Shown here piece by piece: positions 1 through 64,000 of a DNA stretch of 64,000 bases; within the stretch, counting starts at the first letter, position 1, and the number at the start of each line of letters is the position of its first letter. The notes beneath the pieces were generated by a model, which saw only the letters and a list, made by a program, of their open reading frames with translations, did no database searches and was not told the origin of the DNA. This stretch comes from a virus: positions 1 to 64,000 of the IMG/VR virus record IMGVR_UViG_3300045806_000017. The stretch is one strand, 5' to 3'. The translations under genes and the position numbers were made by a program.

Positions 1-198
1 ACAATTTATTATAGAGATAAACGTAAATTTGACTTAGATAATATTGTTAGTGTAATAGCTAAATTTTTACAAGATAGTCTTGTTGGAGCAGGTATCATCG
101 AAGATGATAACTATACAATAATTGTTTCATCTAGTAATTCATTTGGTGGTATATCAAAAAACAATCCACATTGTAAAGTAACAATAACAGAGGTATAA
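1..198 (+). CDS. rusA: RusA-like Holliday junction resolvase, 5' truncated
   Basis: The open frame runs in from the left edge and ends at TAA 196-198, so only the C-terminal 65 residues are present. They contain the RusA signature: a basic stretch followed by DLDN, then a helix, then GAGIIEDD, the aspartates that bind the metal ions of this endonuclease family. RusA dimers cleave four-way DNA junctions, which in a phage helps resolve replication or recombination intermediates before packaging. The next gene starts at once after the stop (TAAATG), so it is part of a rightward operon. The N-terminus cannot be judged. Confidence 0.8.
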   Translation, partial: TIYYRDKRKFDLDNIVSVIAKFLQDSLVGAGIIEDDNYTIIVSSSNSFGGISKNNPHCKVTITEV

Positions 199-375
199 AT
201 GACAGTAAAATTAGAGGATACATGGTATTCAACTGCCGCAGAAAAGGCAGAATTCATCACACAAGAGATTGAAGATACATTAGAACAATCTATTGAAATA
301 ATCAGATACTCAGAAGAATTATTGCTAGAGTCGTTAGTTCATTTCTGTAACACAGGTAATTTTTTAGGAGAATAA
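199..375 (+). CDS. small acidic hypothetical protein (58 aa)
   Basis: The ORF starts with an ATG directly behind the RusA stop codon and ends just before the next gene, so it is tightly packed in the operon. The product is Glu-rich and probably helical, without cysteines or membrane segments. I recognise no family. It is called on packing and codon use like its neighbours. Confidence 0.55.
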   Translation: MTVKLEDTWYSTAAEKAEFITQEIEDTLEQSIEIIRYSEELLLESLVHFCNTGNFLGE

Positions 376-376
376 T

Positions 377-706
377 ATGAAACAAGAAGTCACTTTAACA
401 GAACAAGAAGTAAACCAAGCTCTACTAGACTATGCAGCAAAGCATGGTGTTAGATTTGAAGGTATGTCAGCAACAGTTACTGTTGTAGCAGGTAGAGGTG
501 AAAGAGGTGTATATGCAACAATTGCACTTGAACCACAGAAAGATGTAAATACTGGTATTGAAAAGATTTGGAATACTACACCTACATCTTTTGATTCTAG
601 TCTAATTACACAAGCGGAATTAGATGAGATTAACAGTTTAGATGATGAAGGTGTACCTATTGATGCTACACAAGAAATAGATGAAGATACAGAAGTCTTT
701 GGTTAA
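377..706 (+). CDS. hypothetical protein (109 aa)
   Basis: The gene has the ribosome site TAGGAGA a few bases before the ATG. Residues 5-25 (LTEQEVNQALLDYAAKHG) resemble the N-terminal helix of many small phage proteins of unknown role. The middle is a beta-like stretch (TVTVVAGRG), and the last 35 residues are very acidic, which would suit a flexible tail binding another protein. The function is not recognisable. It sits in a compact operon behind a recombination nuclease. Confidence 0.7.
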   Translation: MKQEVTLTEQEVNQALLDYAAKHGVRFEGMSATVTVVAGRGERGVYATIALEPQKDVNTGIEKIWNTTPTSFDSSLITQAELDEINSLDDEGVPIDATQEIDEDTEVFG

Positions 707-709
707 TAC

Positions 710-871
710 ATGAAAGTATCTTATATATTAAAAGCATCATTTATAGTTATTTGTTGTTTTATTGTATTTGCTTTCGGAGTAGTTATTATACCTATTGGCT
801 TAGGATTATTAGCTATATATGTATTAGCTCTGATGTTCTCAGAAGAAACAGAAGGTAAGGAAAATGATTGA
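710..871 (+). CDS. small membrane protein (53 aa)
   Basis: The ATG at 710 follows the previous stop by three bases. The peptide has one long hydrophobic block (residues 6-44) that could form one long or two short membrane helices, and a short charged C-terminus ending at TGA 869-871. That stop overlaps the next start, which suggests translational coupling. No family is recognised; a holin-like or superinfection-exclusion role is possible but not supported by any specific motif. Confidence 0.6.
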   Translation: MKVSYILKASFIVICCFIVFAFGVVIIPIGLGLLAIYVLALMFSEETEGKEND

Positions 872-1073
872 GATAGAGGTATCTTTTGTAGAACATTTAT
901 TATCTGAATGTTTAAAAGATAAACAACAGTTAGCGTGTAATGAAAAGCAGCTTTTTGAATTATCTAAAGAATTCTTCCAACTTCAAGATGATAACAATCG
1001 TCAAATGGGTGTAATGACCGAGTATCAAAGAGAGATTAATATGTTAAAAGCTCAACTAGAATCCTCTAAATAA
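864..1073 (+). CDS. small coiled-coil hypothetical protein (69 aa)
   Basis: The start overlaps the end of the preceding membrane-protein gene by eight bases and has AAGGA upstream. The product is largely helical with heptad-like Leu/Ile spacing over residues 20-66. No family is recognised. A hairpin follows the gene at 1101-1122. Confidence 0.6.
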   Translation: MIEIEVSFVEHLLSECLKDKQQLACNEKQLFELSKEFFQLQDDNNRQMGVMTEYQREINMLKAQLESSK

Positions 1074-1100
1074 GACGATATACTAAACGAGTAATACAAA

Positions 1101-1122
1101 CGATAGGGGTAAAGCCCTATCG
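1101..1122 (+). other. 8-bp perfect stem-loop between genes
   Basis: CGATAGGG pairs with CCCTATCG around a six-base loop (GTAAAG). It lies between the 864-1073 gene and the 1157-1420 gene and is not followed by a T run, so it is not a classical intrinsic terminator. It may be a processing or mRNA-stabilising element. Confidence 0.5.
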
Positions 1123-1156
1123 TGCTTTAAATCGAATCCTAGGAACTTTAAATACT

Positions 1157-1420
1157 ATGTATGATGCTAGTTCAATTAAGATACTAAACCAAGAAGAAGC
1201 AAGTAATAGATTTGAATTTACTTATGTATTAGAGCTTATGGAGAAGTATCCTATGAGAAGTGAACAGAACATTAAAGATGGTGTTGCTGCTTGTATTCGT
1301 ATTGGAATAGACCCTAAGTATTATGAAGACTTCTACCTTAAAGGTGATCCATCAGTAATTAGGATTAGAGAGGTAGAAACAGTATTTACTGAAATTCAAC
1401 AAAAGAATAAATTAAAATGA
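1157..1420 (+). CDS. hypothetical protein (87 aa)
   Basis: Starts with ATG after an AGGAA about ten bases upstream. The composition is mixed helical and charged, with no cysteine clusters, membrane segment or known motif. Its stop overlaps the start of the next gene (AAATGA), so the two are translationally coupled. No function assigned. Confidence 0.65.
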   Translation: MYDASSIKILNQEEASNRFEFTYVLELMEKYPMRSEQNIKDGVAACIRIGIDPKYYEDFYLKGDPSVIRIREVETVFTEIQQKNKLK

Positions 1421-1758
1421 AACTAAACGAATATAAAACAACAGAATCCTATAAAGCTACTGGTGCAGTTTATGGTAACTTTTGGGGTGGAGTTAGTAGT
1501 AGTTATCCTTCAATAACTATTGAAGGTGGTACCTTAGATGAGATAAAACATAAAGCTAATAAAGCATTAGAGGATGGTTCTATTGATTCAGGTATAGGAT
1601 ATGAAAGTATCAAAGGAGCATTACTTAATGTAGTAGAAATTACTACTATTGATGTTGAAGGACATACCTTTACTAATGAATCCGAATCTGAGCTAATTGT
1701 AGGTGAACTTACAGATGCTGAGAAAGACTTTCTTAGGGATTACATGTCTTGGTATTAA
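1417..1758 (+). CDS. hypothetical protein (113 aa)
   Basis: Coupled to the preceding gene by a 4-base overlap. It contains a Gly/Ser-rich segment (residues 20-32) and an acidic C-terminus ending DYMSWY. No family is recognised. It is the last rightward gene before the convergent end of the late block; only 79 bases separate it from the stop of the giant vRNAP gene. Confidence 0.65.
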   Translation: MKLNEYKTTESYKATGAVYGNFWGGVSSSYPSITIEGGTLDEIKHKANKALEDGSIDSGIGYESIKGALLNVVEITTIDVEGHTFTNESESELIVGELTDAEKDFLRDYMSWY

Positions 1759-1837
1759 GTCTTAAAAGAGATATTCATAATACTTTGATAACTCTAATAA
1801 GATATCCTTCTTAAATTCAATCCTCACGCATTATAGG

Positions 1838-4800
1838 CTATAACCCAGACACTACAGGTAATATACCTAGAGAAGAGAATAACTTTTTAGGTATATATGC
1901 TGGAGGAGTAATTAAAGCATTTGCTATAGGGCTAGCATCAATTGCTGCAAATAGTGATGAAGTAGGTATAGCAAATTTATTCATACCTGTATTCCATATC
2001 CAATCAGAAGCTCCTAACACATCTTCAAGTATTCCTAATGCTAATAATCTACCTGCATGATTACCAAACATGTGAGCTAATACACCAATAGCTTTAGTAC
2101 CAAATTTACTAAACATAATTAAACCAATATCATTACCCCATTGAACTTTATCATTGGTAACAGAATGATACTGAACGAATAAGAATTTAGCTTTGTCTAT
2201 AGCAGATTCATAATCAAATTTAGTACCATTACGTTTAGCTTTTTCTGCTTCCCATTCAATAAAAGCAAACCTTGATGTAATATCACCCATTTGAGCTATC
2301 TCATTCATTAAGGTATATACCTTAGTCCCTTCAGATATGGTAGCTACTTTAAGAGTATCCTTAACCACTTTAGGTAACTTATCAAATAAGTTTCTAGCTC
2401 TTTCAGTCTTAGAATATAATTTGGTTTCATGTTTATCTTTATGAGCATTCTCTTCTGCAATCGTAGAAGCTAAACCTTCCTCGTGTAAGAATGACATTGG
2501 ATTATTAGATATAGCTGATTTAAGCTTATTCATCTCATGATCAATAGCCTCAGTTATATAATCTGGATTACCATAAGCATTACTTAAATGTGATAATAAA
2601 GCATCAGAATCTCTTCTAAACTGTTGTTCTGCTTTCATGGCTCTAATCTTACTTTGATAATAGAAAGGTATAGGCGTACCTTTTAATTTAGCAGTCATAA
2701 AGTTACTTGATTCATTAGCTGCTGATACAACACCGCTCTTCACTACAATAGTATCTTTAGCAAAAGAGATACCTTCAATCCACATAGATTCCATTGCTGT
2801 AATGGTAGCTAGATTAAATCCTAATCTCTTAGCCATATAGTAAATGTGATTACCGATATGTCTTTTCAAATCATCCTCTAATACAGGTTGAATCCAATTA
2901 GTTATAGTTTGTTTTCTATAACCAAACACAGTTCTTAATTCCTCTTCTGCCATATAAAATCCCTTTTCAGTACCAAACTTAGTTTCAAAATAAGCCTTAG
3001 TTTCAGTAGGTATCATATTCCATAAGTCTTTATACTTACCTTCTGAACCAACCCAAATCATATCGTGTCTTGCTTTATGACCCAAATCCTTCCAATAGTT
3101 ATATAATTTATCTACCAACTGATTGTTAAGTTTAGTTGCTTCATTTATGTAAGTTATAGCATTTTTCTGAGTAGCTAAATCCTTAAAAGCATTAATCGTT
3201 GGTTTAAGATATTTGTCTTTAGTAGCTTTATCTAATGTATATTCATATCTAATTACTTTACCTTGTTGATTAAATATAGCTACCCTTGAAACATTAGAGG
3301 TATTCTTCTGTTTAATATTATTAGTTGACTTAGTACCATCATCTTTGAGTTTAGCTTTCTCTCTATTCTCTGCTGCTTTGAATCTATCTGTCATAGTAAA
3401 TCCAGAATGAAAGTTACTTGATTCTGAGTTTCTACTTACAAAAGCCATAGCTTTAGAGTCGTAGTCTTGTTGTGTCTTTTCAGTAATTAAATACAGTATA
3501 CCTAGAGTAGTTAATGGATCATTAGGATCTCTTTCTAAGTTACCTATAATGGTAGCTCCCCAATGTTCTACTAAGAATTTCTCATCTTCTTTAGTACCTA
3601 AATAAATAGACCTAAATGGGTTATATGATGTAGGTATTTCACCATCATGAATAGTAAGAGCATGTCCTTCTTCGTGAGCTTTCTTTACATTCTCTCTGTG
3701 TACATTCATTACCTCATTCATTGCTTGAGGTTTATCTTTAAGTAATTTAACTATTTCATTTACATGGTTTACATCTTGTAAACCAATGGCATAAAGTCTA
3801 CTTAATTTAGTTACTAAATCTAACTCTTTTTGATACTTATCTTGAGGAATATTTCTTCCTTGTTTAGCAACTAAAGCAGCATTATGTTTACCTAAGCCAG
3901 TCTCTGTATATTTACCTAATACCATCATACTAGCTAGATTCTTAGTATCATTAACTAATTTATGTATTTGCACTTCTAAAGATTTAATTTCTTGGTTTAA
4001 TGCTTTGCTATCTTCTAATAACTCAATGAAATTAGTTGGGTAACTATCTCTTACAGAGAATAATTCTCCAGACAATACGACATTCTTAAATGCTGTATCT
4101 TGCAAATCATTAAGTACACCTACTTTCTTTTGATATTCTTGAACATCTTTAGCTGTAGCTGTATTACGTTCACCTTCAATAGTACCTTGATTAAGGATAG
4201 CATTCTCTAAAGGTTTGTTAGCTTTGGTAGTTCCTTTAATATCATTAACCTGATCTAATAATAAGTTTCTAATATTTTCATTTTTAATGAGTTTAATAGT
4301 TTCTCTTATCACTTTATTAGTTTCAAATCCTCCAATAGCAGGAAGAGTATCTGCGTACTTACCTAGTGCATCAACGAATTGAATTTTAGATCCTCTACCT
4401 TTAGCTACAAATTTAAGAGTTTTTAATCCTACATCCTTAGCTTTTTCAGATATAAAAGCATCACCTCTATCTACTACAGGTACAGTAGTATTTAAGTAAC
4501 CTGCTTTACCATTAGCAGCTAAAATAAGTCTTACATTTTTATCAAACATAATTAAAGGTTCTAAAGAATCTTTACCTTTAGCTACTTTAATAAATGAATC
4601 TAATACTTTTTTAAGAACATTAGATATTACTTCAATCCATGTAGCTTCTCTTACTTCATCACTTATTGTAGATGCACTTACTTCAGTTACCTTTAATTGT
4701 CTTGATTTAAGCTTTGTAAGTAATTCTCTAAATTCTTTGTTAGTTGAACCAAATGCTAAGAATTCCTGAACACCTCTGTTATATTTAACAACCATTGGTT

Positions 4801-7800
4801 TACCAGTAGTTGTATTTCTGACAGTTACATCAATAAAGTCTTTGTTATTGAATACATAACCATCCCACTTATCTAGAGACTTATCATCTTGGTTTCTAGC
4901 TTTGTATTTATTAAATTCATGTTCCAGTTTATAGAACTGAGTATCAACTATGTTTCTAATGTGCTTGTTATCATACAGACCATAAGCCGCCCATTGAACT
5001 GCATGTACAAATTCATGAGCAAATACTTCTTGAGCAGACATTTGAAAAGGATCTAAATCCTTAGACATTGCTTGACCTAAGTTAATAGCTACTTTCTTTA
5101 ACTCAGCAGAATACTGCCCGTATGTGTATGTAGCTTTACTAAATAAGAGTAATTCAGTTTGTTCTACTACTGGAGCTATTACATGAGATACGAAGTTTCT
5201 TAAGAATGTGTTATGTGTCTTATCTGTACCTTTAGGTATAGCATCAAATTCAGATACTATATTATCTGCTGTAACATCTTTAATTAAGTCTGCTTTCTCG
5301 GTAAGTAAATCTTTAGCATTAGGTGTTGAACCAAAGGAATCAAAGTAATCTTGTATTTCTTTATTAATCATATCTTCTGTAACATTGTATTTTTTAGCCC
5401 AACCTCTAATTCTAATCGGTATAAGCTGATTTTTAGATTCACCTTCATCAGTTAAGTCATGTAATATTTCTTGAAAACTATTACGAGTATCTTCATCTAA
5501 ACCAAGATTATTATCTTCATTGGTCTGAGTTGTTGAAGGTTTTATTTCTTCTTTATTAGACTGAGCAGTAGTAACTTCTTTCAAACTATCCTTAGTTTTT
5601 TGATAAACATCTCTAATAGCTTGTCTTGCAGCTTCTTGTTTTCTTGAGGCTAAAGGTGCTTTACGTTGTCCGTAATATGTTTCTATATCTCTTGTTCCAA
5701 TACCTGCAAAATCTTTTGTAAGTATTGGTGTTTCTGTTTTAATAAACTTTGTTCCATTCCATGTAAACCATTGTTCATTACTTGTGTTCCAAACATATAA
5801 AGGCTTATTCATAGCTTTAGCTAGTTCTACTGCTGTACCAGTACCACCTTCAACAGTCTTATAGTCTGGTTTAATTTTAGCAATAGCAAAGATACTCTCA
5901 GCATTATTTACTTGATAAAAGTTTCTTACTTGTAAATTCTTTTGAATAATTTGATTTGCAGTATCTTCAGGTTTTATTGAATAATCTTTCTTTAGGAATT
6001 TTAAGATTTGTTGTCTTGCATATTCCATTTGAGTTTTAGTAAGAACTGTTGCTTTTACTTTAAGTTTTTCAAGTCTTGTACTTAATTTTTCATTTCCACT
6101 ATCTCTATAGTGCATGAAGTTTTTAACACCAAACTCTCTTCCTATAAGATCAAAATCAGTATCTGCTCCATAAGCTCCACCTGAATGATCTGTAAGTTCA
6201 GCCATAGAACTGAAATTTAATTCTTGTTTAGTAGGAGTAACTTCAATATCTGGAGCATACTCATCTGGAAATATATTTAATCTTGGATCAACTGAATCAA
6301 GTATTTCAGATGAACCATTAGAGTCTTGTCCACCATACTGCATAACTCCACCAACAGGAATATTATTCCATATTTGTTTTTGTCTTTGTATAGCTAAACG
6401 TCTAGTGTCTGATTTTAGTCTTTCAACAAATTCATCTAAATTATTATAGTGTGGAATTATTTCTGCATTATCTTTACTAACAGGAATGTAAAAACCTTGT
6501 CTATTAAATAAGCCAGTATCAGCTTTAATGAATGAAGTATTAAGTTCTTTAGCAATATCTGGATTAGCTTGCATATATTCTTGTACTCTTTCAAGATTAT
6601 CTACTGCACCTTGAAATACATCAAATGAATTTAAACTATCAATTAAAGAACTATTAAGTAATTTACTACCTTCAACTGCTTCTAATAAATTAAAGATAAA
6701 AGCATCATGTACAGCTAATCCTTTAAACTTAGACTTCATCATATCAATCATAACATTTGAATCTCTGTTATGAATATTAGCAATAGTTACACCAACACCT
6801 AATGAATTAATAATAAGACTTAAAGCATGAGCTGTAGTTGATTTAGGTAAATCTAATTCTTCAATATGAACTTCACCATCTTTATCAGTTACAGTATATT
6901 TAAGTTTACCTGTCTTAGAATTCCATCCTGTTTGAGTTCTATATGCTGCTGTATGATTTGAACTTCTTTCTGAGTTCCATAACTGTAAATCTTGTTCTAG
7001 TGACTCAGAATTTTTAGTAGGTGATCTAGGTTGAATCTTAATCAAGTCAGCAATAATCTTATCCATTTGTTCTGCTGAAGGTTCTTTACCCTCATTAGCT
7101 CTAAAATATTCTAATTGCTTTCTTGTTGGATGTAGATTATCTGGATGTAATTTAATATACTGTTCATATTGAAAACGTAACAATTCTTTTTTTAAACCAA
7201 GTTTAAATACTTCTCCTACCACAAAGTAAGCATCATTAAGTATTTTTCTATTTTCAATAGTATGCCCAAAATTATAGTTAATAGCATATTGTATGGATTC
7301 TCTAAATAATTCATTTACAGTACCAACTATAGAAGCATAATCTTTCTGAATTAAAGAAAACTCTAATAAATTATCTAGTGTAAGTTTAACTACAGAAGCT
7401 TTATTATCTTCTCCTCTTACAACTTTACTATCTACATACCGATTACCTTCTAATTTAGTTGTACCTAAAATAGTTTGTATCTGAGTTTTAAGAACTTCTA
7501 ATTTAGCTTCTTTTTCTTCTGGTTGTAAATTTGTATCTTTAAACAGTTTTTCTAGTTCATCATAGAAAGTAGCAATAACAGTATCACCAACAGAGTTAGC
7601 TAACTTGTCTGTAGATTTACCAAACATAGTGAGTAATAAGATTGGTTTAGCAAAGGTTCTTCCTGGTTTAGTTATTTTACCTTTAGCATCTATTAACTCA
7701 CCTACAAAGTGTTTTATAGCTCTTAGTTGTGCTGTATCTTCTTCTCTATCTAATGCTTCAGCAAATACTCTAGCTATCTGTTCATAGTTATCTTCATTGG

Positions 7801-10800
7801 TTAAATCCTTCTCTTTTATAGTATTCTTCCATGTAGCATAATCCATTGTTGGATCTTCAAATAATCCTGCTGCTGCAAGAACATCTTTCATTCTTTCAAA
7901 ATTATCAACACCAGCAAGTAACACTAAACCAATCAATACACCATTGGTAATACCATCAACTTCTCTACCTATATTAGTCTCAAATTCCTTTGTAGCTGAA
8001 TACATAGATAAAGCTACTAACCCATTAAGTGTATGAGCTTTCTCTTTACCTTTGTGAACTGCGTTAATAATAGTTCTTTGGTCAAACTCTTTACCTTCTT
8101 TTTGCTTATTAATTTCATCAATAGTTTTTTGATTAGCTTCAAGAATCTCTTGGAACTTAGGATTTATTTGTTCCTTGGTTAAAGACTTAGCTGCTACACC
8201 AAATGCTTCTAATACAGCTAATTTAAACTGTGTTACAGCAAATTCATCACTTGGTTTAATCTTCACAAAGTAGTTCTTAGGAGAAGATAAATTTCTTATC
8301 CATTTATTGTTTTGTGGATGACCTACACCAATGCCTCCAATACGTCCTTGATTCCAGAAAGTAGACATAAAGTATAATGGTTTAGAACCTTGCTCAGATA
8401 GCTCTAAAAGCTTGTCTAAGGCTTCTTTTTCCTTTTCATAAGATAATACCTTACCTCTATAAGATCTCTCCTTAGACTGCTGTTTTTGCTCTTGGAAATC
8501 TACTCCTAACTCCATTTCTGCTCTAGCATCTTCATTCATAGCAAGATACAGCTTCATTGTAGGAGTATCTAATGTATGTGGTGTTTGAACATACTTAGTT
8601 AAAGCATCTATACGTTCAGGAGTAATCTCCTGTGTAGTATGTAATCCAGTAGCTTTCTTACCTTTCTCTTTATTAAAACCAAGAGAAGCTAATACACTAG
8701 CTTTATTAGGTTTCTTGGTTCTAGGTAATTCTTTTTCATAAGCAGATTCAAACATAGAAGTAATATCTTTACTTCCTGCTTTAAGAGTATCCAACACTTG
8801 TTTTAAATTATATTCAATAACAGATTTCTTATCTTCAATATCAGAAGCTATTCTTACAAATACTACAGATTGATCTTGTAATTCACTTGGTTTAAGTTGT
8901 GTAGTTACTTTTGGATTAAGAACTTCGTTAAGTTTAAACCTATCAAAGGTAGAATTTTCTACAACAGAATATGTAACATACCCCATATTGTTTAAAGTAT
9001 TTAAAGCATGTAAACCAAGAGATAGTTTTAGTTTAGCTATTTCATTCTCTGGGTATGTTTTACTTGCAGTAAATTTCATAAGGTTAAATATGTTATTACC
9101 TAATCCTGTAGCTACCATTGCTCTTACTGAACCAAGTTCAGATAAAGCATTAGATATTTCATTCTGAGGGATAGTATTCTCATCCATTGATAAGATAAAT
9201 TGAACATCCTTTTCAAAATTAAATAAAGTATCATTACCTTTATTCATAAGCCAATCAATACTACCCATAAACATAGCAGATACTATATTAGGATCAAACT
9301 TACCGTTAGAAACATTTTGATTAGCTAAAACTATTAGAGGATCATCTTCAAAAGGTTTTTCTAAATATGATTTTTTAAATGCTTCTTGAAACTTAACTTC
9401 TTCTTTTTTAAGAGTTTCAAATGCTTTTAAACCATCCTTAGTATTAATTGTAAACTCGAGTAAATTAAATAAGTTTTGAAACAATCTAGGGTACTTACCA
9501 AACAAAGAATCTTTAACCTTATTAAATGAAAATATTTGAGATATAGGATTTGGTATAGTACGTTTTATAGGTTTAAGTGATAATACTCCTTTTTTTAACT
9601 TAGCTATATTAGCTAACTTAAATTCTTTAATTTCCTTTTGATACTCAGGAGTAAATTCTTGTTTAGTAGGTACTTCAAATTCAGTTTCTACATTTTCATT
9701 AATTATTTTTAAATAAGATTCTATAAGATTTGAAAGTAATGTATTTTCTTTAGGAGAGAATCCAAGTAAATTAGATACTAGAGATATAAATCTATCCCAT
9801 AATGATTTACTTCCAATACCTTCAATATCATTTAAAATTTTGTTTAGATGGTAATCAGTAAAACCATAAGTAATTATTTCATGTACATCTGTAACTACAC
9901 CATCATTAGAAATTCTATTAACATTAAAAGCATATCTTTTATTATCAATAGTCTTAACTATCCAGCCATCTTTATCTGCTATACTTTCTAATTTATCTAA
10001 TATAGTTCTAAGTTGTTTGTGTACTTCAGGGTTAAAGTCAATTATATTCTCAGTAACCGCGTGAAGTGTTTCATGAATTACTGTACCCATAACTCTTGTA
10101 AAAGCATTTTTATCTTGAGTATATGCTAAAGTTTCAGGAGCAATATGGATAGTATTATTTCCTGCTGTATATAATCCCCCAAATCCAGGATCTTCTTTAG
10201 ATGTATGTACAAGAAATTTAATATCTTTAGGTAATATCTTTAATAAATGTTTAGCAATTATCCCTAATCTATTACTGTTTTTACCTATAAAAAACAATAC
10301 CTGCTGTAAAGTAACATCTTTAGTAAGCAATAATTTTCGCAATGCTTGATATTTATCATTCTCGGTATATTGTACTTCTGTAAGCTCCTGTGGTTCGATT
10401 ACAGACGTTTTATCTTCTGAGGTAATAACTTCTTCAGGTTTAGATGTTTCGTTGCTTATAGAAGATTCTACTGCTGTTGACGTTGCTTCCTCTGTAGGTA
10501 CTCCCTTAGAGCCTTCTTGGCTTGTAGTTGTTGATGCTCTTTGCTTTTCTTCGTATCCATTTAATACTTCCTCATAATTTTCAATATATTTATACTCAAA
10601 TTCACCATCTTTAATAAGTTGTTGAATTTCATTAAATGTTCTTGTATCTGTTTTCTCAGCCCATTCTAATAAAGATACGATACGTTCTTTAGCAATTTGA
10701 TCTTCAAAATCTCCCTGTTCTTTATGTAACCTTTCAGTAACTATTTCAGAACCTTCAGCGGTATATGTAAGATTTGCGTAATTACCTTTATGAAATAAAT

Positions 10801-13800
10801 CATTTTGAATTTTATCAATTAACTCATTATTATCTTCAAATACAAAACCATGTCCTCTTAATCTCTCTGCCATTTCGTCTAATGTAAGTGATGGTACTTT
10901 AGATTTACTATTAACTTTTTTATACCATGGGTATCTACCTTTATTAGGAGCTTCATCAATAAATTCTGATACAGCAGATTCTTGTAATCCCCCTTCTCTA
11001 CCAATTACTTCTAAAAGACTAAGAGTCTTATTAAACTTGGTTTTACCCTTAGATTTTTTAACAGACTTTATTTGTTGTGTATTTACAGGAGATGGTATAT
11101 TAGTATTGTCTTGATTTACTATAGTTGAATCTAAGGCATTCTCATCAGTCTGAGAGGTACTTTTAGTAGTAGAAGTAATACCAAAATGAGTATTAACTTG
11201 ATTTTGGATATTAGTTACAGCATCAGTCATTATCTTTGCTTCAGAATTAACTTGTTCAGACAGCTTCTTTGTTCCAATAATACTCGTAAACTTTAGAGAA
11301 TCATTATCCGTAAAAGGATTTCCTCTTTTTTGATATTCTTGTAATTGTTCTGTATATTTAGTTTTATCTGCTACAGTTGTTGCATTAGCTAATTTATTAA
11401 ATAGATCTGCTCTACCTGAATCGTAAGCTACCCACTTAGCTAGTTTATCTACCTTGGCTTGAATAAATTCTTTATCAATATTATTTGATAATGCTAATTG
11501 AATTAAACCAAGATGTTCTTTATAACTAGGTAGCTTACCTCCACCTACTAATTTATCATTAGCTACTTCTTCGGTAGATTTTCCTTTTAAATATTTAGCT
11601 TCATACTCTTTTAATGCAGTAACTAATTCATTATTAGATTTAACAAACTCAGGTGATAGTTTACTTGTATCACCTTCAATCATTGTTGAACCAAATGTAG
11701 GTAATATCTTTCTGTGTATCTCTTCTAAAGTATCCTTTGGATCAATAGTAATAGTACCTTTATTAGTAACTAAACCATTGATAGTATTTAATGCTTGTTT
11801 AACTGTTTTCTCTGTAGCAGGAGTAATATCTACTTTATCTGAATATACTTTAGAGATAGTTTTAGTTAATGCTGATATAGCAGTATCTTTTTTAGATGTA
11901 TCTGTTTCTGAAGTAGTAGGTAAATAATTATTTATAGCTATTGAATCAAAATCATTACTAGCTAAAGTAATTGTAGATAATCCGTCAGGGCGATTAGCAA
12001 TAATTCTATGTTCACCTTTTGGAGTTATAATATGTTCTTTAACTGTAACATCTAGTGTAGAGTCACCTCTTTTTAAGGTTACTTTAGATCCTTTAGGATA
12101 CGCTAGATCATAGTATTTAGAATCTTCTTCTTTAGATGTAGTTGAAGACGGATTCTTCACTACTTCTATGTTAGAACTTAGTTCAGTAGGTAAATCTTTT
12201 ACCTGAGCAGACAATCTAAGTAAAGCTTCATCGAGGTCAACTCCTTTATCTTCTCTTATTATAGAAGAGAATGTTTCAGATGCTTTAGGTTCTAAGTTCT
12301 TAGTTTCAATACCAGTGGTAGCTAATACATAAGGATCATTAACTGAATCACTTTCTGCATATTCTTTTTGTTTAGCTGTAGAAATATCTTTAAGAATATT
12401 TAATGTATCTTTATCTTTAGTTCTACCAATATCATTAAACAATGAACCAGTATTAGGTGATGTAGCATCTGTTGTAGCTGTAATAATGCTGTCTTGAATA
12501 TCCTCTATTGTAGTATTAGGATCATTAATAACATCAGAAAATCCTGTTGGATTACCTTGGTTCATTTGTGCTACTACATGGTGTAGTGTAGTTTCAGCTA
12601 AAACAGACTTAGCTATAGAATTAAATTCTGGTGATTGTTCTCCATTTAATGCTTTACCAATAGCATTAGCCATTTGTTGTTTTTCAGCTAAAGTACCATT
12701 GTAAGGATAATCTTTAATACCTTGGTTTAATACAGATTCTGCTGTATCTGGAGTAGCATTAATGGCATCATTAGAATACCTATCAAGAATAGTCTTAGAA
12801 GGCTCTAAATCTGCCTCTGGTGGCACGATATTACTTTCAGTGGGTGTTTGTGTATCTGAGGATGTTTTATGAGCTTGTAGAGCATCATGTAACAATGTAG
12901 GTGTGTGCATACCTCCACCTAATAGACCACCAACAATAGCTCCTGAACCACCTGCTTGACCTACACCTTCCATTACATTTTCTTTACCTAAAGCAATGTT
13001 TGTAGCTACTTGTTCATTTACTGATTGAGGAAATTCTTCTACTAAACCTTCAGAAGTTACTGCTTTAAGAGCTTTAGTAAATGCAGAACCTTTAACTCTA
13101 TTTACGCCAACTAAAGCATCTGCTGCTGTAGCACCAAGTAATTTATTTGAACCAGCACCAATAAGACCTGTAATAGCACCTCCTATAATAGCTGGTGCTA
13201 TGTATTGCCTAGGATCTACATTAGCTTCTTCTGCTTGGTTTACAATAGAAGATGCTGCTTGAGTACCTTCAGTTAAACCTCCTATAGTTAATAACTGTTT
13301 TTGTACAGGAGCAGAACTAATATATTTAGTTGCTGCATCTTTACCTACTTGGGTAATTACACCATCAACAACTCCCCCAGAAGTTTTAGATGCAACTTTC
13401 ATAGCTATGTTATCTACAATCCTTCCTGTAACTCCAATAGGTACAGCTAATTGAGCTATGTTAGCAGGTAAATCATGTGTAAGTGTTGCTCTAGGATTCT
13501 CTACAAATGCCTGTACTGAATCCACAACATCAGAAGATAATGCCATAGCATTCTCATATACACCCTTTGGTTTATATCCTAATTCATCCCGTAATCTTTG
13601 GGTTTGGTTTGATCTGTATTCAGAATCCTGTCTTGACTTAGCTAAAGCATCAGATTGATATAGTGCATCAGTAGCAGCATCTAATCTATTTGGTTCATAT
13701 TTAAGATTGTTTAACGTGTCTTTTGCTTCATCCGATATAGGTAAAGCATCTATTAATGGTTTAGCATAATGAGTTCTATTTTGTAGAATATTTTGTAATT

Positions 13801-14641
13801 CGTAACCTGTACCAATATCACCAACTTTCTTAATAACATCACCTACATCTCCTCCAACAGAATTACCTATAGCTTGTATAGGAGCATTCAACGATGCAGA
13901 AACTAAACCACTAGTACCTGTAGCTATATTACTCAATACGGTAGGTGTTTTAGTTAAAAGAGTACCTGCAAAGTCTTTAGCTGTATCTATTAATCCACCA
14001 CCATCTTTGTTTATTTTAGCAAAGTTATATTGTGTGTTATATGCAGCATTTAACTCAGGAGTATTCATAGCATCAACAGCAGAGGTATTCTCATTAGAGA
14101 ATTTCATATCTCCTAAATGTCTACTAAACTCATCTAAATTATTTTTTTCATCTAAAGCAAAGTCTAATCCAGTTTTACCTTCATTAACTTGTTTAAGCTT
14201 ATCTGCTAATACTTGTTTAGCTTTATTACCCCTATCATATACATCTTGGTTTGTAGCTGGATTAAACCAACCATGAGACCATTCATTATCAATAGCATCT
14301 CTTTGTTTTTGTAGTCTAACAGCTACTTTAGGATTTGATTCATTACCATGATTAACCTCATAAGAGTTAAATGATTCACCAAAGTTATTACTCTTAAGTC
14401 TTACATCAATTGGTTTAATATTAGGGTCAAAAGCTTTATCTGCAATACTAGGATTAATCCTAACAGTATCAGCATCTAATGCTTCAACAGATCTATTCTT
14501 TAAATCTGCTGAACTAAAGCCTAAATTATCTCTTTTCTGAAATACCTTATCTAAAAGACTTATCTTCTTTTCTTGAACCAAATTTGTATTATCATCAAAA
14601 GAATCTTTTGTAAAAGTAGAACCACCAAACGAAGAAGACAT
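1838..14641 (-). CDS. giant virion protein with N4-type virion RNA polymerase, SLOG-like and HExxH domains
   Basis: This 4267-residue protein is the last gene of the leftward late block. The middle third carries the single-subunit RNA polymerase motifs: NQGRIGG with Arg2100, DGITNG with Asp2229 (motif A), Arg2328-x3-Lys2332 to Phe2340-Gly (motif B) and His2645-Asp2646-Ala (motif C). The order and spacing agree with N4 vRNAP, which travels in the virion and transcribes early genes. Residue 2340 is Phe where T7 RNAP Tyr639 and N4 Tyr678 sit. A SLOG/YpsA-like domain follows (SGGAYGADTD around 2820-2828; GIGTRD farther on). HExxH motifs lie at 1523-1527, 3209-3213 and 3656-3660. Gly/Ala-rich hydrophobic stretches in the first 600 residues and at the C-terminus suit membrane passage during ejection. 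The architecture is that of a polyvalent ejected protein. The RNAP call is firm; the accessory domains are motif-based. Confidence 0.88.
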   Translation of the reverse strand: MSSSFGGSTFTKDSFDDNTNLVQEKKISLLDKVFQKRDNLGFSSADLKNRSVEALDADTVRINPSIADKAFDPNIKPIDVRLKSNNFGESFNSYEVNHGNESNPKVAVRLQKQRDAIDNEWSHGWFNPATNQDVYDRGNKAKQVLADKLKQVNEGKTGLDFALDEKNNLDEFSRHLGDMKFSNENTSAVDAMNTPELNAAYNTQYNFAKINKDGGGLIDTAKDFAGTLLTKTPTVLSNIATGTSGLVSASLNAPIQAIGNSVGGDVGDVIKKVGDIGTGYELQNILQNRTHYAKPLIDALPISDEAKDTLNNLKYEPNRLDAATDALYQSDALAKSRQDSEYRSNQTQRLRDELGYKPKGVYENAMALSSDVVDSVQAFVENPRATLTHDLPANIAQLAVPIGVTGRIVDNIAMKVASKTSGGVVDGVITQVGKDAATKYISSAPVQKQLLTIGGLTEGTQAASSIVNQAEEANVDPRQYIAPAIIGGAITGLIGAGSNKLLGATAADALVGVNRVKGSAFTKALKAVTSEGLVEEFPQSVNEQVATNIALGKENVMEGVGQAGGSGAIVGGLLGGGMHTPTLLHDALQAHKTSSDTQTPTESNIVPPEADLEPSKTILDRYSNDAINATPDTAESVLNQGIKDYPYNGTLAEKQQMANAIGKALNGEQSPEFNSIAKSVLAETTLHHVVAQMNQGNPTGFSDVINDPNTTIEDIQDSIITATTDATSPNTGSLFNDIGRTKDKDTLNILKDISTAKQKEYAESDSVNDPYVLATTGIETKNLEPKASETFSSIIREDKGVDLDEALLRLSAQVKDLPTELSSNIEVVKNPSSTTSKEEDSKYYDLAYPKGSKVTLKRGDSTLDVTVKEHIITPKGEHRIIANRPDGLSTITLASNDFDSIAINNYLPTTSETDTSKKDTAISALTKTISKVYSDKVDITPATEKTVKQALNTINGLVTNKGTITIDPKDTLEEIHRKILPTFGSTMIEGDTSKLSPEFVKSNNELVTALKEYEAKYLKGKSTEEVANDKLVGGGKLPSYKEHLGLIQLALSNNIDKEFIQAKVDKLAKWVAYDSGRADLFNKLANATTVADKTKYTEQLQEYQKRGNPFTDNDSLKFTSIIGTKKLSEQVNSEAKIMTDAVTNIQNQVNTHFGITSTTKSTSQTDENALDSTIVNQDNTNIPSPVNTQQIKSVKKSKGKTKFNKTLSLLEVIGREGGLQESAVSEFIDEAPNKGRYPWYKKVNSKSKVPSLTLDEMAERLRGHGFVFEDNNELIDKIQNDLFHKGNYANLTYTAEGSEIVTERLHKEQGDFEDQIAKERIVSLLEWAEKTDTRTFNEIQQLIKDGEFEYKYIENYEEVLNGYEEKQRASTTTSQEGSKGVPTEEATSTAVESSISNETSKPEEVITSEDKTSVIEPQELTEVQYTENDKYQALRKLLLTKDVTLQQVLFFIGKNSNRLGIIAKHLLKILPKDIKFLVHTSKEDPGFGGLYTAGNNTIHIAPETLAYTQDKNAFTRVMGTVIHETLHAVTENIIDFNPEVHKQLRTILDKLESIADKDGWIVKTIDNKRYAFNVNRISNDGVVTDVHEIITYGFTDYHLNKILNDIEGIGSKSLWDRFISLVSNLLGFSPKENTLLSNLIESYLKIINENVETEFEVPTKQEFTPEYQKEIKEFKLANIAKLKKGVLSLKPIKRTIPNPISQIFSFNKVKDSLFGKYPRLFQNLFNLLEFTINTKDGLKAFETLKKEEVKFQEAFKKSYLEKPFEDDPLIVLANQNVSNGKFDPNIVSAMFMGSIDWLMNKGNDTLFNFEKDVQFILSMDENTIPQNEISNALSELGSVRAMVATGLGNNIFNLMKFTASKTYPENEIAKLKLSLGLHALNTLNNMGYVTYSVVENSTFDRFKLNEVLNPKVTTQLKPSELQDQSVVFVRIASDIEDKKSVIEYNLKQVLDTLKAGSKDITSMFESAYEKELPRTKKPNKASVLASLGFNKEKGKKATGLHTTQEITPERIDALTKYVQTPHTLDTPTMKLYLAMNEDARAEMELGVDFQEQKQQSKERSYRGKVLSYEKEKEALDKLLELSEQGSKPLYFMSTFWNQGRIGGIGVGHPQNNKWIRNLSSPKNYFVKIKPSDEFAVTQFKLAVLEAFGVAAKSLTKEQINPKFQEILEANQKTIDEINKQKEGKEFDQRTIINAVHKGKEKAHTLNGLVALSMYSATKEFETNIGREVDGITNGVLIGLVLLAGVDNFERMKDVLAAAGLFEDPTMDYATWKNTIKEKDLTNEDNYEQIARVFAEALDREEDTAQLRAIKHFVGELIDAKGKITKPGRTFAKPILLLTMFGKSTDKLANSVGDTVIATFYDELEKLFKDTNLQPEEKEAKLEVLKTQIQTILGTTKLEGNRYVDSKVVRGEDNKASVVKLTLDNLLEFSLIQKDYASIVGTVNELFRESIQYAINYNFGHTIENRKILNDAYFVVGEVFKLGLKKELLRFQYEQYIKLHPDNLHPTRKQLEYFRANEGKEPSAEQMDKIIADLIKIQPRSPTKNSESLEQDLQLWNSERSSNHTAAYRTQTGWNSKTGKLKYTVTDKDGEVHIEELDLPKSTTAHALSLIINSLGVGVTIANIHNRDSNVMIDMMKSKFKGLAVHDAFIFNLLEAVEGSKLLNSSLIDSLNSFDVFQGAVDNLERVQEYMQANPDIAKELNTSFIKADTGLFNRQGFYIPVSKDNAEIIPHYNNLDEFVERLKSDTRRLAIQRQKQIWNNIPVGGVMQYGGQDSNGSSEILDSVDPRLNIFPDEYAPDIEVTPTKQELNFSSMAELTDHSGGAYGADTDFDLIGREFGVKNFMHYRDSGNEKLSTRLEKLKVKATVLTKTQMEYARQQILKFLKKDYSIKPEDTANQIIQKNLQVRNFYQVNNAESIFAIAKIKPDYKTVEGGTGTAVELAKAMNKPLYVWNTSNEQWFTWNGTKFIKTETPILTKDFAGIGTRDIETYYGQRKAPLASRKQEAARQAIRDVYQKTKDSLKEVTTAQSNKEEIKPSTTQTNEDNNLGLDEDTRNSFQEILHDLTDEGESKNQLIPIRIRGWAKKYNVTEDMINKEIQDYFDSFGSTPNAKDLLTEKADLIKDVTADNIVSEFDAIPKGTDKTHNTFLRNFVSHVIAPVVEQTELLLFSKATYTYGQYSAELKKVAINLGQAMSKDLDPFQMSAQEVFAHEFVHAVQWAAYGLYDNKHIRNIVDTQFYKLEHEFNKYKARNQDDKSLDKWDGYVFNNKDFIDVTVRNTTTGKPMVVKYNRGVQEFLAFGSTNKEFRELLTKLKSRQLKVTEVSASTISDEVREATWIEVISNVLKKVLDSFIKVAKGKDSLEPLIMFDKNVRLILAANGKAGYLNTTVPVVDRGDAFISEKAKDVGLKTLKFVAKGRGSKIQFVDALGKYADTLPAIGGFETNKVIRETIKLIKNENIRNLLLDQVNDIKGTTKANKPLENAILNQGTIEGERNTATAKDVQEYQKKVGVLNDLQDTAFKNVVLSGELFSVRDSYPTNFIELLEDSKALNQEIKSLEVQIHKLVNDTKNLASMMVLGKYTETGLGKHNAALVAKQGRNIPQDKYQKELDLVTKLSRLYAIGLQDVNHVNEIVKLLKDKPQAMNEVMNVHRENVKKAHEEGHALTIHDGEIPTSYNPFRSIYLGTKEDEKFLVEHWGATIIGNLERDPNDPLTTLGILYLITEKTQQDYDSKAMAFVSRNSESSNFHSGFTMTDRFKAAENREKAKLKDDGTKSTNNIKQKNTSNVSRVAIFNQQGKVIRYEYTLDKATKDKYLKPTINAFKDLATQKNAITYINEATKLNNQLVDKLYNYWKDLGHKARHDMIWVGSEGKYKDLWNMIPTETKAYFETKFGTEKGFYMAEEELRTVFGYRKQTITNWIQPVLEDDLKRHIGNHIYYMAKRLGFNLATITAMESMWIEGISFAKDTIVVKSGVVSAANESSNFMTAKLKGTPIPFYYQSKIRAMKAEQQFRRDSDALLSHLSNAYGNPDYITEAIDHEMNKLKSAISNNPMSFLHEEGLASTIAEENAHKDKHETKLYSKTERARNLFDKLPKVVKDTLKVATISEGTKVYTLMNEIAQMGDITSRFAFIEWEAEKAKRNGTKFDYESAIDKAKFLFVQYHSVTNDKVQWGNDIGLIMFSKFGTKAIGVLAHMFGNHAGRLLALGILEDVLGASDWIWNTGMNKFAIPTSSLFAAIDASPIANALITPPAYIPKKLFSSLGILPVVSGL

Positions 14642-14649
14642 ATTATTCC

Positions 14650-15570
14650 TTATTTATAATTTTGCATTGCTTCTGTAAACTTATCCATTTTTAATCTCTT
14701 TCCTACTGTAAGAGGTACAGTTGCTCCTACAATTGATCCTATACCTGCTCCAGCTAAAGCTCCTCCAGGACCACCTAAAGAACCTGAAACTGCCCCAACA
14801 CCTGCACCTGCTAATCCACCTTCTAAGGCATATTTTAAATACTGATCCCATGTAGGGTTAAAGGTATTAGCTGTAGCATTAGAAACTATTGCATCATATT
14901 TTTTAGGATCATTTGATGCTTCATTTAACTGAGCAAAAAGAATATCTTTTTGATCTTTAGGCAAATCATTTGCTCCCATATTATCTAAAGTTAATTTAAT
15001 ATCCTTTGGTTTAAGATCAGTATCTTTCTTTGGTTTAGCGTCAGCAACCTCTTTAGCCATTTGTCCTTTAAGCAATATCTCTTGTAATCTGTCTACTTGA
15101 GAAGCATGAGTTTGAGGTTTACTTTGTTCTTGGAAAGATTGCATTGCTAATGGATTACCTTGAAGCATTGAATTAGTAGCTCCAACAATAGGATCAAATT
15201 GATAATCTTTTTGAATGTTAGCTACATCAGTTACTTCATTACCATCTGCTGTGTAGTATTTGCTATCAGAACCTTGTTTAACAGCATTACCATTGTAAGA
15301 CATACCTTTAACTTGTTTTGTGTCTTGTAGAGCCTTAGCGAAGCTCTGAATATTCATCTTGTTCTGTTCTGCCATATATGAAGGACTCTTCATTCTAGCG
15401 TCTTGATAAGCTCTATTATTATCTACAGCAGCTAATAAACCATCTTCTAAAGGAGTTACACTTTGTAGTTTTTGAGGGTTTAATTTGTTGAATATTGAAT
15501 CTTGTTCTTGTTCTGTTAGAGCATTATTTCTTCTAACAGTTTCTTCGTTAAGTTGTGATAATGCACTCAT
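14650..15570 (-). CDS. putative ejection (internal virion) protein, glycine-zipper type (306 aa)
   Basis: Lies eight bases before the vRNAP gene in the reading direction. The N-terminal two thirds are hydrophilic and Lys/Gln-rich. Residues about 245-290 form a Gly/Ala-rich hydrophobic hairpin (GGLAGAGVGAVSG, then GALAGAGIGSIVGA), a glycine-zipper pattern common in proteins that insert in membranes. The position next to the vRNAP corresponds to N4 gp51/gp52, ejected with it. The role in forming a DNA-translocating channel is inferred from context, not proven. Confidence 0.65.
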   Translation of the reverse strand: MSALSQLNEETVRRNNALTEQEQDSIFNKLNPQKLQSVTPLEDGLLAAVDNNRAYQDARMKSPSYMAEQNKMNIQSFAKALQDTKQVKGMSYNGNAVKQGSDSKYYTADGNEVTDVANIQKDYQFDPIVGATNSMLQGNPLAMQSFQEQSKPQTHASQVDRLQEILLKGQMAKEVADAKPKKDTDLKPKDIKLTLDNMGANDLPKDQKDILFAQLNEASNDPKKYDAIVSNATANTFNPTWDQYLKYALEGGLAGAGVGAVSGSLGGPGGALAGAGIGSIVGATVPLTVGKRLKMDKFTEAMQNYK

Positions 15571-16826
15571 TGCAAGTTCTCCATAGCTTGTTTATTTCTT
15601 TTATAGAAGTCTGAATTTCTATCTACTTTACCATATTCATTTAAAGAAGACATTCTGTCTTTCTTTTGTTGAGCTAACATTGCTTGAAATGCAGGATCTG
15701 AATTATATGAACCACCTACATTAGTAGCTTGGTTTGAATACAAAGGAGAGCTTCCAGGAGTGTCATATTGCTGTACTCCAGTAACTCCTGTAGATTTACC
15801 TACTGAAGATGTATCAGGCTTAAATTGAGCTATAGCATCCAATGTAGGAGACAATACTTGTTTCATATCAGGTACAGTTTGTGGATTATAAACACCATTC
15901 TGTACAGAAGGTATACCATTAGAAGCTTCAGAACCTGGATTATATTTTCCATTTGATATTGATGGTGGCTGTATTGGACTCATATTTTGAGTAGTAGGAG
16001 ATGTTGAGATATATCCTGTAGAATTAGGGTCTTCATTATAGGTTGGTAAATGTGCTTTAGATATATCATACGGTTTACCCGACATAAGAGACAAAATATC
16101 ACTTCTACTTCCTTCAGGATGCTCTCTTTCAGCTACTGCTTGTGTAGCTCCTTGAGGTGTTAAAGAACCTCTGTAAGCTCTATCTGCCATGCTTGCTGCA
16201 CTATATATATTTGCACCGTTACCTATAAGTTTTGCTGCTGGAGATTGTAAAGCTTCACCTAAAATACCTGCTTTATTACCAATGAATTTACCTACTCTAT
16301 TATCTGCTATTCCTGTACCAAATGATTGTGGTGTTGTTGGTGTAACATCTTTAATATCGGGTAACTTACTTATTTGAAATTCATTCCATCCTTTTTGTAC
16401 TTGTGCAGGATCAACCGTATTAGAGGATACTCCATTAATCGAAGGAGATTCCCAATTAACTAAACCTGGTTTTGGTTGAGTATATGATACTTTTTCAGGT
16501 ATAGATAATCCTGCTTCTCTTGAATCTAAATCATAAAGAGGTCTATCAACAGAACTATACTTACTTAATGCAGATTCTATCTCAGGAGAATATCCTTTAA
16601 ACTCAGGATGAGTTACAGGAAATCTTTCTCTGGTAATACCCATATCAGCATTATAAGATTCAGGCTGTATATATGGAGTAGTTGATTTTGTTACAGGTAA
16701 ATCTTTAGGTAATTTACTTTTAGTTTTACCATACCTTTGAATTCTATCTTTTCCATAGTTATCTAAGAATTCCTTTTCTGTTGGAGGAAAACTGCTAACA
16801 CTTGCTGTGAATGGTTGTATAGCCAT
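15567..16826 (-). CDS. putative virion/ejection protein, low complexity (419 aa)
   Basis: Overlaps the next gene in the block by four bases. Pro, Ser, Tyr, Asn and Gly dominate, with very few hydrophobic clusters, so it is probably largely disordered. It has one short Ala/Ile helix region around residues 185-215. The position between the vRNAP cluster and the 1052-residue protein matches the minor ejection proteins of N4-like phages. No catalytic motif seen. Confidence 0.6.
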   Translation of the reverse strand: MAIQPFTASVSSFPPTEKEFLDNYGKDRIQRYGKTKSKLPKDLPVTKSTTPYIQPESYNADMGITRERFPVTHPEFKGYSPEIESALSKYSSVDRPLYDLDSREAGLSIPEKVSYTQPKPGLVNWESPSINGVSSNTVDPAQVQKGWNEFQISKLPDIKDVTPTTPQSFGTGIADNRVGKFIGNKAGILGEALQSPAAKLIGNGANIYSAASMADRAYRGSLTPQGATQAVAEREHPEGSRSDILSLMSGKPYDISKAHLPTYNEDPNSTGYISTSPTTQNMSPIQPPSISNGKYNPGSEASNGIPSVQNGVYNPQTVPDMKQVLSPTLDAIAQFKPDTSSVGKSTGVTGVQQYDTPGSSPLYSNQATNVGGSYNSDPAFQAMLAQQKKDRMSSLNEYGKVDRNSDFYKRNKQAMENLQ

Positions 16827-16836
16827 ACATAATTCC

Positions 16837-19800
16837 TTACATTTCTAAATCATTAAATTGTGATGATAAATCTGCAAAGGGATCTACTTCATTTTCAAAA
16901 GTAAATTGAGTAGATAAATCACCAAAGATGTTATTTTCTAAACTGTACTTTTCCCATTCAAATACTAACTTAGAGTTCATTATTTGATTAACAAAAGTTT
17001 TAGATAATTGCTCTTGTCCTACCATGTATGTAGCTTTATCCCATGTAGGTGATACAGGTCTATATGCAGATATATTAGGTGCAACTGCTATTTTATACAT
17101 CATATCAGAAAAGTCTTGCTTTTCTTTATCAGCTTCTGTATCTGGGACATTATTAGCTATTCTTTGAGCTAATTCTTCTCTAGTATACTTACTAAGGAAT
17201 GAATCTAAACAAGCAAGCATAACCTCTTTACGTTTAGAGAATGGTACAAAATAATTCTTAGGTGTAGTTATAATCTCTTGTTGTTCATCTGTTAGTTCTA
17301 TTGATACAAGTAAATTTAAAGATCTTTGAACCAAGTTGTTTATATCATTTACTGTGTATTTAGTATCTTTCTCATAATACTTCATATCTGTTAAATCATG
17401 ATGCCATAGAGGTATTATGAATTGCTTTAAATCAACAAGTTCTTTTGGTTCAATAAGTGTATCATTAAAGGATACTTCAGCTACAGATGTATCTTTAACA
17501 AATGCACCTTGATTCAAAGAGTATGCTAATGAATCAGAATCTGTTCTATATTCTTTTGTATCATCCTTAGTTTCATAAGTACCTTCATCAATTTGAACAT
17601 TACTACTCTGTAAAAAAGGTAGTAAATAATTTTTGTTATACTCAATCTTTAAACCATGAATAGATATTTTAGTGTATGTGTTTAAAGTAGTTTGTTGATA
17701 CACCTCTAAGATAGCATTAGTGTAGTCGATTTCTCCGTTTATTATATAATAATCAGAGTTTATACCGTGTAGTGTTTGTGAAGGTGTATCATATACAGGA
17801 TATGAAAGATTATACATTGATGTATCAGGATTGTGTACAATATTAGAATCATAAGGAATTTCTCCTGATAATTCTTCTTTTTCAATGTAGTTAAATCTTA
17901 GATTAGTTTCATGTTGAGTATTTCTAATACTAACAATATTCTCTAAGTTATAAGCGTCTAGGTACTTATAATTATTATTGGTTTGATGGTCTTGGTAATC
18001 TAAGAACTTTTGCTTATCTACATTACATAGAGGTTCTAAGTAGTTAAATAACTCAAAGAAATATTTACTTACTTCTTCACTAGAATCATCTACAGCTAAA
18101 CCAAAGAACAGATATACATCCTTTATTATTTTATCTAACGTATATGTGTAGGTAGTATTTAATATATTTTTGTTTGTTAAAGCATCATAGTATGAAAATA
18201 GTTCAGGTGTTGAATCGTTCTGTTTAAAAGAATTCATCACAGGTGATTTGTATGTATCATACCTTGCCTTCACAGATTTTAGTATTTGAAAATCTTCTAT
18301 ATAAAATGTTAATTCTCTTTTTGTACTAAATACTTCTGTTAAACCAAACATATTTATAAATACATTTCTCAGTATTTCATCAGAAGACTTAGCTAATACC
18401 GAAGACAGAGCTTTTGGCTCTACTTCAGCTAAATCCTTCATATTTTGTTTGATAGGTATAGTAGGGTAGAATTCTAAATAACTTTCAGAATCATCTGGAT
18501 TACTTAGTAATGGTTTATCCTTTTCATCTATAAGTCCTTGTAAATAAGGACAATCATCTTCAGTTAAATAGATGACACCATATTGGGTAGGTATAGTATT
18601 TTTCTCAATATATACTATAACTAAATACTTTGGATCTATTGGTTTGTAAACTTCTTCAGTAAATACCTCTGGATTATCTTCCGTGTAATCCTTTCTTTTA
18701 GCAAAGAATATTTTTACCAAGTCTACATCTTTTTGATTGTAGCTCATCCCTGCTAAAGTAACATCCCTCTTACAAAAGTGTTGAGGCATAAGGTTAGCCC
18801 AATACAGAGAGTTACCAAACTTTCTAGATTTATAGTTATACCCAAAAAAGTCATCAGTTTCTGAATAATCTATTAGAGCTATTTCTAACCAAGTATTTTT
18901 ATTAAAATCTTTTTGATTTGTAATAAATTCTAAATTCTCAGGAATAGTTCCTTGCTCTTTATCATTTACTGTTACTGGCTTACCTTCAGAATCAATCTTC
19001 TTTAAATCTAATACAGCTACGTTAGCTATCCTATACTGTTTAAGTAATGAGAACATATCTTGATACTTAGATTCTAGTTCTTTTAATTTATTTTCAAACT
19101 GTAGACAAGCATCTGTTACTACTTTCAAGTTAACAACATATTCTTTTTCAGATAGATATTCGTCTTCCTTCAGAATGGAATACTTCTTATTTCTCTCTGT
19201 AATTAACTGTGTAAGAGTTGTTTTGTGTTCATTTTCATTCGTAACAACCTCTTCTAGTTGTTTTAAGTATAGAAGTTTTAATATAGAATCTTCTGTGTTA
19301 CTTTGATTTAAGGTGTCTAACGTATCTTGATAATCATTAAGTGTATTTTCTTTTTCTTGTAATTGGTTTTGTAAATCAAGATTATGCGGTAATGTAGGGT
19401 TGTTGCTAATGGCTGAAATTTCTGTAGAAATAGTTTTAATATCTATTTCTAAATAAAATTGTTCTTCTAATTTTTCAATATCTTCTATAACGTAAGCTTT
19501 GTTTTCATCACTTACCTTTGTGTTAAATTTAGTTAAAGCATCTGCTTTAGTTGTTATAGGAGGAACATCCTCTGGCATCTTATTGATAGTATTCAGTTCA
19601 TTTTGTAAGTCTTCAGCTTTTCTATCTTGATAAGCTTTACCTAAAAATATATCTAAATCTGTATAGAATTTTAATACATTCTCTTTCTCTTGTTTAATGT
19701 AAGCTATACAATTTTGTTCTAACTGAGCATAATCAATAAAGGTATCACTAAGATACCCATAACACATACCATAAGGAAATTGGTTTTCAGTTTCCTTATT

Positions 19801-19995
19801 TTTGTTACGAATGAGAGAGTATATTTTAGTGAAGTTATCTACAAACCTCGTGCTTGTAGCAAAGAGAATTGCTTTAGTAGTGTCATATCCAGAGGAACAT
19901 CTTAGTAAAGCATCCTTAAGATAGTTCCTTGGATTAGGTACAAGATTAATCCCTATTACGAGAGATTTATCATTATTCTCTGATGGAGAAGACAT
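16837..19995 (-). CDS. large acidic virion protein of unknown function (1052 aa)
   Basis: The protein is Asp/Glu/Lys/Asn/Tyr-rich with long coiled-coil predictions about residues 90-330 and mixed beta segments after. I see no metal or nucleotide motif and no membrane segment. It lies between the repeat protein (19996-21201) and the low-complexity protein, in the place of N4 gp53. A structural or ejected role is inferred from position only. The start is the ATG at 19995, immediately behind the stop of the upstream gene. Confidence 0.6.
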   Translation of the reverse strand: MSSPSENNDKSLVIGINLVPNPRNYLKDALLRCSSGYDTTKAILFATSTRFVDNFTKIYSLIRNKNKETENQFPYGMCYGYLSDTFIDYAQLEQNCIAYIKQEKENVLKFYTDLDIFLGKAYQDRKAEDLQNELNTINKMPEDVPPITTKADALTKFNTKVSDENKAYVIEDIEKLEEQFYLEIDIKTISTEISAISNNPTLPHNLDLQNQLQEKENTLNDYQDTLDTLNQSNTEDSILKLLYLKQLEEVVTNENEHKTTLTQLITERNKKYSILKEDEYLSEKEYVVNLKVVTDACLQFENKLKELESKYQDMFSLLKQYRIANVAVLDLKKIDSEGKPVTVNDKEQGTIPENLEFITNQKDFNKNTWLEIALIDYSETDDFFGYNYKSRKFGNSLYWANLMPQHFCKRDVTLAGMSYNQKDVDLVKIFFAKRKDYTEDNPEVFTEEVYKPIDPKYLVIVYIEKNTIPTQYGVIYLTEDDCPYLQGLIDEKDKPLLSNPDDSESYLEFYPTIPIKQNMKDLAEVEPKALSSVLAKSSDEILRNVFINMFGLTEVFSTKRELTFYIEDFQILKSVKARYDTYKSPVMNSFKQNDSTPELFSYYDALTNKNILNTTYTYTLDKIIKDVYLFFGLAVDDSSEEVSKYFFELFNYLEPLCNVDKQKFLDYQDHQTNNNYKYLDAYNLENIVSIRNTQHETNLRFNYIEKEELSGEIPYDSNIVHNPDTSMYNLSYPVYDTPSQTLHGINSDYYIINGEIDYTNAILEVYQQTTLNTYTKISIHGLKIEYNKNYLLPFLQSSNVQIDEGTYETKDDTKEYRTDSDSLAYSLNQGAFVKDTSVAEVSFNDTLIEPKELVDLKQFIIPLWHHDLTDMKYYEKDTKYTVNDINNLVQRSLNLLVSIELTDEQQEIITTPKNYFVPFSKRKEVMLACLDSFLSKYTREELAQRIANNVPDTEADKEKQDFSDMMYKIAVAPNISAYRPVSPTWDKATYMVGQEQLSKTFVNQIMNSKLVFEWEKYSLENNIFGDLSTQFTFENEVDPFADLSSQFNDLEM

Positions 19996-21201
19996 TTATA
20001 CAAACAGTTTAGTAGTCATAGGATTATTCATAAATTGAGCTATATCGTTGTATTTCTGTTGTAAAGCATACTTATCAAATGCTGGATCTGCTCCTGCTGT
20101 ATGTGCTACATAGGTATTGTATATACCTCCCATAGTATGTAGTTCTTCTAACAGAGGAGCCATTCTAATACTATTGGTTTGCCATGTATTTTGAACAGCA
20201 TTGGATCTATTTACTTCAGCAGAGGTTAGAATTTCAATTCTTTTAGCATTTTCATTTGTAACTTCAGCTTTCTTAAGAATAATTTCTTCTGTAAGCATAT
20301 CAGCATCTAACTTAAGCTTGACTCCTTCTAACACTAAGTTCTTTCCTTGTTGGTCTAATACTATAGCTTCAAGGTCTAGGTTCTTACCTCTATTAATAAG
20401 CTCAACAATTTGGGCATCAATCAATGCTCCTTCTTTAGGAATCTTCCAAATTTCACCATCTAATTGTGCACATTGAGCACTTAACAAATTACCTTGTAAT
20501 GGAATTAAGTCACCTTCAGCAGCAAGATTTAAACTTTGTTGGTGTTTTAATTCATTTTCAAAATTAGAACCGATTACTTGTGAATCTAGTAATGCACCTT
20601 GCTTAGGGATATTAAGTAGTTCAGCATTGAGGGTATTAACTTCTGCTTGAGCTTTAAGAATCTCTTGACCAATAAGTTCCCATTGTTTATATATGTTCGC
20701 AATGTCAGCATCTAACTTTTCTACTTGTTTAGCTTCAACTAATACTTGTTGATCTAATAAAGCACCTTGTTTTGGAATATTCAACAACTCAGCATTTAAT
20801 GTAGCTGTCTTGGCTTGAATACCAAGTTTTTCTGCTACAGCATTTAATAGTTGTTGATCTAACAATGCACCTTGTTTAGGCACAAGTAATGTTTCAGCTT
20901 CAGTATTAACTCTTTCAGCATTTGTTTTAGCAGTGTTAGCTAGAATACCTGAATTCTCTGCAACTAAGTTTAATCTAGTTTGTTCTTCTGTTAATACTTT
21001 AGCAGCAGTTAATTCTCTTTGATCTGTACCAATAATTAACTGAACTACTTGTTGAAGAGTAGCTGATAATGCTTGTGAATATACCTCATCATAAGCAGCA
21101 CCTTTAAGATGATTTTCAGTTGATAGTACATCTAGCTTCGTCTTAATAGAAGCCATTATTGGATCAAATAAATCAGTTACTTCTACTGCTAAAATAGTCA
21201 T
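19996..21201 (-). CDS. repeat-containing structural protein, N4 gp54-like position (401 aa)
   Basis: An all-helical protein built from an internal repeat whose core is NIPKQGALLDQQ. Near copies are LVPKQGALLDQQ, NIPKQGALLDSQ, LIPLQGNLLSAQ and KIPKEGALIDAQ, spaced about 30-45 residues apart within long Leu/Ala/Glu/Asn helices. N4-like phages have a similar Gln/Ala heptad-rich protein between the capsid region and the vRNAP (gp54), and I infer the same role in tail or ejectosome structure. Starts with ATG at 21201 and is followed at once by the 1052-residue protein gene. Confidence 0.65.
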   Translation of the reverse strand: MTILAVEVTDLFDPIMASIKTKLDVLSTENHLKGAAYDEVYSQALSATLQQVVQLIIGTDQRELTAAKVLTEEQTRLNLVAENSGILANTAKTNAERVNTEAETLLVPKQGALLDQQLLNAVAEKLGIQAKTATLNAELLNIPKQGALLDQQVLVEAKQVEKLDADIANIYKQWELIGQEILKAQAEVNTLNAELLNIPKQGALLDSQVIGSNFENELKHQQSLNLAAEGDLIPLQGNLLSAQCAQLDGEIWKIPKEGALIDAQIVELINRGKNLDLEAIVLDQQGKNLVLEGVKLKLDADMLTEEIILKKAEVTNENAKRIEILTSAEVNRSNAVQNTWQTNSIRMAPLLEELHTMGGIYNTYVAHTAGADPAFDKYALQQKYNDIAQFMNNPMTTKLFV

Positions 21202-21205
21202 TTAC

Positions 21206-21775
21206 TTATGCCTCTTCGTTTAAACGATTAGTAATTGATTGTTCATGAGCCAAGTCCTTTAACTCTTGTTCTGTTAAATTAGAAAGATACTGAATAGAGT
21301 ATTCCTTCATTGATTTGGTTTTATTGATGTCTTGTCCTTGAGCATCTTTAATTTTGTAATGATGAACATATCTCTTTTCTTCCATCATATCTATTAAGAT
21401 TTTAGGTACATGCCAAGCATCAGCATTGAAAGGTACATACTTAGATATCATACCTATATACGCATTACCTGCTGTAAATATATCACCTTCCATAGCTGCT
21501 TTAGTAGGATTCATACAAGCTACTCTTACTCGAATTAATCTTTCAGATTCCTTTTTAAGTCTTGCTTTCTTTTGTCCTAAAGTTTCTACATATTGAGACA
21601 TATCTGAATCTTTAGCTTTAGCTGGTTCTTCATCTAGGTCTAATGCACTTTTAACTTTAGATCTTAACTTATCTAAGCCAATAGAAGGATGGTATGTAAT
21701 ACCCATTCTATCTGCCCTATCTTTAAGCAGTTGTAATTCTTCTTGTTCTGCTGTTAATTGTGTTTCATTTGTCAT
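21206..21775 (-). CDS. conserved N4 gp55-like structural protein (189 aa)
   Basis: Reads LQLLKDRADRMGITYHPSIG near the N-terminus, then an Arg/Lys helix with RLIRVRVACMNPTKAAMEGD, a middle KYVPFNADAWHVPKILIDMM and a C-terminal LSNLTEQELKDLA. This succession (LKDRA..GI, VRV.C..P.K.....GEIFT, KYVP....YHVP, LPPLTQEEL) is what I remember of the conserved protein beside the major capsid gene in N4-like phages. The role is unknown but it is part of the head/tail cassette. A tiny membrane ORF overlaps its start. Confidence 0.7.
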   Translation of the reverse strand: MTNETQLTAEQEELQLLKDRADRMGITYHPSIGLDKLRSKVKSALDLDEEPAKAKDSDMSQYVETLGQKKARLKKESERLIRVRVACMNPTKAAMEGDIFTAGNAYIGMISKYVPFNADAWHVPKILIDMMEEKRYVHHYKIKDAQGQDINKTKSMKEYSIQYLSNLTEQELKDLAHEQSITNRLNEEA

Positions 21776-21849
21776 GGTTTAATTCTCTTAGTAATTATGT
21801 AGGTCATTCCTACGGCAATGGGTACGAGTATCCTGGCTATCATAAACAT
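21772..21849 (-). CDS. possible tiny membrane peptide (25 aa)
   Basis: In the 157-base gap between the capsid gene and the gp55-like gene, an ATG at 21849 opens a 25-residue hydrophobic peptide (MFMIARILVPIAVGMTYI, then TKRIKP). Its TGA overlaps the ATG of the next gene, so translation would be coupled. One membrane helix followed by a positive tail. The evidence is only length, hydrophobicity and coupling; it may be chance. Confidence 0.35.
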   Translation of the reverse strand: MFMIARILVPIAVGMTYIITKRIKP

Positions 21850-21932
21850 CAACAGGAAAGCACCAAATCTTCGCTTTTAGGCACTTTCTCTGTTGAGTCT
21901 TCTATCTGTAATACTTTAACAATCCTAATTGA

Positions 21933-23360
21933 TCAATACTCTGCAACCGTGTATAAAACAGCTATACGTTCTGGTCTCAATACCATAAAACCATAATACC
22001 ACTGAATACTTGTGAAGCCAGTAGTACCATAAGGGTCACGAGCATAACTCTCAGGTGAACCAGGTTTAGCAGTATAGATATTAAATTTACTGCCTTTACC
22101 AGCACCACCAGATTTAAAGCTGATAGTAGTAAATGATTTATCACCAACAACTAACATTGGATATACATCATATTTACCACCAGTTTGTCTATATCCAGCG
22201 TTATTAGTAACAGTAGCACCAGTACCAGAGAAGTTTTGCATTTCCATTACTACTATGATTCTGAAGCAATCAATTGAACCAAGTTCATCTTTCTCAGGTG
22301 TTGTAGCTGCACCATATTGACGTACTTCAATTAATGCTTTGTTACCAAAGTTATCAACCATACGTTTCAATGTAGGTACTAATGCAGGAGATACATAAAG
22401 GAATCTAGCAGCATTGATCGTACGAGTATCAACCATACGAGAACCTTCAATAACAGTAGTATCTCTAGGAGTACGATTGTTATCTAAAGTAACAGCAAGA
22501 CGAACAAAGTCATCATAAGTAACTAATGATACATTACCAGTTTCACCAGAGACAGTAGCTTTAGATGTAGCACTACCACCAAAGGTTACAACACCCGCAG
22601 AATTTAATAAGTCCATTTGAATCATGTCTTCTTGTAACTCATTTGCACCAAAAATCATCTCACGATGTAAGTGCATATCTAAGTCAGCATCAGTATCAAA
22701 ATCTAAAGATTCTTGAGTCCATTGACGATAGAAACCATACTTAGCAAAAGTACCTTCTAACTCAATACGTCTAAAACCAACTCTGTTTACATAACCACCT
22801 GTTTCACTTAATACAGGTAATTTACCAGACATATAACCTACGTCTTTAGAACTACCGTATAAGTTACCAGCACCATTAACAGAAGCATTCTCTGTAATAG
22901 TCCAAGGAGGTGTTAAAGCAAGTAATGCAGCTTTAGTAGTAGCATAGTCAGTATTAAATACACCTAATTTTTTAAAGATGTCCACTGCTTTAGCTTTAGC
23001 ATTGGCAATAGCTGTAGCATCAACAGAGTCGTCATTACCTACTGCCCAATAACTTACCCACTCGTTACCTGTATTTTTCAATGCAGGGTCTCTAATCTCG
23101 ATAGTAGATTCAAAGCTAGTAGTTAAACCATTAGCATCAATACCTTGATCGTTAATGTTAATATCAGCAAGCATAGGCATGATGTGATATTGTTTAATTT
23201 GCTTACCTAAGTTCTTAGGCATTTCTACGGTAGATGCTAACTTAGAGAATACTTGAACTTTAGCAGCTTCTTGGAGTACCGTTTTATTGTAGTAATCGGT
23301 ACGAATTTGTGAACCAACAGAAGAATTACTGCCCGTACCGTATATTTGTGGATTAGCCAT
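21933..23360 (-). CDS. major capsid protein, N4-gp56 family
   Basis: 475 residues, with an N-terminal YYNKTVLQEAAKVQVFSKLA and then MPKNLGKQIKQYHIMPMLAD, the start pattern of N4-gp56-type (HK97-fold) capsid proteins. The rest is beta-rich with few charged clusters. A good ribosome site (AGGAATAAC) precedes the ATG. It is preceded in the block by the scaffold-like gene and portal, the usual order. N4 gp56 is about 401 residues, so this one carries some 70 extra residues, probably surface insertions. Confidence 0.82.
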   Translation of the reverse strand: MANPQIYGTGSNSSVGSQIRTDYYNKTVLQEAAKVQVFSKLASTVEMPKNLGKQIKQYHIMPMLADININDQGIDANGLTTSFESTIEIRDPALKNTGNEWVSYWAVGNDDSVDATAIANAKAKAVDIFKKLGVFNTDYATTKAALLALTPPWTITENASVNGAGNLYGSSKDVGYMSGKLPVLSETGGYVNRVGFRRIELEGTFAKYGFYRQWTQESLDFDTDADLDMHLHREMIFGANELQEDMIQMDLLNSAGVVTFGGSATSKATVSGETGNVSLVTYDDFVRLAVTLDNNRTPRDTTVIEGSRMVDTRTINAARFLYVSPALVPTLKRMVDNFGNKALIEVRQYGAATTPEKDELGSIDCFRIIVVMEMQNFSGTGATVTNNAGYRQTGGKYDVYPMLVVGDKSFTTISFKSGGAGKGSKFNIYTAKPGSPESYARDPYGTTGFTSIQWYYGFMVLRPERIAVLYTVAEY

Positions 23361-23371
23361 TGTGTTATTCC

Positions 23372-24364
23372 TTATCTAAATAATGATTTATCTAACTTAG
23401 CAAATTCTTCATCGGACATAGCCATGATGTCAAGAGAAGCTAAATCAGTAGTTTTTTTGTTTGTAGCAGCTTTAGTAATACCTGCTGCTTGTTTCTTTTG
23501 TTTATTATCTTGTACAGGTTTAGTTTGTTGTATAGATTGTTGTGGTATTACTTCATGCTTAGTAGTATTAAAACCACCATTGGCTTGAATATAATCTCCT
23601 ACAGTCCTATAAGCATCTAATTCAGATACACCATTAAGTCTTCCTAACATTCTTTGATTAGCAACTTCTTTAGCAATGGTGTTATAAATTCCATTACCAA
23701 TATGCTCATTCAATATAGATATTGTTTGAGGATTAGCACTTAAGTATTCTTTGGATTGATGATCCCATTCTGAACCAAGAATCTTTACTGTAGTATCAAA
23801 TTGAGGAGTGTGTTGGATAGAATCCAGTACATCATTTAACTCAATTGTTTTATCATCTACTTGGTAATTACTTGGTTTATAGTTTACTTCTACAGAAGTA
23901 TCTATATCTAACGGATCAATTCCACTTTCTTTTAATAATTTTTGAATTGCCTTCGGGTTCTTATTCTTGAGGTCAATCAAGTAACTAAGTTGTTCAGCAT
24001 CTAACAAATCATTTTGTTTTAACATCTCTCCAATTTTACGAAGAGGTTTAATTTCTGTGGTCTTACGTTGATAATCTGCTCCCATTTGCATAAGCTGGAT
24101 AGCATCATCAATAGACGTAACTTGTATTTCTTTACCATTGGCTTTAAATGGAGCTGTAATACGCTCATATTCAGCCTTATAGTCAATCTTTATAGATTCA
24201 TCAACCTCAGTTGTATAATTATCTTCCTGAGCCTCTGAGGGGTCTTCCTGTGTATCTTCTTGAGTGTTTTCTAAACTTGCATTAGCAAACTCTTCATCAG
24301 ACATATCTAGGAAGTCTTGTCCCTGTGGAACATCTTCAACTTGAACATCTTGTTCTTCACTCAT
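23372..24364 (-). CDS. putative scaffolding protein, N4 gp57-like (330 aa)
   Basis: Acidic N-terminus (about 55 residues of Asp/Glu/Gln), then APFKANGKEIQVTSIDDAIQ and LMQMGADYQRKT, followed by a Lys-Asn-Pro segment (LIDLKNKNPKAIQKLL). This pattern is shared by N4 gp57-like proteins and by many phage proteins encoded just upstream of the capsid gene. MSDEEFA occurs twice, near residue 22 and near residue 317, so the two ends carry a shared acidic motif. It likely guides capsid assembly. Confidence 0.68.
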   Translation of the reverse strand: MSEEQDVQVEDVPQGQDFLDMSDEEFANASLENTQEDTQEDPSEAQEDNYTTEVDESIKIDYKAEYERITAPFKANGKEIQVTSIDDAIQLMQMGADYQRKTTEIKPLRKIGEMLKQNDLLDAEQLSYLIDLKNKNPKAIQKLLKESGIDPLDIDTSVEVNYKPSNYQVDDKTIELNDVLDSIQHTPQFDTTVKILGSEWDHQSKEYLSANPQTISILNEHIGNGIYNTIAKEVANQRMLGRLNGVSELDAYRTVGDYIQANGGFNTTKHEVIPQQSIQQTKPVQDNKQKKQAAGITKAATNKKTTDLASLDIMAMSDEEFAKLDKSLFR

Positions 24365-24714
24365 TAGATTTCTACCTCTTCTTCATTTTTATACTCTTCA
24401 GGATTATCCAAGTATTCCTGACACATTTGAATTGTCTTATCTGCTAACTGTCCTCGTTGCATAATAGTTTTAAAGAATTGATCCAATGCACCAATAGCCA
24501 TAAAGTCGTTAAGCATCTGAGCTTGAATCTTAGGATCTTGTAATTGAACATTAGCTCTAAGTATAGTAATTCTTACTGGCTCTTTCTCAAAGTATTCATC
24601 TTGAAATAGATTTTTAAAATCTTTATTATTTAAAAGTTTGACTAATGAATCTCTTAAACCAGCTTCTATTTTAGCAGTCTTTAATTGTTCTTTAACTTGT
24701 TTCTCTTGTGTCAT
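24364..24714 (-). CDS. N4 gp58-like small structural or assembly protein (116 aa)
   Basis: Overlaps the scaffold-like gene by one base. Helical, Lys/Gln-rich, with an acidic tail (NEEEVEI). No motif is recognised. Between scaffold and portal, N4-like phages carry a protein of this size; equivalence is by position only. Confidence 0.6.
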   Translation of the reverse strand: MTQEKQVKEQLKTAKIEAGLRDSLVKLLNNKDFKNLFQDEYFEKEPVRITILRANVQLQDPKIQAQMLNDFMAIGALDQFFKTIMQRGQLADKTIQMCQEYLDNPEEYKNEEEVEI

Positions 24715-24744
24715 TTCTTGTGTCCTCAGTATGAGATTAATAAA

Positions 24745-24984
24745 TTATCTTGGTGTTTTAGTTCTTGCTAATATTTTAGCCGTAGTATCTGAATCGCCTA
24801 TACTAGATACTATAGGTGAGTCTTGTTTAAGTCTTTCTAAGTGATGATCATACATTTCGTTTACCATTGTATGTAAATCAGGTCTTTTAGTTTGTTGTAT
24901 TGGTTCAGAAGATCCTGTACGCATATTATTTAATGCTCTTTCTTGATCTTCTTTAGGTAGTTGCAAATATGTTCCAATATCCAT
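24745..24984 (-). CDS. hypothetical protein (79 aa)
   Basis: Preceded by a clear AGGAGCG ribosome site. Short, charged, partly helical, with no known motif. Lies in the head gene cluster between the decoration-like gene and the gp58-like gene. Confidence 0.55.
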   Translation of the reverse strand: MDIGTYLQLPKEDQERALNNMRTGSSEPIQQTKRPDLHTMVNEMYDHHLERLKQDSPIVSSIGDSDTTAKILARTKTPR

Positions 24985-24985
24985 A

Positions 24986-25360
24986 TTACGCTCCTAATAA
25001 ACTGATCCATTTACCTACAGCAACATCTGTAAGCAAACGTGATTTACCAGCAGCAATAGCTACACCTGTACTTACAGCAACATCATTGATGGTATCTGTA
25101 CCATCACCAAACAACTGTAAGGATGTAGCACTAGAATTGTGTACTAAGTGTTGTACGCCTGAACCAACTGCTAATGGCAGTTTAATTGAATCAGCAGCAG
25201 TATCAACCGTAGATACAACATGAATAGTCTTTGTTGCATTTAAAGCTAATGCAGCATCTTGAGTACCACCAGCATGAGCAGTAATATTGTTTTCAATTGT
25301 ATTTGTATTACCAGCATTTAGTTTTTGCTTCATAGCAATACTTTGTTTAGTTTCTTCCAT
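24986..25360 (-). CDS. putative capsid decoration or head-fibre protein (124 aa)
   Basis: I place the start at the ATG 25360, which has AAAGGA eight bases upstream, rather than at the longer frame from 25393. The body is a beta-sandwich-like sequence: VSTVDTAADSIKLPLAVGSG, then LQLFGDGTDTINDVAVS and VAIAAGKSRLL. The pattern, a value-positioning sentence ending in a quantity such as FGDGTDTIN followed by an AAGK loop, is widespread in small phage head-decoration or fibre-tip proteins. Function is inferred from this pattern and its place in the head cluster. Confidence 0.6.
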   Translation of the reverse strand: MEETKQSIAMKQKLNAGNTNTIENNITAHAGGTQDAALALNATKTIHVVSTVDTAADSIKLPLAVGSGVQHLVHNSSATSLQLFGDGTDTINDVAVSTGVAIAAGKSRLLTDVAVGKWISLLGA

Positions 25361-25403
25361 TATATTATCCTTTGTAAGTAAAAAAGTTATCAACTTTATT
25401 TAG

Positions 25404-25991
25404 TTAATCTTGTTGTTTGTTCATTTTAGCTTGTTTAACATACTCATTATCAAACATACTGTCTAAAGAATTTACTGCTTGCATTCCAAGTTTAACAGGT
25501 TGTTTGGCTAAATCTCCTAAAGCATTAATACTCTGTGATACAAGAGACGTATTCTTAGGTTGGTTTTGTATGGAGTAATTTGCTAAAGCATTACCTATTT
25601 CATTAGGAATACTTGTTTGTAATCCAGACTTTACTAAGTTACTTCCTGATCCTAAAGCTGTACCACCATACACATTTCCTAGTTTATTTATTGTAGGATT
25701 TTGTTGTGATGACTCTTGTAATGAATCATTAGTAAAGAAGTTATTTATATCGTTTAACCTTTTATTAGTATCTTGAGATAAATCTCTATCTAGTATCTTA
25801 CCAGTTAAGTAATTATTACCTTTAGTAAATCCTTCTGCTACTAATTTAACAGGAGTTGTTAATCCTTGCAATAATCCATCAATAGCAGCTTTACCTCCAC
25901 CAGCTTCTGAACCAAAGTTACTTAACTGTGTCATGATAGAATCATTAGGAGAATTAGAATAATAATCTGTTAAGTATTGCTTAGGATTCAT
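25404..25991 (-). CDS. putative internal virion or head-tail protein (195 aa)
   Basis: Gly/Ser/Asn/Leu-rich and apparently amphipathic, with repeated short Leu-Gly-containing helices. It has no catalytic motif. Overlaps the portal gene end by one base, so it is translated directly after the portal protein. The amphipathic pattern resembles minor virion proteins that are released on infection, but this is inference. Confidence 0.55.
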   Translation of the reverse strand: MNPKQYLTDYYSNSPNDSIMTQLSNFGSEAGGGKAAIDGLLQGLTTPVKLVAEGFTKGNNYLTGKILDRDLSQDTNKRLNDINNFFTNDSLQESSQQNPTINKLGNVYGGTALGSGSNLVKSGLQTSIPNEIGNALANYSIQNQPKNTSLVSQSINALGDLAKQPVKLGMQAVNSLDSMFDNEYVKQAKMNKQQD

Positions 25992-28246
25992 TATTTAACT
26001 CCTAATTTAGGTTTAGCTTTAATCTGATCCATACTTGAAGCATGGTCTAATACTATATTCTGTAAATTGTTTTGATGTTTTGTATTCTCTAAATCTGTAT
26101 TTAAATTATGATCTATTAAACTCTTATCCACAGCTTGTTCGTGTTTAATTTGTTCTAAAGCTATATTACCTTGAGCTTGAGCTTGTGCTGTTTCCATAGC
26201 TCTTTGATGTGCTACACCACTTTCATCATTAACAAAGTCTAAATCTGTCTTATCAGCAAGACTACTTAACTGTTTAGCTTTAGATTGCTCTGTAGCTATC
26301 TTAGCATACTCTAATTGAGTTTGTGCTTGATATTCAGCTATCTTAGCTTGTATCTCTTGAATTTGAGACTGTAGAAGCTGTAATTGAGCCTCTTGTAAAG
26401 GATCTGGTGGTGGAGGAGTAGGTTGATACTTCTCAATTTTCTTAGCTAAATCAGGCATCTTTCTTAGTTTAGCAATCTCTATAAGAATTATTTGACTGAA
26501 GTCTTGAGGCATTGTATTACCCATTGTTTGCAGCATAAAACTAAGATCCTGAGCTTTTTGTTCATCAGCTTCAGCAGTAGATATAGTTAAACTAATATCA
26601 ATATTACCTGCTAAGTCATCTCTTCTTACAGTAACAAATTCTTCATTAGTAATTCTAATTACTTCTTCTTCAGATAAGAATTCAGAATTCATAGAAATAA
26701 ATTTTCTACCTATCTGAATAATACCTTGAGCCAATCTTCTTAATATACCTAATTCTCTTTTAGATGCTGCATCTAGTGCACCACGAACACCTATAGCAAC
26801 ATTACCTAATGATTGACCACCAATACCTTGTGAGAATGATTTAACTCCTGTAATAGATTCTGCTTCCATATTCTGCATGTTAATCATGTATTGTGCAGAT
26901 TTTGGAATCTCTGGATATACAGCCATGTAAAATGCTTCACTAGGATGTCTTCCAGGATTAAATTCATAATCCTTACCCTGTTCAAACTTCCTCTTATTAA
27001 CAACGTCTAAAGCATCTTTACTAATACCTTGTTGAGCATTTGCACTTCTACCCATGATGTCAATCATACCTCTTGTTACTGCACCAATAATCTTTTGATT
27101 ATCTTCTAATAGTTCACCATCAGGTTCACCATATACAGCTTTACGAATAGGTAAGTATTGTACTATTACAAAGGGTAATTTCTTATCAGGAAAAGGATTC
27201 GCTTCTTGTCTAATGATTTGATTACCAACCCAAGTAACTACAATTGGTTTAACTACACCAGAACCATCAATATCCCAATATCCCCAATACTCGTAAGCTA
27301 CTACTTTCTGTCTTGGTTTATCTCTAAAGCTAAAAGAATACTGTTCTCTATAGTAGTTATCTTGACTTAGATTGGTTGTAGTATCTGTTTCTATCAAGTC
27401 TAAATTAGAATAGATTCCATCTTTCTCTAATTCAGATTTTGATGTTTCAAATCTAAAAATAATGAATTGAGCTTTATCTGTATTACCTCTACATGAAGGA
27501 TCAATAATAACATCATTATAATTACATACTTCAACTGTAGGACAGTTCTTAGTTACTTTAACTTTAGATTCAGTATGTGAACCTACATTCTGTGGGAATA
27601 TAGGTATACCAGACTGCATACTCATCTCTAAAGCTTGTTGAAGCTCTTGAGGAACTGTTTCTTTAAAGTTTATTGGGTCATCTTGTTTACCTTGAGCCAA
27701 GGTTTGTAATTGTTGTAAGTAATTAGGATCTTGGGAAGGTTTATAGTCAAAGTCTTGTACTTCCTCTTCAACTATTTCTTCTTCATAATCCCATCCTGTA
27801 CGAACAACTACAGTACCTTCGTCTACAGCAGTTCTAATGTATTCGTCAATGAACTTTATTTTATCAATCTTTGTATTGAACTGGTTATTTAAGACTAATC
27901 CATTCTGTACAGCAGCTTTCTTATCTTCAAAGGTAATAGGATCTGTGTTGAACAAATCATCTGTACTTAAAAATGGTTCTGTTAAAGCAGCATATCTCCA
28001 TTCTGCTTGCTTACGAATAAGTTTAGGTACAATATTACTTCTTGCTTTACCGTTGTCTATCTTAGCCGTACCAGTAATGTTTAAATTATCTAACCAAACA
28101 TTTACTTTTACTTTGTGTATATCATGATCTGATTGTGCTGTAGTCAAATCTGTCTTTAAATCATCTAACTTAGGTGGATTCTTCCACTTAGCTAATTTAG
28201 ATTCTTCTTGAACCTCAACATCATCATCGTTATCAAAATCAATCAT
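25991..28246 (-). CDS. portal protein, N4 gp59-like
   Basis: 751 residues; N4 gp59 is about the same size (763). It begins with an acidic N-terminus, then a KAAVQNGLVLNNQFN helix and a mixed alpha/beta core with SCRGNTDKAQFIIFRF, KLPFVIVQYLPIRKAVYGEP, and GIGGQSLGNVAIGVRG typical of podoviral portals. The last about 130 residues are a Gln/Ala coiled coil with a PTPPPPDPLQ hinge. It forms the dodecameric DNA gate at one capsid vertex. Position between the scaffold/capsid genes and the adaptor and terminase supports the call. Confidence 0.8.
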   Translation of the reverse strand: MIDFDNDDDVEVQEESKLAKWKNPPKLDDLKTDLTTAQSDHDIHKVKVNVWLDNLNITGTAKIDNGKARSNIVPKLIRKQAEWRYAALTEPFLSTDDLFNTDPITFEDKKAAVQNGLVLNNQFNTKIDKIKFIDEYIRTAVDEGTVVVRTGWDYEEEIVEEEVQDFDYKPSQDPNYLQQLQTLAQGKQDDPINFKETVPQELQQALEMSMQSGIPIFPQNVGSHTESKVKVTKNCPTVEVCNYNDVIIDPSCRGNTDKAQFIIFRFETSKSELEKDGIYSNLDLIETDTTTNLSQDNYYREQYSFSFRDKPRQKVVAYEYWGYWDIDGSGVVKPIVVTWVGNQIIRQEANPFPDKKLPFVIVQYLPIRKAVYGEPDGELLEDNQKIIGAVTRGMIDIMGRSANAQQGISKDALDVVNKRKFEQGKDYEFNPGRHPSEAFYMAVYPEIPKSAQYMINMQNMEAESITGVKSFSQGIGGQSLGNVAIGVRGALDAASKRELGILRRLAQGIIQIGRKFISMNSEFLSEEEVIRITNEEFVTVRRDDLAGNIDISLTISTAEADEQKAQDLSFMLQTMGNTMPQDFSQIILIEIAKLRKMPDLAKKIEKYQPTPPPPDPLQEAQLQLLQSQIQEIQAKIAEYQAQTQLEYAKIATEQSKAKQLSSLADKTDLDFVNDESGVAHQRAMETAQAQAQGNIALEQIKHEQAVDKSLIDHNLNTDLENTKHQNNLQNIVLDHASSMDQIKAKPKLGVK

Positions 28247-28255
28247 TTATATGTC

Positions 28256-29410
28256 TCATGTAATTACAAACATTGTAGGGTCTTCAATGTATCTATCTCT
28301 AATACTACCAAGTAATTCTAACTGACTGCTAATATATACAGGTATTACAGGTCTTAATCCTCTAGCTGTAATAGAACCAGTAATATTTAGTATACTATAA
28401 ATCTGTGAGAAGTCTTTGTGATAGATTCTTCCCTCTAATTGTAGAGAAGAAACAATATTATTCTGTACTTCAATAGAACCAAGTAACAATAAAGAAGAGT
28501 TTATACCAGAATATCCTTCACTATATAAATTTCCAGATAGATTAAGTGTAGAATTAATACCATAGCTAGGATGAATAGTACCCAAAAGATTAAGCTCTGA
28601 GAAGATTCCTGAGTAGTTTTCACTTAAGATATTTCCAGATAAGTTTAGTGTGCTAGTTACATTTACATAAGATACTTCTTTAATACTAGCATCAACAACA
28701 TTATCATAACTTGTATATAAAATAGCTTTTAAATTATATGAAGTCTTTTCAGGTATCTCAGGAATAGTGTAAACAACATCATTATTAACTATCCAAGATA
28801 CACCAGACATACTAATAACAATTTTAAACATATCTAAATTATTATATAGTTTAGGTGTCGTTATAAGGTTATTTTTATTAACAATAACATAGCTACCATT
28901 CTCAATATAGAAACCATAACCATTAAATACATCATTGGTTTGTTGTGCAGCATCATTAGTAGACATAGCTCCCACTAAAATACCTACAGAAGCTTTTCTT
29001 ATAGAGAATGCTACTTCACCATAATTAATAAATGCTTGTTTAGATATAGCTGAACCATTCCAGTTTATATTATTTATTTTAGAATAGTAAGGTGTTGGTA
29101 TTATCCAAGAATATGAAGGCGGTACGTTTACAACAACTCTTATTGGTGGAATGTTATTTCCTATAGGAGATGAACCTCCATAAGATAGTAGTTGTGTACC
29201 ATCGCTACCTGGTATAAGTATTACTTCCCCTGTAGTAGGTTGCGTAATAGTGACAGGATTAATGGTAACCTTTTCTATACCATTATAGTTATTGGCTTGG
29301 TTCTGTGATGTTGGATACCTTAAAGTAACAAAAGAATACCCTGGTGTAACTTGAAGTACATCAGGAGGTTGAACCCAAGAATATATAAATTCTTTGGATA
29401 ATAAATTCAC
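28256..29410 (-). CDS. putative tail appendage protein with C-terminal repeats (384 aa)
   Basis: I start it at the GTG 29410 preceded by GGAA, because the frame opens only with TTG farther out. Residues about 95-250 look like a lectin/LamG-type beta-sandwich (FINYGEVAFSIRK ... GYGFYIENGSYVIV ... MFKIVISMSGVSWIV). The C-terminal 120 residues repeat a short beta motif of the form LNLSGN or LLLLGSI roughly every 25 residues, as in fibre shafts. It sits between the portal gene and a fibre gene. Receptor or surface binding is likely but the ligand is unknown. Confidence 0.55.
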   Translation of the reverse strand: MNLLSKEFIYSWVQPPDVLQVTPGYSFVTLRYPTSQNQANNYNGIEKVTINPVTITQPTTGEVILIPGSDGTQLLSYGGSSPIGNNIPPIRVVVNVPPSYSWIIPTPYYSKINNINWNGSAISKQAFINYGEVAFSIRKASVGILVGAMSTNDAAQQTNDVFNGYGFYIENGSYVIVNKNNLITTPKLYNNLDMFKIVISMSGVSWIVNNDVVYTIPEIPEKTSYNLKAILYTSYDNVVDASIKEVSYVNVTSTLNLSGNILSENYSGIFSELNLLGTIHPSYGINSTLNLSGNLYSEGYSGINSSLLLLGSIEVQNNIVSSLQLEGRIYHKDFSQIYSILNITGSITARGLRPVIPVYISSQLELLGSIRDRYIEDPTMFVIT

Positions 29411-29411
29411 T

Positions 29412-29855
29412 TTAGATTCCAACAGGAATAGACATAATAACTGAGCCTAACGGATAAGAAGTACCTTGTGTCATAGGAAAGAATGAAGGATTAAGTAAAC
29501 AATCTGTGTTTGCTAAACCTACAGTACCTTGTTCTCTATTAAATGAGTTGCTTTGACTTAAAGGTGATTCAGCAATGTTATGAACTCTATAGAATGTAGG
29601 TGAACCACCTACAAGACAAGTAGCACTCATAGATTCTAATAAGTTATTTGTTACTACACCTGTTACAGCAGTACCCCAAGTACCTCCTGTTACACCATCA
29701 CCATTAACTGTAAAGGTGGCTAATAGAGTACCTGATACAGCATCTGAAGGTAATGTAGGTACAGTACCATTAAAGAAGGAAACAGCAAAACCATTTAACA
29801 ATGTTGCTAAAGAGTTTGCTATAGAAGTTCGTACTGATTCTGAATATTGTGCCAT
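29412..29855 (-). CDS. hypothetical structural protein (147 aa)
   Basis: Starts with a helical MAQYSESVRTSIANSLATLL, then GTLLATFTVNGDGVTGGTWG and a beta-rich rest ending LGSVIMSIPVGI. I have seen this layout in small phage structural proteins of unknown role that accompany fibres. The stop overlaps the frame of the next gene. No catalytic residues. Confidence 0.55.
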   Translation of the reverse strand: MAQYSESVRTSIANSLATLLNGFAVSFFNGTVPTLPSDAVSGTLLATFTVNGDGVTGGTWGTAVTGVVTNNLLESMSATCLVGGSPTFYRVHNIAESPLSQSNSFNREQGTVGLANTDCLLNPSFFPMTQGTSYPLGSVIMSIPVGI

Positions 29856-29867
29856 GAGTTTGTCCTA

Positions 29868-31268
29868 TTATAAATTGTATGTACCATAAAGAGATATTGA
29901 TATATCCCCTAATAAAGCATCTGGTGTTATTTGTGATTTAAGTTCTAATGTATTACCAGCAACAAAGGTAGTATCTGCTGTAAATGAAACTGTACCTATA
30001 TTACTACCAGCAGCAAATATAAGAGTACCTACATCAATACCTCCCCGAGAAATAGTAAAAGTAAAATCGTTAATAGCTCTCTGTTGACTTATAGCTTTAC
30101 TTAAATTATCTGCCTTAAATGTAACTGATGTAGTAAATATGTGTGCTGGGTATCTGTAATCATTCAAAACCAATCCAGGTATGTAATATACTAGAATGTA
30201 TGGTTTACTCTGTACTTCAGGTGTTGCTGTTATACACCAATCAGTATCTGATTGAGAGGGATTATCTACTAAAGCTCTTAAAGAATATCCTGCTTCAATA
30301 GGTAAACCATTTATAGTACCTGAATCAATACAAGTATATGTATTACCTTGAATTATAGTACCTACAGGGTAAGCATTTGTAATTCCAGGAGAGTAGTTAC
30401 CAACATCTCTAATAACACCTATTAGTGAGCTATCTATGTAAGCTTTTGCAGTATTTAAAGTAAGAGTAATAGCGTCTGCTTGCAAAGTAGATACTGGTTT
30501 ATCAGCATCAGAAGTATTAGTTACATTATTAAAACCAACAACACTCTCTTTAGGTATCTGTATATAAGGTAAGTCTACCCAAGCAGTAATTCCGTTACCT
30601 ACCTTAATATATCCTGTATCTGTTTCAATACACAACTCACCTAAAGCAGGTGTAATGTTAGCTAATGTCCATGAGGTAGAAGCACCTCTTCTTAATTGAA
30701 TTTTACCTACAGGAGATGTTGCAGTACCAGCATCAATATTCTTATCTAAGGATACTGTAGGAATAACCCAAGATGTACCATTCCATGTGTATAGAAGATT
30801 ATCTATACTATTCCAATACTGTGAACCAACAACAGTTGTTACAGGAGGTGTTGTTTGTGAACCAAGATATATAGATGATTGTTGATTTACTAAGTTAGTT
30901 ATTGTAGCTAAGGCATTGTTTACAGCGTTTTGTGCGATAGATACTGCATTAGCATTGTTAGTAACATTTGTGCTTAATGAAGATATTTGATTCGTTAATG
31001 TAGTTATAGATTGTTCTAAACTATTTAAAGAATTTACTTTTGAAGTAATATCGTTAAGTATTTGATTTGTTAGTATTTGTATTTGTGAAGCATCAGTTGA
31101 AGAACCTAAGCTATTCAACATATAGGTATATGAATCTAGTGAATACTGTAAAGATGCTACTTCATTTTGATCGGATAATACTGCTTTATCATTAGCAAGG
31201 TTAGCACTAACCAAAGCATTACTAGCTGATGTCTCTGCCTGTAAAGCATAATCTTCTGGAGTTGGCAT
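29868..31268 (-). CDS. tail fibre-like protein (466 aa)
   Basis: The N-terminal 120 residues are a coiled coil (Asn/Ser/Leu heptads). A short module follows (GSQYWNSIDNLLYTWNGTSW), then a domain containing KIQLRRGASTSWTLANI and GELCIETDTGYIKVGNG. That last sentence is the well-known fibre-head domain of phage fibres and tropism determinants, where it forms a trimeric adaptor. The C-terminal part is a beta structure. It likely forms a trimeric tail appendage. Overlaps the adaptor gene by one base. Confidence 0.7.
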   Translation of the reverse strand: MPTPEDYALQAETSASNALVSANLANDKAVLSDQNEVASLQYSLDSYTYMLNSLGSSTDASQIQILTNQILNDITSKVNSLNSLEQSITTLTNQISSLSTNVTNNANAVSIAQNAVNNALATITNLVNQQSSIYLGSQTTPPVTTVVGSQYWNSIDNLLYTWNGTSWVIPTVSLDKNIDAGTATSPVGKIQLRRGASTSWTLANITPALGELCIETDTGYIKVGNGITAWVDLPYIQIPKESVVGFNNVTNTSDADKPVSTLQADAITLTLNTAKAYIDSSLIGVIRDVGNYSPGITNAYPVGTIIQGNTYTCIDSGTINGLPIEAGYSLRALVDNPSQSDTDWCITATPEVQSKPYILVYYIPGLVLNDYRYPAHIFTTSVTFKADNLSKAISQQRAINDFTFTISRGGIDVGTLIFAAGSNIGTVSFTADTTFVAGNTLELKSQITPDALLGDISISLYGTYNL

Positions 31269-31891
31269 TATACAAAACCTCTTTCATTAAATTTATTGTT
31301 AAAGCCGAACGCATTAACAAATGTTCCTGATTCCCTAAGTGAATCAACTCCAACACTATATGCTTTAAATGCAGTCATAGTATCTGCATGACTTGCACCT
31401 AATGCTTGTTGAAAACCTAAATAGGTTACATACAACATAAGCACAGAATTATACTGACTTGCTAAAGGTAACTTACTTGATAAGTTACTTATCTTAGATG
31501 GAGTTGCTTTGTAATCAAGTGTTAGTGGTTGACCTGTAATAGGGTAAGGAGCAGTAAATACTAAATTATCTGATATAAAGATACTGTTGTAACTTCCTTG
31601 TACATTCACACCAACTTCAAAGGAATCAATTCTAGGAAAAATGTTTCCTTGTAAATCTCTCCAATACACACCAGGAGTATTAATAAAATACATAGATTCA
31701 AAATCATTAGGTAAATCATATTCAGTAACATAAGCTGAAAGAGTAACTACTTCTATTTTACTTAGTAAATCAAATTCATCTGAGATAACTTGAATAGCTA
31801 AGTTAGTAAAAGAAATAATAGAATCTTGTGTAACTTTTGTTTGTGCTAAAGATCCTTCTTTAGTTAATGTAATAAATTCTGCAAGTGTCAT
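31268..31891 (-). CDS. head-to-tail adaptor protein (207 aa)
   Basis: Begins MTLAEFITLTKEG, followed by SFTNLAIQVISDEFDLLSK and a beta part with YDLPNDFESMYFINTPGVYW, ending in two helices. The pattern of an N-terminal helical bundle plus LPxDF is shared by P22 gp4-like and N4 gp67-like adaptor proteins that sit between portal and tail. Located right after TerL in the reading direction, as in N4. The subunit probably forms a twelve-fold ring; this is inference from the family. Confidence 0.65.
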   Translation of the reverse strand: MTLAEFITLTKEGSLAQTKVTQDSIISFTNLAIQVISDEFDLLSKIEVVTLSAYVTEYDLPNDFESMYFINTPGVYWRDLQGNIFPRIDSFEVGVNVQGSYNSIFISDNLVFTAPYPITGQPLTLDYKATPSKISNLSSKLPLASQYNSVLMLYVTYLGFQQALGASHADTMTAFKAYSVGVDSLRESGTFVNAFGFNNKFNERGFV

Positions 31892-31900
31892 ATTTATTCC

Positions 31901-33901
31901 TTAAACAATATATGAGCTAATGTAGTTGGTTTCATCAGGTATGTCAAGTTCCCATATATGATTATCTTGGTTTTGTTTTATAGGTACTTCACTAGAAGGT
32001 TTCCAAGGAGACATTAATGCTAATTGACTTATAGAATCACAGTTATGTACAACAATATCTCCGTTTACACAGTAAGTATGTAGTGGTGTAGAAAAATTGT
32101 ACACTCGTTCACTATCACTTTTATGTGTGATACTTTTAATTGGTCTGTATTCAATTTTCTGTTCTGCACTATGTTTGCATACTAACAAATCCTCTAAAGT
32201 TAAATCACCTGCATTTACCCAACCACGTTTAGTTAGGACAGGATGATTGTATGTTAGATGAATTGAATTATTAACACTATCAGTTATAGTTAATGTAGCA
32301 TTACTTCCTGTACACATATAATCTTTTATTTCTACCCAAGAGAATACACCTGTTTGTTCATCAAAAGCTTCAACAACAGACTCTTCAATTAATTGATCTA
32401 TTCTTCGTGTACGAATATATCCATTAAAAAGTTTCTCTTTAATCAATGTATCACCAGAAAAACAGAAATCATCGTGTTTACTTTTAAAACCACCTTTTGA
32501 CACTAAACGTAATTCATCCATACATTCGACCATACATGGATCTAGTTTTAGTTCTTCTGGAAAGAACATTTTATGTGTCTCAAACCAAGGTGATACTAAT
32601 CTAAACCTATCAAACTTAGCTCCAGATGATTTAATACCTGGCTCAGCGGAATTAGATGCAAAATTAAACCAAATGTTTCTGTTCATCATCTCTGTTTGAA
32701 GCCATGATATGAAAGCATATTGTTGTCCGTTAGTTTCTATACCAACTTCTTGAGGTTTATATATTTGTGCTAATCTGAAAATATCATTAATTGTTATATT
32801 CATGGTTTGCTTCTTACATACACCATCTACCCAGAACCAATCCCCATTAGCATTGTATGCCCATACAGATATTACACTAAAGTCATTAGCTTCTTTTTCT
32901 TTAGTAGCTAAGTCTGTTGAGATATAAAAATTAAAGATACCTTTATTAGATAATACAGATTCTCTTTTATACCATCTAATATTAGTATCTGGAACTAATC
33001 TATCTTCATCACTCATAATTCTTAACATTAACTCTTGATTAAAGGCATCAATCTTACCTGCTAATAAAGCTTTAGTATATTTTTCCTTAACATACTTATA
33101 GGTAAATCTATCTTCCCATGCACCTTTAAATTCTTCTTCTGTGCAGGGAAATTGTTCACATACAGGAAATACATTTACCTTCCATGCACCTGATTCTATA
33201 GCTTTGTATAAAGGATCTCTTGAATTAAAAGGTGTACCATTCCATATAACTTTTCTTCGTGTTGGATGTAGTGCATAGTCAATAGCTTTATATACTGTAT
33301 CCTCAATGCTTGTAATGACCGTAACTGAACGAGCATCTTCATCGGATACTAAGTCATCAAGAATAGCTAAGTAAGGTCTTTGAGCTAATTCCTTTGATCC
33401 CCTTACTCCAGTTTTTGCCCCATATCCTTTGAATATAGTTACTGAACCCTCTATATTTTTAAACTCCCACCTAACCTCTGTAAATCTTGAGTAAGGTACA
33501 TATGTCTGTAAGAATTCGCTATTACCCCAACGATATTCAAGATTCTTTCTCATGTTCTTAACACCATTTTCAATAGAGTCAGAAACATATAAGCCTAAAG
33601 GAATCTTACCAAAGTTTTCTATTTCACCATAAGTAGCAATATAGAGTATTAGATACTCAGCCATAACAGTTGTTTTAGCTGAACCTCTAAACAACATATT
33701 AAGTACATCCTGATCTGTACCTTGTATAGTATCAAGCATCTTAAGATGAATTACAGGAGTTTTATGTTCTTCACCTTGAGAACCATTAACCAACTTAATA
33801 AAGTTAATAAAGTTTAATGCAAAAATAGACGGTAAATAAGAAGAATCTTCTTTATAAGATACATTATTTAAGTAATCTTCTACTTTCTTAGTTGTAGTCA
33901 T
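31901..33901 (-). CDS. terL: terminase large subunit interrupted by a mini-intein
   Basis: 666 residues, of which 480-620 are an intein; the mature protein would be 525 residues. The ATPase half has a Walker A variant FRGSAKTT (71-78) and a Walker B AILDDL. The nuclease half has STDLAT (first metal Asp), GIETNG (Glu) and the extein joint KHDDF|CDSISQ, the conserved HDD...D segment of TerL nucleases. TerL pumps DNA into the capsid and cuts the concatemer. The intein sits exactly in the nuclease site, so cutting would need splicing. The gene is in the N4 gp68 place, ahead of the adaptor. Confidence 0.88.
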   Translation of the reverse strand: MTTTKKVEDYLNNVSYKEDSSYLPSIFALNFINFIKLVNGSQGEEHKTPVIHLKMLDTIQGTDQDVLNMLFRGSAKTTVMAEYLILYIATYGEIENFGKIPLGLYVSDSIENGVKNMRKNLEYRWGNSEFLQTYVPYSRFTEVRWEFKNIEGSVTIFKGYGAKTGVRGSKELAQRPYLAILDDLVSDEDARSVTVITSIEDTVYKAIDYALHPTRRKVIWNGTPFNSRDPLYKAIESGAWKVNVFPVCEQFPCTEEEFKGAWEDRFTYKYVKEKYTKALLAGKIDAFNQELMLRIMSDEDRLVPDTNIRWYKRESVLSNKGIFNFYISTDLATKEKEANDFSVISVWAYNANGDWFWVDGVCKKQTMNITINDIFRLAQIYKPQEVGIETNGQQYAFISWLQTEMMNRNIWFNFASNSAEPGIKSSGAKFDRFRLVSPWFETHKMFFPEELKLDPCMVECMDELRLVSKGGFKSKHDDFCFSGDTLIKEKLFNGYIRTRRIDQLIEESVVEAFDEQTGVFSWVEIKDYMCTGSNATLTITDSVNNSIHLTYNHPVLTKRGWVNAGDLTLEDLLVCKHSAEQKIEYRPIKSITHKSDSERVYNFSTPLHTYCVNGDIVVHNCDSISQLALMSPWKPSSEVPIKQNQDNHIWELDIPDETNYISSYIV
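32042..32464 (-). other. mini-intein (Hint domain) inside TerL, 141 aa
   Basis: Encoded from Cys480 (codon 32462-32464) to Asn620 (32042-32044), followed by Cys621. Block A reads CFSGDTLI, block B contains TYNHPVLTKRG (the TxxH motif), and blocks F and G read VYNFSTPLHTYCVNGDIVVHN with the next residue Cys. These are the N- and C-terminal splicing motifs. The 141-residue length leaves no room for a homing endonuclease, so this is a mini-intein that can splice but not home on its own. Confidence 0.88.
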
Positions 33902-34194
33902 TATGATCTAGTTTGTTTGTTCTGTAATTCAATATGAACTTCTTGAAGTTTCTCTGTTAGCTTTTCCATTTGAGAACGTAATTGAGACAGTATCTCGTAA
34001 TCAGACTGCCTTCTTGTATGGTGTTCATGTATTGTTAAATTTTGTGATTCAAGTTTAACTTGAACTTCTTCCAGTTTAATATCTAAAAGATCTATACGTT
34101 TTTTGTTGTGTGTTATAAACCAAGCAGAAATACCACTAATAAGTGTTAATACTCCTTCTATAGAAGGTATAGCATATTCATCTGGAATATTCAT
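33901..34194 (-). CDS. small membrane-anchored coiled-coil protein (97 aa)
   Basis: One hydrophobic segment at residues 10-28 (IEGVLTLISGISAWFIT) followed by a long Glu/Gln/Leu coiled coil to the C-terminus. The topology would suit an inner-membrane spanin-type or holin-accessory protein, but it lies beside terminase, not the lysis genes. The stop overlaps the TerL start by one base. Function uncertain. Confidence 0.5.
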   Translation of the reverse strand: MNIPDEYAIPSIEGVLTLISGISAWFITHNKKRIDLLDIKLEEVQVKLESQNLTIHEHHTRRQSDYEILSQLRSQMEKLTEKLQEVHIELQNKQTRS

Positions 34195-34224
34195 AAATGC
34201 CTTCGAAATCGGATAAAGTAACTG

Positions 34225-34674
34225 TCATAGTGATGTCCTTGTAAAAAACTCATCAAGTTGAATATCACTTAAACCTAGTTGTCTTGCTACGTTGACTACC
34301 ATAGGATGTAATCGCTCGAATGAAATAGCTCTGCGCCAATAAACCAGCTCAAGACTATCGACAGGCATAGCAGTTAAAATAGCTAAAACTTGCTCCTGAT
34401 AACCCATAGCAATCAGATTTAGTTCGCATTGTAATGCAGATAGGCTCATCTTTGAACGTAGATCTTCGTTTGATTTGGGTATTGGCTCAATATGTTTATT
34501 AATCGTCCAGCAATTATTGGTTATATCAAAAACGTCAGTATCGGGATAAATTGCTCCTAATGGCTCTTTAGTTGTAGCATGTGCAGGGATATTAATAGAA
34601 CTATCTAACTCATCATATGTTGCTTCTGATTGCTTTGTTAATTTGCACTCATTATCATAGTGGTAGATACTCAT
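34225..34674 (-). CDS. tail-fibre assembly-like protein (149 aa)
   Basis: Residues 1-60 follow the fibre-assembly pattern of short beta strands ending in DIxNNCW. The rest is helical (LSALQCELNLIAMGYQEQ ... RAISFERLHPMVVNVARQ). It follows the collar-domain fibre gene with a one-base overlap, the usual place for a fibre chaperone. Its codons use noticeably more G and C than structural genes farther left, like the fibre gene it accompanies. Call rests on layout and pattern. Confidence 0.5.
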   Translation of the reverse strand: MSIYHYDNECKLTKQSEATYDELDSSINIPAHATTKEPLGAIYPDTDVFDITNNCWTINKHIEPIPKSNEDLRSKMSLSALQCELNLIAMGYQEQVLAILTAMPVDSLELVYWRRAISFERLHPMVVNVARQLGLSDIQLDEFFTRTSL

Positions 34675-35453
34675 TAGTATTTAATCCCATAATTTATTGC
34701 TGCGTTTATGGGTCTTGATGTACCTACGTTTGAGCCTGATGCAATAGTTGCCGAGGAATATGGTGTCGCATTTAGAATTAGTGAACCGCTATATGCGTTA
34801 GTATTCACAGCATCTAAACCAATTGTTTGCAGCGGATTAGCTGTGGATGTTACGGCTGTACTTTGAGACCAGTACGTTCCGTCACTAAAATTCAGATCAC
34901 TTGCTATGAGAGTTCCTTTTTGAGTTGACCCAAGCGTTCTTCCTGCGTCAAATCCCGCTCCAGCATCCAATCCACGCAAAAACTGTCCTCTATAATCAGG
35001 AACATTAAACGTAGTTGAGCCATCGCCTAGTCCATACAACGACTGCATGTATGAGTGAGTACCAGATTGTGTGCCGCTCGTTGCTACTGCTGCGCCGCCA
35101 AAAGTGGTACTTACTTGAAACGTGTTAACAGAGACATAGATAACGTAGTAATCAATTAAATTAATTAGTCCAGTTGGTAATGCACCTGTAGTTGATAGTC
35201 TTATACGTTCTCCTCCTGTAAAGCCATGCGCTGTCATTGTGAAGACTGCGGGTGTAGCAATTGTTACTGTAAAAGTTTGACCAGTGAAACCTAAAGCTGT
35301 GACAAGATAATTAAACAGGTTGGCGTATGTAGTACGGCTCTTTGCTGAACCGTCACAAAGTAGACAGTCACTAGCAACTGCCCCTGCAAATGCCTTTATT
35401 TGCCCCACGTCAAAACCATTTGTTATCTGTCCTTTTATGTGGTCTATATTCAT
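34674..35453 (-). CDS. tail fibre/collar protein (259 aa)
   Basis: N-terminus KAFAGAVASDCLLCDGSAKS, the tail-collar opening where a fibre holds a metal- or disulfide-stabilised loop. The C-terminal half has VPDYRGQFLRGLDAGAGFD and then GRTLGSTQ, the classical collar-domain sentence, and ends RPINAAINYGIKY. This domain caps many T4- and Mu-type fibres. An inserted strand-rich domain (residues 55-125) separates the parts. Base composition differs from neighbours (see the fibre-block finding). Likely a receptor-binding tip. Confidence 0.72.
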   Translation of the reverse strand: MNIDHIKGQITNGFDVGQIKAFAGAVASDCLLCDGSAKSRTTYANLFNYLVTALGFTGQTFTVTIATPAVFTMTAHGFTGGERIRLSTTGALPTGLINLIDYYVIYVSVNTFQVSTTFGGAAVATSGTQSGTHSYMQSLYGLGDGSTTFNVPDYRGQFLRGLDAGAGFDAGRTLGSTQKGTLIASDLNFSDGTYWSQSTAVTSTANPLQTIGLDAVNTNAYSGSLILNATPYSSATIASGSNVGTSRPINAAINYGIKY

Positions 35454-35462
35454 ATTTTATTC

Positions 35463-37022
35463 CTAGTAAATAATAGCAACCGCTACAACATCAGCTACAC
35501 AAGCAATTGCTGCCGAGGATGCACTGGTTACTGTAAAAGATACTGCTCCATTTGTTGTGTCTGCTGTTGCAGAAATTGTCCATCCATTAGGATTAATTAA
35601 CGTCTCTATACTAGTCATGCTAACAACGGTGGATGCTGCTGTGCTACCTCTACTAGCCACGCCTTTAACTATCCATGCAGCCACGTTAGTGGTGCTTGTT
35701 GTTTGCTTAGCAATCACCTGAGCCGTAAAGATGACAGATTGATAAGTAGCTAAAACAAGTTGATTTGTAGCATTGGCTTGGTCTGCTGTAAGAACTGTAC
35801 TAGTTGTTGTAGTGCCTCTTAATACCATTTCCTCTCGTTGTGCATCACCTGCTGTAGTGAATTGACCGCTAGCATGAGAGTTCATCCCGTATATAGTCGC
35901 TTTGCTATAGAGTCCCGTTGCTTTAGAGTAGTTACCAGAAGCTGTGCCTCCATAAGCCAAATTTACAGAGCCTGTTCCACTAGCTATACCCTGATAATTC
36001 GTACAAAAGGAATTAGTGCCTGAGGCTATTCCGTACTGAGATATACAAACTGAGTAAGCTCCAGAAGCTGTACTGTAAGAACCTATATTTACTGAGAAAC
36101 TTCCACTCGCTACTTGTGTAGCTGCTGAGCGGAGAATACAAAGGTCTACTGCATAGCCCCCAAGGTTATTCCCACCTGTGTTTGGCGCACTACCTCCATC
36201 CGCTTGAGTTAGCCTAAATCCACCCGTACCTTTAGACTGAATAACCACATCAACATTTGTTTGTGCCGATATAGGTGTTAGTTTAACCCCGTACTGTGAA
36301 CTATATAAGTAATTAGATTCTGTCCAGTTTTGCAAAGAGGCAGTAACGTCACTGCCAACCTGCGCCCAAATCGCCGCCGTGGGCGTGCCGTCATTGTAAT
36401 AAAAGCCAACACCACCTACTAAACTTGCATTTGTGTTCCAAATTAGCAGCCCCGTTGCGGGAGTTGCTATTGTTGTTACGTCAGTTAGTGACACAAGGCT
36501 AACTTTAGGCAGTAACATCCCTTTAGTTGTCACCCCACTCATATCTAAAATAGCGGAAGTATTTGGTGCTATCGTGCCTATACCAACATTGCCAGCATTA
36601 GTGATACGCATTCGCTCATTAAAAAATGGCGTTGTTGAATTACCCGTGCTAAAAATAATCGACTTAGTTTGGTTAACATTGGCAATGTACATATCCTGTC
36701 CACTGCCCATGAAACTAACATCATTTACCGAGCCGATGTTATAAGTTTGCGGGTTACTGAATGTAGAATTATTAATCCCCATCCAAACAAAACCGCTTGT
36801 TGCTGTACCATTATCAGCCGTAGCTGCATAGCCTGACTGTGCTAATGTGCCAGTGCTTGTGTTTTGAATGTTGAACTGCCCAAAGTCGTTAATGTTTAAT
36901 ATACCATTACATACTGTTTGAGCGGTACTGTTAAGATTAATACCCGATACTGCTAAATAATCTCCTGTAGGTATTTCTGCTTTAGAGCCACTAACATTTA
37001 CAATAGGTTTTCTATCGGTCAT
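35463..37022 (-). CDS. trimeric tail fibre with adhesin-like head repeats (519 aa)
   Basis: Residues about 160-220 carry a module containing SAILDMSGVTTKGMLLPKVS and GLLIWNTN, found in phage and bacterial surface fibres. Residues 295-385 repeat the form GxYSxASGxxS (for example GSYSTASGAYS and YSKATGLYSKA), the YadA-head type of trimeric beta-roll. The C-terminus is a Thr/Ser/Ala beta domain. Likely a trimeric receptor-binding fibre. G+C is clearly higher than in the head genes, which suggests acquisition from elsewhere. Confidence 0.68.
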   Translation of the reverse strand: MTDRKPIVNVSGSKAEIPTGDYLAVSGINLNSTAQTVCNGILNINDFGQFNIQNTSTGTLAQSGYAATADNGTATSGFVWMGINNSTFSNPQTYNIGSVNDVSFMGSGQDMYIANVNQTKSIIFSTGNSTTPFFNERMRITNAGNVGIGTIAPNTSAILDMSGVTTKGMLLPKVSLVSLTDVTTIATPATGLLIWNTNASLVGGVGFYYNDGTPTAAIWAQVGSDVTASLQNWTESNYLYSSQYGVKLTPISAQTNVDVVIQSKGTGGFRLTQADGGSAPNTGGNNLGGYAVDLCILRSAATQVASGSFSVNIGSYSTASGAYSVCISQYGIASGTNSFCTNYQGIASGTGSVNLAYGGTASGNYSKATGLYSKATIYGMNSHASGQFTTAGDAQREEMVLRGTTTTSTVLTADQANATNQLVLATYQSVIFTAQVIAKQTTSTTNVAAWIVKGVASRGSTAASTVVSMTSIETLINPNGWTISATADTTNGAVSFTVTSASSAAIACVADVVAVAIIY

Positions 37023-37026
37023 TGTC

Positions 37027-37632
37027 TTATGCTAAAATTAATATATCTTCAGATTGAAAATTCATGCTTGTAGCACTTGTGGCAAAGCCGACTACCTGAA
37101 CTACGTTACCTGATCCGCTTGGTGCTGTAGCAGAACATCCACCTGCTGTAGTGCTTAAGAATTGCTTGCCAGGTGTAAGACCCGATTTACTTGTATTATT
37201 ACTCTCAAAATACACGGTTGCAGTTGTTGGATGAATAAAAGCTGCCAAAACAAAACCATGAGCTTCTTTTCCTGCTGTTGTAGCATCTGCTTTTCTAACA
37301 TTGGCAGCACTTGCGTTATTCCAGATATTAACTAAATCACCTGCTGCTAATGACTCTGATGTAGGCAAAGCTACCGTATCAGCACCAATACCCGTAGGCA
37401 TAAAGGATAGATCTAATTTACCACTACCATCTAAAGCAGGAACTTTACCACTATCTCCTGCACCAGCAGAAGTTGTTTTACTATTAATGATGGTAGTGTC
37501 TAATACTCCTAAATCATTTAATGCAGGGATTCTATTGGCATCACCTGAACCTGCCGATGTAGTTAATGCAGATTCTTCTATTTTACTACCAGAAGAATTT
37601 TTAATATATTTTGTTGTTGATGCTGTACCCAT
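37027..37632 (-). CDS. fibre-associated structural protein (201 aa)
   Basis: Opens MGTASTTKYIKNSSGSKIEE, then twice repeats a short unit ending TTSAGSGDANRIPALNDLG or TTSAGAGDSGKVPALDGSG, and later reads FESNNTSKSGLTPGKQFLS. This SAGAGDxGKxPxLDxxG repeat occurs in fibre shafts and baseplate-like proteins in many phages. It sits directly behind the main fibre gene and probably belongs to the same appendage. Confidence 0.6.
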   Translation of the reverse strand: MGTASTTKYIKNSSGSKIEESALTTSAGSGDANRIPALNDLGVLDTTIINSKTTSAGAGDSGKVPALDGSGKLDLSFMPTGIGADTVALPTSESLAAGDLVNIWNNASAANVRKADATTAGKEAHGFVLAAFIHPTTATVYFESNNTSKSGLTPGKQFLSTTAGGCSATAPSGSGNVVQVVGFATSATSMNFQSEDILILA

Positions 37633-37642
37633 AATGTATTCC

Positions 37643-38110
37643 TTAAGCTAATAATAGAGGTTCGTCTATGTTAATTTGTATTGTTGTTGAAGATGTTGCA
37701 ATACCTAATTTTTGTAAAATTCCTTGTGTAGGAACAGTCTGAGTAATCAATCCATTTAAACCAAGGTAGATTAATTCATTAGATATAAGTCCTGTAAATC
37801 CTGATAACTCTGAAGCAGTTACAATCTCTAGTGTTGACCCTGTACTTACAGCACCTTTAGATATTCCTAATACTTTACTAAAAGATAAAATATCTGAATT
37901 ATCTGCGTAAGATTGATCCGTAAGTAAAACTCTTAATCCACCAATATCTCTTAGAGCTATTTGTTTAATAGAGTTAAGACTAACAGCACCAGTATTTATA
38001 ACTAAAGTCTTTTCATATACTGGCATAATTGTAGGAACCTTATTAACAATAATAGTTTGTTTATGTTGTCCTATAACTACAGGTTGCTTAATTACTTGAG
38101 TAATAATCAT
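37643..38110 (-). CDS. hypothetical structural protein (155 aa)
   Basis: I place the start at the ATG 38110, which overlaps the stop of the upstream gene as TAATG, rather than the farther TTG. Mostly beta with Ile/Val/Thr strands and little charge. No family recognised; position in the fibre cluster suggests a tail role. Confidence 0.55.
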   Translation of the reverse strand: MIITQVIKQPVVIGQHKQTIIVNKVPTIMPVYEKTLVINTGAVSLNSIKQIALRDIGGLRVLLTDQSYADNSDILSFSKVLGISKGAVSTGSTLEIVTASELSGFTGLISNELIYLGLNGLITQTVPTQGILQKLGIATSSTTIQINIDEPLLLA

Positions 38111-38475
38111 TACACAGTAACCCAAGTAACATCAGGATAAACAATTAAAGGTTCTTTGTAATATTCTAATGTAGGAATAATTGTATAAACATCTTTATTA
38201 ATTCCAGGTATTACCCTTTGAATATCCCATTTATACTTACCTGGATCAAGAGCTATAGAAGATGCTTCATCTACAAATAGATACATTTTACCGTTTAAAG
38301 GTTCATCGGCTACATTATTACCACAAGTAGTTTTAATCTGTAATCTCAAATCTGAAGTAAATGTATCTCTCATACTAAACCAAATTTCATATCCAGTAAT
38401 ATCTACACCAGTACCGAAATCAAAACTAATAGTAAAGGTATCTCCTCTTCTAAAATTATCTAGTTCAGTTGCCAC
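38110..38475 (-). CDS. hypothetical structural protein (121 aa), Ig-like pattern
   Basis: Start at GTG 38475, chosen because AGGAG lies nine bases upstream while the longer frame opens at TTG. It overlaps the end of the upstream gene. The sequence DTFTISFDFGTGVDITGYE and later YKWDIQRV resemble small phage proteins with an immunoglobulin-like fold next to fibres. Function not known. Confidence 0.55.
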   Translation of the reverse strand: MATELDNFRRGDTFTISFDFGTGVDITGYEIWFSMRDTFTSDLRLQIKTTCGNNVADEPLNGKMYLFVDEASSIALDPGKYKWDIQRVIPGINKDVYTIIPTLEYYKEPLIVYPDVTWVTV

Positions 38476-39157
38476 TTGTAAACTCTCCTTCAATAACTAA
38501 ATTACTTTGAGCAACATCTCTTGCAGATGAAATACCTAACTCAATATTCTTATGCTGTATTGCGACTAACTCTAACATAGTTTGTCTTAAACCTGCAAGC
38601 ACAGAACTATCATCTTTAACATCTAACTCAATCTTAGTAACCTCTGGAGGTTTAAGGTGAGTAAGAACACTATTAGCTGCATCACTTCTTACTTTAGGAC
38701 TGACATCTAAATCAGTCATTAATGCTACCTGCACATTTAATGCTTTTTGATATAAGTCAGCATTCAATACATGAAAAGGTACAAGAGTTTGTGCAAAGAT
38801 AAGATTAACTAACTTGGTTTTATTATATGCAGCAACATAGGCACTTATATCTTTAGCAGAAGTACCATGCTCTATAAACCACTGATGTTTATCTGTGAAT
38901 GTCTTTAAGTAAGCATCTACATTACTTGAACCAAGTAACTTAAGAGATACATACTTTACTGCATTAATATAAGATTCAATCTTAAATTTACCATCCTTCA
39001 TTACTGAAGTATAACTAAGTAAATTATCTCTAAAGTTCTCTCTTAACTCAGAATTACTAATAGCAAGATTAACAGTTTCAATCAAATCATCTGATATTGC
39101 TCCTCTTACTTGCTTAGGTAAGACATCTCTAAATTGTTCTAATGTTAAACTATTCAT
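38465..39157 (-). CDS. hypothetical structural protein (230 aa)
   Basis: Almost entirely helical, with regular Leu/Lys/Asn/Asp helices and no known motif. The start overlaps the stop of the propeller gene as ATGA, so the two are coupled. N4-like phages have a helical protein at this place that may act in assembly of head-tail parts, but I cannot name it. Confidence 0.55.
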   Translation of the reverse strand: MNSLTLEQFRDVLPKQVRGAISDDLIETVNLAISNSELRENFRDNLLSYTSVMKDGKFKIESYINAVKYVSLKLLGSSNVDAYLKTFTDKHQWFIEHGTSAKDISAYVAAYNKTKLVNLIFAQTLVPFHVLNADLYQKALNVQVALMTDLDVSPKVRSDAANSVLTHLKPPEVTKIELDVKDDSSVLAGLRQTMLELVAIQHKNIELGISSARDVAQSNLVIEGEFTSGN

Positions 39158-40086
39158 GATTCAAACGTATTAATATAGTTATTCCAAAATAAAGGTTTAG
39201 TAGTTGATGATAGAGATATAACATTTACAAAATCTTCTATATTTGGGAGTATATTCCAAGAACTCCCTACATCTGTAGATATAGCTATAGGTGTAATACG
39301 GGGAGAAACATCTTGGTTAGTTTCCCCATATACTAACAACATATTATTGCTAGAGTAAATCCGTGACACAACGAAAGGTAAAGCCTTCCTTACTCCTGTA
39401 ATACCATCAGAAGATACATACAAAGTCTCATCATAAGTTAGAAAAGATTCTCCAGTAAACACACTTCCAGAATAAGAAATATTTGAATCACTTATAGTAT
39501 TCCAAGATGTACCATCAGAAGATATATATCTTAATCCATCAACAATAAGAAAAGTATTATTACCAAAAGATATTTGAGGATTAGAGACATTTGTAGTTGA
39601 AATCGTATTCTCTACCCAAGTAATACCATCAGAACTTGTACCAAAGAAAATAGAATTAACACCGTCTCTTATCCCAACAGCAACATACTTACCATTACCA
39701 TAACAAACACTTGTCCATGTAGTTAAATTAGATAAAGATGAACTTCTTACCACATCAAAACTATTAATATCAAGAATAGCGGAAGTATCTATAAGAATTT
39801 CATTGTATGCTTTGTAACCTACAGTACAAATAGTATCTCCATTAATACATATAGCATTTACAGGATACTTACCAGCATAGGTATGTATCTCTATTATTGG
39901 GTTGTTAGATACTATATATGAAAATGTACCATCACTACCACCATCTTCAAAAGTTCTAAATACAATGCCATTGGATACCCCCCCATTTCCAGTAAATGCT
40001 GTTTGTATAGGAGAATCTACTAAAGAACCATCAGAAAGAATTACTTTATCTTGGCTATAAGTACAAATATAAAAGAGGTTACTCAC
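39154..40086 (-). CDS. beta-propeller-like tail protein (310 aa)
   Basis: Repeats short units of the type GNGKYVAVG, SSDGITWVEN, GNNTFLIVD, SSDGTSWNTI and SSDGITGV, each ending in an SxDGxxW motif. This is the pattern of BNR/sialidase-like propellers with four or more blades. Proteins of this kind act as receptor- or polysaccharide-binding tail parts in phages. No catalytic residues are evident, so binding rather than hydrolysis is suggested. Confidence 0.6.
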   Translation of the reverse strand: MSNLFYICTYSQDKVILSDGSLVDSPIQTAFTGNGGVSNGIVFRTFEDGGSDGTFSYIVSNNPIIEIHTYAGKYPVNAICINGDTICTVGYKAYNEILIDTSAILDINSFDVVRSSSLSNLTTWTSVCYGNGKYVAVGIRDGVNSIFFGTSSDGITWVENTISTTNVSNPQISFGNNTFLIVDGLRYISSDGTSWNTISDSNISYSGSVFTGESFLTYDETLYVSSDGITGVRKALPFVVSRIYSSNNMLLVYGETNQDVSPRITPIAISTDVGSSWNILPNIEDFVNVISLSSTTKPLFWNNYINTFES

Positions 40087-40317
40087 TTATAATCCTACTT
40101 GAGTTGATGTAGCATTAGTAAAATAAATATTCATTGCTCCAATACACGAACCAAGTGCTAGTATATTATCTACTGTTAAATATTCCTTTAAACCAGGAAT
40201 TACAATACAGAGTAATGGAGCAGAACCCCCAACTAAATTAACTAAAGACTGTGTTTTCTTCCAGAATACAGAATCTTGTAAACATCTTCCTTTATCTAAA
40301 GCATCTATAAAATTCAT
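40087..40317 (-). CDS. small two-helix membrane protein, possible holin (76 aa)
   Basis: Two hydrophobic segments (LVNLVGGSAPLLCIVI and NILALGSCIGAMNIYF) joined by a short Lys-Glu loop, with charged termini. Size and topology fit class II holins or holin-like proteins. It lies between the 3TM holin-like gene and the propeller gene in the lysis part of the block. Function inferred from topology and place. Confidence 0.5.
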   Translation of the reverse strand: MNFIDALDKGRCLQDSVFWKKTQSLVNLVGGSAPLLCIVIPGLKEYLTVDNILALGSCIGAMNIYFTNATSTQVGL

Positions 40318-40357
40318 ATATCACCTGATAAATTAGATTGTATAATTATACTTGTTT

Positions 40358-40771
40358 TCATATACTTGTACCTTTTACTTTATCATAACTTCTATATGCA
40401 CCTAAACCAAGTATTCCTATTAACACTTGTAAGGTAATTTCTGTATTAATAACTGGAAATGTACCAGCATACTTAAAAATCACTGTAGCTACAAATCTAA
40501 TAAAAGGTTCTAAAATACTTACATAAGCTAAACTAATACCACATATCCATCCTATGAATGGTCTCCACCCAGATACAAATGTATTTGTACTTGTAGCTTC
40601 AGTTTTATTAACATCAACCTGAGCCAATAATAAAGCGTATTGGTTTTGTAATTCAGTTAATGCTTGAGTCATTTTATCATGCTCTACTGTAGTAGCATCA
40701 GGAGCAAACTTATTAACAATGGTAGTAACTAAATTACTTCCTGCTGTTATTGCATCATCAATTCCGAACAT
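40358..40771 (-). CDS. holin, 3TM-type
   Basis: The start is the ATG at 40771 with AGGA seven bases upstream; the longer frame begins only eight codons earlier without a spaced ribosome site. After an N-terminal amphipathic part comes a charged coiled region and then VSGWRPFIGWICGISLAYV, the signature opening of the GTA/phage 3TM holin family. Two more hydrophobic helices follow. Such holins form the membrane lesions that let the lysozyme reach the cell wall. The lysozyme gene lies upstream in the same block. Confidence 0.7.
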   Translation of the reverse strand: MFGIDDAITAGSNLVTTIVNKFAPDATTVEHDKMTQALTELQNQYALLLAQVDVNKTEATSTNTFVSGWRPFIGWICGISLAYVSILEPFIRFVATVIFKYAGTFPVINTEITLQVLIGILGLGAYRSYDKVKGTSI

Positions 40772-40813
40772 ATATTTTCCTAATGAGGATTTCATCCTCT
40801 AAAGCGACAAAGA

Positions 40814-40912
40814 TTAATATTTATTGTGTGTACACCACACTAACCACCAAACAACAAGATTACCAATAAGTAATCCACTAATAAATCCTATTAGTAAATC
40901 TTCATTTACCAT
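40814..40912 (-). CDS. possible tiny membrane peptide (32 aa)
   Basis: ATG at 40912 overlaps the stop of the upstream 55-residue ORF (TGGTAAATG). The peptide has one membrane helix (LLIGFISGLLIGNLVVWW) and ends THNKY. Coupled to its neighbour and placed in the lysis cluster, so it is probably real but its role is unknown. Confidence 0.45.
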   Translation of the reverse strand: MVNEDLLIGFISGLLIGNLVVWWLVWCTHNKY

Positions 40913-41073
40913 GTTCTGTAATCCGTAACATCTTTTACTTTACCACATGAACATATAACTCTACACGCAAAGCCAAGTCCTGTAGGAGTGTAATCAAGTC
41001 TTAGTGTTTTATTCTTGTCTGTACACTCATGAGAATGAAACCATCTTACAGCATTTCTCTTTTCTTGATCCAT
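40906..41073 (-). CDS. small hypothetical protein (55 aa)
   Basis: Starts at the CAT 41071-41073, overlapping the previous stop. Contains His, Cys and a C-terminal CRVICSCGKVKD, so it could bind a metal through a few cysteines. Chained by overlap to the ORFs on both sides. No family recognised. Confidence 0.5.
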   Translation of the reverse strand: MDQEKRNAVRWFHSHECTDKNKTLRLDYTPTGLGFACRVICSCGKVKDVTDYRTW

Positions 41074-41237
41074 TACTTATCACCTATACCATTACCATCT
41101 TTCTCAACATCTTGAGCCAAGGTAATTAAATGTTGTAAAGCTACATTAAATAAAGGAACATCTAACTCTTCCCAAGATACAACTTCATTACACTTCAAGA
41201 AGTTATTACACACAATTATAGCTTTATCTGTATTCAT
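41073..41237 (-). CDS. small hypothetical protein (54 aa)
   Basis: ATG at 41237 lies inside the end of the lysozyme gene (14-base overlap), and its stop overlaps the next start, so it belongs to a chain of coupled tiny genes. Helical and acidic, with no known motif. Confidence 0.5.
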   Translation of the reverse strand: MNTDKAIIVCNNFLKCNEVVSWEELDVPLFNVALQHLITLAQDVEKDGNGIGDK

Positions 41238-41667
41238 TAAATAATTCCCATTCTGCTTGTCTACGTTTAGTTAAACCTAAAACTTCTTTATGGTTTACTT
41301 TATTCCATTTAAGGAACTCTACACTTATATTATGGTCACCATCATTTATTTTTCTTAATAATGTAGAAGACTTAAAAGAACCAATACCAACATTATAAGT
41401 AAAACTTACTAATGCACCATACTGATTCTCTGTTAAAGGTATATGAACAGCTTTAGTAACAGTAAATTCATACTGTTTAAGAGTATCATAAAATAATTTC
41501 CAAGCTTCAATATCTGTAATAGGTTTATCACTAAGTTTTACTTTAGTACCGTCAGCATACTCTGTTGAACCAATACCAATAGTAGGTATGCCTGCTGGAC
41601 ATAGATAAGGGCTAAGTCTTAGACCTTCATATTGAGCTATTAAATTTTTACTTGCTTGATTAATCAT
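41224..41667 (-). CDS. endolysin, GH24 lysozyme (muramidase)
   Basis: 147 residues of the T4/P22 lysozyme family. YEGLRLSPYLCPAGIPTIG shows Glu14, Cys23 and Thr29 with the spacing of T4 Glu11, Asp20, Thr26; Asp is replaced by Cys, a known variant in the family. The middle has LTENQYGALVSFTYNVG and the end KRRQAEWELF. It hydrolyses the glycosidic bond of peptidoglycan at lysis. No signal peptide is seen, so access would need the holin. It is the first gene of the late block, beginning at 41667 next to the divergent control region. Confidence 0.85.
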   Translation of the reverse strand: MINQASKNLIAQYEGLRLSPYLCPAGIPTIGIGSTEYADGTKVKLSDKPITDIEAWKLFYDTLKQYEFTVTKAVHIPLTENQYGALVSFTYNVGIGSFKSSTLLRKINDGDHNISVEFLKWNKVNHKEVLGLTKRRQAEWELFNEYR

Positions 41668-41721
41668 AATTTATATCCTTTAGGTATGTGTTAGTATAAA
41701 TCTTATAGGAAGAGATAGTCC

Positions 41722-41805
41722 AGCATTTTCAAACTTTTTGAAAATTTTATATATTGTGTATGAATTCAAACTTTTGAGAAAAAACATAATTTACCTATGA
41801 ATTCA
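41722..41805. repeat. imperfect tandem repeat, 37-bp period
   Basis: TTCAAACTTTT occurs at 41728 and again at 41765, and TATGAATTCA at 41759 and at 41796, both exactly 37 bp apart. The unit is thus about 2.3 imperfect copies of 37 bp. It lies in the divergent control region ahead of the lysozyme gene. Iteron-like or operator repeats are typical readings. Confidence 0.6.
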
Positions 41806-41937
41806 TTACACTATCTCAGTTCAGTCACAGACTCGAATATCCCCCCCTACAAAGCTATACATTGCCCTATATGACAAGTGTACCCCACCTTAGTACAATC
41901 ATGTAGCTTATACAATTATCGTTCAATGTAGGTCATT

Positions 41938-41975
41938 GTAGAGCATTCTATGTAGTAGATACAATTCATGTGTCT
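41938..41975 (+). promoter_or_regulatory. early promoter-like hairpin E1 and 5' stem-loop
   Basis: TAGA-GCAT-TCTA at 41939-41950 followed by TGTAGTAG, similar to the other early elements although with a 4-base stem and 4-base loop. A second stem (AGATAC 41957-41962, GTGTCT 41970-41975) would form near the start of the RNA. The first early gene starts at 42022. Weakest of the set with E4. Confidence 0.5.
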
Positions 41976-42021
41976 CACCATGTGTCATGAACATGGTGTT
42001 AATCCTATTAGGAGTATTACA

Positions 42022-42345
42022 ATGAGTGCGTTTACTAAAGAAGTATTGGTTGCTGTGTCTCAATCTATTGCATTATTACCTCAAGTAACTACAGCAGCAG
42101 GATTGGTTATCAGTAAAGCATCATCAGCAACTGTCAATGGCTTTAGTGCTATTGATGCACTATGTGCTTACGGTGCAGACTATGCAGATGACATACGACA
42201 AGATCAGTTAGCTCTGTTAGAGTTGAAACAATCTTATCGTGAAATCGTTAAAGCTGATGCTAAAACTGCTGTTGTATCTGGTGATAAAGCTTCAATCATT
42301 GCTGCATATAAAGCTATGCAGACTGACTTCGAGTCTATCGACTAA
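42022..42345 (+). CDS. early hypothetical protein (107 aa)
   Basis: The start is the ATG at 42022 with TAGGAG seven bases before it; the open frame extends to 41968 but that part is in a hairpin and lacks a ribosome site. The product is Ala/Ser/Val-rich and helical, with no known motif. It is the first gene of the early region and closes with a strong terminator. Early single-gene units like this often encode host take-over proteins, which is only inference here. Confidence 0.65.
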   Translation: MSAFTKEVLVAVSQSIALLPQVTTAAGLVISKASSATVNGFSAIDALCAYGADYADDIRQDQLALLELKQSYREIVKADAKTAVVSGDKASIIAAYKAMQTDFESID

Positions 42346-42352
42346 GCTTATT

Positions 42353-42385
42353 GACTCATACTTCGGTATGAGTCTTTAGTTTTTT
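42353..42385 (+). terminator. intrinsic terminator after first early gene
   Basis: GACTCATAC (42353-42361), TTCG loop, GTATGAGTC (42366-42374), then TTTAGTTTTTT. A 9-bp stem with the stable TTCG tetraloop and a T tract. It ends the E1 unit just before promoter-like element E2. Confidence 0.85.
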
Positions 42386-42388
42386 ACT

Positions 42389-42423
42389 TTAAAGCATTTA
42401 ATGTAATAGACAATAATGTCTAT
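42389..42423 (+). promoter_or_regulatory. early promoter-like hairpin E2 and 5' stem-loop
   Basis: TTAAA-GCA-TTTAA (42389-42401) is a perfect 5-bp stem with a 3-base loop, followed by TGTAATAG. With N4 vRNAP geometry (loop centre at -11) the start is 42406, exactly the first base of the stem-loop ATAGACA-ATAA-TGTCTAT. The next gene starts at 42445. Confidence 0.65.
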
Positions 42424-42444
42424 CTTTTGCAAAAGGTGATTATC

Positions 42445-42573
42445 ATGACTTACAAAGTAAATACCGATGGAACAATCGAAGTCATCAACTATGATGAAGA
42501 ACCAAACTCATTAGAATTAGATAATGAGTTTCTTAATACTTGGAATGAGGAGAACTCAGATGAAATGTTATAA
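42445..42573 (+). CDS. small acidic early protein (42 aa)
   Basis: ATG at 42445 with AAGGTGA five bases before; too short for most gene finders but well placed behind promoter-like element E2 and overlapping the next gene by 14 bases. Acidic (Glu/Asp/Asn-rich) with no known motif. Possibly a regulator acting on a host protein, by analogy with other early phage peptides. Confidence 0.6.
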   Translation: MTYKVNTDGTIEVINYDEEPNSLELDNEFLNTWNEENSDEML

Positions 42574-42736
42574 CTGTGATTGTGTAAAGTCTGTTCTTGG
42601 TTTCTCACAAACTAGAAACGTCTGTCTCATCCAAGATCCTGAGGATCTCTGGTGTGATGAATGTTTAGAGGAAAATCAACAACAGTTCGTCAATCAGCAG
42701 GATGCTGACTTTGATGAATGGTGTCAAACAATATAA
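42560..42736 (+). CDS. small cysteine-rich early protein (58 aa)
   Basis: I start it at the ATG 42560 with GAGGAG in front; the longer frame starts inside the preceding gene. The sequence has CYNCDCVK near the start and later WCDECLEE, two Cys pairs that suit a zinc ribbon. Acidic C-terminus. Coupled to the 42-residue gene. Family not recognised; DNA- or protein-binding via a zinc ribbon is plausible. Confidence 0.65.
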   Translation: MKCYNCDCVKSVLGFSQTRNVCLIQDPEDLWCDECLEENQQQFVNQQDADFDEWCQTI

Positions 42737-42741
42737 CAAAT

Positions 42742-42761
42742 AGCTACTCTTCGGAGTAGCT
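42742..42761 (+). terminator. hairpin after the second early unit
   Basis: AGCTACTC-TTCG-GAGTAGCT, an 8-bp stem with TTCG loop six bases behind the stop of the cysteine-rich gene. No strong T tract follows, so termination efficiency is uncertain. Confidence 0.5.
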
Positions 42762-43313
42762 TATGTTCTTTAGTTAAAGCTACACCAACATCAACACCAG
42801 TAAGATAGTCTAGTTATAGACACTAAGAATAGATAGTCTAATCATTTATAGCTCATATCTATTCATTTAAACCAAGAATCATAATCATCTTGGTGGTATC
42901 TAACTTAATGTCGAAAAGTGAACCTTGTGTTTAACTGTCTGAGACAGTTCATAAGGTACATGGTATGTATTTTATGTGTTGAGGATAGTTGAACCAAGGT
43001 GAACTTGAGACACAGTGGAAAGTCTTAGTCACATATAATGGAGTGGTATGGGAACATTGGTTAATGTGAACCATATCATATTTTGATAGATAAAATCAAT
43101 AGGTAGTAATATTTATTTTTACTTAATACTACATGTAGTAGGTAAGATATAGGATATGTCTATATATAATTTAAATTGGAATAAATTAGTATTAATATCG
43201 ATTCGATACTATTCCTAAACAATTACTAAACACTAGAGTAATGTTATAACATAACACTAACAATGTGGACTATCGTCCACTCTACTACTACTCAATACTT
43301 CTATACAAGTATT

Positions 43314-43355
43314 TAAAAGCATTTTATGTAATAGAAATTATACACTTCGTATAAT
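43314..43355 (+). promoter_or_regulatory. early promoter-like hairpin E3 and 5' stem-loop
   Basis: TAAAA-GCA-TTTTA (43314-43326) followed by TGTAATAG; predicted start near 43331. The RNA stem-loop ATTATAC-ACTTC-GTATAAT occupies 43337-43355 and the gene with its GGAG site starts at 43372. Confidence 0.65.
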
Positions 43356-43371
43356 ACTTTGGAGAACTATA

Positions 43372-43686
43372 ATGTCACAAATTAAATTAGGTCAATATGT
43401 TACCTATAAACAAAATATATATCTTGTTGTTGATATTCGTTATGAGAAATTGCTTATAATGAACAAAGACAACAAAGTACAAGTCAATAGAACTTCTATT
43501 GAAGTAACTAATCTACGTCCTGCAAAGGAAATAGATGGTTATCTTGTAACAGGTAAAGGAATGATTATATCTCTCACTTCTCATAAAGAAATGAAATGGG
43601 ATAATAATCACGGTATTAGAAAAGCTCTATTAGCTAAGTATGCTAATAGTAATTCTGATACCTTTAAAGCATTGATGACTGGTTAA
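43372..43686 (+). CDS. early hypothetical protein (104 aa)
   Basis: Ribosome site TTGGAGAA eight bases before the ATG. The N-terminal half is beta-like (LGQYVTYKQNIYLVVDIRY), perhaps an SH3-like barrel, the C-terminal half basic with repeated Lys. No family recognised. Single gene of an early unit between E3 and a 19-bp hairpin. Confidence 0.65.
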   Translation: MSQIKLGQYVTYKQNIYLVVDIRYEKLLIMNKDNKVQVNRTSIEVTNLRPAKEIDGYLVTGKGMIISLTSHKEMKWDNNHGIRKALLAKYANSNSDTFKALMTG

Positions 43687-43726
43687 ACATTTACTACTAC
43701 TACTTCGGTAGTAGTAGTAAATGTTT
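43685..43726 (+). terminator. 19-bp perfect hairpin ending the third early unit
   Basis: Arms 43685-43703 and 43708-43726 pair perfectly around a TTCG loop; the arms contain ACTACTACTAC. The stem begins inside the stop codon of the gene. No T tract follows, so it may be a termination, stabilisation or processing element rather than a classical terminator. Confidence 0.7.
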
Positions 43727-43788
43727 CACTCAAAGATAGTCCCTTTATTCCACTTGTGTCAATCACCTCATAGCTCAAGCAAAAGAAC

Positions 43789-43847
43789 TTGAAGCTTCAA
43801 TGTATTAATTAGCGAAAGAGAACGTAGTCGTTAAGACGGAGTTCTCT
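43789..43847 (+). promoter_or_regulatory. early promoter-like hairpin E4 and 5' stem-loop
   Basis: TTGAAGCTTCAA (43789-43800) followed by TGTA matches the E2 stem with a compensatory change (TTAAA/TTTAA becomes TTGAA/TTCAA) but a 2-base loop in place of GCA. The RNA would carry AGAGAAC (43817) pairing with GTTCTCT (43841-43847) around an inner GTC/GAC stem. The next gene starts at 43870 with AGGAG. Confidence 0.45.
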
Positions 43848-43869
43848 GTAGCGTTAAATAGGAGTATTT

Positions 43870-43992
43870 ATGTATAAATTTAATGAAAACCTCATTATCC
43901 AATGTAACAAACCTAAGTTTCCTAAAGAAGGTTGGTTACTGTTTTCAATTTTAATCATTGGTCTTATTTGGAAATACCTCTCACACGCATGA
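43870..43992 (+). CDS. small early membrane protein (40 aa)
   Basis: ATG with TAGGAG upstream, six bases apart. A charged N-terminus, then WLLFSILIIGLIWKYL, one membrane helix. No family. Single-pass tiny early membrane proteins in phages often interfere with superinfection or host membrane functions; that role is only a guess here. Confidence 0.65.
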   Translation: MYKFNENLIIQCNKPKFPKEGWLLFSILIIGLIWKYLSHA

Positions 43993-44025
43993 GGATTCGT
44001 CTTAAGCCACATTAGGAGTTGACCC

Positions 44026-44190
44026 ATGTCAATGTATAAACGTGAATTAACTGAACGTGAAGAAGAGCGTAGACTCTTCTTCCTTCAACAAAAAGAGATT
44101 CGTGAAGCTTATGAAGCTGAACAGAAAGCTCTACAACAAGCAAATGCAAATGCTTACACTTATGCTCTTAAGCAGTGTGGTTTAATCTAA
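44026..44190 (+). CDS. small early helical protein (54 aa)
   Basis: ATG with TAGGAG eight bases before. Strongly charged helix (Glu/Arg-rich, then Gln/Ala repeats AYEAEQKALQQANANA), ending KQCGLI. It follows the small membrane gene in the same early unit. No family recognised. Confidence 0.65.
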   Translation: MSMYKRELTEREEERRLFFLQQKEIREAYEAEQKALQQANANAYTYALKQCGLI

Positions 44191-44196
44191 TTATGA

Positions 44197-44228
44197 ACCA
44201 GCAGTTATTAACTTAACTGTTGGTTTTG
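44197..44228 (+). terminator. hairpin terminator after the fourth early unit
   Basis: ACCAGCAGTTA (44197-44207) pairs with TAACTGTTGGT (44214-44224), 11 bp with one G-T pair, followed by a short T run. It starts six bases behind the stop at 44190, ahead of promoter-like E5. Confidence 0.6.
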
Positions 44229-44235
44229 AAAGATT

Positions 44236-44268
44236 TAAAAGCATTTTATGTGGTAGGAATAATCCTAC
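44236..44268 (+). promoter_or_regulatory. early promoter-like hairpin E5 and 5' stem-loop
   Basis: TAAAA-GCA-TTTTA (44236-44248) followed by TGTGGTAG. With loop centre 44242 at -11 the start is 44253, again exactly the first base of the stem-loop GTAGGA-ATAA-TCCTAC (44253-44268). The gene starts at 44293. Confidence 0.65.
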
Positions 44269-44292
44269 AATTCTAACTAAACGGTGAATATC

Positions 44293-44652
44293 ATGGCATA
44301 TCAAGAACAAGCTCCTGCAACAGCTAACAATTCAGTTGCAAAACAAGCTTTCATTAACTCTGAAGCTGGTGATCAATTAGGCTTCTTTAGTCTATCTAAT
44401 CACATCAATCCATCACAATTTCAACGTGTTTTAGTTGCGTTGAACGATCCTGAAAAACAAGTTAAATTAAATGTTGTTGAAGGCAAAAACAAAAACGGTA
44501 AAGCGTTTGCAACAGTGAGAAATCCTTCAGATGTTGTACTAGGTATCCTATCTGGATACTCTGCATCAACAATTCTTGCAATTGGTGTTGGAACTGCTAT
44601 ATTTACTGATGCTACACCTATCGAAGATGTAACAGACATCTTGAACTTCTAA
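44293..44652 (+). CDS. early hypothetical protein (119 aa)
   Basis: Start is the ATG at 44293 with GGTGA five bases before, the same arrangement as at 42445; the open frame extends to a GTG at 44284 inside the ribosome site. Mixed alpha/beta with an Ala/Gly/Ile-rich stretch (LGILSGYSASTILAIGVGTA) near the C-terminus. No known motif. Sole gene of its early unit. Confidence 0.65.
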   Translation: MAYQEQAPATANNSVAKQAFINSEAGDQLGFFSLSNHINPSQFQRVLVALNDPEKQVKLNVVEGKNKNGKAFATVRNPSDVVLGILSGYSASTILAIGVGTAIFTDATPIEDVTDILNF

Positions 44653-44658
44653 AATATT

Positions 44659-44690
44659 GGACTCCTTAATTGGAGTCCTTTTGTTTTTCT
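44659..44690 (+). terminator. intrinsic terminator after the fifth early unit
   Basis: GGACTCC (44659-44665), TTAATT loop, GGAGTCC (44672-44678), then TTTTGTTTTTC. GC-rich 7-bp stem with a T tract, seven bases behind the stop. Confidence 0.85.
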
Positions 44691-44696
44691 TTACAC

Positions 44697-44715
44697 AAAC
44701 GGACTTCGTCCGTTT
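44697..44715 (+). other. 8-bp hairpin with three-base loop
   Basis: AAACGGAC-TTC-GTCCGTTT lies just behind the terminator at 44659. A perfect 8-bp stem and triloop; might be a second terminator or a protein site. No T tract. Confidence 0.55.
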
Positions 44716-44796
44716 ATGCCCTCAGCCTAATTATTGTGTTAATTCACTTGTGTTAGATAGTCCTCTTTACCTCTTAATTTGTTGTTTTACTTGGTT

Positions 44797-44834
44797 TAAA
44801 AGCATTTTCTGTGTTGGTAAAACAATCCTGTTTT
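44797..44834 (+). promoter_or_regulatory. early promoter-like hairpin E6 and 5' stem-loop
   Basis: TTTAAAAGCATTTTCTGTG; the stem is AAAA-GCA-TTTT (44798-44808) with the outer pair lost. The RNA stem-loop AAAACA-ATCC-TGTTTT is at 44819-44834. The gene starts at 44859 with GAGGTGT. This unit leads without a visible terminator into the NADAR gene. Confidence 0.6.
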
Positions 44835-44858
44835 CTCTTAACTTTTATGAGGTGTGTT

Positions 44859-45110
44859 ATGTCTGTAGCTGTATTGAAATTAGAAGATAAATCGTTAGTT
44901 GCTTTTAACTTAAATAATGTAACAAAAATGTATTTAGCAAAAGAAGGACTCTATTTTGAATGTATTAATGGTACTTCTTATAGAACATATGTGGATGTTG
45001 GAACTACAAGAATATTAAAATTAGATCCTTCTACAAAAGGATCTACACCATCAGGTGACTATAAACCCTATAGTGCTGAACATATGTTTGAAAAATTTTG
45101 TAATCTTTAA
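44859..45110 (+). CDS. early hypothetical protein (83 aa)
   Basis: Start is the ATG at 44859 preceded by GAGGTGT; the longer GTG frame (44811) runs back into the promoter element. Beta-rich (SLVAFNLNNVTKMYLAKEG ... YFECINGTSYRTYVDVG) with a KSTKGSTPSG-like Ser/Lys patch. No family. Followed at 13 bases by the NADAR gene, with GGAG in between. Confidence 0.65.
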   Translation: MSVAVLKLEDKSLVAFNLNNVTKMYLAKEGLYFECINGTSYRTYVDVGTTRILKLDPSTKGSTPSGDYKPYSAEHMFEKFCNL

Positions 45111-45122
45111 GGAGTTAAAACC

Positions 45123-45716
45123 ATGAGTTATTCATCTGTTAAAAATACTATTCCTAATAGTAAAGTTCCTTCATTTAGAAATGAGTTTAAATTTCTAAGT
45201 AATATGTATCCTTGTAAAGTTCAAGAATTCTCTTGTGCTGAATCTTACTTTCAAGCTATGAAGTGTCCAGATAGAGCTAATGAGTTCATTGGTTTGAATG
45301 GTTATGAATCAAAAACTTTAGGTAAACGGGTTAAGCTTAGAGCTGATTGGGATGATGAAAGAATCTCAATTATGAGAAGTATTCTATTCATTAAATTCCA
45401 AGGTGAATTACTGAATAGACTTAAAGCTATTGAAGGAGATATTATTGAAAGAAATACTTGGAATGACACATTCTGGGGTGTATGTAACGGTAAGGGAGAA
45501 AACCATTTAGGTAAGCTATTGATGGAAGTTAGAGATACTGAAGTAAGACCATTCATTCATGATTTAGAGCAAGCTAAAGAAGCTAAGAAAGACTTTGAAG
45601 AAGATGGTTATAGTATATATGTAGACTGGATTAATTCCTTGATTTATACCCAAGATGGTATCAGTTATGTAGGTACGATAATACCTGTAACTTATGAGGT
45701 ATGGCAAACATTGTAA
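45123..45716 (+). CDS. NADAR-family ADP-ribosyl glycosidase
   Basis: 197 residues with the NADAR (YbiA-like) sentences: FLSNMYPCKV and AESYFQAMKC near the N-terminus, ADWDDERISIMRSIL in the middle, and NTWNDTFWGVCNGKGENHLG with LLMEVR at the end. NADAR enzymes act on ADP-ribose derivatives; members reverse guanine ADP-ribosylation of DNA by DarT-type toxins, and others act on modified nucleotides in riboflavin-related metabolism. In a phage early region an anti-DarT role is attractive but unproven. Ribosome site GGAG; probably co-transcribed with the E6 unit. Confidence 0.82.
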   Translation: MSYSSVKNTIPNSKVPSFRNEFKFLSNMYPCKVQEFSCAESYFQAMKCPDRANEFIGLNGYESKTLGKRVKLRADWDDERISIMRSILFIKFQGELLNRLKAIEGDIIERNTWNDTFWGVCNGKGENHLGKLLMEVRDTEVRPFIHDLEQAKEAKKDFEEDGYSIYVDWINSLIYTQDGISYVGTIIPVTYEVWQTL

Positions 45717-45726
45717 TGAATAGATT

Positions 45727-45745
45727 GTGGTGCTTAACGCACTAC
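45727..45745 (+). promoter_or_regulatory. GTGG hairpin F
   Basis: GTGGTGC-TTAAC-GCACTAC with one G-T pair, ten bases behind the NADAR stop. It is the most divergent of the recurring intergenic GTGG hairpins (B to E, with A a GCGG variant), with a longer loop and without the downstream CTAACA tail. Confidence 0.4.
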
Positions 45746-45781
45746 TTCTTTCCACTAAATAAATGAAGAGTAGATAGTCTC

Positions 45782-46180
45782 ATGCTAACAAATGATGTAA
45801 TCCATGATGTATCAGAATCAGTAACTGATTCTGATTATGTATATGCTCTTATTAAAGAGTTAAAAGCTGCCTTAACACCTATAGCAGTAGGTATTGCTGC
45901 ACCTCAGATAGGAATATTAAAGAGAGTAATACTTTGTAAGATTAATGGAATGTGGATACCTATGATTAATCCTACTTGGATTGCTAAAGGTATTGATAAG
46001 AAACAATCTAAAGAAGGATGTTTATCATTTCCAGATAAGGTAGTTAAAAAACAAAGATACTATCGTATTTGTGTAACTTATCTTGATGAGTTATTACAAC
46101 CACAAGAGATAAGATTACTTGGTTTAGCTTCTTATATAGTTCAACATGAATGCGATCATCTCGATGGAATAACAATCTAG
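45782..46180 (+). CDS. def: peptide deformylase
   Basis: 132 residues with the three deformylase motifs: G37IAAPQIG, E78GCLS and H122ECDH126, the last two supplying the metal-binding Cys80, His122, His126 and catalytic Glu123. Deformylases remove the formyl group from new proteins. Phage versions, often shorter than bacterial ones, are common and probably help fold or stabilise the many proteins made in infection. A ribosome site is weak; the ATG sits two bases behind an AGATAGTC copy. The RNAPII subunit gene follows. Confidence 0.9.
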   Translation: MLTNDVIHDVSESVTDSDYVYALIKELKAALTPIAVGIAAPQIGILKRVILCKINGMWIPMINPTWIAKGIDKKQSKEGCLSFPDKVVKKQRYYRICVTYLDELLQPQEIRLLGLASYIVQHECDHLDGITI

Positions 46181-46190
46181 GAGATTGAGT

Positions 46191-47102
46191 ATGTTAGATA
46201 GATTAGAGCAAATTACTAATGAAGAAATGTATTCTAAAAAGAATATCAGAAGACTTGTCAGGGAAGACATTGAACGTAATCTTGATGGTAAGATTACTGT
46301 GTGTAAACAATTACTTGCAGACTTCTTGAGTAAAGAATATCTCTATTCAAGAGGTGCAAGGATAACTCATTTATGTGATCATTTGTATAATGGTTACATA
46401 TCAGGTGATGAGATAGTCATGGATGTATTAATAACTTGTCTTGGTTCAGAATCTCAAACAATTCAAGCTATATGTGGTGCTATATATCCATCCTTGAAAT
46501 ATGAAGAAGACATTGATGGTGTCAAGATGGTAGCTGATATATTGTTTGTTCTGTGTGAATCAGATTTGTATGACATCTATCACAATGCACAGAAAGAACT
46601 CTGTATTAGAAGTGTATACAAGCTTGAACCAATAACACTACAAGCTATTAATAGAGCTAAATTCTTGCCTCCTATGTTATGTAAACCAGACAAAGTTAGA
46701 TATAACGATGACTGCGGTTTCATTACATTCAAAGAACATTGTGTTCTGAAAAGACACAATCATCATAATAACTCAATATCTCTTGATGTATTAAACATCC
46801 AAAATGCTATTGAGTTATCTTTAGATCCATTCGTATTAGAGTGGGATAAAGAATTCAAGATGAAAGATGAATATAAAGCTAAAACTGTATTTCAGTTAAA
46901 AGAAATACAGGATCAGTTTGAATTAGCTAAAGCTGAAACGTATTCTTTATATAGTGAATTACCAAACAAGTTCTATCTACTTCATCGTTATGATAGTAGA
47001 GGTAGATTATATTGTTCTGGGTATTCCATATCATATCAAAGTAGTGAGTATGACAAAGCAGTGCTTAACATTGCTAAGAAAGAATTTGTTGAGGTGGACT
47101 AA
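46191..47102 (+). CDS. T7-like RNA polymerase RNAPII, subunit 1
   Basis: 303 residues starting at ATG 46191 (AGGAG seven bases before; the TTG at 46185 is in the ribosome site). It covers the N-terminal and upper part of the T7-like fold and ends just after the DxxGR motif: HRYDSRGRLYCSGYSISYQS at 265-284, compared with T7 DWRGRVYAVSMFNPQG. N4 RNAPII is likewise encoded as two proteins (gp15 and gp16). It pairs with the protein at 47650-48654 to transcribe middle genes, by analogy. Separated from it by two short ORFs. Confidence 0.82.
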   Translation: MLDRLEQITNEEMYSKKNIRRLVREDIERNLDGKITVCKQLLADFLSKEYLYSRGARITHLCDHLYNGYISGDEIVMDVLITCLGSESQTIQAICGAIYPSLKYEEDIDGVKMVADILFVLCESDLYDIYHNAQKELCIRSVYKLEPITLQAINRAKFLPPMLCKPDKVRYNDDCGFITFKEHCVLKRHNHHNNSISLDVLNIQNAIELSLDPFVLEWDKEFKMKDEYKAKTVFQLKEIQDQFELAKAETYSLYSELPNKFYLLHRYDSRGRLYCSGYSISYQSSEYDKAVLNIAKKEFVEVD

Positions 47103-47260
47103 TGGATATTAAAATAGAGATATCTAGAGAATGTTTAACATGTAATTATTGGGGTTGGTACTTTGGATCTTGACAAATATTTAAAAAGAAAATAGAAGGT
47201 TCATTACAACAAGAACCTAATCCCATAAGACTTCAACAATGTATTGAAGCTGAATTATAA
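47102..47260 (+). pseudogene. small Cys-containing ORF interrupted by in-frame TGA
   Basis: ATG at 47102 overlaps the RNAP subunit stop (TAATG). The frame codes for 23 residues (CLTCNYWGWYFGS), then TGA at 47171, and without losing frame continues for 28 residues to TAA at 47258. Only this stop separates two halves of a 53-residue protein with a CxxC pair. It may be a recent nonsense mutation, a read-through site, or two separate peptides. TGA is an ordinary stop elsewhere in this genome. Confidence 0.5.
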
Positions 47261-47284
47261 CAATAACTTAAAAAAGTGAATACT

Positions 47285-47662
47285 ATGTGCGAACAACTTT
47301 CAACATTAAGCCAAGAACAAATGGTTATAATATACCTCCTTGGATTCAAAACAGGTTCACAAGTATTAGGTGAAGCTACAGAAGATAGTGATCATGATTA
47401 TGTAATGCTTCAAAGTGATTATGATACTAACTTCAACTTTCCTTATTCTAAGTATGGAGATGTGTTTGGTACATCAAGTGTTAAACAATGGTTTAACGGT
47501 GATTGTATTAATATACTCATTGCTGAAACACAGACACATTTTAATGCGTGGGTATATGCTACAGAAACATACCAAACACTTATTTCTAAACCAGTAAACA
47601 AAGAACTCAGAGTTAAACTGTTCTCAGCTTTAAGAGAGGTATATTTACTATGCAATTCGTAA
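47285..47662 (+). CDS. nucleotidyltransferase-like protein between RNAP subunits (125 aa)
   Basis: Start set at the ATG 47285; the frame opens at a GTG three codons earlier. It has the MNT/pol-beta signature GSQVLGEATEDSDHDYVML, a Gly-Ser pair followed by Asp-x-Asp which binds two metals. The rest is helical. Such domains transfer a nucleoside monophosphate to RNA, proteins or antibiotics. The gene overlaps the second RNAP subunit by 13 bases. A target cannot be told from sequence. Confidence 0.68.
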   Translation: MCEQLSTLSQEQMVIIYLLGFKTGSQVLGEATEDSDHDYVMLQSDYDTNFNFPYSKYGDVFGTSSVKQWFNGDCINILIAETQTHFNAWVYATETYQTLISKPVNKELRVKLFSALREVYLLCNS

Positions 47663-48654
47663 AACCAATAGACTATTTGCGTACAGACATTGCCAGTCAA
47701 TTTGGCTTAGATAAATTGACTTGGTATGAGAGAATAGAGTTTGTACATGACAACGAGAATGTATTAGAAGATGGTATTGGTTTAGCTAAAAAACCTCTTC
47801 TTTATATTAAAGCTGTAAATGCTTACAGAGAAGTACAAGCAGGTAAACCAACTAACTTTATAATGGGTTTAGATGCTAGTTCATCGTGTGTACAAATCAT
47901 GGGATTATTAATAGGATGTGAAAAATCTTTGATTCAAACTAATATGATTGATACTGGTAAAGTTCAGGATGTATATTCAAACACTACAAAGGAAATGAAT
48001 GTACATCTTAATAATGAAATACAGGTAGAAAGGGATAGAGTTAAATTAGCGTTGATGACTTCGCTATATGGCTCTAAAATGAATCCAATAATGCTCTTTG
48101 GTGAGAGCACACCTGAATTAACTCAATTCTATGCAGCTAGAGAAACACTTATTCCTGGTTGTATGGAAGTCATGGAGGACTTGTTGAGTGCTTGGAATCC
48201 GCATACTATAAGCTATCAGTGGACATTACCCGATCAGCATGTAGCAAGAGTAATGGTTACAGGTCCAGAAAATACATCTCTTAGAATTAGAGATATTCAT
48301 GGTACTAAATCTAGTTTTACTTACGAGTATAAGAAGATAAATGTAACATCGGCTTACTCAACTCCTATATGTGCTAATGTCATTCAAAGTTTGGATGCTT
48401 ACTTATGTAGAGAGTTAATTAGAAGATGTTATAAATCTGGATTCAACATCCTTACAGTTCATGATTGCTTTTTCTGTAATCCAAACCATGTACATCAAAT
48501 GAGGCAACATTACTTAGACATTTGTATTGAGTTATATAAGTCTAATTACTTATCTAACATCATCTCAGAACTTCTAGGTAGAAAAGTAATTTATAGACAA
48601 TATGACACGACATTAGAAGGTAAAATGAGAGACGCTGAATACTTTATTTCATAG
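47650..48654 (+). CDS. T7-like RNA polymerase RNAPII, subunit 2
   Basis: 334 residues with motif A LDASSSCVQ (Asp75), motif B R128-x3-K132 to Y140GSK and motif C TVHDCFF (His271, Asp272), equal in spacing to T7 Asp537, Arg627, Lys631, Tyr639, His811 and Asp812. It thus has the whole catalytic palm and fingers, while the DxxGR loop is in subunit 1. Unlike the virion polymerase it keeps Tyr at the sugar-discriminating place. Followed by an intrinsic terminator at 48661. Confidence 0.85.
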   Translation: MQFVKPIDYLRTDIASQFGLDKLTWYERIEFVHDNENVLEDGIGLAKKPLLYIKAVNAYREVQAGKPTNFIMGLDASSSCVQIMGLLIGCEKSLIQTNMIDTGKVQDVYSNTTKEMNVHLNNEIQVERDRVKLALMTSLYGSKMNPIMLFGESTPELTQFYAARETLIPGCMEVMEDLLSAWNPHTISYQWTLPDQHVARVMVTGPENTSLRIRDIHGTKSSFTYEYKKINVTSAYSTPICANVIQSLDAYLCRELIRRCYKSGFNILTVHDCFFCNPNHVHQMRQHYLDICIELYKSNYLSNIISELLGRKVIYRQYDTTLEGKMRDAEYFIS

Positions 48655-48660
48655 TGAAAT

Positions 48661-48700
48661 AGAACTTCTTACTTAATTGTAGGAAGTTCTTATTTTTTCT
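48661..48700 (+). terminator. intrinsic terminator after RNAPII subunit 2
   Basis: AGAACTTCTT pairs with AGGAAGTTCT (48681-48690), ten pairs including one T-G, then TATTTTTT. Six bases behind the stop. Confidence 0.8.
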
Positions 48701-48764
48701 AAACCTAAAGGATATTTCTCCATTTTTACTAAAAATGTACTATAAGATACCTAAAGAATATAGT

Positions 48765-48779
48765 GCGGTGTTCCACCGC
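48765..48779 (+). promoter_or_regulatory. GTGG-type hairpin A
   Basis: GCGGTG-TTC-CACCGC followed by TATTCACCCATAAAC. Belongs to the recurring intergenic hairpin family; compensatory T-A to C-G change against member B. It lies after a true terminator and before the next gene, so it is not simply a gene-end element. Confidence 0.55.
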
Positions 48780-48834
48780 TATTCACCCATAAACAGCAAT
48801 AAGGAAAAGTAGCTATTGACAAACTATGAAATAA

Positions 48835-48882
48835 ATAGTAAAATAAAAAGGTATTTTTTTATTTTACTATATTTAAATACCT
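48835..48882 (+). promoter_or_regulatory. two mutually exclusive stem-loops ahead of the ATPase gene
   Basis: ATAGTAAAATAAAAA (48835-48849) pairs perfectly with 48856-48870 (15 bp). AGGTATTT (48849-48856) can instead pair with AAATACCT (48875-48882). The two share bases, so only one can form, as in an attenuator or an operator pair. The ATPase gene starts 60 bases later. Confidence 0.55.
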
Positions 48883-48942
48883 ATTCTCAGTACAGTAAGT
48901 AATGATGAATACTCCTTAAACAACCTTGAAGGCATCAAGAGA

Positions 48943-49539
48943 ATGTTAATTATGAACCAACCTATCATGCAAATTGCATCCTATTTCCGTATCGGAAACA
49001 TTATCCCAAAAAATGAAGTAACAGCAGTGGTAGGATTACCATCTGTAGGCAAGACACACACAATCATCAAATTCTTAAACCAAGAGGGAATTACACCTAT
49101 TGTTATTAACTTAGATGAATCTCCTCATGATTCTTCTTTAAATGTAATTTCACTTCCTGGAAAACAGATACACAACTTAGATAAATTTACTGACTTAGAA
49201 GATAAAGTAATCATTATAGACACCTATCAGTTAATGATGGATGAATTTGGTTTTGATAACACAGAATCTGAACAAAAGAAAATATCAAGATTCTTGATTA
49301 AGATAGCCCATGAAAAACAAGTAACTATTATTGTCTTGGCTCACACAGAAGATTTTGCTAGTAAAGAAGGGATATTTACTGCTAATCCTTTTCTCATAAG
49401 AGACTGTGCCGAACAGTTAATTATGCAATCCAAACAAACCACTAAGATAAAAGACAATGAAGTTTCTTACTGTACTACTTTAAAGAAAGGTAGAGGTATT
49501 GGTGGTACTAAGATATTAGAGAACTGGATGAGAAACTAA
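48943..49539 (+). CDS. RecA/AAA-like ATPase (198 aa)
   Basis: Walker A is GLPSVGKT (residues about 27-34) and Walker B KVIIIDTYQ; a sensor-like TIIVLAHTEDFA and a late KKGRGIGGT follow. This is the RecA-fold AAA_25 type seen in phage replication or recombination proteins (RepA-like, Sak4-like, or helicase loaders). Without further domains the partner is unknown. The start could be the ATG at 48943 or the one at 48952; neither has a strong ribosome site. Next gene overlaps the stop (TAATGA). Confidence 0.72.
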   Translation: MLIMNQPIMQIASYFRIGNIIPKNEVTAVVGLPSVGKTHTIIKFLNQEGITPIVINLDESPHDSSLNVISLPGKQIHNLDKFTDLEDKVIIIDTYQLMMDEFGFDNTESEQKKISRFLIKIAHEKQVTIIVLAHTEDFASKEGIFTANPFLIRDCAEQLIMQSKQTTKIKDNEVSYCTTLKKGRGIGGTKILENWMRN

Positions 49540-49766
49540 TGAAAAATTTATCTTTAGTTCAAGCACTAAACCAAGTTCGTATTATATTTAGAGTAAATCA
49601 AAGACAGGCACATATAGTTTCATTATTAACAGATAAAAAATATATAGATAGAGCTATAGCAATCTCAGTTGATTCTGACGGTTTTATAGATTCATGGAGT
49701 TCAGAAGAATCCTATCAGGTAGGAATTCTTAAATATGTGGAATATGAAGAAGTTTCTATACTTTAA
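49539..49766 (+). CDS. hypothetical protein (75 aa)
   Basis: Translationally coupled to the ATPase (shared ATGA). Mixed alpha/beta, containing HIVSLLTDKKYIDRAIAISV; no known motif. Perhaps a partner of the ATPase. Confidence 0.6.
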   Translation: MKNLSLVQALNQVRIIFRVNQRQAHIVSLLTDKKYIDRAIAISVDSDGFIDSWSSEESYQVGILKYVEYEEVSIL

Positions 49767-49825
49767 TAAACTGTCAAAAGTAGAGCTGAACTATCAAGAG
49801 ATTCAATAATTGAAATATCTTAGTT

Positions 49826-49840
49826 GTGGTGTACCACCAC
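49826..49840 (+). promoter_or_regulatory. GTGG hairpin B
   Basis: GTGGTG-TAC-CACCAC, perfect 6-bp stem and three-base loop, followed by TTAAACACAAAAA. Sixty bases behind the previous stop and ahead of the next short genes. Confidence 0.6.
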
Positions 49841-49872
49841 TTAAACACAAAAATAAATAAAAGAATACACTA

Positions 49873-49959
49873 ATGAAATTAAAATCCATGCTTGATAATC
49901 TTAATATCTTAGTTAAAGTAGAAAAGGAGTATAAAGAAAATGATAGAACAAGAAGCTAA
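49873..49959 (+). CDS. possible short peptide (28 aa)
   Basis: ATG 49873 to TAA 49957-49959, overlapping the start of the zinc-finger gene; Lys/Asn-rich (LDNLNILVKVEKEYKEN). No good ribosome site and no family. It may only be a leader. Confidence 0.3.
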   Translation: MKLKSMLDNLNILVKVEKEYKENDRTRS

Positions 49960-50122
49960 AGAAACTCCTTTCTACTGCTGTGTATGTCTAGGAGATGGTT
50001 GGTATTGGGAAGACTATGGTGGTTGTGGTAATCCTGAATGTTGTGGCAGTCCAGTAAAGAAAAAGTGTTATAACTGTGAAAATGACTATGAGGAAGATGA
50101 AGATGACTGTTCAAGAAGCTAA
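49940..50122 (+). CDS. DnaJ-type zinc-finger small protein (60 aa)
   Basis: CCVCLGDGWYWED, then GCGNPECCGSP and KKCYNCEND. The CxxCxGxGW pattern and a second CxxC pair resemble the DnaJ central zinc module used in many small phage proteins. GGAG lies ten bases before the ATG. Very acidic tail. Function not known. Confidence 0.68.
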   Translation: MIEQEAKETPFYCCVCLGDGWYWEDYGGCGNPECCGSPVKKKCYNCENDYEEDEDDCSRS

Positions 50123-50408
50123 AGAATTAGAGTTGTTTAAAGAATGGTTTTCTTCCGCTTGTTTACTAGATATGGAAGTATATCTAGCAGCAGAACAAGC
50201 TTGGATTGCTCGTAGTAAATTAGTTGAAAAACAAGACATTTCTTCCATTCCAAAAGATAGAAGAATTATTGGAGTGTATTCTAATCGTCAAATCATTGTT
50301 CATTGGAATATAGATGAATACTGTTGGTGTGGTGATCAGTATGGATTATACAAGAATCCTATTGATGAGCCTTTATATTGGCAAGAATTGCCTAAGGTAG
50401 GTTTATGA
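50103..50408 (+). CDS. DUF551-like hypothetical protein (101 aa)
   Basis: I choose the ATG at 50103 because AGGAAG lies eight bases before; the open frame goes back to 50076 through a run of Met codons that overlaps the previous gene. The second half, IVHWNIDEYCWCGDQYGLYK and then PLYWQELP, resembles DUF551-like phage proteins that end in WMPLP. Function unknown. Confidence 0.6.
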   Translation: MTVQEAKELELFKEWFSSACLLDMEVYLAAEQAWIARSKLVEKQDISSIPKDRRIIGVYSNRQIIVHWNIDEYCWCGDQYGLYKNPIDEPLYWQELPKVGL

Positions 50409-50575
50409 AACAAAAGACCTGTAATGCTTGTATATTCTTTAAAACATTAGGTACATCCTACACAAGAAAATGTTACCTGTTTGTAAATAATAACTCTTCA
50501 TGTAGTACAGCATGTAGAGAATTTAAACCAGAAATTAAAAGAGAAAAGCATTTATGTACAAATACCACTCAATAG
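50405..50575 (+). CDS. small cysteine-rich protein (56 aa)
   Basis: ATG overlaps the previous TGA. Sequence CNACIFFKTLG ... RKCYLF ... SSCSTACREF has two Cys pairs with the spacing of small phage zinc fingers. Overlaps the RNA ligase start by 22 bases. No name for the family. Confidence 0.6.
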   Translation: MKQKTCNACIFFKTLGTSYTRKCYLFVNNNSSCSTACREFKPEIKREKHLCTNTTQ

Positions 50576-51483
50576 AACAATTTAGAAACTGTATTAAAGA
50601 AATACAAAGATTATGGAAAGACAAACCATTACCTATATTAACCTTTAATGGTAGTGTAAAACTGCATGGAATTAATGCTGGTGTAGAGTTACCAGCTAAT
50701 ATTCCTCAATCAAGAAACCAAGTATTAACAGAAGATAATGACTTTTATGGTTTTTATACATTCCATAAAGAAAGAAAAGAAATATTCCAACAGATATATG
50801 ATTCTCTTGGTTTAGATTTACCAGTTGTAATTTATGGTGAATGGGCAGGTAAAGGGATACAACAAGGTGTAGCTATATCTAAATTAGATAGAGCTTTTTA
50901 TATATTTGGTATTAAAGTAATTACAGGAGAAGATACTCATTATTGGCTTAAAGAAATTCCTTGGTTTGGTTTAGCTAACTATAATATTATTGTACTTAGC
51001 AAGTTCTATAAAATTGATATTGATTTTAACTATCCTGAATTATCTCAAAATAAACTACAAGAACTCACTCTTCAAGTAGAACAAGAGTGTCCTATTGCTA
51101 TGTTATTTGGAGTATCTGGTATTGGTGAAGGTATTGTATGGGAACATATTGATGATGAAGGTCAAATGTTATCCTTTAAAGTTAAAGGGAAGAAACATTC
51201 ATCCAGTAAAGTAAAAGTATTAGCTGCTGTAGGTATTGAAAAAGTAAATTCAATTAAAGAATTTGTTAATATTGTACTTACAGATGCTAGATTAAAACAA
51301 GCTTATTTTGAATGTAATGAACCAACAGATATGCAAGGTATAGGCATATTCCTTAAATGGATTAATGCAGATATTCTTAAAGAAGAGTCTGATACTTTAG
51401 AAGCATCAAAATTAACAATTAAAGATGTTGGTTCAGCTATTTCAAAACAAGCTAAACAATGGTATATAGAGAAAATAAAATGA
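50554..51483 (+). CDS. RNA ligase, Rnl2-like
   Basis: 309 residues with the nucleotidyltransferase motifs of T4 Rnl2-type ligases: motif I KLHG (nucleophile Lys36), GEWAGKGIQQG (motif III/IIIa around Glu96), EGIVWE (motif IV, Glu192) and SFKVKGKKH (motif V, Lys209 and Lys211). The enzyme seals RNA nicks through a Lys-AMP intermediate. In phages such ligases repair tRNAs cut by host anticodon nucleases or prepare RNA for other uses. No polynucleotide kinase is seen in the window. Next gene is coupled through ATGA. Confidence 0.85.
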   Translation: MYKYHSIEQFRNCIKEIQRLWKDKPLPILTFNGSVKLHGINAGVELPANIPQSRNQVLTEDNDFYGFYTFHKERKEIFQQIYDSLGLDLPVVIYGEWAGKGIQQGVAISKLDRAFYIFGIKVITGEDTHYWLKEIPWFGLANYNIIVLSKFYKIDIDFNYPELSQNKLQELTLQVEQECPIAMLFGVSGIGEGIVWEHIDDEGQMLSFKVKGKKHSSSKVKVLAAVGIEKVNSIKEFVNIVLTDARLKQAYFECNEPTDMQGIGIFLKWINADILKEESDTLEASKLTIKDVGSAISKQAKQWYIEKIK

Positions 51484-51944
51484 ATGAGATAATTATTGAA
51501 ATACCTGAAGGCTTTATCATTGATGAAGAGAATTCATCTTTTACTTGTATTAAATTTAGGAAAATTGAAGAGAAAGAAATTACTTGTTGGGAAGAACTAG
51601 ATAGTATATCTGGTTACTATATAGCCCCAAATGCTATAATAGGTAGTTGCCAGAAGGTATCCACAATAAAAGAAAACAAAAACATCTTCACAACCTTGGA
51701 ACAAGCAGAAGCAAGTATTGCTTTAGCTATGCTTAGTCAGTTAATGAACGAAGTTAATGCTAATTGGAAACCCGATTGGATAGATACATCAGATAAATAT
51801 GTTATAGAGCCTTATAAAAACAGGCTAGATATAGAAACTAGACAATGGGGGAGACGTTTCTTAACTTTCCCAACTGCAACAATCCGTGATAAGTTCTTAA
51901 AGGATCATAAAGCACTTATTATTCAAGCTTTACCACTTTTATAA
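51480..51944 (+). CDS. hypothetical protein (154 aa)
   Basis: Start is the ATG at 51480, overlapping the ligase stop. The middle (IFTTLEQAEASIALAMLSQL) and the C-terminal half (NWKPDWIDTSDKYVI ... RFLTFPTATIRDKFLKDH) make a pattern seen in many phage proteins of unknown role; it is not a known enzyme. Placed between RNA ligase and ribonucleotide reductase. Confidence 0.6.
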   Translation: MNEIIIEIPEGFIIDEENSSFTCIKFRKIEEKEITCWEELDSISGYYIAPNAIIGSCQKVSTIKENKNIFTTLEQAEASIALAMLSQLMNEVNANWKPDWIDTSDKYVIEPYKNRLDIETRQWGRRFLTFPTATIRDKFLKDHKALIIQALPLL

Positions 51945-51953
51945 AGGAATTAT

Positions 51954-53921
51954 ATGAATAATCCGTTACAAGATGCTTCTTTTGATATTTGGGATCAAAA
52001 ATATCGTTTAAAAGATATGCAGGGAAATCCTGTAGATCAAACCATTCAAGATACCTACTGGAGAACTGCTACATTCCTTGCTAGAAGAGAAAAAGATTCT
52101 GAGTATTGGACTAAAGAATTCTTATGGGCATTAGAGAATGGAGCTATTCCAGCAGGACGTATTATGTCTAACGCTGGAGCAGAGAAGTACAAACCAGCTA
52201 CATCATTAATTAATTGTACTGTCAGTCAAGCTATACCTGATTCAGTTGAAGGTATTTTTGGTACACTTGAAAGAGCGGCTATTACATTAAAAGCTGGTTG
52301 TGGTATTGGGTATGAAGGTAGTACCTTAAGACCTAAGAATGCGTATGTAAATGGAGCAGGAGCAAGTACATCAGGTTCATTACCGTTCTTAGATGTATAC
52401 GATAAGATGTGTCTTACAATCGCTTCTGCTGGTGGTAGAAGAGGAGCGCAAATGCTTACCTTTGACCTTGAGCATCCAGATGTTTTAGAGCTTATTAAAG
52501 CAAAAAGAGAAACAGGAAGATTTACTCAATTTAATATTTCATTACTTATTACAGATAGATTTTTAGAATATGTAAAAAAAGATATACCTTGGGTATTTAG
52601 TTTTCCAGTTACAAAAAAGGAATATGATAGTTCCAAAGAGTATTATTGGAGAGAATTTATAGGTGACACCACTAATTATGTATTAGAAGCTGGTTTAGTT
52701 GCATGTAAAAAATATTCAGAAATGCCAGCTAAAGAGTTATGGGATTTGATTATGGAATCCACTTATAAGTATTCAGACCCAGGATTCATCTTAATTGATG
52801 AATACAATCGTATGAATAATTTGCATTGGTTAGAAGTAATTAGAGCAACCAACCCTTGTGGAGAACAAGGTTTACCTCCTAATGGTTCATGTTTACTTGG
52901 TTCAATTAACTTAACATCTTTTGTAAAGAATTCTTTTACAGAACAAAGAAGTTTTGATTGGGATACATACAAAAAAGTAATTAGAGTATTTACTCGAATG
53001 TTAGATAATGTAGTTGAAGATGCAAATCTTCCGTTACCTGAACAACAAGCTGAGATTGAAAGAAAAAGAAGACATGGTATGGGATACCTTGGTTTAGGTT
53101 CTGCTATGGTAATGCTTGGAATTGAGTATGGTTCACAAGAAGCAATAGAATTTACAAAACAAATAACTAAACATTTAGCTTTGGAGTCTTGGAAAGAAGG
53201 TGTACAACTGTCCGTAGAAAAAGGTTCTGCACCTATATTTAAAGAGCTAGGTGTTCTTAAAAAGTTTGTAGAATCTGAGTATATGAAAAGAATTTTCAAA
53301 GAATTACCTTATTTAAGAGAAGACTTACTTACTCATGGATGTAGATTTACACATGCTACGTCAATTGCTCCTACTGGAACTATATCATTATCATTAGCTA
53401 ATAACGCTAGTAATGGTATTGAACCTTCATTTGCTCATCATTACACTCGTAATGTTATCAAGCCAGGAAAGGCTTCTAAAGAGGCTGTAGACGTATATTC
53501 GTATGAGTCCTTGGTTTACTTACAGTTATTTGGTAAACCTTATGAAGGTAAGATAGCTAATGACTTTACTCCTAAACAACACATAGACATTCAAGCAGCA
53601 GCACAGTATTGGATTGATTCCTCTATTTCTAAAACTATTAATGTAGCTACAAAAATTCCTTATGAAGAATTTAAAGATATTTACACTTATGCTATTTCTA
53701 AAGGTTTGAAAGGATGTACTACATATAGACACAATCCAGAAGTTAAACAAGGGGTTCTTATTAGTAAAGAAGAATTAGCAAACCAAAGATTTTCATTTAC
53801 ATTAGTTGATGGTAATACTTACTCAGTTAAAGGAGATGAATTTATTGAATATGAAGGTGATGTACATAATGCAGCTAACTTGTATGATGCTATAAATGGA
53901 GGTACTTATGGTAAATATTAA
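51954..53921 (+). CDS. nrdJ: class II ribonucleotide reductase, catalytic subunit NrdJa
   Basis: 655 residues. PAGRIMSNAG (66-75) is typical of B12-dependent class II enzymes. Active-site Asn300, Cys302 and Glu304 lie in ATNPCGEQ, and Cys88 (LINCTV) and Cys313 (GSCLL) form the redox pair. The enzyme makes deoxynucleotides with adenosylcobalamin as radical source, so the host should provide or take up B12. The usual C-terminal TSCPD domain and exit cysteines are absent here and lie in the next gene, which overlaps by 14 bases. AAGGAA precedes the ATG. Confidence 0.88.
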   Translation: MNNPLQDASFDIWDQKYRLKDMQGNPVDQTIQDTYWRTATFLARREKDSEYWTKEFLWALENGAIPAGRIMSNAGAEKYKPATSLINCTVSQAIPDSVEGIFGTLERAAITLKAGCGIGYEGSTLRPKNAYVNGAGASTSGSLPFLDVYDKMCLTIASAGGRRGAQMLTFDLEHPDVLELIKAKRETGRFTQFNISLLITDRFLEYVKKDIPWVFSFPVTKKEYDSSKEYYWREFIGDTTNYVLEAGLVACKKYSEMPAKELWDLIMESTYKYSDPGFILIDEYNRMNNLHWLEVIRATNPCGEQGLPPNGSCLLGSINLTSFVKNSFTEQRSFDWDTYKKVIRVFTRMLDNVVEDANLPLPEQQAEIERKRRHGMGYLGLGSAMVMLGIEYGSQEAIEFTKQITKHLALESWKEGVQLSVEKGSAPIFKELGVLKKFVESEYMKRIFKELPYLREDLLTHGCRFTHATSIAPTGTISLSLANNASNGIEPSFAHHYTRNVIKPGKASKEAVDVYSYESLVYLQLFGKPYEGKIANDFTPKQHIDIQAAAQYWIDSSISKTINVATKIPYEEFKDIYTYAISKGLKGCTTYRHNPEVKQGVLISKEELANQRFSFTLVDGNTYSVKGDEFIEYEGDVHNAANLYDAINGGTYGKY

Positions 53922-54444
53922 ATTTGATTCTAAGATTGTATCTGTAGCTTTAGGTACAATTACTAAGAAGCAAGAAGTATTTAAGTGTCCTGATATTCTT
54001 CCTGGAAAGAGATATAAGCTTAAATCACCAACAGCAAACCATGCAACGTATGTACTTATATTTGATGTAGAGAAAAAAGGTAAACTAATTCCCTATGAGA
54101 TATTTATTACTACCAAAGACCCTGATCATCAAATGTGGGTACAAGCTCTAACAAGAGTTATATCTGCAATCTTTAGAAGAAGTGAAGATGTTAGTTTTCT
54201 TATTGAAGAACTTAAATCTATTTTTGATCCTAAAGGTGGTTACATAAAGAAAGGAGGATCATGGTCTAATTCCCTTATTGCTGAGATAGGAGAAGCTATA
54301 GAACTTCATGTTAATTCACTAAACTTTATAGTAACTGATTTTCCAAAAGATGCTGTTGAATGTAAGAAGTGCTTTACTAAAGCAGTAGTAATACTTGATG
54401 GTTGTAAAACGTGTCTTAATTGTGGTGATAGTAAATGTAATTAA
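53908..54444 (+). CDS. class II ribonucleotide reductase, C-terminal subunit NrdJb (TSCPD domain)
   Basis: 178 residues, starting at ATG 53908 behind GGAGG. It has KKGGSWSNSLIAEIGEAIE (TSCPD-type) and the exit cysteines CKKCF and DGCKTCLNCGDSKC, which in one-piece class II enzymes re-reduce the active-site disulfide. Together with NrdJa this is the two-gene form known from Pseudomonas NrdJab. Frame and overlap indicate co-translation. Confidence 0.82.
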   Translation: MVNIKFDSKIVSVALGTITKKQEVFKCPDILPGKRYKLKSPTANHATYVLIFDVEKKGKLIPYEIFITTKDPDHQMWVQALTRVISAIFRRSEDVSFLIEELKSIFDPKGGYIKKGGSWSNSLIAEIGEAIELHVNSLNFIVTDFPKDAVECKKCFTKAVVILDGCKTCLNCGDSKCN

Positions 54445-54448
54445 TAAT

Positions 54449-54463
54449 GTGGTGTACCTCCAC
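54449..54463 (+). promoter_or_regulatory. GTGG hairpin C
   Basis: GTGGTG-TAC-CTCCAC with one mismatch, followed by TAACATCCAACAAAC. Four bases behind the NrdJb stop and ahead of the terminator at 54481. Confidence 0.5.
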
Positions 54464-54480
54464 TAACATCCAACAAACAA

Positions 54481-54505
54481 AACTCCTATTTATTAGGAGT
54501 TTTTT
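54481..54505 (+). terminator. intrinsic terminator between NrdJb and the VWA gene
   Basis: AACTCCTA, TTTAT loop, TAGGAGTT (54494-54501), followed by TTTT. An 8-bp stem with T tract directly ahead of the VWA gene leader. Confidence 0.78.
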
Positions 54506-54518
54506 ATGAGAAAAATAT

Positions 54519-55772
54519 ATGCAAAACAAACAATATATAGTCTTTATTAATGATCACTCAGCTAGTATGGCTAATCTTAAATCTGCTGCAATTAAAGACT
54601 ATAACACTAATATTCAAGCAGTAGTAAATGCAGCAAACCAAGAGAAGTTAGATACTATTATATCTGTTATTGCTTTTGGATTTGACCATAATACTGTAAG
54701 AAGAACAGTGGTTAATTCTAACCCTCATGTATTACTTCCTATTATTAAATGGGTAACTCAAGCAAATACCCCTTTATACGATGCAATTGCTGATGCAATT
54801 AAATTGTGTAAATCATTACCTGATGCTGCGGAAGACCATGTATCATTCTTGTTAATGATTACTACAGACGGGCATGAAAATAATTCAAGACTGAATACTA
54901 AAGACATCTTACAAGAAATACAACGATTAGACAAACGATGGACTATAGTATGTCGTGTACCGCCTAACTCACCTAACCTATCTCTAATTGGTATTCCAAA
55001 AGGTAACATCCAAGAATGGAATATTACATCTGAAGGTATGGCAAAAGCTACACAAGCTAATGAACAAGCTTTAACCTCATTCTTTAAACAAAGAATACAC
55101 GGTATAACAAATTCAAGTTCATTTTACTCTTCTGTAAAAAATGTAAATACAAACCTGTTAGAAGATATTACATCTAAAGTATCTTTGTATGTTGTACCTG
55201 ATAAAACCCAGTATGATCGTACAGAGATTATGCCATTCATTCTTGAGCATAGAATGAAGTTTTTTAAAGGAAGTTCTTTTTATCAGTTAATCAAAACTGA
55301 AGCAAGAGTACAACCTAAGAAGTTACTTCTTATTCGTGATAGATCTACAGGTAAAGTATTTGCAGGTGACAGTGCAAGAGATATGCTTGGTTTATCTAAG
55401 ATTCAGAATGTAAGATTACATCCTGGTGATCATGGAAACTATGACATCTTCATTCAATCCATGAGTCATAATAGATTATTACCTAGAGGTTCAGGTGTAT
55501 TGTATTGGGAAGAGATTGGTATTGAATTTACTGAAGAAGACTTAACACAATATGAACTAAAGAAAGTAAATGGTGTAGTTGAGTTACCTGAAGTTAAAGG
55601 TAAAACAACTCCTACTAAATCACCTGTACCTGTACAACACAAGGTAAGACAACCTTCTCATGTTTACTTTAAAACAAGAGATGAAGCTAGAACTTATGCT
55701 AAACAAGAAGACTTATCTATTACAGATATGGGTAAAGGTAATCAACAAGGTAGATGGTGTGTAATCATTTAA
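54519..55772 (+). CDS. VWA-domain protein, N4 gp25-like
   Basis: 417 residues. The N-terminus has the MIDAS motif DHSAS (Asp12, Ser14, Ser16) with the later Thr in ANTPLYDA and Asp in TTDGHEN, making a metal-dependent adhesion fold over residues 1-200. The C-terminal half is Lys/Pro-rich with beta strands. N4-like phages conserve a VWA protein (gp25) beside a MoxR-type ATPase; here no MoxR gene is in the window. VWA proteins often assemble or remodel large complexes, so a role in replication or virion maturation is possible. Confidence 0.75.
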   Translation: MQNKQYIVFINDHSASMANLKSAAIKDYNTNIQAVVNAANQEKLDTIISVIAFGFDHNTVRRTVVNSNPHVLLPIIKWVTQANTPLYDAIADAIKLCKSLPDAAEDHVSFLLMITTDGHENNSRLNTKDILQEIQRLDKRWTIVCRVPPNSPNLSLIGIPKGNIQEWNITSEGMAKATQANEQALTSFFKQRIHGITNSSSFYSSVKNVNTNLLEDITSKVSLYVVPDKTQYDRTEIMPFILEHRMKFFKGSSFYQLIKTEARVQPKKLLLIRDRSTGKVFAGDSARDMLGLSKIQNVRLHPGDHGNYDIFIQSMSHNRLLPRGSGVLYWEEIGIEFTEEDLTQYELKKVNGVVELPEVKGKTTPTKSPVPVQHKVRQPSHVYFKTRDEARTYAKQEDLSITDMGKGNQQGRWCVII

Positions 55773-55776
55773 CAAT

Positions 55777-55791
55777 GTGGCTTGCAGCCAC
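55777..55791 (+). promoter_or_regulatory. GTGG hairpin D
   Basis: GTGGCT-TGC-AGCCAC followed by TAAAATGCTTTAAAAC, four bases behind the VWA stop. Perfect 6-bp stem and triloop. The remaining bases to the next gene at 55989 are AT-rich with no other convincing ORF (only a 25-codon frame opening with TTG at 55921). Confidence 0.6.
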
Positions 55792-55988
55792 TAAAATGCT
55801 TTAAAACAATACATTACAATTTATTTCTTAAATGTATTTAAAAGACCTAGTAAGTCTTAAAACTACGCATTATACATTTCTACAGCTTCATAAACTGTAT
55901 CACTTATAAAGAGAATTATTTTGACTAAAGGTGAAATATTTGATTCATACTTAAAAGATGAGAATCCTCTATTAATTAAGGAAAAACT

Positions 55989-56369
55989 ATGTTACTAATT
56001 ATTGATACAAAAAATGCTTCGCATATTGCAATTAATATACCTTCAGATGTAGCTGATAAAGCATTACCTGCTATTGTTAATATGTTTGAAAATAATGCTA
56101 CATTCCTAAATGCTCAATACTCTTCTTTAGAAAATGTTAAACCAAGTATTACAATTTTATTAGGTAATGAGTTTACTTATGAAAAAAGCTCTGAATACAC
56201 ATTACTTATTAAAGCTAATGAATTTGTTCTTACAGAAGACTTTTTAGCTGTAGCACCAAAAGCATATTTCTCAGTAAAACAAACTTTAGATAATAAAGAT
56301 AAAGAAAATGGAAGATTAAGAAGTAAAATTTCTATTCTTGAAGAAGAATTAGAAAAGCTTAAAACCTAA
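55989..56369 (+). CDS. hypothetical protein with C-terminal coiled coil (126 aa)
   Basis: AAGGA precedes the ATG. Mixed alpha/beta over the first 90 residues (MLLIIDTKNASHIAINIPSD) and a Glu/Lys/Leu coiled coil (LRSKISILEEELEKLK) at the end. No family known. It begins a block leading to the DNA polymerase. Confidence 0.6.
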   Translation: MLLIIDTKNASHIAINIPSDVADKALPAIVNMFENNATFLNAQYSSLENVKPSITILLGNEFTYEKSSEYTLLIKANEFVLTEDFLAVAPKAYFSVKQTLDNKDKENGRLRSKISILEEELEKLKT

Positions 56370-56390
56370 TTATTTGCTTGAGTAAAATAA

Positions 56391-56633
56391 ATGAAAGGAA
56401 TACACCAAATAAAAATTAAAGGTATTTCAGTTGATATTGAAATAACAGATTTCCAACCATTTGTAAAAGGAAATACAGATGCTACATTTGAGTTTAGTTA
56501 TCCATCTGAACCAATGGGGTTTGAGTGGAGAGCTAGAACAGATAATGAGTTATTAAATCTAATCATAGAAGAAGATTTATTTGAGTATGTTGAAGATGAA
56601 TTAAGGAAACAATTGAATGATAAAAGCATATAA
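56391..56633 (+). CDS. hypothetical protein (80 aa)
   Basis: A beta-type N-terminus (IHQIKIKGISVDIEITDFQP) and acidic C-terminus. Overlaps the next gene by 17 bases. No known motif. Confidence 0.55.
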   Translation: MKGIHQIKIKGISVDIEITDFQPFVKGNTDATFEFSYPSEPMGFEWRARTDNELLNLIIEEDLFEYVEDELRKQLNDKSI

Positions 56634-57516
56634 GAACTACGAGCAACTACTTCATGCTTGGATTTATGGTGATGAATCTTTTGAAGGCTACACTACTAAT
56701 AGAAGACTTTTTGCAGAAGGTAATAATTTATATAGTTATCGTTATGGAGCAATGATTGCTAAGAAATTAGATAATCAAACCATATTGGTAGATACACGAA
56801 AATTCTCTGTTACTACGAGTAAACAACAAAGATTACTACAAAGAGCTATTCCATTTGACTGGAATGTTATTTATGTAGAAGATCCTTCACAAACACCTAA
56901 AGTATTAATACAAAGAAGTATTAATAAATTTAAAGAACATTTAGCTAAGATAAAAAATTCACGAGTTAATAAACTAATATTTTTAAATGATGCTAATTAT
57001 GAAAGATTATCTGGTCTTGCATTAGCTTTAATCTTTCCTGAACAGTGTACTCTAGCTAATTTTAGATGGTTAGAAAACAGAATTGAAGCAACGGATTATA
57101 TTGATGAAGCTTGGTTAAAGAAACATGAAGAGAAAGAAGCTAATCATATTCTTAAACAACAGAAAGAAGATGAGTTTAGAGCATTAAAAGGTGAAGAACA
57201 GCTTGAAAAGTGGTTAAACTTTGAAGCCAATTCATGTTATTCATATACTGGTTTAACTAGATTAAGATACGATGAAAAGACTCAAAAAATTAAAACCACA
57301 CTAGGCATTACAATTCATAAAGATAAAGTAAAAGAATTGTATGATTTACTCAAAGAAAATAAGAGTGTACTTGGTTTAAAGATTGATAATACTTATACAG
57401 TAAAAGCTATAACAGAAGATATTTTAACTATTGGATGTCACAAGTTAGACATTAAACAATTATTAACCTTTGGTTCAAGAGTATTTAAAAATGAGAACTT
57501 TTATCGATCAGTATAA
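56617..57516 (+). CDS. conserved phage protein of unknown function (299 aa)
   Basis: The N-terminal part reads TTNRRLFAEGNNLYSYRYG, then MIAKKLDNQTILVDTRKFSV and TTSKQQRLLQRAI. I recognise this as a widespread domain of phage proteins (a DUF with NGNLYSY and TxxH/Q motifs), without a known activity. Residues 110-210 are a charged coil, and the rest is alpha/beta. Located ahead of the DNA polymerase. Confidence 0.6.
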   Translation: MIKAYKNYEQLLHAWIYGDESFEGYTTNRRLFAEGNNLYSYRYGAMIAKKLDNQTILVDTRKFSVTTSKQQRLLQRAIPFDWNVIYVEDPSQTPKVLIQRSINKFKEHLAKIKNSRVNKLIFLNDANYERLSGLALALIFPEQCTLANFRWLENRIEATDYIDEAWLKKHEEKEANHILKQQKEDEFRALKGEEQLEKWLNFEANSCYSYTGLTRLRYDEKTQKIKTTLGITIHKDKVKELYDLLKENKSVLGLKIDNTYTVKAITEDILTIGCHKLDIKQLLTFGSRVFKNENFYRSV

Positions 57517-57679
57517 CCAAATACACATAGCTAAAAGTGTAAAAGAGTTACAAAGTAATTTAGGAGGAAGATGCTCTAAAATGTATCAAGATAGTAAAGA
57601 TGGTACTATATATCATATTGGTTATGTAATTGGTAGTTTATGGTGTATTGAATATGTTGAGAAGAGAATAAAACAATGA
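57491..57679 (+). CDS. hypothetical protein (62 aa)
   Basis: The ATG at 57491 is preferred over the longer frame from 57470 because it has an AAGAG upstream. It overlaps the ends of both neighbours. Contains a beta pattern (GTIYHIGYVIGSLWCIEYVE). No family. Confidence 0.5.
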   Translation: MRTFIDQYNQIHIAKSVKELQSNLGGRCSKMYQDSKDGTIYHIGYVIGSLWCIEYVEKRIKQ

Positions 57680-59241
57680 AACACCTATTACATTATGATT
57701 CAACTGAGAATCTCCATATAGCCTTGTTAATGAAAGAAACTTGTCTTTCATTGCCTGAAGTCCAAAAGCATTATTTAGAACCTTTAGAGGCTCTAGGATT
57801 GGATGTTTCAACTACTATCTCATTCTCACTCAAATATGATAAACCTACAGCTTCTCAAGCCAAGCTGTATCTGAGTAATTTATTACCTGCACTACAATCA
57901 TTGAAGATAGATACCGTATTAGTAGCTGACGGCACTTATTTTAAGTACCTAACAGGGGTATCTAAAGTTGATCCTCACTTAGGATATGTGCTTTCATGTA
58001 AAGTAAAGGGATATGAACACATAAACTGTATTCTATCTCTTAATTACAAGGTGTTATTTTATGACCCAAGTAAACAGAGCAGAATTGACCTATCACTAAC
58101 TACTGTAGCTAATCATGTACTTGGTAAGCATAAAGAAATAGGTAGTGATATTATTCACTCAGAGGATTATCCTGACACGATAGAAGAAATAGCCTTATGG
58201 TTAAATAGGTTACATCAGTATAATGCCTTAACAGTGGATATTGAAGCATTCTCGTTACAGTTTAATGAAGCAGGTATAGGTACAATTGCATTTGCTTGGG
58301 ATGAACATAATGGTATTGCTTTTTGTTGCGATGAAAAGCAACAAGAAAATTACATATTTTCAAATACTAAAGTAAAAAAATTACTTAGAGAATTCTTTGA
58401 ATCGTTTAAAGGAAAGCTCATATATCACAATGTAGGTTATGACACCAAGGTTCTACTATATGAATTATTCATGAATAATTTATTAGACCAGAAAGGATTA
58501 CTTCATGGTTTAGATGTAATGACTAAGAATATTGATGATACGAAACTCATTACATACTTAGCTACTAATTCATGTGCTGGTAATACATTAGGTCTTAAAC
58601 CAAATACACATGAGTATAGTGGAAATTATAGTGTTGATGTAACAGATATTCGTTTAGTACCAAAACAAGACTTACTCCGCTATAACTTAGTTGATGCACT
58701 TTCAACTTGGTATCTCTACAAAAAGAACTATCCAATAATGGTAGCTGATAATCAACTTGATATTTATAACACTATCTTTATTCCTTCTGTAAAAGTAATT
58801 CTTCAGATGGAGCTTACAGGTATGTGTTTAGACATGAACCAAGTTCTTAAAGCAGAACAAGAGTTGATAGCTATTAAAGATATTCAGTTAGCTCAGATAC
58901 AAGATAATCCTTTAATTAAGAAGTTGGAGGAAACACTTACTAATCAAGCTTGGTTCAAGGATTTTGAAGATAGAAAAGCTAAAGCTAAGAAACCTGAGAA
59001 TATCAAACCAAGAGAAATACCTAAACCAGTTACATTCAATCCAGGTAGCCCTAAACAGTTAATTGAGTTGGTTTACAATCAATTAGGTTTTGAGATTACT
59101 GATAGAACAAATACTGGTTTAGGTGCAACAGGTGGGAAAGTATTACTTAAAAAATACAATCAATTGTTATCACAATTCAATTTAACAGAAGATTCATTTA
59201 AATTAGATGAGTCATTACAACAAATATTTGAAGAAGATTAA
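57676..59241 (+). CDS. family A DNA polymerase, N-terminal part (3'-5' exonuclease and thumb)
   Basis: 521 residues. The proofreading motifs are complete: Exo I VDIEAF (Asp188, Glu190), Exo II HNVGYD (Asn252, Asp256) and Exo III YNLVDA (Tyr336, Asp340). The end is the thumb sentence FNPGSPKQLIELVYNQ then TNTGLGATGGKVL. The first about 160 residues do not look like exonuclease and are poorly conserved. There is no palm in this gene; it follows in 59615-60715 after two tiny ORFs. The product supplies proofreading for the phage replicase. Confidence 0.85.
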   Translation: MKHLLHYDSTENLHIALLMKETCLSLPEVQKHYLEPLEALGLDVSTTISFSLKYDKPTASQAKLYLSNLLPALQSLKIDTVLVADGTYFKYLTGVSKVDPHLGYVLSCKVKGYEHINCILSLNYKVLFYDPSKQSRIDLSLTTVANHVLGKHKEIGSDIIHSEDYPDTIEEIALWLNRLHQYNALTVDIEAFSLQFNEAGIGTIAFAWDEHNGIAFCCDEKQQENYIFSNTKVKKLLREFFESFKGKLIYHNVGYDTKVLLYELFMNNLLDQKGLLHGLDVMTKNIDDTKLITYLATNSCAGNTLGLKPNTHEYSGNYSVDVTDIRLVPKQDLLRYNLVDALSTWYLYKKNYPIMVADNQLDIYNTIFIPSVKVILQMELTGMCLDMNQVLKAEQELIAIKDIQLAQIQDNPLIKKLEETLTNQAWFKDFEDRKAKAKKPENIKPREIPKPVTFNPGSPKQLIELVYNQLGFEITDRTNTGLGATGGKVLLKKYNQLLSQFNLTEDSFKLDESLQQIFEED

Positions 59242-59242
59242 T

Positions 59243-59464
59243 ATGAAACATATTTACTTTGAAGCAAGAAAAGAAGAAGAGGAATTTGTTCTTAAAGCAG
59301 CTAAATATTTTAAAGAGAATCTCCAACATAATACCTTCACAGAGGCTGATATTGTACCAGGTTGTTGGTTTGCTATGAGATGGGGATTAAATAGAAATGG
59401 TGTACTTGTCTTTAAGTTAGATGAATTCTCTGAACCAACTAATTATATGGAAATTATTAAATGA
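59243..59464 (+). CDS. hypothetical protein inside the split DNA polymerase (73 aa)
   Basis: The ATG is two bases after the polymerase stop, with GAAGAAG before; the longer frame from 59207 lies in polymerase sequence. Charged N-terminus (YFEARKEEEEFVLKAAKYF) and a WFAMRWGLNRNGVL stretch. It is not a homing endonuclease or any family I know. Four-base overlap with the next ORF. Confidence 0.6.
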   Translation: MKHIYFEARKEEEEFVLKAAKYFKENLQHNTFTEADIVPGCWFAMRWGLNRNGVLVFKLDEFSEPTNYMEIIK

Positions 59465-59622
59465 AACAGATTGGGTATATTGCACTCTACAAAGATATTC
59501 GTCTTGAAATACCATTAGAAGATGCTAAAGATATATATGCTGCAAAACTCATAGCAATTAAATATTGTAATATTCCAAAATCAAAACAAGATCTTTTAAG
59601 TATAGAGCCAAGATATGAATAA
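59461..59622 (+). CDS. small hypothetical protein inside the split DNA polymerase (53 aa)
   Basis: ATG overlaps the preceding stop and the TAA overlaps the start of the polymerase C-terminal gene. Sequence IGYIALYKDIRLEIPLEDAK and then a Lys/Ile-rich end. No motif. Confidence 0.6.
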   Translation: MKQIGYIALYKDIRLEIPLEDAKDIYAAKLIAIKYCNIPKSKQDLLSIEPRYE

Positions 59623-60715
59623 ACAAGAAGCAATAGAAATTGCTAAACTACTGAAAGCTTTAATTGAGTTATCAGCAGTCGATAAGATTCTAGGAACTTT
59701 CATTAAAGCATTTAAAGAGAAGTCTATCTTAAAAGATGATGGTTACTACTACCTACATAGTTCGATTAACTTGGGAGCATGTGTTAGTGGAAGAATGTCT
59801 TCTCCACTGCTTATGACTATACCTAGTCACTCTAAATACGCAAAAGTAATAAAGAAATGTTTTGTTGCTCCAAAAGGATACTTAATGTGTTCAGCAGACT
59901 TCAATAGCTTAGAGAGTGTTGTAAATGCTCTTATAACAAAAGATCCTAACAAGTTAAGACCACTGATAGAGGGTATTGATAGTCACTGTTTTAATAGCTT
60001 TTATTATTATCCAAATAAGTTAAAAGATATTGAAAATACTAAAGATTCATTAAATTCTATCAAAGGTAAGTATGCTGACATCAGACAAGATAGTAAACCA
60101 ATATCCTTTGCACTTCAGTACGCTGGTACATGGAGTACCTTAGTAAATAACTGTGGTATTCCTGTATTTGATGCTAAACAAATAGAAGCTAACTATCATA
60201 AGCTTTATATAGTTTCTGATAATTGGACTGAAGAAAAACTAAACCAAGCATCTAAAGATGGGTATATAACCGTAGCATTTGGTTTAAGGGTAAGAACACC
60301 TATTCTTAAACAAACTATATTAGGTACTAAGAACACACCAAATGAAGCTAAACAAGAGGGAAGAACAGTAGGTAATGCTATGGGAGGACAATCATATTCA
60401 ATGCTTAATAACCGTGCTGTAATTGACTTACAACAACGTATTTTAAACTCCAAATATAAATATGATATTAAGCCTATAGCAACAATACACGATGCTTTAT
60501 ACTTTCTTGTAAAGAACACTGTTGGATGTATAGAGTGGTTTAACAACAATCTGATAGAGTGTATGCGATGGGATAATTTACCTGAACTACAACATGACAT
60601 AGTTAAGTTAGGTGCAGAGTTATCTATTCATTATCCAAATTGGTCTTATGAAATAGGAATTCCTAATAATTCCAATAAACAACAAATTTTAAACATCTGT
60701 AAGGAACATAAATGA
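59615..60715 (+). CDS. family A DNA polymerase, C-terminal part (palm and fingers)
   Basis: 366 residues. Motif A is SADFNSLES (Asp95), motif B R157-x3-K161 to Y169 and motif C TIHDALYF (His292, Asp293, Ala294). The usual Glu after the motif C Asp is Ala here. The start reads IAKLLKALIELSAVDKILGT, which in one-piece enzymes continues directly from the thumb in the previous gene, so nothing is missing. Two proteins must assemble to give one polymerase, unless programmed events join them. Together with the upstream gene it replicates phage DNA. Confidence 0.85.
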   Translation: MNKQEAIEIAKLLKALIELSAVDKILGTFIKAFKEKSILKDDGYYYLHSSINLGACVSGRMSSPLLMTIPSHSKYAKVIKKCFVAPKGYLMCSADFNSLESVVNALITKDPNKLRPLIEGIDSHCFNSFYYYPNKLKDIENTKDSLNSIKGKYADIRQDSKPISFALQYAGTWSTLVNNCGIPVFDAKQIEANYHKLYIVSDNWTEEKLNQASKDGYITVAFGLRVRTPILKQTILGTKNTPNEAKQEGRTVGNAMGGQSYSMLNNRAVIDLQQRILNSKYKYDIKPIATIHDALYFLVKNTVGCIEWFNNNLIECMRWDNLPELQHDIVKLGAELSIHYPNWSYEIGIPNNSNKQQILNICKEHK

Positions 60716-60972
60716 AGAAATATAAGTATACTTTCTGGAATGGAATGGTTGAAGTTCCTAACGGTGAGTATGTAAAAGAAAAAGAAGCTTGTATATATTT
60801 ACAGCACTGGATAAATAATCAATCTAAACTAGAAAAGATTATCGAATCTCAACAACTAGATTGGTATGAGTTACATACAAAATACGGTGATGAAAGAATA
60901 CTTTCTTTATTACTTACTGCTGGAATACTGTTCTCAGTATTCTTTAACATTTTTCAATTTTTAATAAAATAA
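60712..60972 (+). CDS. hypothetical protein with C-terminal membrane helix (86 aa)
   Basis: Overlaps the polymerase stop as ATGA. Charged N-terminus, then LSLLLTAGILFSVFFNIFQF near the end, a tail-anchored helix. Family not known; coupled to the polymerase gene. Confidence 0.6.
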   Translation: MKKYKYTFWNGMVEVPNGEYVKEKEACIYLQHWINNQSKLEKIIESQQLDWYELHTKYGDERILSLLLTAGILFSVFFNIFQFLIK

Positions 60973-60973
60973 T

Positions 60974-61189
60974 ATGGAACATAATATAAAAGGATTTACC
61001 AATGAAATACAAGAACAAAAGAGCATATTAATAGACATAGGATTAATAATAGAATTTGGTTTAAGAGATTATAAAGAATATCTTAAATCATTATTCTATG
61101 AGCCAATGTCTCTTAAAACGAGTGCTTTCATTAGACACTTATATTATTTATCTGAAACACGATTAGAGGAGATACTTCAAAAGCTATGA
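60974..61189 (+). CDS. hypothetical protein (71 aa)
   Basis: Helical and Leu/Ile/Glu-rich, directly behind the membrane-helix gene and overlapping the next start by four bases. No motif. Confidence 0.55.
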   Translation: MEHNIKGFTNEIQEQKSILIDIGLIIEFGLRDYKEYLKSLFYEPMSLKTSAFIRHLYYLSETRLEEILQKL

Positions 61190-61434
61190 ATAAATCAACA
61201 CTACTACAAACTAGTGCAACTGCACACTTATTGATTACAAGAATTAATACTGTCCTTGAGTTAAGTAACAAAGAAGTTGCTGATAGAGAAAGACATAACG
61301 CAAATCCTAATAAGCATTTTACCTATGCTGCTAAACCTGATTTGATTGTATCTAACACAAAAGCTAACGGTGCTGTAAGAAGAATTTCAATGGAGTTAAG
61401 TAGACTATTGACAGATTTACGTCAAAACAGGTAA
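61186..61434 (+). CDS. hypothetical protein (82 aa)
   Basis: Helical with a basic C-terminal half (AVRRISMELSRLLTDLRQNR), perhaps a nucleic acid binder. Coupled to the previous gene by a four-base overlap. Last gene before the structured gene-poor region. Family unknown. Confidence 0.55.
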   Translation: MNKSTLLQTSATAHLLITRINTVLELSNKEVADRERHNANPNKHFTYAAKPDLIVSNTKANGAVRRISMELSRLLTDLRQNR

Positions 61435-61444
61435 TATTTTAATT

Positions 61445-61460
61445 GTGGTCTTACGACCAC
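61445..61460 (+). promoter_or_regulatory. GTGG hairpin E
   Basis: GTGGTC-TTAC-GACCAC followed by TAACACCCACAAC, ten bases behind the 82-residue gene. Perfect 6-bp stem, four-base loop; the tail is the clearest example of the shared CTAACACCC sequence. Confidence 0.6.
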
Positions 61461-61489
61461 TAACACCCACAACATAAAAGGATTTTGAT

Positions 61490-61657
61490 ATGTTTTTAAC
61501 AATAATAATGTATATACTTAGGAGGTTTTATGTAACACTTACGAGTGAGTGCAACGTTAGCACATTTAAATTACTAAGGATTAAATCTATAACTATGTTC
61601 GTAAGAAGTTTCTTAAACCTCCTAAACCATTTCGAAGAAATAACAGTGTTTCGTTAG
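61490..61657 (+). CDS. doubtful ORF (55 aa) covering the structured RNA
   Basis: ATG 61490 with a good AAAGGA eight bases ahead, TAG at 61655-61657. The peptide is hydrophobic and basic with no family. Because the same bases form a nested RNA fold, I regard coding as uncertain; a second perfect AGGAGG at 61520 is followed by ATG and TAA with nothing between. Confidence 0.3.
   Translation: MFLTIIMYILRRFYVTLTSECNVSTFKLLRIKSITMFVRSFLNLLNHFEEITVFR
61518..61625 (+). ncRNA. candidate structured RNA with nested stems
   Basis: P1: TTAGGAGGTTT (61518-61528) pairs with AAACCTCCTAA (61615-61625), 11 bp. Inside it P2: CTTACGA (61538-61544) with TCGTAAG (61599-61605). Inside that P3: GTGC/GCAC (61549-61563) and P4: ATTTAA/TTAAAT (61564-61586). 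The stems nest without conflict into a three-way junction. The P1 arms are a perfect ribosome-binding sequence and a mimic of the 16S anti-Shine-Dalgarno. Confidence 0.5.
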
Positions 61658-61773
61658 TATAGCTACGGATAACCTGACTTGTCCATAACAGCTCAGGGCG
61701 TAAGAATATCGAATTCCTATTTTACCTACGAATAGTAAAAAGGGATATTACTTAACTTTTAAAGAGACATCCA

Positions 61774-61821
61774 ATGGCTAATAAAAAGAAAGGTGGTGGT
61801 GGTAAACCACCCAAGTGTTAA
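61774..61821 (+). CDS. possible tiny peptide (15 aa)
   Basis: ATG preceded by AAAGAGA. It codes for MANKKKGGGGKPPKC, a Lys/Gly/Pro peptide ending in Cys. Too short to judge by coding statistics; the composition is striking and could be a real micro-peptide or chance. Confidence 0.35.
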   Translation: MANKKKGGGGKPPKC

Positions 61822-62068
61822 ACTAAAGTTCTTTATTCAAGAACATAATTCTCATAACTGAGGAGTGCATTTCCCCACTCAATAAAAGGGATACTAATTT
61901 TATATTTCGTGTTATTAGGTCTGATATACCTAACTATCAATAAACCAATTATCTGTTCCAAATTTATAAGTCTACCCAAATGTAGGTAAGAGAACGATTA
62001 TTCCACTTATAAACCAAACTATGTGATGCGCACATGGTATTTACCGAAGAGGTCAAATCCTCACACTA

Positions 62069-62102
62069 AACCTATACAGTTATGCTGTATGGGTTCTTTT
62101 TT
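62069..62102 (+). terminator. intrinsic terminator ending the structured region
   Basis: AACCTATACAG, TTATG loop, CTGTATGGGTT (62085-62095, one T-G pair), then CTTTTTT. An 11-bp stem followed by a T tract. Confidence 0.8.
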
Positions 62103-62166
62103 AAGTGCTTTAGAGCGTTAGTCCTCTAATGTAATATGTATAGCCATATATTTCTAAAGCACTTAA
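62101..62166 (+). repeat. 14-bp perfect inverted repeat ahead of a gene
   Basis: TTAAGTGCTTTAGA (62101-62114) is the exact reverse complement of 62153-62166, 38 bases apart. It directly precedes the start of the zinc-finger gene at 62172 and touches the terminator T tract. An operator or a long leader hairpin is likely. Confidence 0.65.
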
Positions 62167-62171
62167 CAAAG

Positions 62172-62339
62172 ATGAATAATCCTATAAATCTATACAATGC
62201 ACCATTACATTGGTTCAATGTAATAAAATTTAAACCATGTTCTTGTAATAAGAATCCTAATTGTAGTATCTGTCATGGATACTTTCTCATAAGAGATAAT
62301 AAAAATGAACCCACTCAACAATACACCCTTAAATACTAA
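62172..62339 (+). CDS. small zinc-finger protein (55 aa)
   Basis: I start at the ATG 62172; the frame continues back to 62136 but through the inverted repeat. Contains CSCNKNPNCSICHGYF, a CxC-x5-CxxC cluster as in small phage zinc-binding proteins. Overlaps the next gene. Function unknown. Confidence 0.6.
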   Translation: MNNPINLYNAPLHWFNVIKFKPCSCNKNPNCSICHGYFLIRDNKNEPTQQYTLKY

Positions 62340-62487
62340 AAAAGTATTTGTTATGGGTACAGACCATTCAGGATGTGAAATATATCTTCCTGTCGATTCT
62401 TATGATGAATTAGTAATTCAAACCAAGAAACAAGAATTACAACAGTTCCTATTCAACCAACCTTTACCAAAAAAGGAGTTAGCATAG
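62305..62487 (+). CDS. hypothetical protein (60 aa)
   Basis: Overlaps both neighbours. Beta-type N-terminus (KVFVMGTDHSGCEIYLPV) and a Gln-rich helix. No family. The stop is TAG at 62485-62487, sharing its G with the GTG start of the next gene. Confidence 0.55.
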   Translation: MNPLNNTPLNTKKVFVMGTDHSGCEIYLPVDSYDELVIQTKKQELQQFLFNQPLPKKELA

Positions 62488-62711
62488 TGTCATTTGAAAA
62501 TATGGTTGACGCAGACCTAGGTTCTGCTTTTGAACAAAAACATTTAGAAACGAGATTAGCTAACAGAATCAAATATTCTGAATGGGATGGTAATCCAAGA
62601 CAATGTTATTCATGTGGTAGAGGTATTGAAGAAGTAAGATTAAAACTGTTAAATGCTACTCAATGTAGTAGTTGTGTAAAACAAAAAGATGAGGATGAAG
62701 ATGAAGTATAA
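62487..62711 (+). CDS. TraR/DksA-type zinc-finger protein (74 aa)
   Basis: GTG start with AGGAG eight bases before. The last half has CYSCGRGIEEVRLKLLN followed by CSSCVKQ, the C4 zinc finger of DksA/TraR; length matches TraR (about 73 residues). TraR-type proteins enter the secondary channel of host RNA polymerase and shift its promoter use. Here that would let the phage adjust host transcription while it relies on its own polymerases. The Asp pair at the N-terminus (VDADLG) fits the channel tip. Confidence 0.72.
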   Translation: MSFENMVDADLGSAFEQKHLETRLANRIKYSEWDGNPRQCYSCGRGIEEVRLKLLNATQCSSCVKQKDEDEDEV

Positions 62712-63141
62712 ACCAGGAGATATTGTTAGATTTTCTACAGAAGCAGAAAATCACGTCGGTATTAAAGGTACAGCTATTATTGATTCATATAAAGGAGCAG
62801 ATAGATATTTCCTTAAAGAATTTCCTACAGCACATCATTCAGATTGGTTTACTTTAGTAATACCTAAAGAAGGTATTAAACATGATTCAGGTAAACTAAG
62901 ATATTCTTTACTTCCTTGGAATGCTTTAAAAGAAGTAGCTAAGGTACTTGAGTTTGGTACAGTTAAATACAGTGTTAATAATTGGCAGAAGATAGAACCA
63001 CAAAGGTATGAAGATGCTGCTATGAGACACTTAGTAGCTATCCTAGAAGGTGAATGGATAGATGAAGAATCTAACTTACCTCATGCAGCTCACTGTATAT
63101 GTTGCTTACTATTCTTAATATGGTTTAAATTAAATGAATAG
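62701..63141 (+). CDS. DUF5664/MazZ-like nucleotide pyrophosphohydrolase with N-terminal SH3-like part (146 aa)
   Basis: Start ATG 62701 near GAGGATGAAG. Residues 1-55 look like an SH3/KOW-type barrel (KPGDIVRFSTEAENHVGIKG). Residues about 60-146 read GIKHDSGKLRYSLLPWNALK, then EFGTVKYSVNNW and RYEDAAMRHLVAILEGE, the sentence of the dATP/dGTP diphosphohydrolase (MazZ) N-terminal family common in phages. These enzymes hydrolyse (d)ATP/(d)GTP. A link with modified bases is not supported here: no PurZ is in the window. Confidence 0.7.
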   Translation: MKYKPGDIVRFSTEAENHVGIKGTAIIDSYKGADRYFLKEFPTAHHSDWFTLVIPKEGIKHDSGKLRYSLLPWNALKEVAKVLEFGTVKYSVNNWQKIEPQRYEDAAMRHLVAILEGEWIDEESNLPHAAHCICCLLFLIWFKLNE

Positions 63142-63499
63142 AATATTTCTAACATTATTACTTTTACCTTTTCATACACAAGCATTAACAAAATCTGAAC
63201 AAGTGTGTGCTGCAAGAAATATTTATTTTGAAGCAAGAGAAGATAAAGCATCTTGGCTTAAGGTATTGCAAGTTGCTAATAATCGTACACAACATCCAAA
63301 GAAATATGGAGCTAAGTCATCTAACCTATGTGACATAGTACATAGCTCACAATATACGACAAGACGGTTTAAGCGTATTAAAGAGCTTAAGACATACAAA
63401 GAGATTACTTTGTTTATATTACGTCATAAACAGCCATTACGTTCAAATTTGACGTACTTTAGTGGACATCATAAGTTACATTTTCGGAGTCACTTTTGA
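63134..63499 (+). CDS. SleB-like cell wall hydrolase with signal peptide (121 aa)
   Basis: MNRIFLTLLLLPFHTQA is a signal peptide. Then CAARNIYFEAREDKASW and VLQVANNRT, the N-terminal sentence of the SleB/Hydrolase_2 family with catalytic Glu, and later LCDIVHSSQYTT. It is shorter than bacterial enzymes. Exported hydrolases of this kind can open peptidoglycan during lysis or entry; here it is in the middle-gene region, away from the lysis block. Overlaps both neighbours. Confidence 0.68.
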   Translation: MNRIFLTLLLLPFHTQALTKSEQVCAARNIYFEAREDKASWLKVLQVANNRTQHPKKYGAKSSNLCDIVHSSQYTTRRFKRIKELKTYKEITLFILRHKQPLRSNLTYFSGHHKLHFRSHF

Positions 63500-63687
63500 A
63501 ACTATACGAAATACCAAAAGAATCTATTATTTACATAGAATGTAGTGATGGTAGTTCATACCTTACATTTAAACATCTTGATGGTGCATATTCCTACTGT
63601 ATAACAGAACATGGAAATGTAAATCATCTAAGTGTAAATACAGAATTAGAACCAATATCACAAACAGAGTTTATTCTTAAGGAATAG
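63496..63687 (+). CDS. hypothetical protein (63 aa)
   Basis: TTG-type start at 63496 overlapping the previous stop (TTTTGAAAC). Beta-rich with IYIECSDGSSYLTFKHLDG. No family. Confidence 0.5.
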   Translation: MKLYEIPKESIIYIECSDGSSYLTFKHLDGAYSYCITEHGNVNHLSVNTELEPISQTEFILKE

Positions 63688-63688
63688 T

Positions 63689-64000
63689 ATGACAAATATG
63701 CAAGTAATAAAACTTGAAGAGCATGGTTATCAATCAGCACTTAAAGGATTAGCTTTAAGCTATTTCCGTGAAGGACAAGATTTTAATGAATGGTTTACAT
63801 GGGATAAGCTAAAAAAAGCTGAGAAGCAGTTACAGAACTTAGCTTTTAAAGGTGGAGGACATAACAAAGCTTTAGCAAGTATTTTTACTTGGTGGTTAGT
63901 TACAGCACCTAGAGGATGGTGGGTTGAGTATGATACTTACAAAGTAGCTACAACAGCTAATAGTGCAAGCACAATGCACACTCTTTCTAAAGAGTTAGTA
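63689..64000 (+). CDS. conserved phage protein, 3' truncated (104 aa seen)
   Basis: AAGGA five bases before the ATG; open to the window edge. Sequence contains GGGHNKALASIFTWWLV, then TAPRGWWVEYDTYKVATTAN and SASTMHTL. This RxWWxExDTYKVG...NSxSTMHTL pattern is a widely shared phage protein sometimes annotated as thymidylate synthase (ThyX)-like; the resemblance is in the motif only. Activity uncertain. Confidence 0.6.
   Translation, partial: MTNMQVIKLEEHGYQSALKGLALSYFREGQDFNEWFTWDKLKKAEKQLQNLAFKGGGHNKALASIFTWWLVTAPRGWWVEYDTYKVATTANSASTMHTLSKELV

Follow-up and report, generated by a model that had tools for sequence, protein, structure and literature searches.

A cysteine-free giant virion RNA polymerase of an N4-like phage, with a probably exchanged core block and candidate hairpin promoters

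The window analysed here is the whole stretch of 64,000 nucleotides (positions 1 to 64,000 of IMG/VR virus record IMGVR_UViG_3300045806_000017), and an open reading frame of 4267 codons lies on its minus strand at 1838–14641, running from ATG to stop. In a profile search, the encoded protein matches phrog_2206 'virion RNA polymerase' with E=7.2e-212 over profile positions 36–861 and 989–3394 of 3406, and it is confirmed to belong to the family of N4 virion RNA polymerases (vRNAPs). That is to say, the original prediction of a giant virion protein with a complete N4-type RNA polymerase is borne out by this profile match, which places the protein in the vRNAP family, and by the fold and catalytic residues given below; its comparison of length was also correct, since 4267 aa exceed the 3500 aa of N4 vRNAP. 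The mosaicism of the gene, a second zincin, a SLOG-like domain and the meaning of Phe2340 were missed there. The idea that this is the largest vRNAP is ruled out by the relatives L018 (4332 aa) and G001 (about 4556 aa), the latter belonging to a syntenic sister phage (IMG/VR contig 3300014835_000015) that surfaced through the SLOG search. The order along the chain is N-region, zincin-like domain, RNAP core, SLOG-like domain, C1-type zincin and C-terminal domain (CTD), and this arrangement is new. The features of the gene are as follows:

1838–14641, minus strand: giant virion RNA polymerase (N4 gp50 homologue), 4267 aa, 0 Cys, phrog_2206
10442–14641, minus strand: N-terminal region, residues 1–1400, where phrog_2206 profile positions 36–861 match
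9572–10426, minus strand: additional zincin-like metallopeptidase domain on the N-terminal side of the polymerase, residues 1406–1690, HETLH at 1523
6362–9421, minus strand: single-subunit RNA polymerase core, residues 1741–2760, from an AF2 model and its superposition on N4 mini-vRNAP
8342–8344, minus strand: Arg2100 (N4 R424), T/DxxGR motif, invariant in 93/93
7955–7957, minus strand: Asp2229 (N4 D559), motif A metal ligand, invariant in 93/93
7622–7660, minus strand: motif B, R2328-x3-K2332-x7-F2340, from the alignment; Phe2340 codon TTT at 7622–7624
6704–6706, minus strand: Asp2646 (N4 D951), motif C metal ligand, invariant in 93/93
5513–6259, minus strand: SLOG/cpYpsA-like (DprA-like) domain by sequence or model, residues about 2795–3043, between core and C1 zincin
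4442–5218, minus strand: C1-type zincin domain after the polymerase, residues 3142–3400, HEFVH at 3209
1841–4441, minus strand: CTD, residues 3401–4267; 89% aa identity to G001 when taken with the C1 part (3101–4267)

No cysteine occurs among the 4267 residues, whereas the composition of 20 other window proteins would predict about 39.5. The cysteine-free state is common among vRNAPs but not strictly universal, a few relatives having 1–2 Cys; it is also found in the N4 and LIT1 vRNAPs, and a connection with the route through tail and periplasm has been drawn (PMC3715699). When IMG/VR was searched with the window RNAP core alone, no close relatives were found, and megablast of 25 kb of the window against phages gave no match; relatives of the core were reached through the family alignment. 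The resulting set of 93 vRNAPs consists of the window protein, 12 from phage records and 80 IMG/VR loci, some of them near-copies. Four IMG/VR vRNAP ORFs (L019, L028, L045 and L067) contain the core in only about 2000–2400 aa with both ends closed, and are either split vRNAPs or frame errors.

Every residue named in the original prediction (R2100, D2229, R2328, K2332, F2340-G2341 and H2645-D2646) was found where it had been placed. In an alignment of the window protein with eleven annotated vRNAPs and TEMp-D2, these residues align with N4 R424, D559, R666, K670, Y678 and D951, the same sites being 1421, 1556, 1663, 1667, 1675 and 1948 in full-length N4; R2100, D2229, R2328, K2332 and D2646 are unchanged in all 93 vRNAPs. 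An AlphaFold2 model of residues 1741–2760, built from a 44-row alignment of the window protein and IMG/VR relatives, has a pLDDT of 83.8 and a pTM of 0.83. Its top PDB matches are N4 mini-vRNAP entries (Foldseek E 7e-25), followed by yeast mitochondrial RNAP and T7 RNAP. Superposition on N4 mini-vRNAP (VIA) gave Z 28.6 and an rmsd of 3.9 Å over 853 aligned residues at 16% identity; that is, the right-hand single-subunit polymerase fold expected by the original prediction was obtained, and the superposition implies that the motif aspartates are placed together. N4 mini-vRNAP was part of the training data of AlphaFold2, which limits the independence of the match and makes it support and not proof; for an identity of 16%, the support is still strong.

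In T7 and N4, the motif B Tyr enforces ribose selection, as seen in the mutants T7 Y639F and N4 Y678F (reportedly Kazmierczak 2002). At this site the window protein has Phe, and the 93 vRNAPs divide into 49 with Phe and 44 with Tyr, so named by the residue at the N4 678 position, which does not separate vRNAP members from non-members. Six Tyr/Phe changes were placed on the vRNAP tree, at least five of them forced by starred branches. A supplementary legend of 2010 (PMC3715699) already mentions natural Phe at this position in LIT1-type phages, and Phe2340 was dropped as a new oddity, being shared by about half of the family and covered by that legend. For the breadth and repeated switching of motif B Phe, no published description was found; the split means that the textbook mutant can be tested in wild enzymes.

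As for the domains around the core, residues 1–1400 may be the ejection/membrane part by analogy with N4. This region is 68% identical to L021 (residues 3–242) and about 50% identical to L048, and residues 1–547 have no match among annotated phages. The pre-core zincin is 57% identical to L048 residues 1124–1402 and weakly matches internal virion proteins (9sfn_G, E 3.5e-4; phiKMV gp37, about 25%, E 1e-5). In N4, the CTD is the region of autoinhibition and encapsidation. It has been reported that the N4 CTD lowers polymerase activity and that the N4 C1 domain carries HExxH (PMC12633501); HEFVH at 3209 of the window protein aligns with the HExxH of other vRNAPs. A recent internal duplication as the origin of the two zincins was considered and dropped, the two domains not being alignable by BLASTP.

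The domain at about 2795–3043 matches phrog_768 (E 2.7e-11), and its AF2 model has a pLDDT of 89. By VIA the model has a single outstanding match, 3imk (Z 12.3, the next being 5.6), and nothing significant was found by Foldseek alone. We take 3imk to belong to the cpYpsA clade, in line with the weak match to Pfam cpYpsA, which lies below the cut-off (E 0.099). By sequence or fold, the domain is related to the cpYpsA/DprA-like SLOG group. Within the sample examined, the only vRNAPs with such a domain are those of the window, G001 (same place) and Pylas (before the core); outside vRNAPs it occurs standalone or within other giant ORFs. Viral SLOGs are typically standalone and are possible counters to ADP-ribose signals (PMC9503650).

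Upstream of the vRNAP gene and on the same strand, the genes for the MCP (phrog_1357, E 1.5e-110), portal (phrog_1216, E 1.2e-247), tape-measure (phrog_2120) and gp54-like (phrog_2050) proteins stand in N4 order. Further genes of the window that matter here are:

14650–20987, minus strand: genes in N4 gp51–gp54 position, in gene order as N4 and very divergent from G001
14650–15570, 15567–16826, 16837–19995 and most of 19996–21201, minus strand: the ORFs of this position, with phrog_2050 on the last
46185–47102, plus strand: RNAP1 (N4 gp15-like), middle polymerase subunit, phrog_2166, E 6.8e-60
47650–48654, plus strand: RNAP2 (N4 gp16-like), middle polymerase subunit, phrog_2051, E 5.5e-97

The family Schitoviridae is described as having 59–80 kb genomes and three RNAP genes including the giant vRNAP (PMC7650795). 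The record here has 71,974 bp and contains RNAP1, RNAP2 and vRNAP as well as N4-type MCP and portal families. Its MCP is less than 60% identical to that of any annotated phage, and the phage is therefore placed in a new lineage of schitovirus-like phages. The two ends of the record overlap by about 134 bp, so that it looks like a complete, circularly permuted genome of about 71.84 kb; window positions 1–134 equal record positions 71841–71974, and a hairpin at 100 recurs at 71940. A family-A DNA polymerase is split between ORFs 57676–59241 and 59615–60715 (phrog_17 positions 518–922, then 931–1253). It is also in two parts in G001, with a longer gap, and represents either an intron or a true two-subunit enzyme. 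RNA ligase and ribonucleotide reductase large subunit genes (50554–51483 and 51954–53921) in the replication region have no G001 match.

Compared with known systems, Escherichia phage N4 gp50 shares with the window protein the order of N-region, RNAP core, HExxH C1 domain and large CTD, the catalytic residues, the lack of Cys and the gene order, and its 3-nt-loop hairpin promoters resemble the window candidates, although the stems differ. The cores are only 16% identical, and the window protein is 767 residues longer, has Phe for Tyr678, and has an extra zincin before the core and a SLOG-like domain after it. The LIT1/PEV2/LUZ7 vRNAPs (Migulavirinae, PMC3715699) likewise have natural Phe at 678, no Cys and predicted hairpin promoters, but their cores are 21% identical to that of the window, they have 3398 aa, they lie on a different branch of the vRNAP tree, and the SLOG-like domain was not found in them. 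Klebsiella phage Pylas vRNAP has the same SLOG-like module at 36% identity, but before the core (residues 982–1179), and has Tyr in motif B. The polyvalent proteins of Iyer et al. 2017 (PMC5512222) are injected multidomain giants, as the window vRNAP would be; SLOG is not named in the main text of that paper, and no account of a core exchanged over a retained CTD was found in it.

The closest comparison is with G001, whose vRNAP has the SLOG-like module in the same place and Phe in motif B. The MCP is 94%, the portal 91% and RNAP1 84% identical between the two phages, and the C-terminal part of the vRNAP (3101–4267) is 89% identical in amino acids and 91% in DNA, whereas the core is 25% and the N-region 37% identical, the ejection genes are unlike and the hairpin stems are changed. 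DNA identity is about 91% up to window position 5266 and about 88% from 20988 on, with only short G001-like patches in between, one of them of 206 bp at 95%. From the loss of similarity at 5266 and its return at 20988, the exchanged block can be drawn as follows:

5267–20987: block probably exchanged relative to G001, by DNA identity, about 15.7 kb, comprising the ejection genes and the vRNAP from residue 1 to about residue 3126

In the CTD tree, window and G001 are sisters with branches of 0.035 and 0.053, while in the core tree they lie on separate branches, and a tree that unites them is rejected by the AU test (dlnL 123.5, p 8e-41); this conflict between the trees leads to the conclusion that the core was exchanged. 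BLASTP against other relatives gives a similar picture, with the CTD 55% identical to L021 and the core only 24–28% to L021 or L048. Over 2485 pairs, core and CTD identity correlate with r 0.96, and window–L021 is the largest outlier. Sequence comparison thus gives good support to a block, made up of the core, the N-terminal region and the ejection genes, that was exchanged between phages otherwise closely related, the CTD remaining with the capsid genes. Window and G001 are also unlike in their tail-side genes, which fits a host-adaptation reading; an earlier proposal, made for tail fibres, is that schitoviruses exchange modules for host recognition and injection (PMC10579305). In the open-licence literature, no description of an exchanged vRNAP core was found. 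Between the gp54-like protein (19996–21201) and G001, alignments occur in several overlapping registers, a pattern suggestive of internal repeats that vary in number.

The G001 vRNAP gene crosses the contig ends and was joined across them, close to where DNA identity changes, so the discordance of core and CTD might be an assembly artefact, with two phages fused in the G001 contig and no exchange at all; the end of identity to the window lies 34 bp from that contig end. This is improbable, for the G001 ends join in frame (2+1 bases of one codon) with homology continuing across the join, identity is already dropping within the C part ahead of the contig end, and the other edge of the block (window 20988) lies inside the contig beside the 94% identical MCP. 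Moreover, the independent contig L021, with an uncut vRNAP ORF, has the same discordance (CTD 55%, core 26%). Fast divergence of the core in place, under selection and with no recombination, would agree with the variability of the ejection proteins and N-terminal regions and with the short high-identity patches that persist inside the block. Even so, it is very improbable when 91% DNA identity falls to none over a few codons, the trees conflict at the AU value given above, the G001 core is closer to the L048 and L021 cores than to the window core, and core and CTD identity otherwise covary so closely.

In N4, DNA hairpins with a 3-nt loop act as the early promoters, and recognition involves the loop purine and the stem (PMC4496689). 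Guided by the N4 loop, the sense strand of the early regions was scanned for stems of at least 5 bp with a TTC or TCC loop, and three hairpins were obtained in the window:

40785–40799, plus strand: candidate early promoter hairpin GAGGAT.TTC.ATCCTC, from the scan, overlapping the annotated start of a minus-strand ORF; G001 orthologue at 34304 with the stem changed
44697–44715, plus strand: candidate early promoter hairpin AAACGGAC.TTC.GTCCGTTT, preceded by a terminator-like hairpin and followed by ORF 44811; G001 orthologue AAAGTGGCT.TTC.AGCCACTTT, with compensatory changes
48765–48779, plus strand: candidate early promoter hairpin GCGGTG.TTC.CACCGC, between RNAP2 and ORF 48943; G001 counterpart GTGGTG.TTC.CACCAC at 37321 and 45066

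These three compare with 0.17 expected in the early region of the window (p 7e-4), and the early regions of ten non-reference records contain 29 sense and 7 antisense hairpins against 2.2 expected in shuffles; related phages have about three each, with phage-specific stems. N4 as positive control gave hairpins at 95, 564 and 4553, presumably P1, P2 and P3, plus one more. The hairpin at 95 carries the P1 hairpin sequence (PMC12633501), and the TTC loops of the window are the loop of N4 P1. The strict N4 closing pair (C-TYC-G) finds one rightward hairpin only, while relaxing the pair and keeping the loop finds all three. Stem likeness is 0.67 within records and 0.29 between them (permutation p 5e-5, six records picked for having at least three hairpins); among the three stems of the window itself, likeness is only 50%. 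Between orthologous hairpins of window and G001, loop and pairing are kept with several stem pairs changed on both sides. All seven window and G001 hairpins have GG at stem pairs 3–4, which is suggestive only, one or two such columns being expected by chance with three hairpins. On sequence grounds, the three TTC-loop hairpins are candidate early promoters of the vRNAP. No family-wide survey of vRNAP promoters was found in the open-licence literature.

Stems of 6–9 bp would fold as RNA too, and the same hairpins could instead be RNA elements such as terminators or processing sites. The position of 44697–44715 directly after a terminator-like hairpin and of 48765–48779 downstream of RNAP2 would suit this, as would the excess of hairpins with any loop (42 against 15). 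Nevertheless, an RNA role is unlikely: no T run follows the hairpins, loop and orientation agree with N4 P1–P3, the early region holds about three per phage, and the stem sequence changes between orthologues while pairing and loop are kept. The Phe in place of Tyr in motif B might be read as the mark of a non-catalytic relic retained as an ejection protein. With all five catalytic residues and the fold intact, and with Phe frequent in the family, LIT1-type phages included, that reading is scarcely credible.

Taken together, the window protein is very probably the vRNAP of a new N4-like phage, with an exchanged core block and three candidate hairpin promoters. By analogy with N4, the enzyme would be delivered by the virion and transcribe the early genes, a reading that gains support because cysteine is lacking, the gene order is that of N4, RNAP1 and RNAP2 are present and three N4-type hairpins occur. 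In such a mechanism, the cysteine-free chain would be packaged and threaded through the tail with the ejection proteins, the single-subunit core would start early RNAs at 3-nt-loop DNA hairpins (template GAA) on the incoming DNA, and early products would lead to RNAP1/RNAP2 and then to the middle genes, as in N4. A need to fit capsid or packaging may explain why the CTD is kept, the part that is exchanged may adapt to host envelope or defence, and each core may read its own stem sequence. More tentatively, the vRNAP could be regarded as a two-part machine in evolution. Its CTD would stay with the capsid, and its front part, taking in the core, the N-region and the ejection genes as well as accessory domains like SLOG, would be exchangeable, each exchanged core bringing or forcing a promoter-stem code of its own while the TTC/GAA loop stays fixed; Phe cores would act with relaxed sugar selection at the start of infection, and the SLOG-like domain would enter with the first DNA and blunt ADP-ribose-type defence signals.

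For polymerases that are injected together with DNA, N4 vRNAP serves as the model, and what is known of its promoter rule comes largely from N4 itself. The family itself is known; the window protein adds a new domain arrangement, a well-supported core exchange and a readable candidate promoter set. One loop with phage-specific stems beside strongly different cores would make the recognition code readable by comparison, and a family set of hairpins and cores would give orthogonal single-strand-template polymerases. Exchange of the catalytic core inside a giant packaged protein would also show which part is tied to the capsid.

Some other structured elements were observed in the window. At 42735–42780, a TTCG tetraloop is closed by a perfect stem of 8 bp (AGCTACTC.TTCG.GAGTAGCT), identical in G001, the flanking intergenic stretch having diverged. 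A 53-bp island at 43806–43858, in a variable early intergenic region, is 94% identical to G001 and contains an AGAGAAC/GTTCTCT inverted repeat. Outside the early region, TATCATC.GAA.GATGATA at 93–109, which occurs again at the record end, is a hairpin of the leftward type, with a stem of 7 and its GAA loop on the plus strand.

Follow-up and report, generated by a model that had tools for sequence, protein, structure and literature searches.

Candidate virion RNA polymerase promoters of an N4-like phage that may be read as contiguous sequence and keep a 5' RNA hairpin

The early region of an N4-like phage carries five copies of a single 21-base motif that are very probably early promoters of the phage's virion RNA polymerase (vRNAP), a reader that we assign from genomic context. 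N4 vRNAP is the textbook example of promoter recognition through a DNA hairpin, and an earlier note on this DNA had proposed that the elements are hairpin promoters with compensatory stems. The reading we favour is that they are recognized as contiguous sequence, the DNA hairpin not being the conserved recognition feature, and that a hairpin at the 5' end of the RNA has been retained.

The early region and its five elements

The window (the whole stretch analysed, 64,000 nucleotides) is part of a 71,974-base viral record, IMGVR_UViG_3300045806_000017. Judged by its genes the phage is N4-like, of the Schitoviridae type: vRNAP, RNAP1, RNAP2 and an N4-like DNA polymerase, the gene criterion for this family, are all encoded. 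The three polymerase genes are:

1838..14641, minus strand: virion RNA polymerase (vRNAP), 4,267 aa, proposed reader of the elements (phrog_2206, E 7.2e-212)
46185..47102, plus strand: RNAP1, N4 gp15-like (phrog_2166, E 6.8e-60)
47650..48654, plus strand: RNAP2, N4 gp16-like (phrog_2051, E 5.5e-97)

The plus strand also encodes an RNA ligase, a ribonucleotide reductase and the DNA polymerase. Querying the PDB with the complete vRNAP sequence returned no RNAP match, and the PHROG profile was decisive instead; the catalytic residues aligned with N4 D559, K670, D951, R424, K437 and R440 are retained. The residues by which N4 vRNAP contacts its promoter (K114, R119, W129, D901 and R904) are not alignable even among hairpin-type phages, and so give no vote on the mode of recognition. 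The identity of RNAP2 to its counterpart in any of the named phages listed reaches about 41% at most, so the window represents an uncharacterized lineage of Schitoviridae-type phages; a search for close DNA relatives among named phages found none.

All five elements lie on the plus strand and span -17 to +4, numbered with the central C of GCA as -11:

41938..41958, plus strand: early promoter element 1 (G of GCA at 41943, predicted +1 at 41955, 27.6 bits)
42389..42409, plus strand: early promoter element 2 (G of GCA at 42394, predicted +1 at 42406, 30.2 bits)
43314..43334, plus strand: early promoter element 3 (G of GCA at 43319, predicted +1 at 43331, 33.8 bits)
44236..44256, plus strand: early promoter element 4 (G of GCA at 44241, predicted +1 at 44253, 31.1 bits)
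44797..44817, plus strand: early promoter element 5 (G of GCA at 44802, predicted +1 at 44814, 25.9 bits)

These scores come from a weight matrix trained solely on three close relatives (L012, which is the same contig as L001, L002 and L214) and then run on the window, where the five sites at 25.9-33.8 bits were followed by a next best site at 14.2 bits; the best score across 60 first-order Markov sequences was 19.0 bits. The relatives contain 23 further copies (7, 10 and 6, respectively), giving a set of 28 elements from four genomes whose consensus is TAAAAGCATTTTATGTARTRG (about -17 to +4). C-11, A-10, T-9, T-8 and the TGT at -4 to -2 are identical in all 28, G-12 and G+4 are nearly invariant, and the predicted transcripts begin (R/T)TRG. 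Counterparts of element 1 are found at L012 1745, L002 1593 and L214 4593. When the 21-base consensus was scanned against 2.9 million viral contigs, matches occurred in three contigs only, all belonging to this group.

Within the genome the motif is confined to the early region upstream of RNAP1 and RNAP2 and is absent elsewhere. In all five cases the predicted start lies about 39-68 nt upstream of an apparent gene start, and element 5 stands before a gene cluster running towards RNAP1 and RNAP2. Early genes delimited as open reading frames are:

42022..42345, plus strand: early gene unit 1, apparent ATG at 42022 with AGGAG upstream
43372..43686, plus strand: early gene, unit 3
44293..44652, plus strand: early gene, unit 4

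The earlier note had listed six elements, each before a separate early gene. Five of its coordinates are the -17 positions of our motif sites, and for these the gene arrangement stands as well. The sixth (43789..43800, plus strand) was rejected as a chance palindrome, TTGAAGCTTCAA, without a motif match. The relative L001 shares the stretch flanking this site (ttagcgaaagagaacg...gttctct), followed there by a real element and its gene (L001 3991), both of which the window lacks.

Pairing upstream and downstream of the predicted start

The stem around the GCA loop is irregularly kept. A stem of 5 bp or more is present in 13 of the 28 elements and one of at least 4 bp in 16, and 12 elements have 2 bp or fewer. 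Pairing amounts to 108 of 140 positions, as against 105.6±2.1 when the 3' halves were exchanged between elements (P 0.18), and for the 13 unique stems to 41 of 65, as against 42.0 (P 0.80); a register with a 4-nt loop likewise gave no stem covariation (P 0.71). An energy test that allows any register on the template strand from -22 to -1 also detected none (-0.79 versus -0.77 exchanged, P 0.42). The same test was positive for pVa5 (-3.7 versus -1.6, P 0.0) and for the related phage L022 (-5.2 versus -1.9, P 0.04), and for the three N4 promoters pointed in the same direction without reaching significance (-5.2 versus -3.0, P 0.125), all of these being sites that were known or had been chosen partly as hairpins. 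In a fairer control, L022 sites chosen by loop and start alone were perfectly paired in 4 of 4 cases. Because the elements are related, the covariation test has limited power.

The claim that the stems differ yet stay paired is not confirmed: pairing across the four genomes is no better than after exchange of the 3' halves. One of the stems offered as compensatory, TTGAA/TTCAA, belongs to the spurious site at 43789. Another, TAGA/TCTA at 41938, needs a 4-nt loop to pair, a 3-nt loop leaving it 1 bp, and the corresponding sequences of the relatives (GAAGA-GCA-TTTAA and TAACA-GCA-TTTAA) are unpaired. What survives is a single genuine double change, TTAAA/TTTAA versus TAAAA/TTTTA.

Stability and conservation point the same way. 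Hairpins in the window are predicted at -0.2 to 0 kcal/mol, as against -1.1 to -7.1 for N4, and conservation is uneven: all 28 elements have T at both -9 and -8, positions whose pairing partners vary, and the invariant TGT falls outside the stem. We consider it likely that the stem is not the feature recognized in the window's elements.

A different picture emerges just past the start. Between +1 and +26 most predicted transcripts form a hairpin, with a mean of -4.3 kcal/mol compared with -1.75 for stretches drawn at random from the same regions. Exchanging the 3' arms between elements reduced this to -1.64±0.31 kcal/mol, the lowest of 500 exchanges being -2.5; this loss of energy reveals real compensatory change located just past the start, at the level of RNA or DNA. 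The predicted hairpins in the window are:

41955..41978, plus strand: 5'-terminal RNA hairpin, transcript 1 (MFE -6.3)
42406..42423, plus strand: 5'-terminal RNA hairpin, transcript 2, AUAGACA-AUAA-UGUCUAU (MFE -5.5)
43337..43355, plus strand: 5' RNA hairpin, transcript 3 (MFE -4.2)
44253..44268, plus strand: 5'-terminal RNA hairpin, transcript 4, GUAGGA-AUAA-UCCUAC (MFE -7.7)
44816..44837, plus strand: 5' RNA hairpin, transcript 5 (MFE -2.7)

N4 itself shows the same arrangement. With starts placed by its known rule, an RNA hairpin stands at +1 in P1 (GGACA-UGU-UGUCC) and in P2 (GGAUG..CAUCC), and P3 has a weak one (-1.2); P1 was taken from the genome because the oligonucleotide quoted in PMC12633501 departs from it past the hairpin. 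Across 47 GNA-loop hairpins from 33 loci the downstream RNA fold averaged -4.24 versus -2.39±0.28 after exchange, and a smaller effect was seen downstream of hairpins with other loops (-3.16 versus -2.31±0.21). We found no earlier description of this 5' RNA hairpin in the literature examined, and one may exist in primary N4 papers on hairpins or SSB recycling that lie outside it.

Sister lineages and known promoters

An RNAP2 tree joins the window first to L012, next to L013 and then to L014 (support 0.94, 0.998 and 0.99), and this group falls within a clade of 18 tips, among which L018, L019, L020, L022 and L083 have hairpin candidates. L013 has four early elements with the pattern TNC-TTTTATGTA-NTRG, and L014 has two with the pattern GCC-CTTYARGTA-ATGGG. 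None of the six forms a stem (0 bp), yet their cores and starts match those of the window, with the same start distance and a foldable stretch downstream of the start. A single-copy pattern for L013-type elements matched 20 stretches, nearly all of them isolated singles, and was not used as evidence. In the early regions of 80 related loci, template GNA-loop hairpins are strand-enriched, TCC outnumbering GGA by 52 to 7 and TTC outnumbering GAA by 59 to 28, some of the TTC loops being terminators. The hairpin therefore seems to be the general state, and its absence from the window's lineage looks derived, as judged from the six sister-lineage elements and one gene tree.

With the N4 promoters P1-P3 (PMC4496689) the elements share their position in the early region, the central template G at -11, the distance to the start and a T7-like vRNAP, and with P1 and P2 also the RNA hairpin directly at +1. 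N4 promoters have G/C-containing stems of 5-7 bp, whereas in the window an A/T palindrome is kept by some copies only, and no stem of that length is kept paired despite sequence variation. The determinants of N4 vRNAP promoters are a C-G closing pair, a template GNA loop and a G at -8 (PMC4496689). The elements have instead a template TGC loop, mostly an A-T closing pair, and the invariant TGT at -4 to -2; the invariant C-11 does supply the purine (G) at template -11, but the invariant T-8 places an A at template -8. LIT1 and LUZ7 resemble the window in being N4-like phages with several early promoters assigned from sequence and differ in that their promoters are hairpins of 4-5 nt around a 3-nt loop (PMC3715699); the LIT1 candidates carry C[TAC]G. 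Promoters of T7-family polymerases, the enzyme family to which vRNAP belongs, are contiguous from -17 to +6 (PMC4496689), a likeness to our motif in length and layout only, as there is no sequence match.

Alternative readings, a possible mechanism and early terminators

The predicted start, 11 nt past the loop centre, is consistent with an initiator and RNA hairpin in the N4 register. Because this register and the 5' RNA hairpin are common to hairpin-type phages including N4, the elements are best read as vRNAP promoters, and that part of the earlier proposal is well supported by where the elements lie, by their confinement to the early region, by the start spacing, and by an initiator and RNA hairpin common to these phages. 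Apart from N4 itself, the literature searched gave no N4-like phage whose vRNAP start sites have been mapped. Were the elements middle promoters that merely lie in the early region and serve RNAPII (RNAP1+RNAP2), the phage's second polymerase, a contiguous motif of about 21 bases would suit that enzyme, as it would any T7-like polymerase, and RNAPII is encoded. Yet no copy occurs at the genes past RNAP2 (48.9-64 kb), where middle promoters would be needed, and the register, initiator and RNA hairpin match those found at vRNAP promoters in other phages, N4 among them, which makes this reading improbable. Host sigma-70-type promoters are highly improbable: AT-rich sites 39-68 nt upstream of gene starts would fit them, but the region holds 23 sigma-70-like sites against 22.5 expected by chance, and the motif runs contiguously from -17 to +4 without a -35/-10 layout.

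The two remaining alternatives concern how vRNAP would use the DNA. True N4-type hairpin promoters, with AT-rich stems and a GCA loop (template TGC), extruded by gyrase-driven supercoiling, then held by host SSB, and tolerant of mismatches, would account for the perfect 5-bp stems in 13 elements and those of at least 4 bp in 16, for the template G at the loop centre, -11, as in N4, and for the one double change that fits the stem (T-A for A-T at -16/-6), and related phages do employ hairpins. Set against this are the lack of covariation in 28 elements, stabilities of about 0 kcal/mol, the departure from the N4 rules on closing pair, loop and -8G (PMC4496689), the 12 copies with at most 2 bp and the stemless sister lineages, so that we regard hairpin promoters with compensatory stems as doubtful. 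The suggestion of a new class fails as AT-rich hairpins and is plausible in another sense, the hairpin seemingly having been lost or relaxed. It is quite unlikely that the inverted repeat at +1 acts as DNA, extruded by supercoiling to open the start site in place of the lost -11 hairpin. The repeat does covary with DNA parameters too (-2.4 versus -0.82±0.18 exchanged); however, 11 of the 164 predicted pairs are G-U, better tolerated in RNA than in DNA, which hints at RNA as the level of this structure, and phages that retain the -11 hairpin show the same downstream structure.

Under the contiguous-sequence reading, vRNAP would enter with the phage DNA, bind -17 to +4 as sequence and start transcription at +1 on R/T-T-R-G. 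The ancestral hairpin of the group would have been lost or relaxed, leaving an A/T palindrome kept by some copies only, and the RNA would fold as it emerges into a 5'-terminal hairpin whose sequence changes freely and whose probable role is to help the nascent transcript off the template and/or to shield its 5' end. Aid in displacement is plausible because N4 vRNAP lacks the RNA-separating part of T7 RNAP, host SSB serving transcript displacement instead (PMC4496689). The chances seem to us about even that, in this N4-like lineage, the hairpin promoter of an injected polymerase became linear and sequence-read as the 5' RNA hairpin, widespread downstream of Schitoviridae vRNAP promoters, stayed under selection. 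If so, the early switch would be uncoupled from supercoil-driven hairpin extrusion, and the RNA hairpin would be a working part of vRNAP transcription. A nested lineage that keeps register and start without the hairpin would illustrate how a T7-like enzyme passes between hairpin and linear recognition, and the RNA hairpin, present at N4 P1 and P2 as well, is a concrete candidate for how vRNAP sheds its transcript.

An Rfam search of the early region gave no match at the gathering threshold and chance-level matches only at a lax one. A terminator scan located the following:

42353..42374, plus strand: intrinsic terminator, unit 1
42742..42761, plus strand: terminator-like hairpin after unit 2
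44659..44678, plus strand: intrinsic terminator, unit 4

Terminator-like sites numbered 9 as against 1.5 expected, and the short early units often end in intrinsic terminators.

Structured noncoding stretch in the early region

The gap between early units 2 and 3 holds a noncoding stretch whose folding is far stronger than in shuffled sequences (z -5.8). At its core a hairpin of about 95 nt spans 42916-43010, and counterparts of the stretch were located in a close relative and in a sister lineage.

Window 42870-43130, + strand: the strongly folding noncoding stretch
L214 (close relative) 5814-6041: counterpart, 89% identity
L013 (sister lineage) 2720-2990: counterpart at the matching gene-order position

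Several differences between L214 and the window in the long stem seem, as judged by eye, to be compensatory (AACTGTC/GATAGTT versus ACTTACC/GGTGAGT), and the L013 counterpart forms a long hairpin equal in strength to that of the window, without sequence similarity to it. An Rfam search returned no family for the stretch, which is possibly an early structured noncoding RNA.

Early units and their gaps

Whole early units (promoter, RNA hairpin and gene) are gained and lost among relatives: each genome carries between 5 and 10 copies, and the relative L001 has a unit of this kind at 3991, for which the matching place in the window (43789-43865) has none. Also among the early genes is a peptide deformylase gene (phrog_2890; 45782-46180, + strand) that adjoins RNAP1.

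The motif AGATAGTCY recurs in early-region gaps, which hold 6 of its 7 window matches (41.7-45.8 kb; 1.9 expected in all), and is recurrent also in the relatives L012, L002, L214 and L013. It may act as a middle promoter or else mark a site of processing or pausing.

AGATAGTCY, window, + strand: 41713, 42803, 42831, 43734, 44755, 45772

Tetraloop hairpins and the vRNAP

Two other N4-like contigs carry promoter-type hairpins with 4-nt loops.

L083: 1014 and 7541
L020: 5718 and 6151

Their loops read C[TAAC]G and C[TGGC]G (GNNA on the template strand), and a second hairpin lies near the expected start, as elsewhere; they represent a putative variant of vRNAP promoter hairpin with a tetraloop.

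The window's own vRNAP (1838-14641, - strand) comprises 4,267 aa and is longer than those of reference N4-like phages, which span 2,842-3,820 aa (PMC10654107). Its RNAP core, at about residues 1650-2780, lies unusually deep in the protein.
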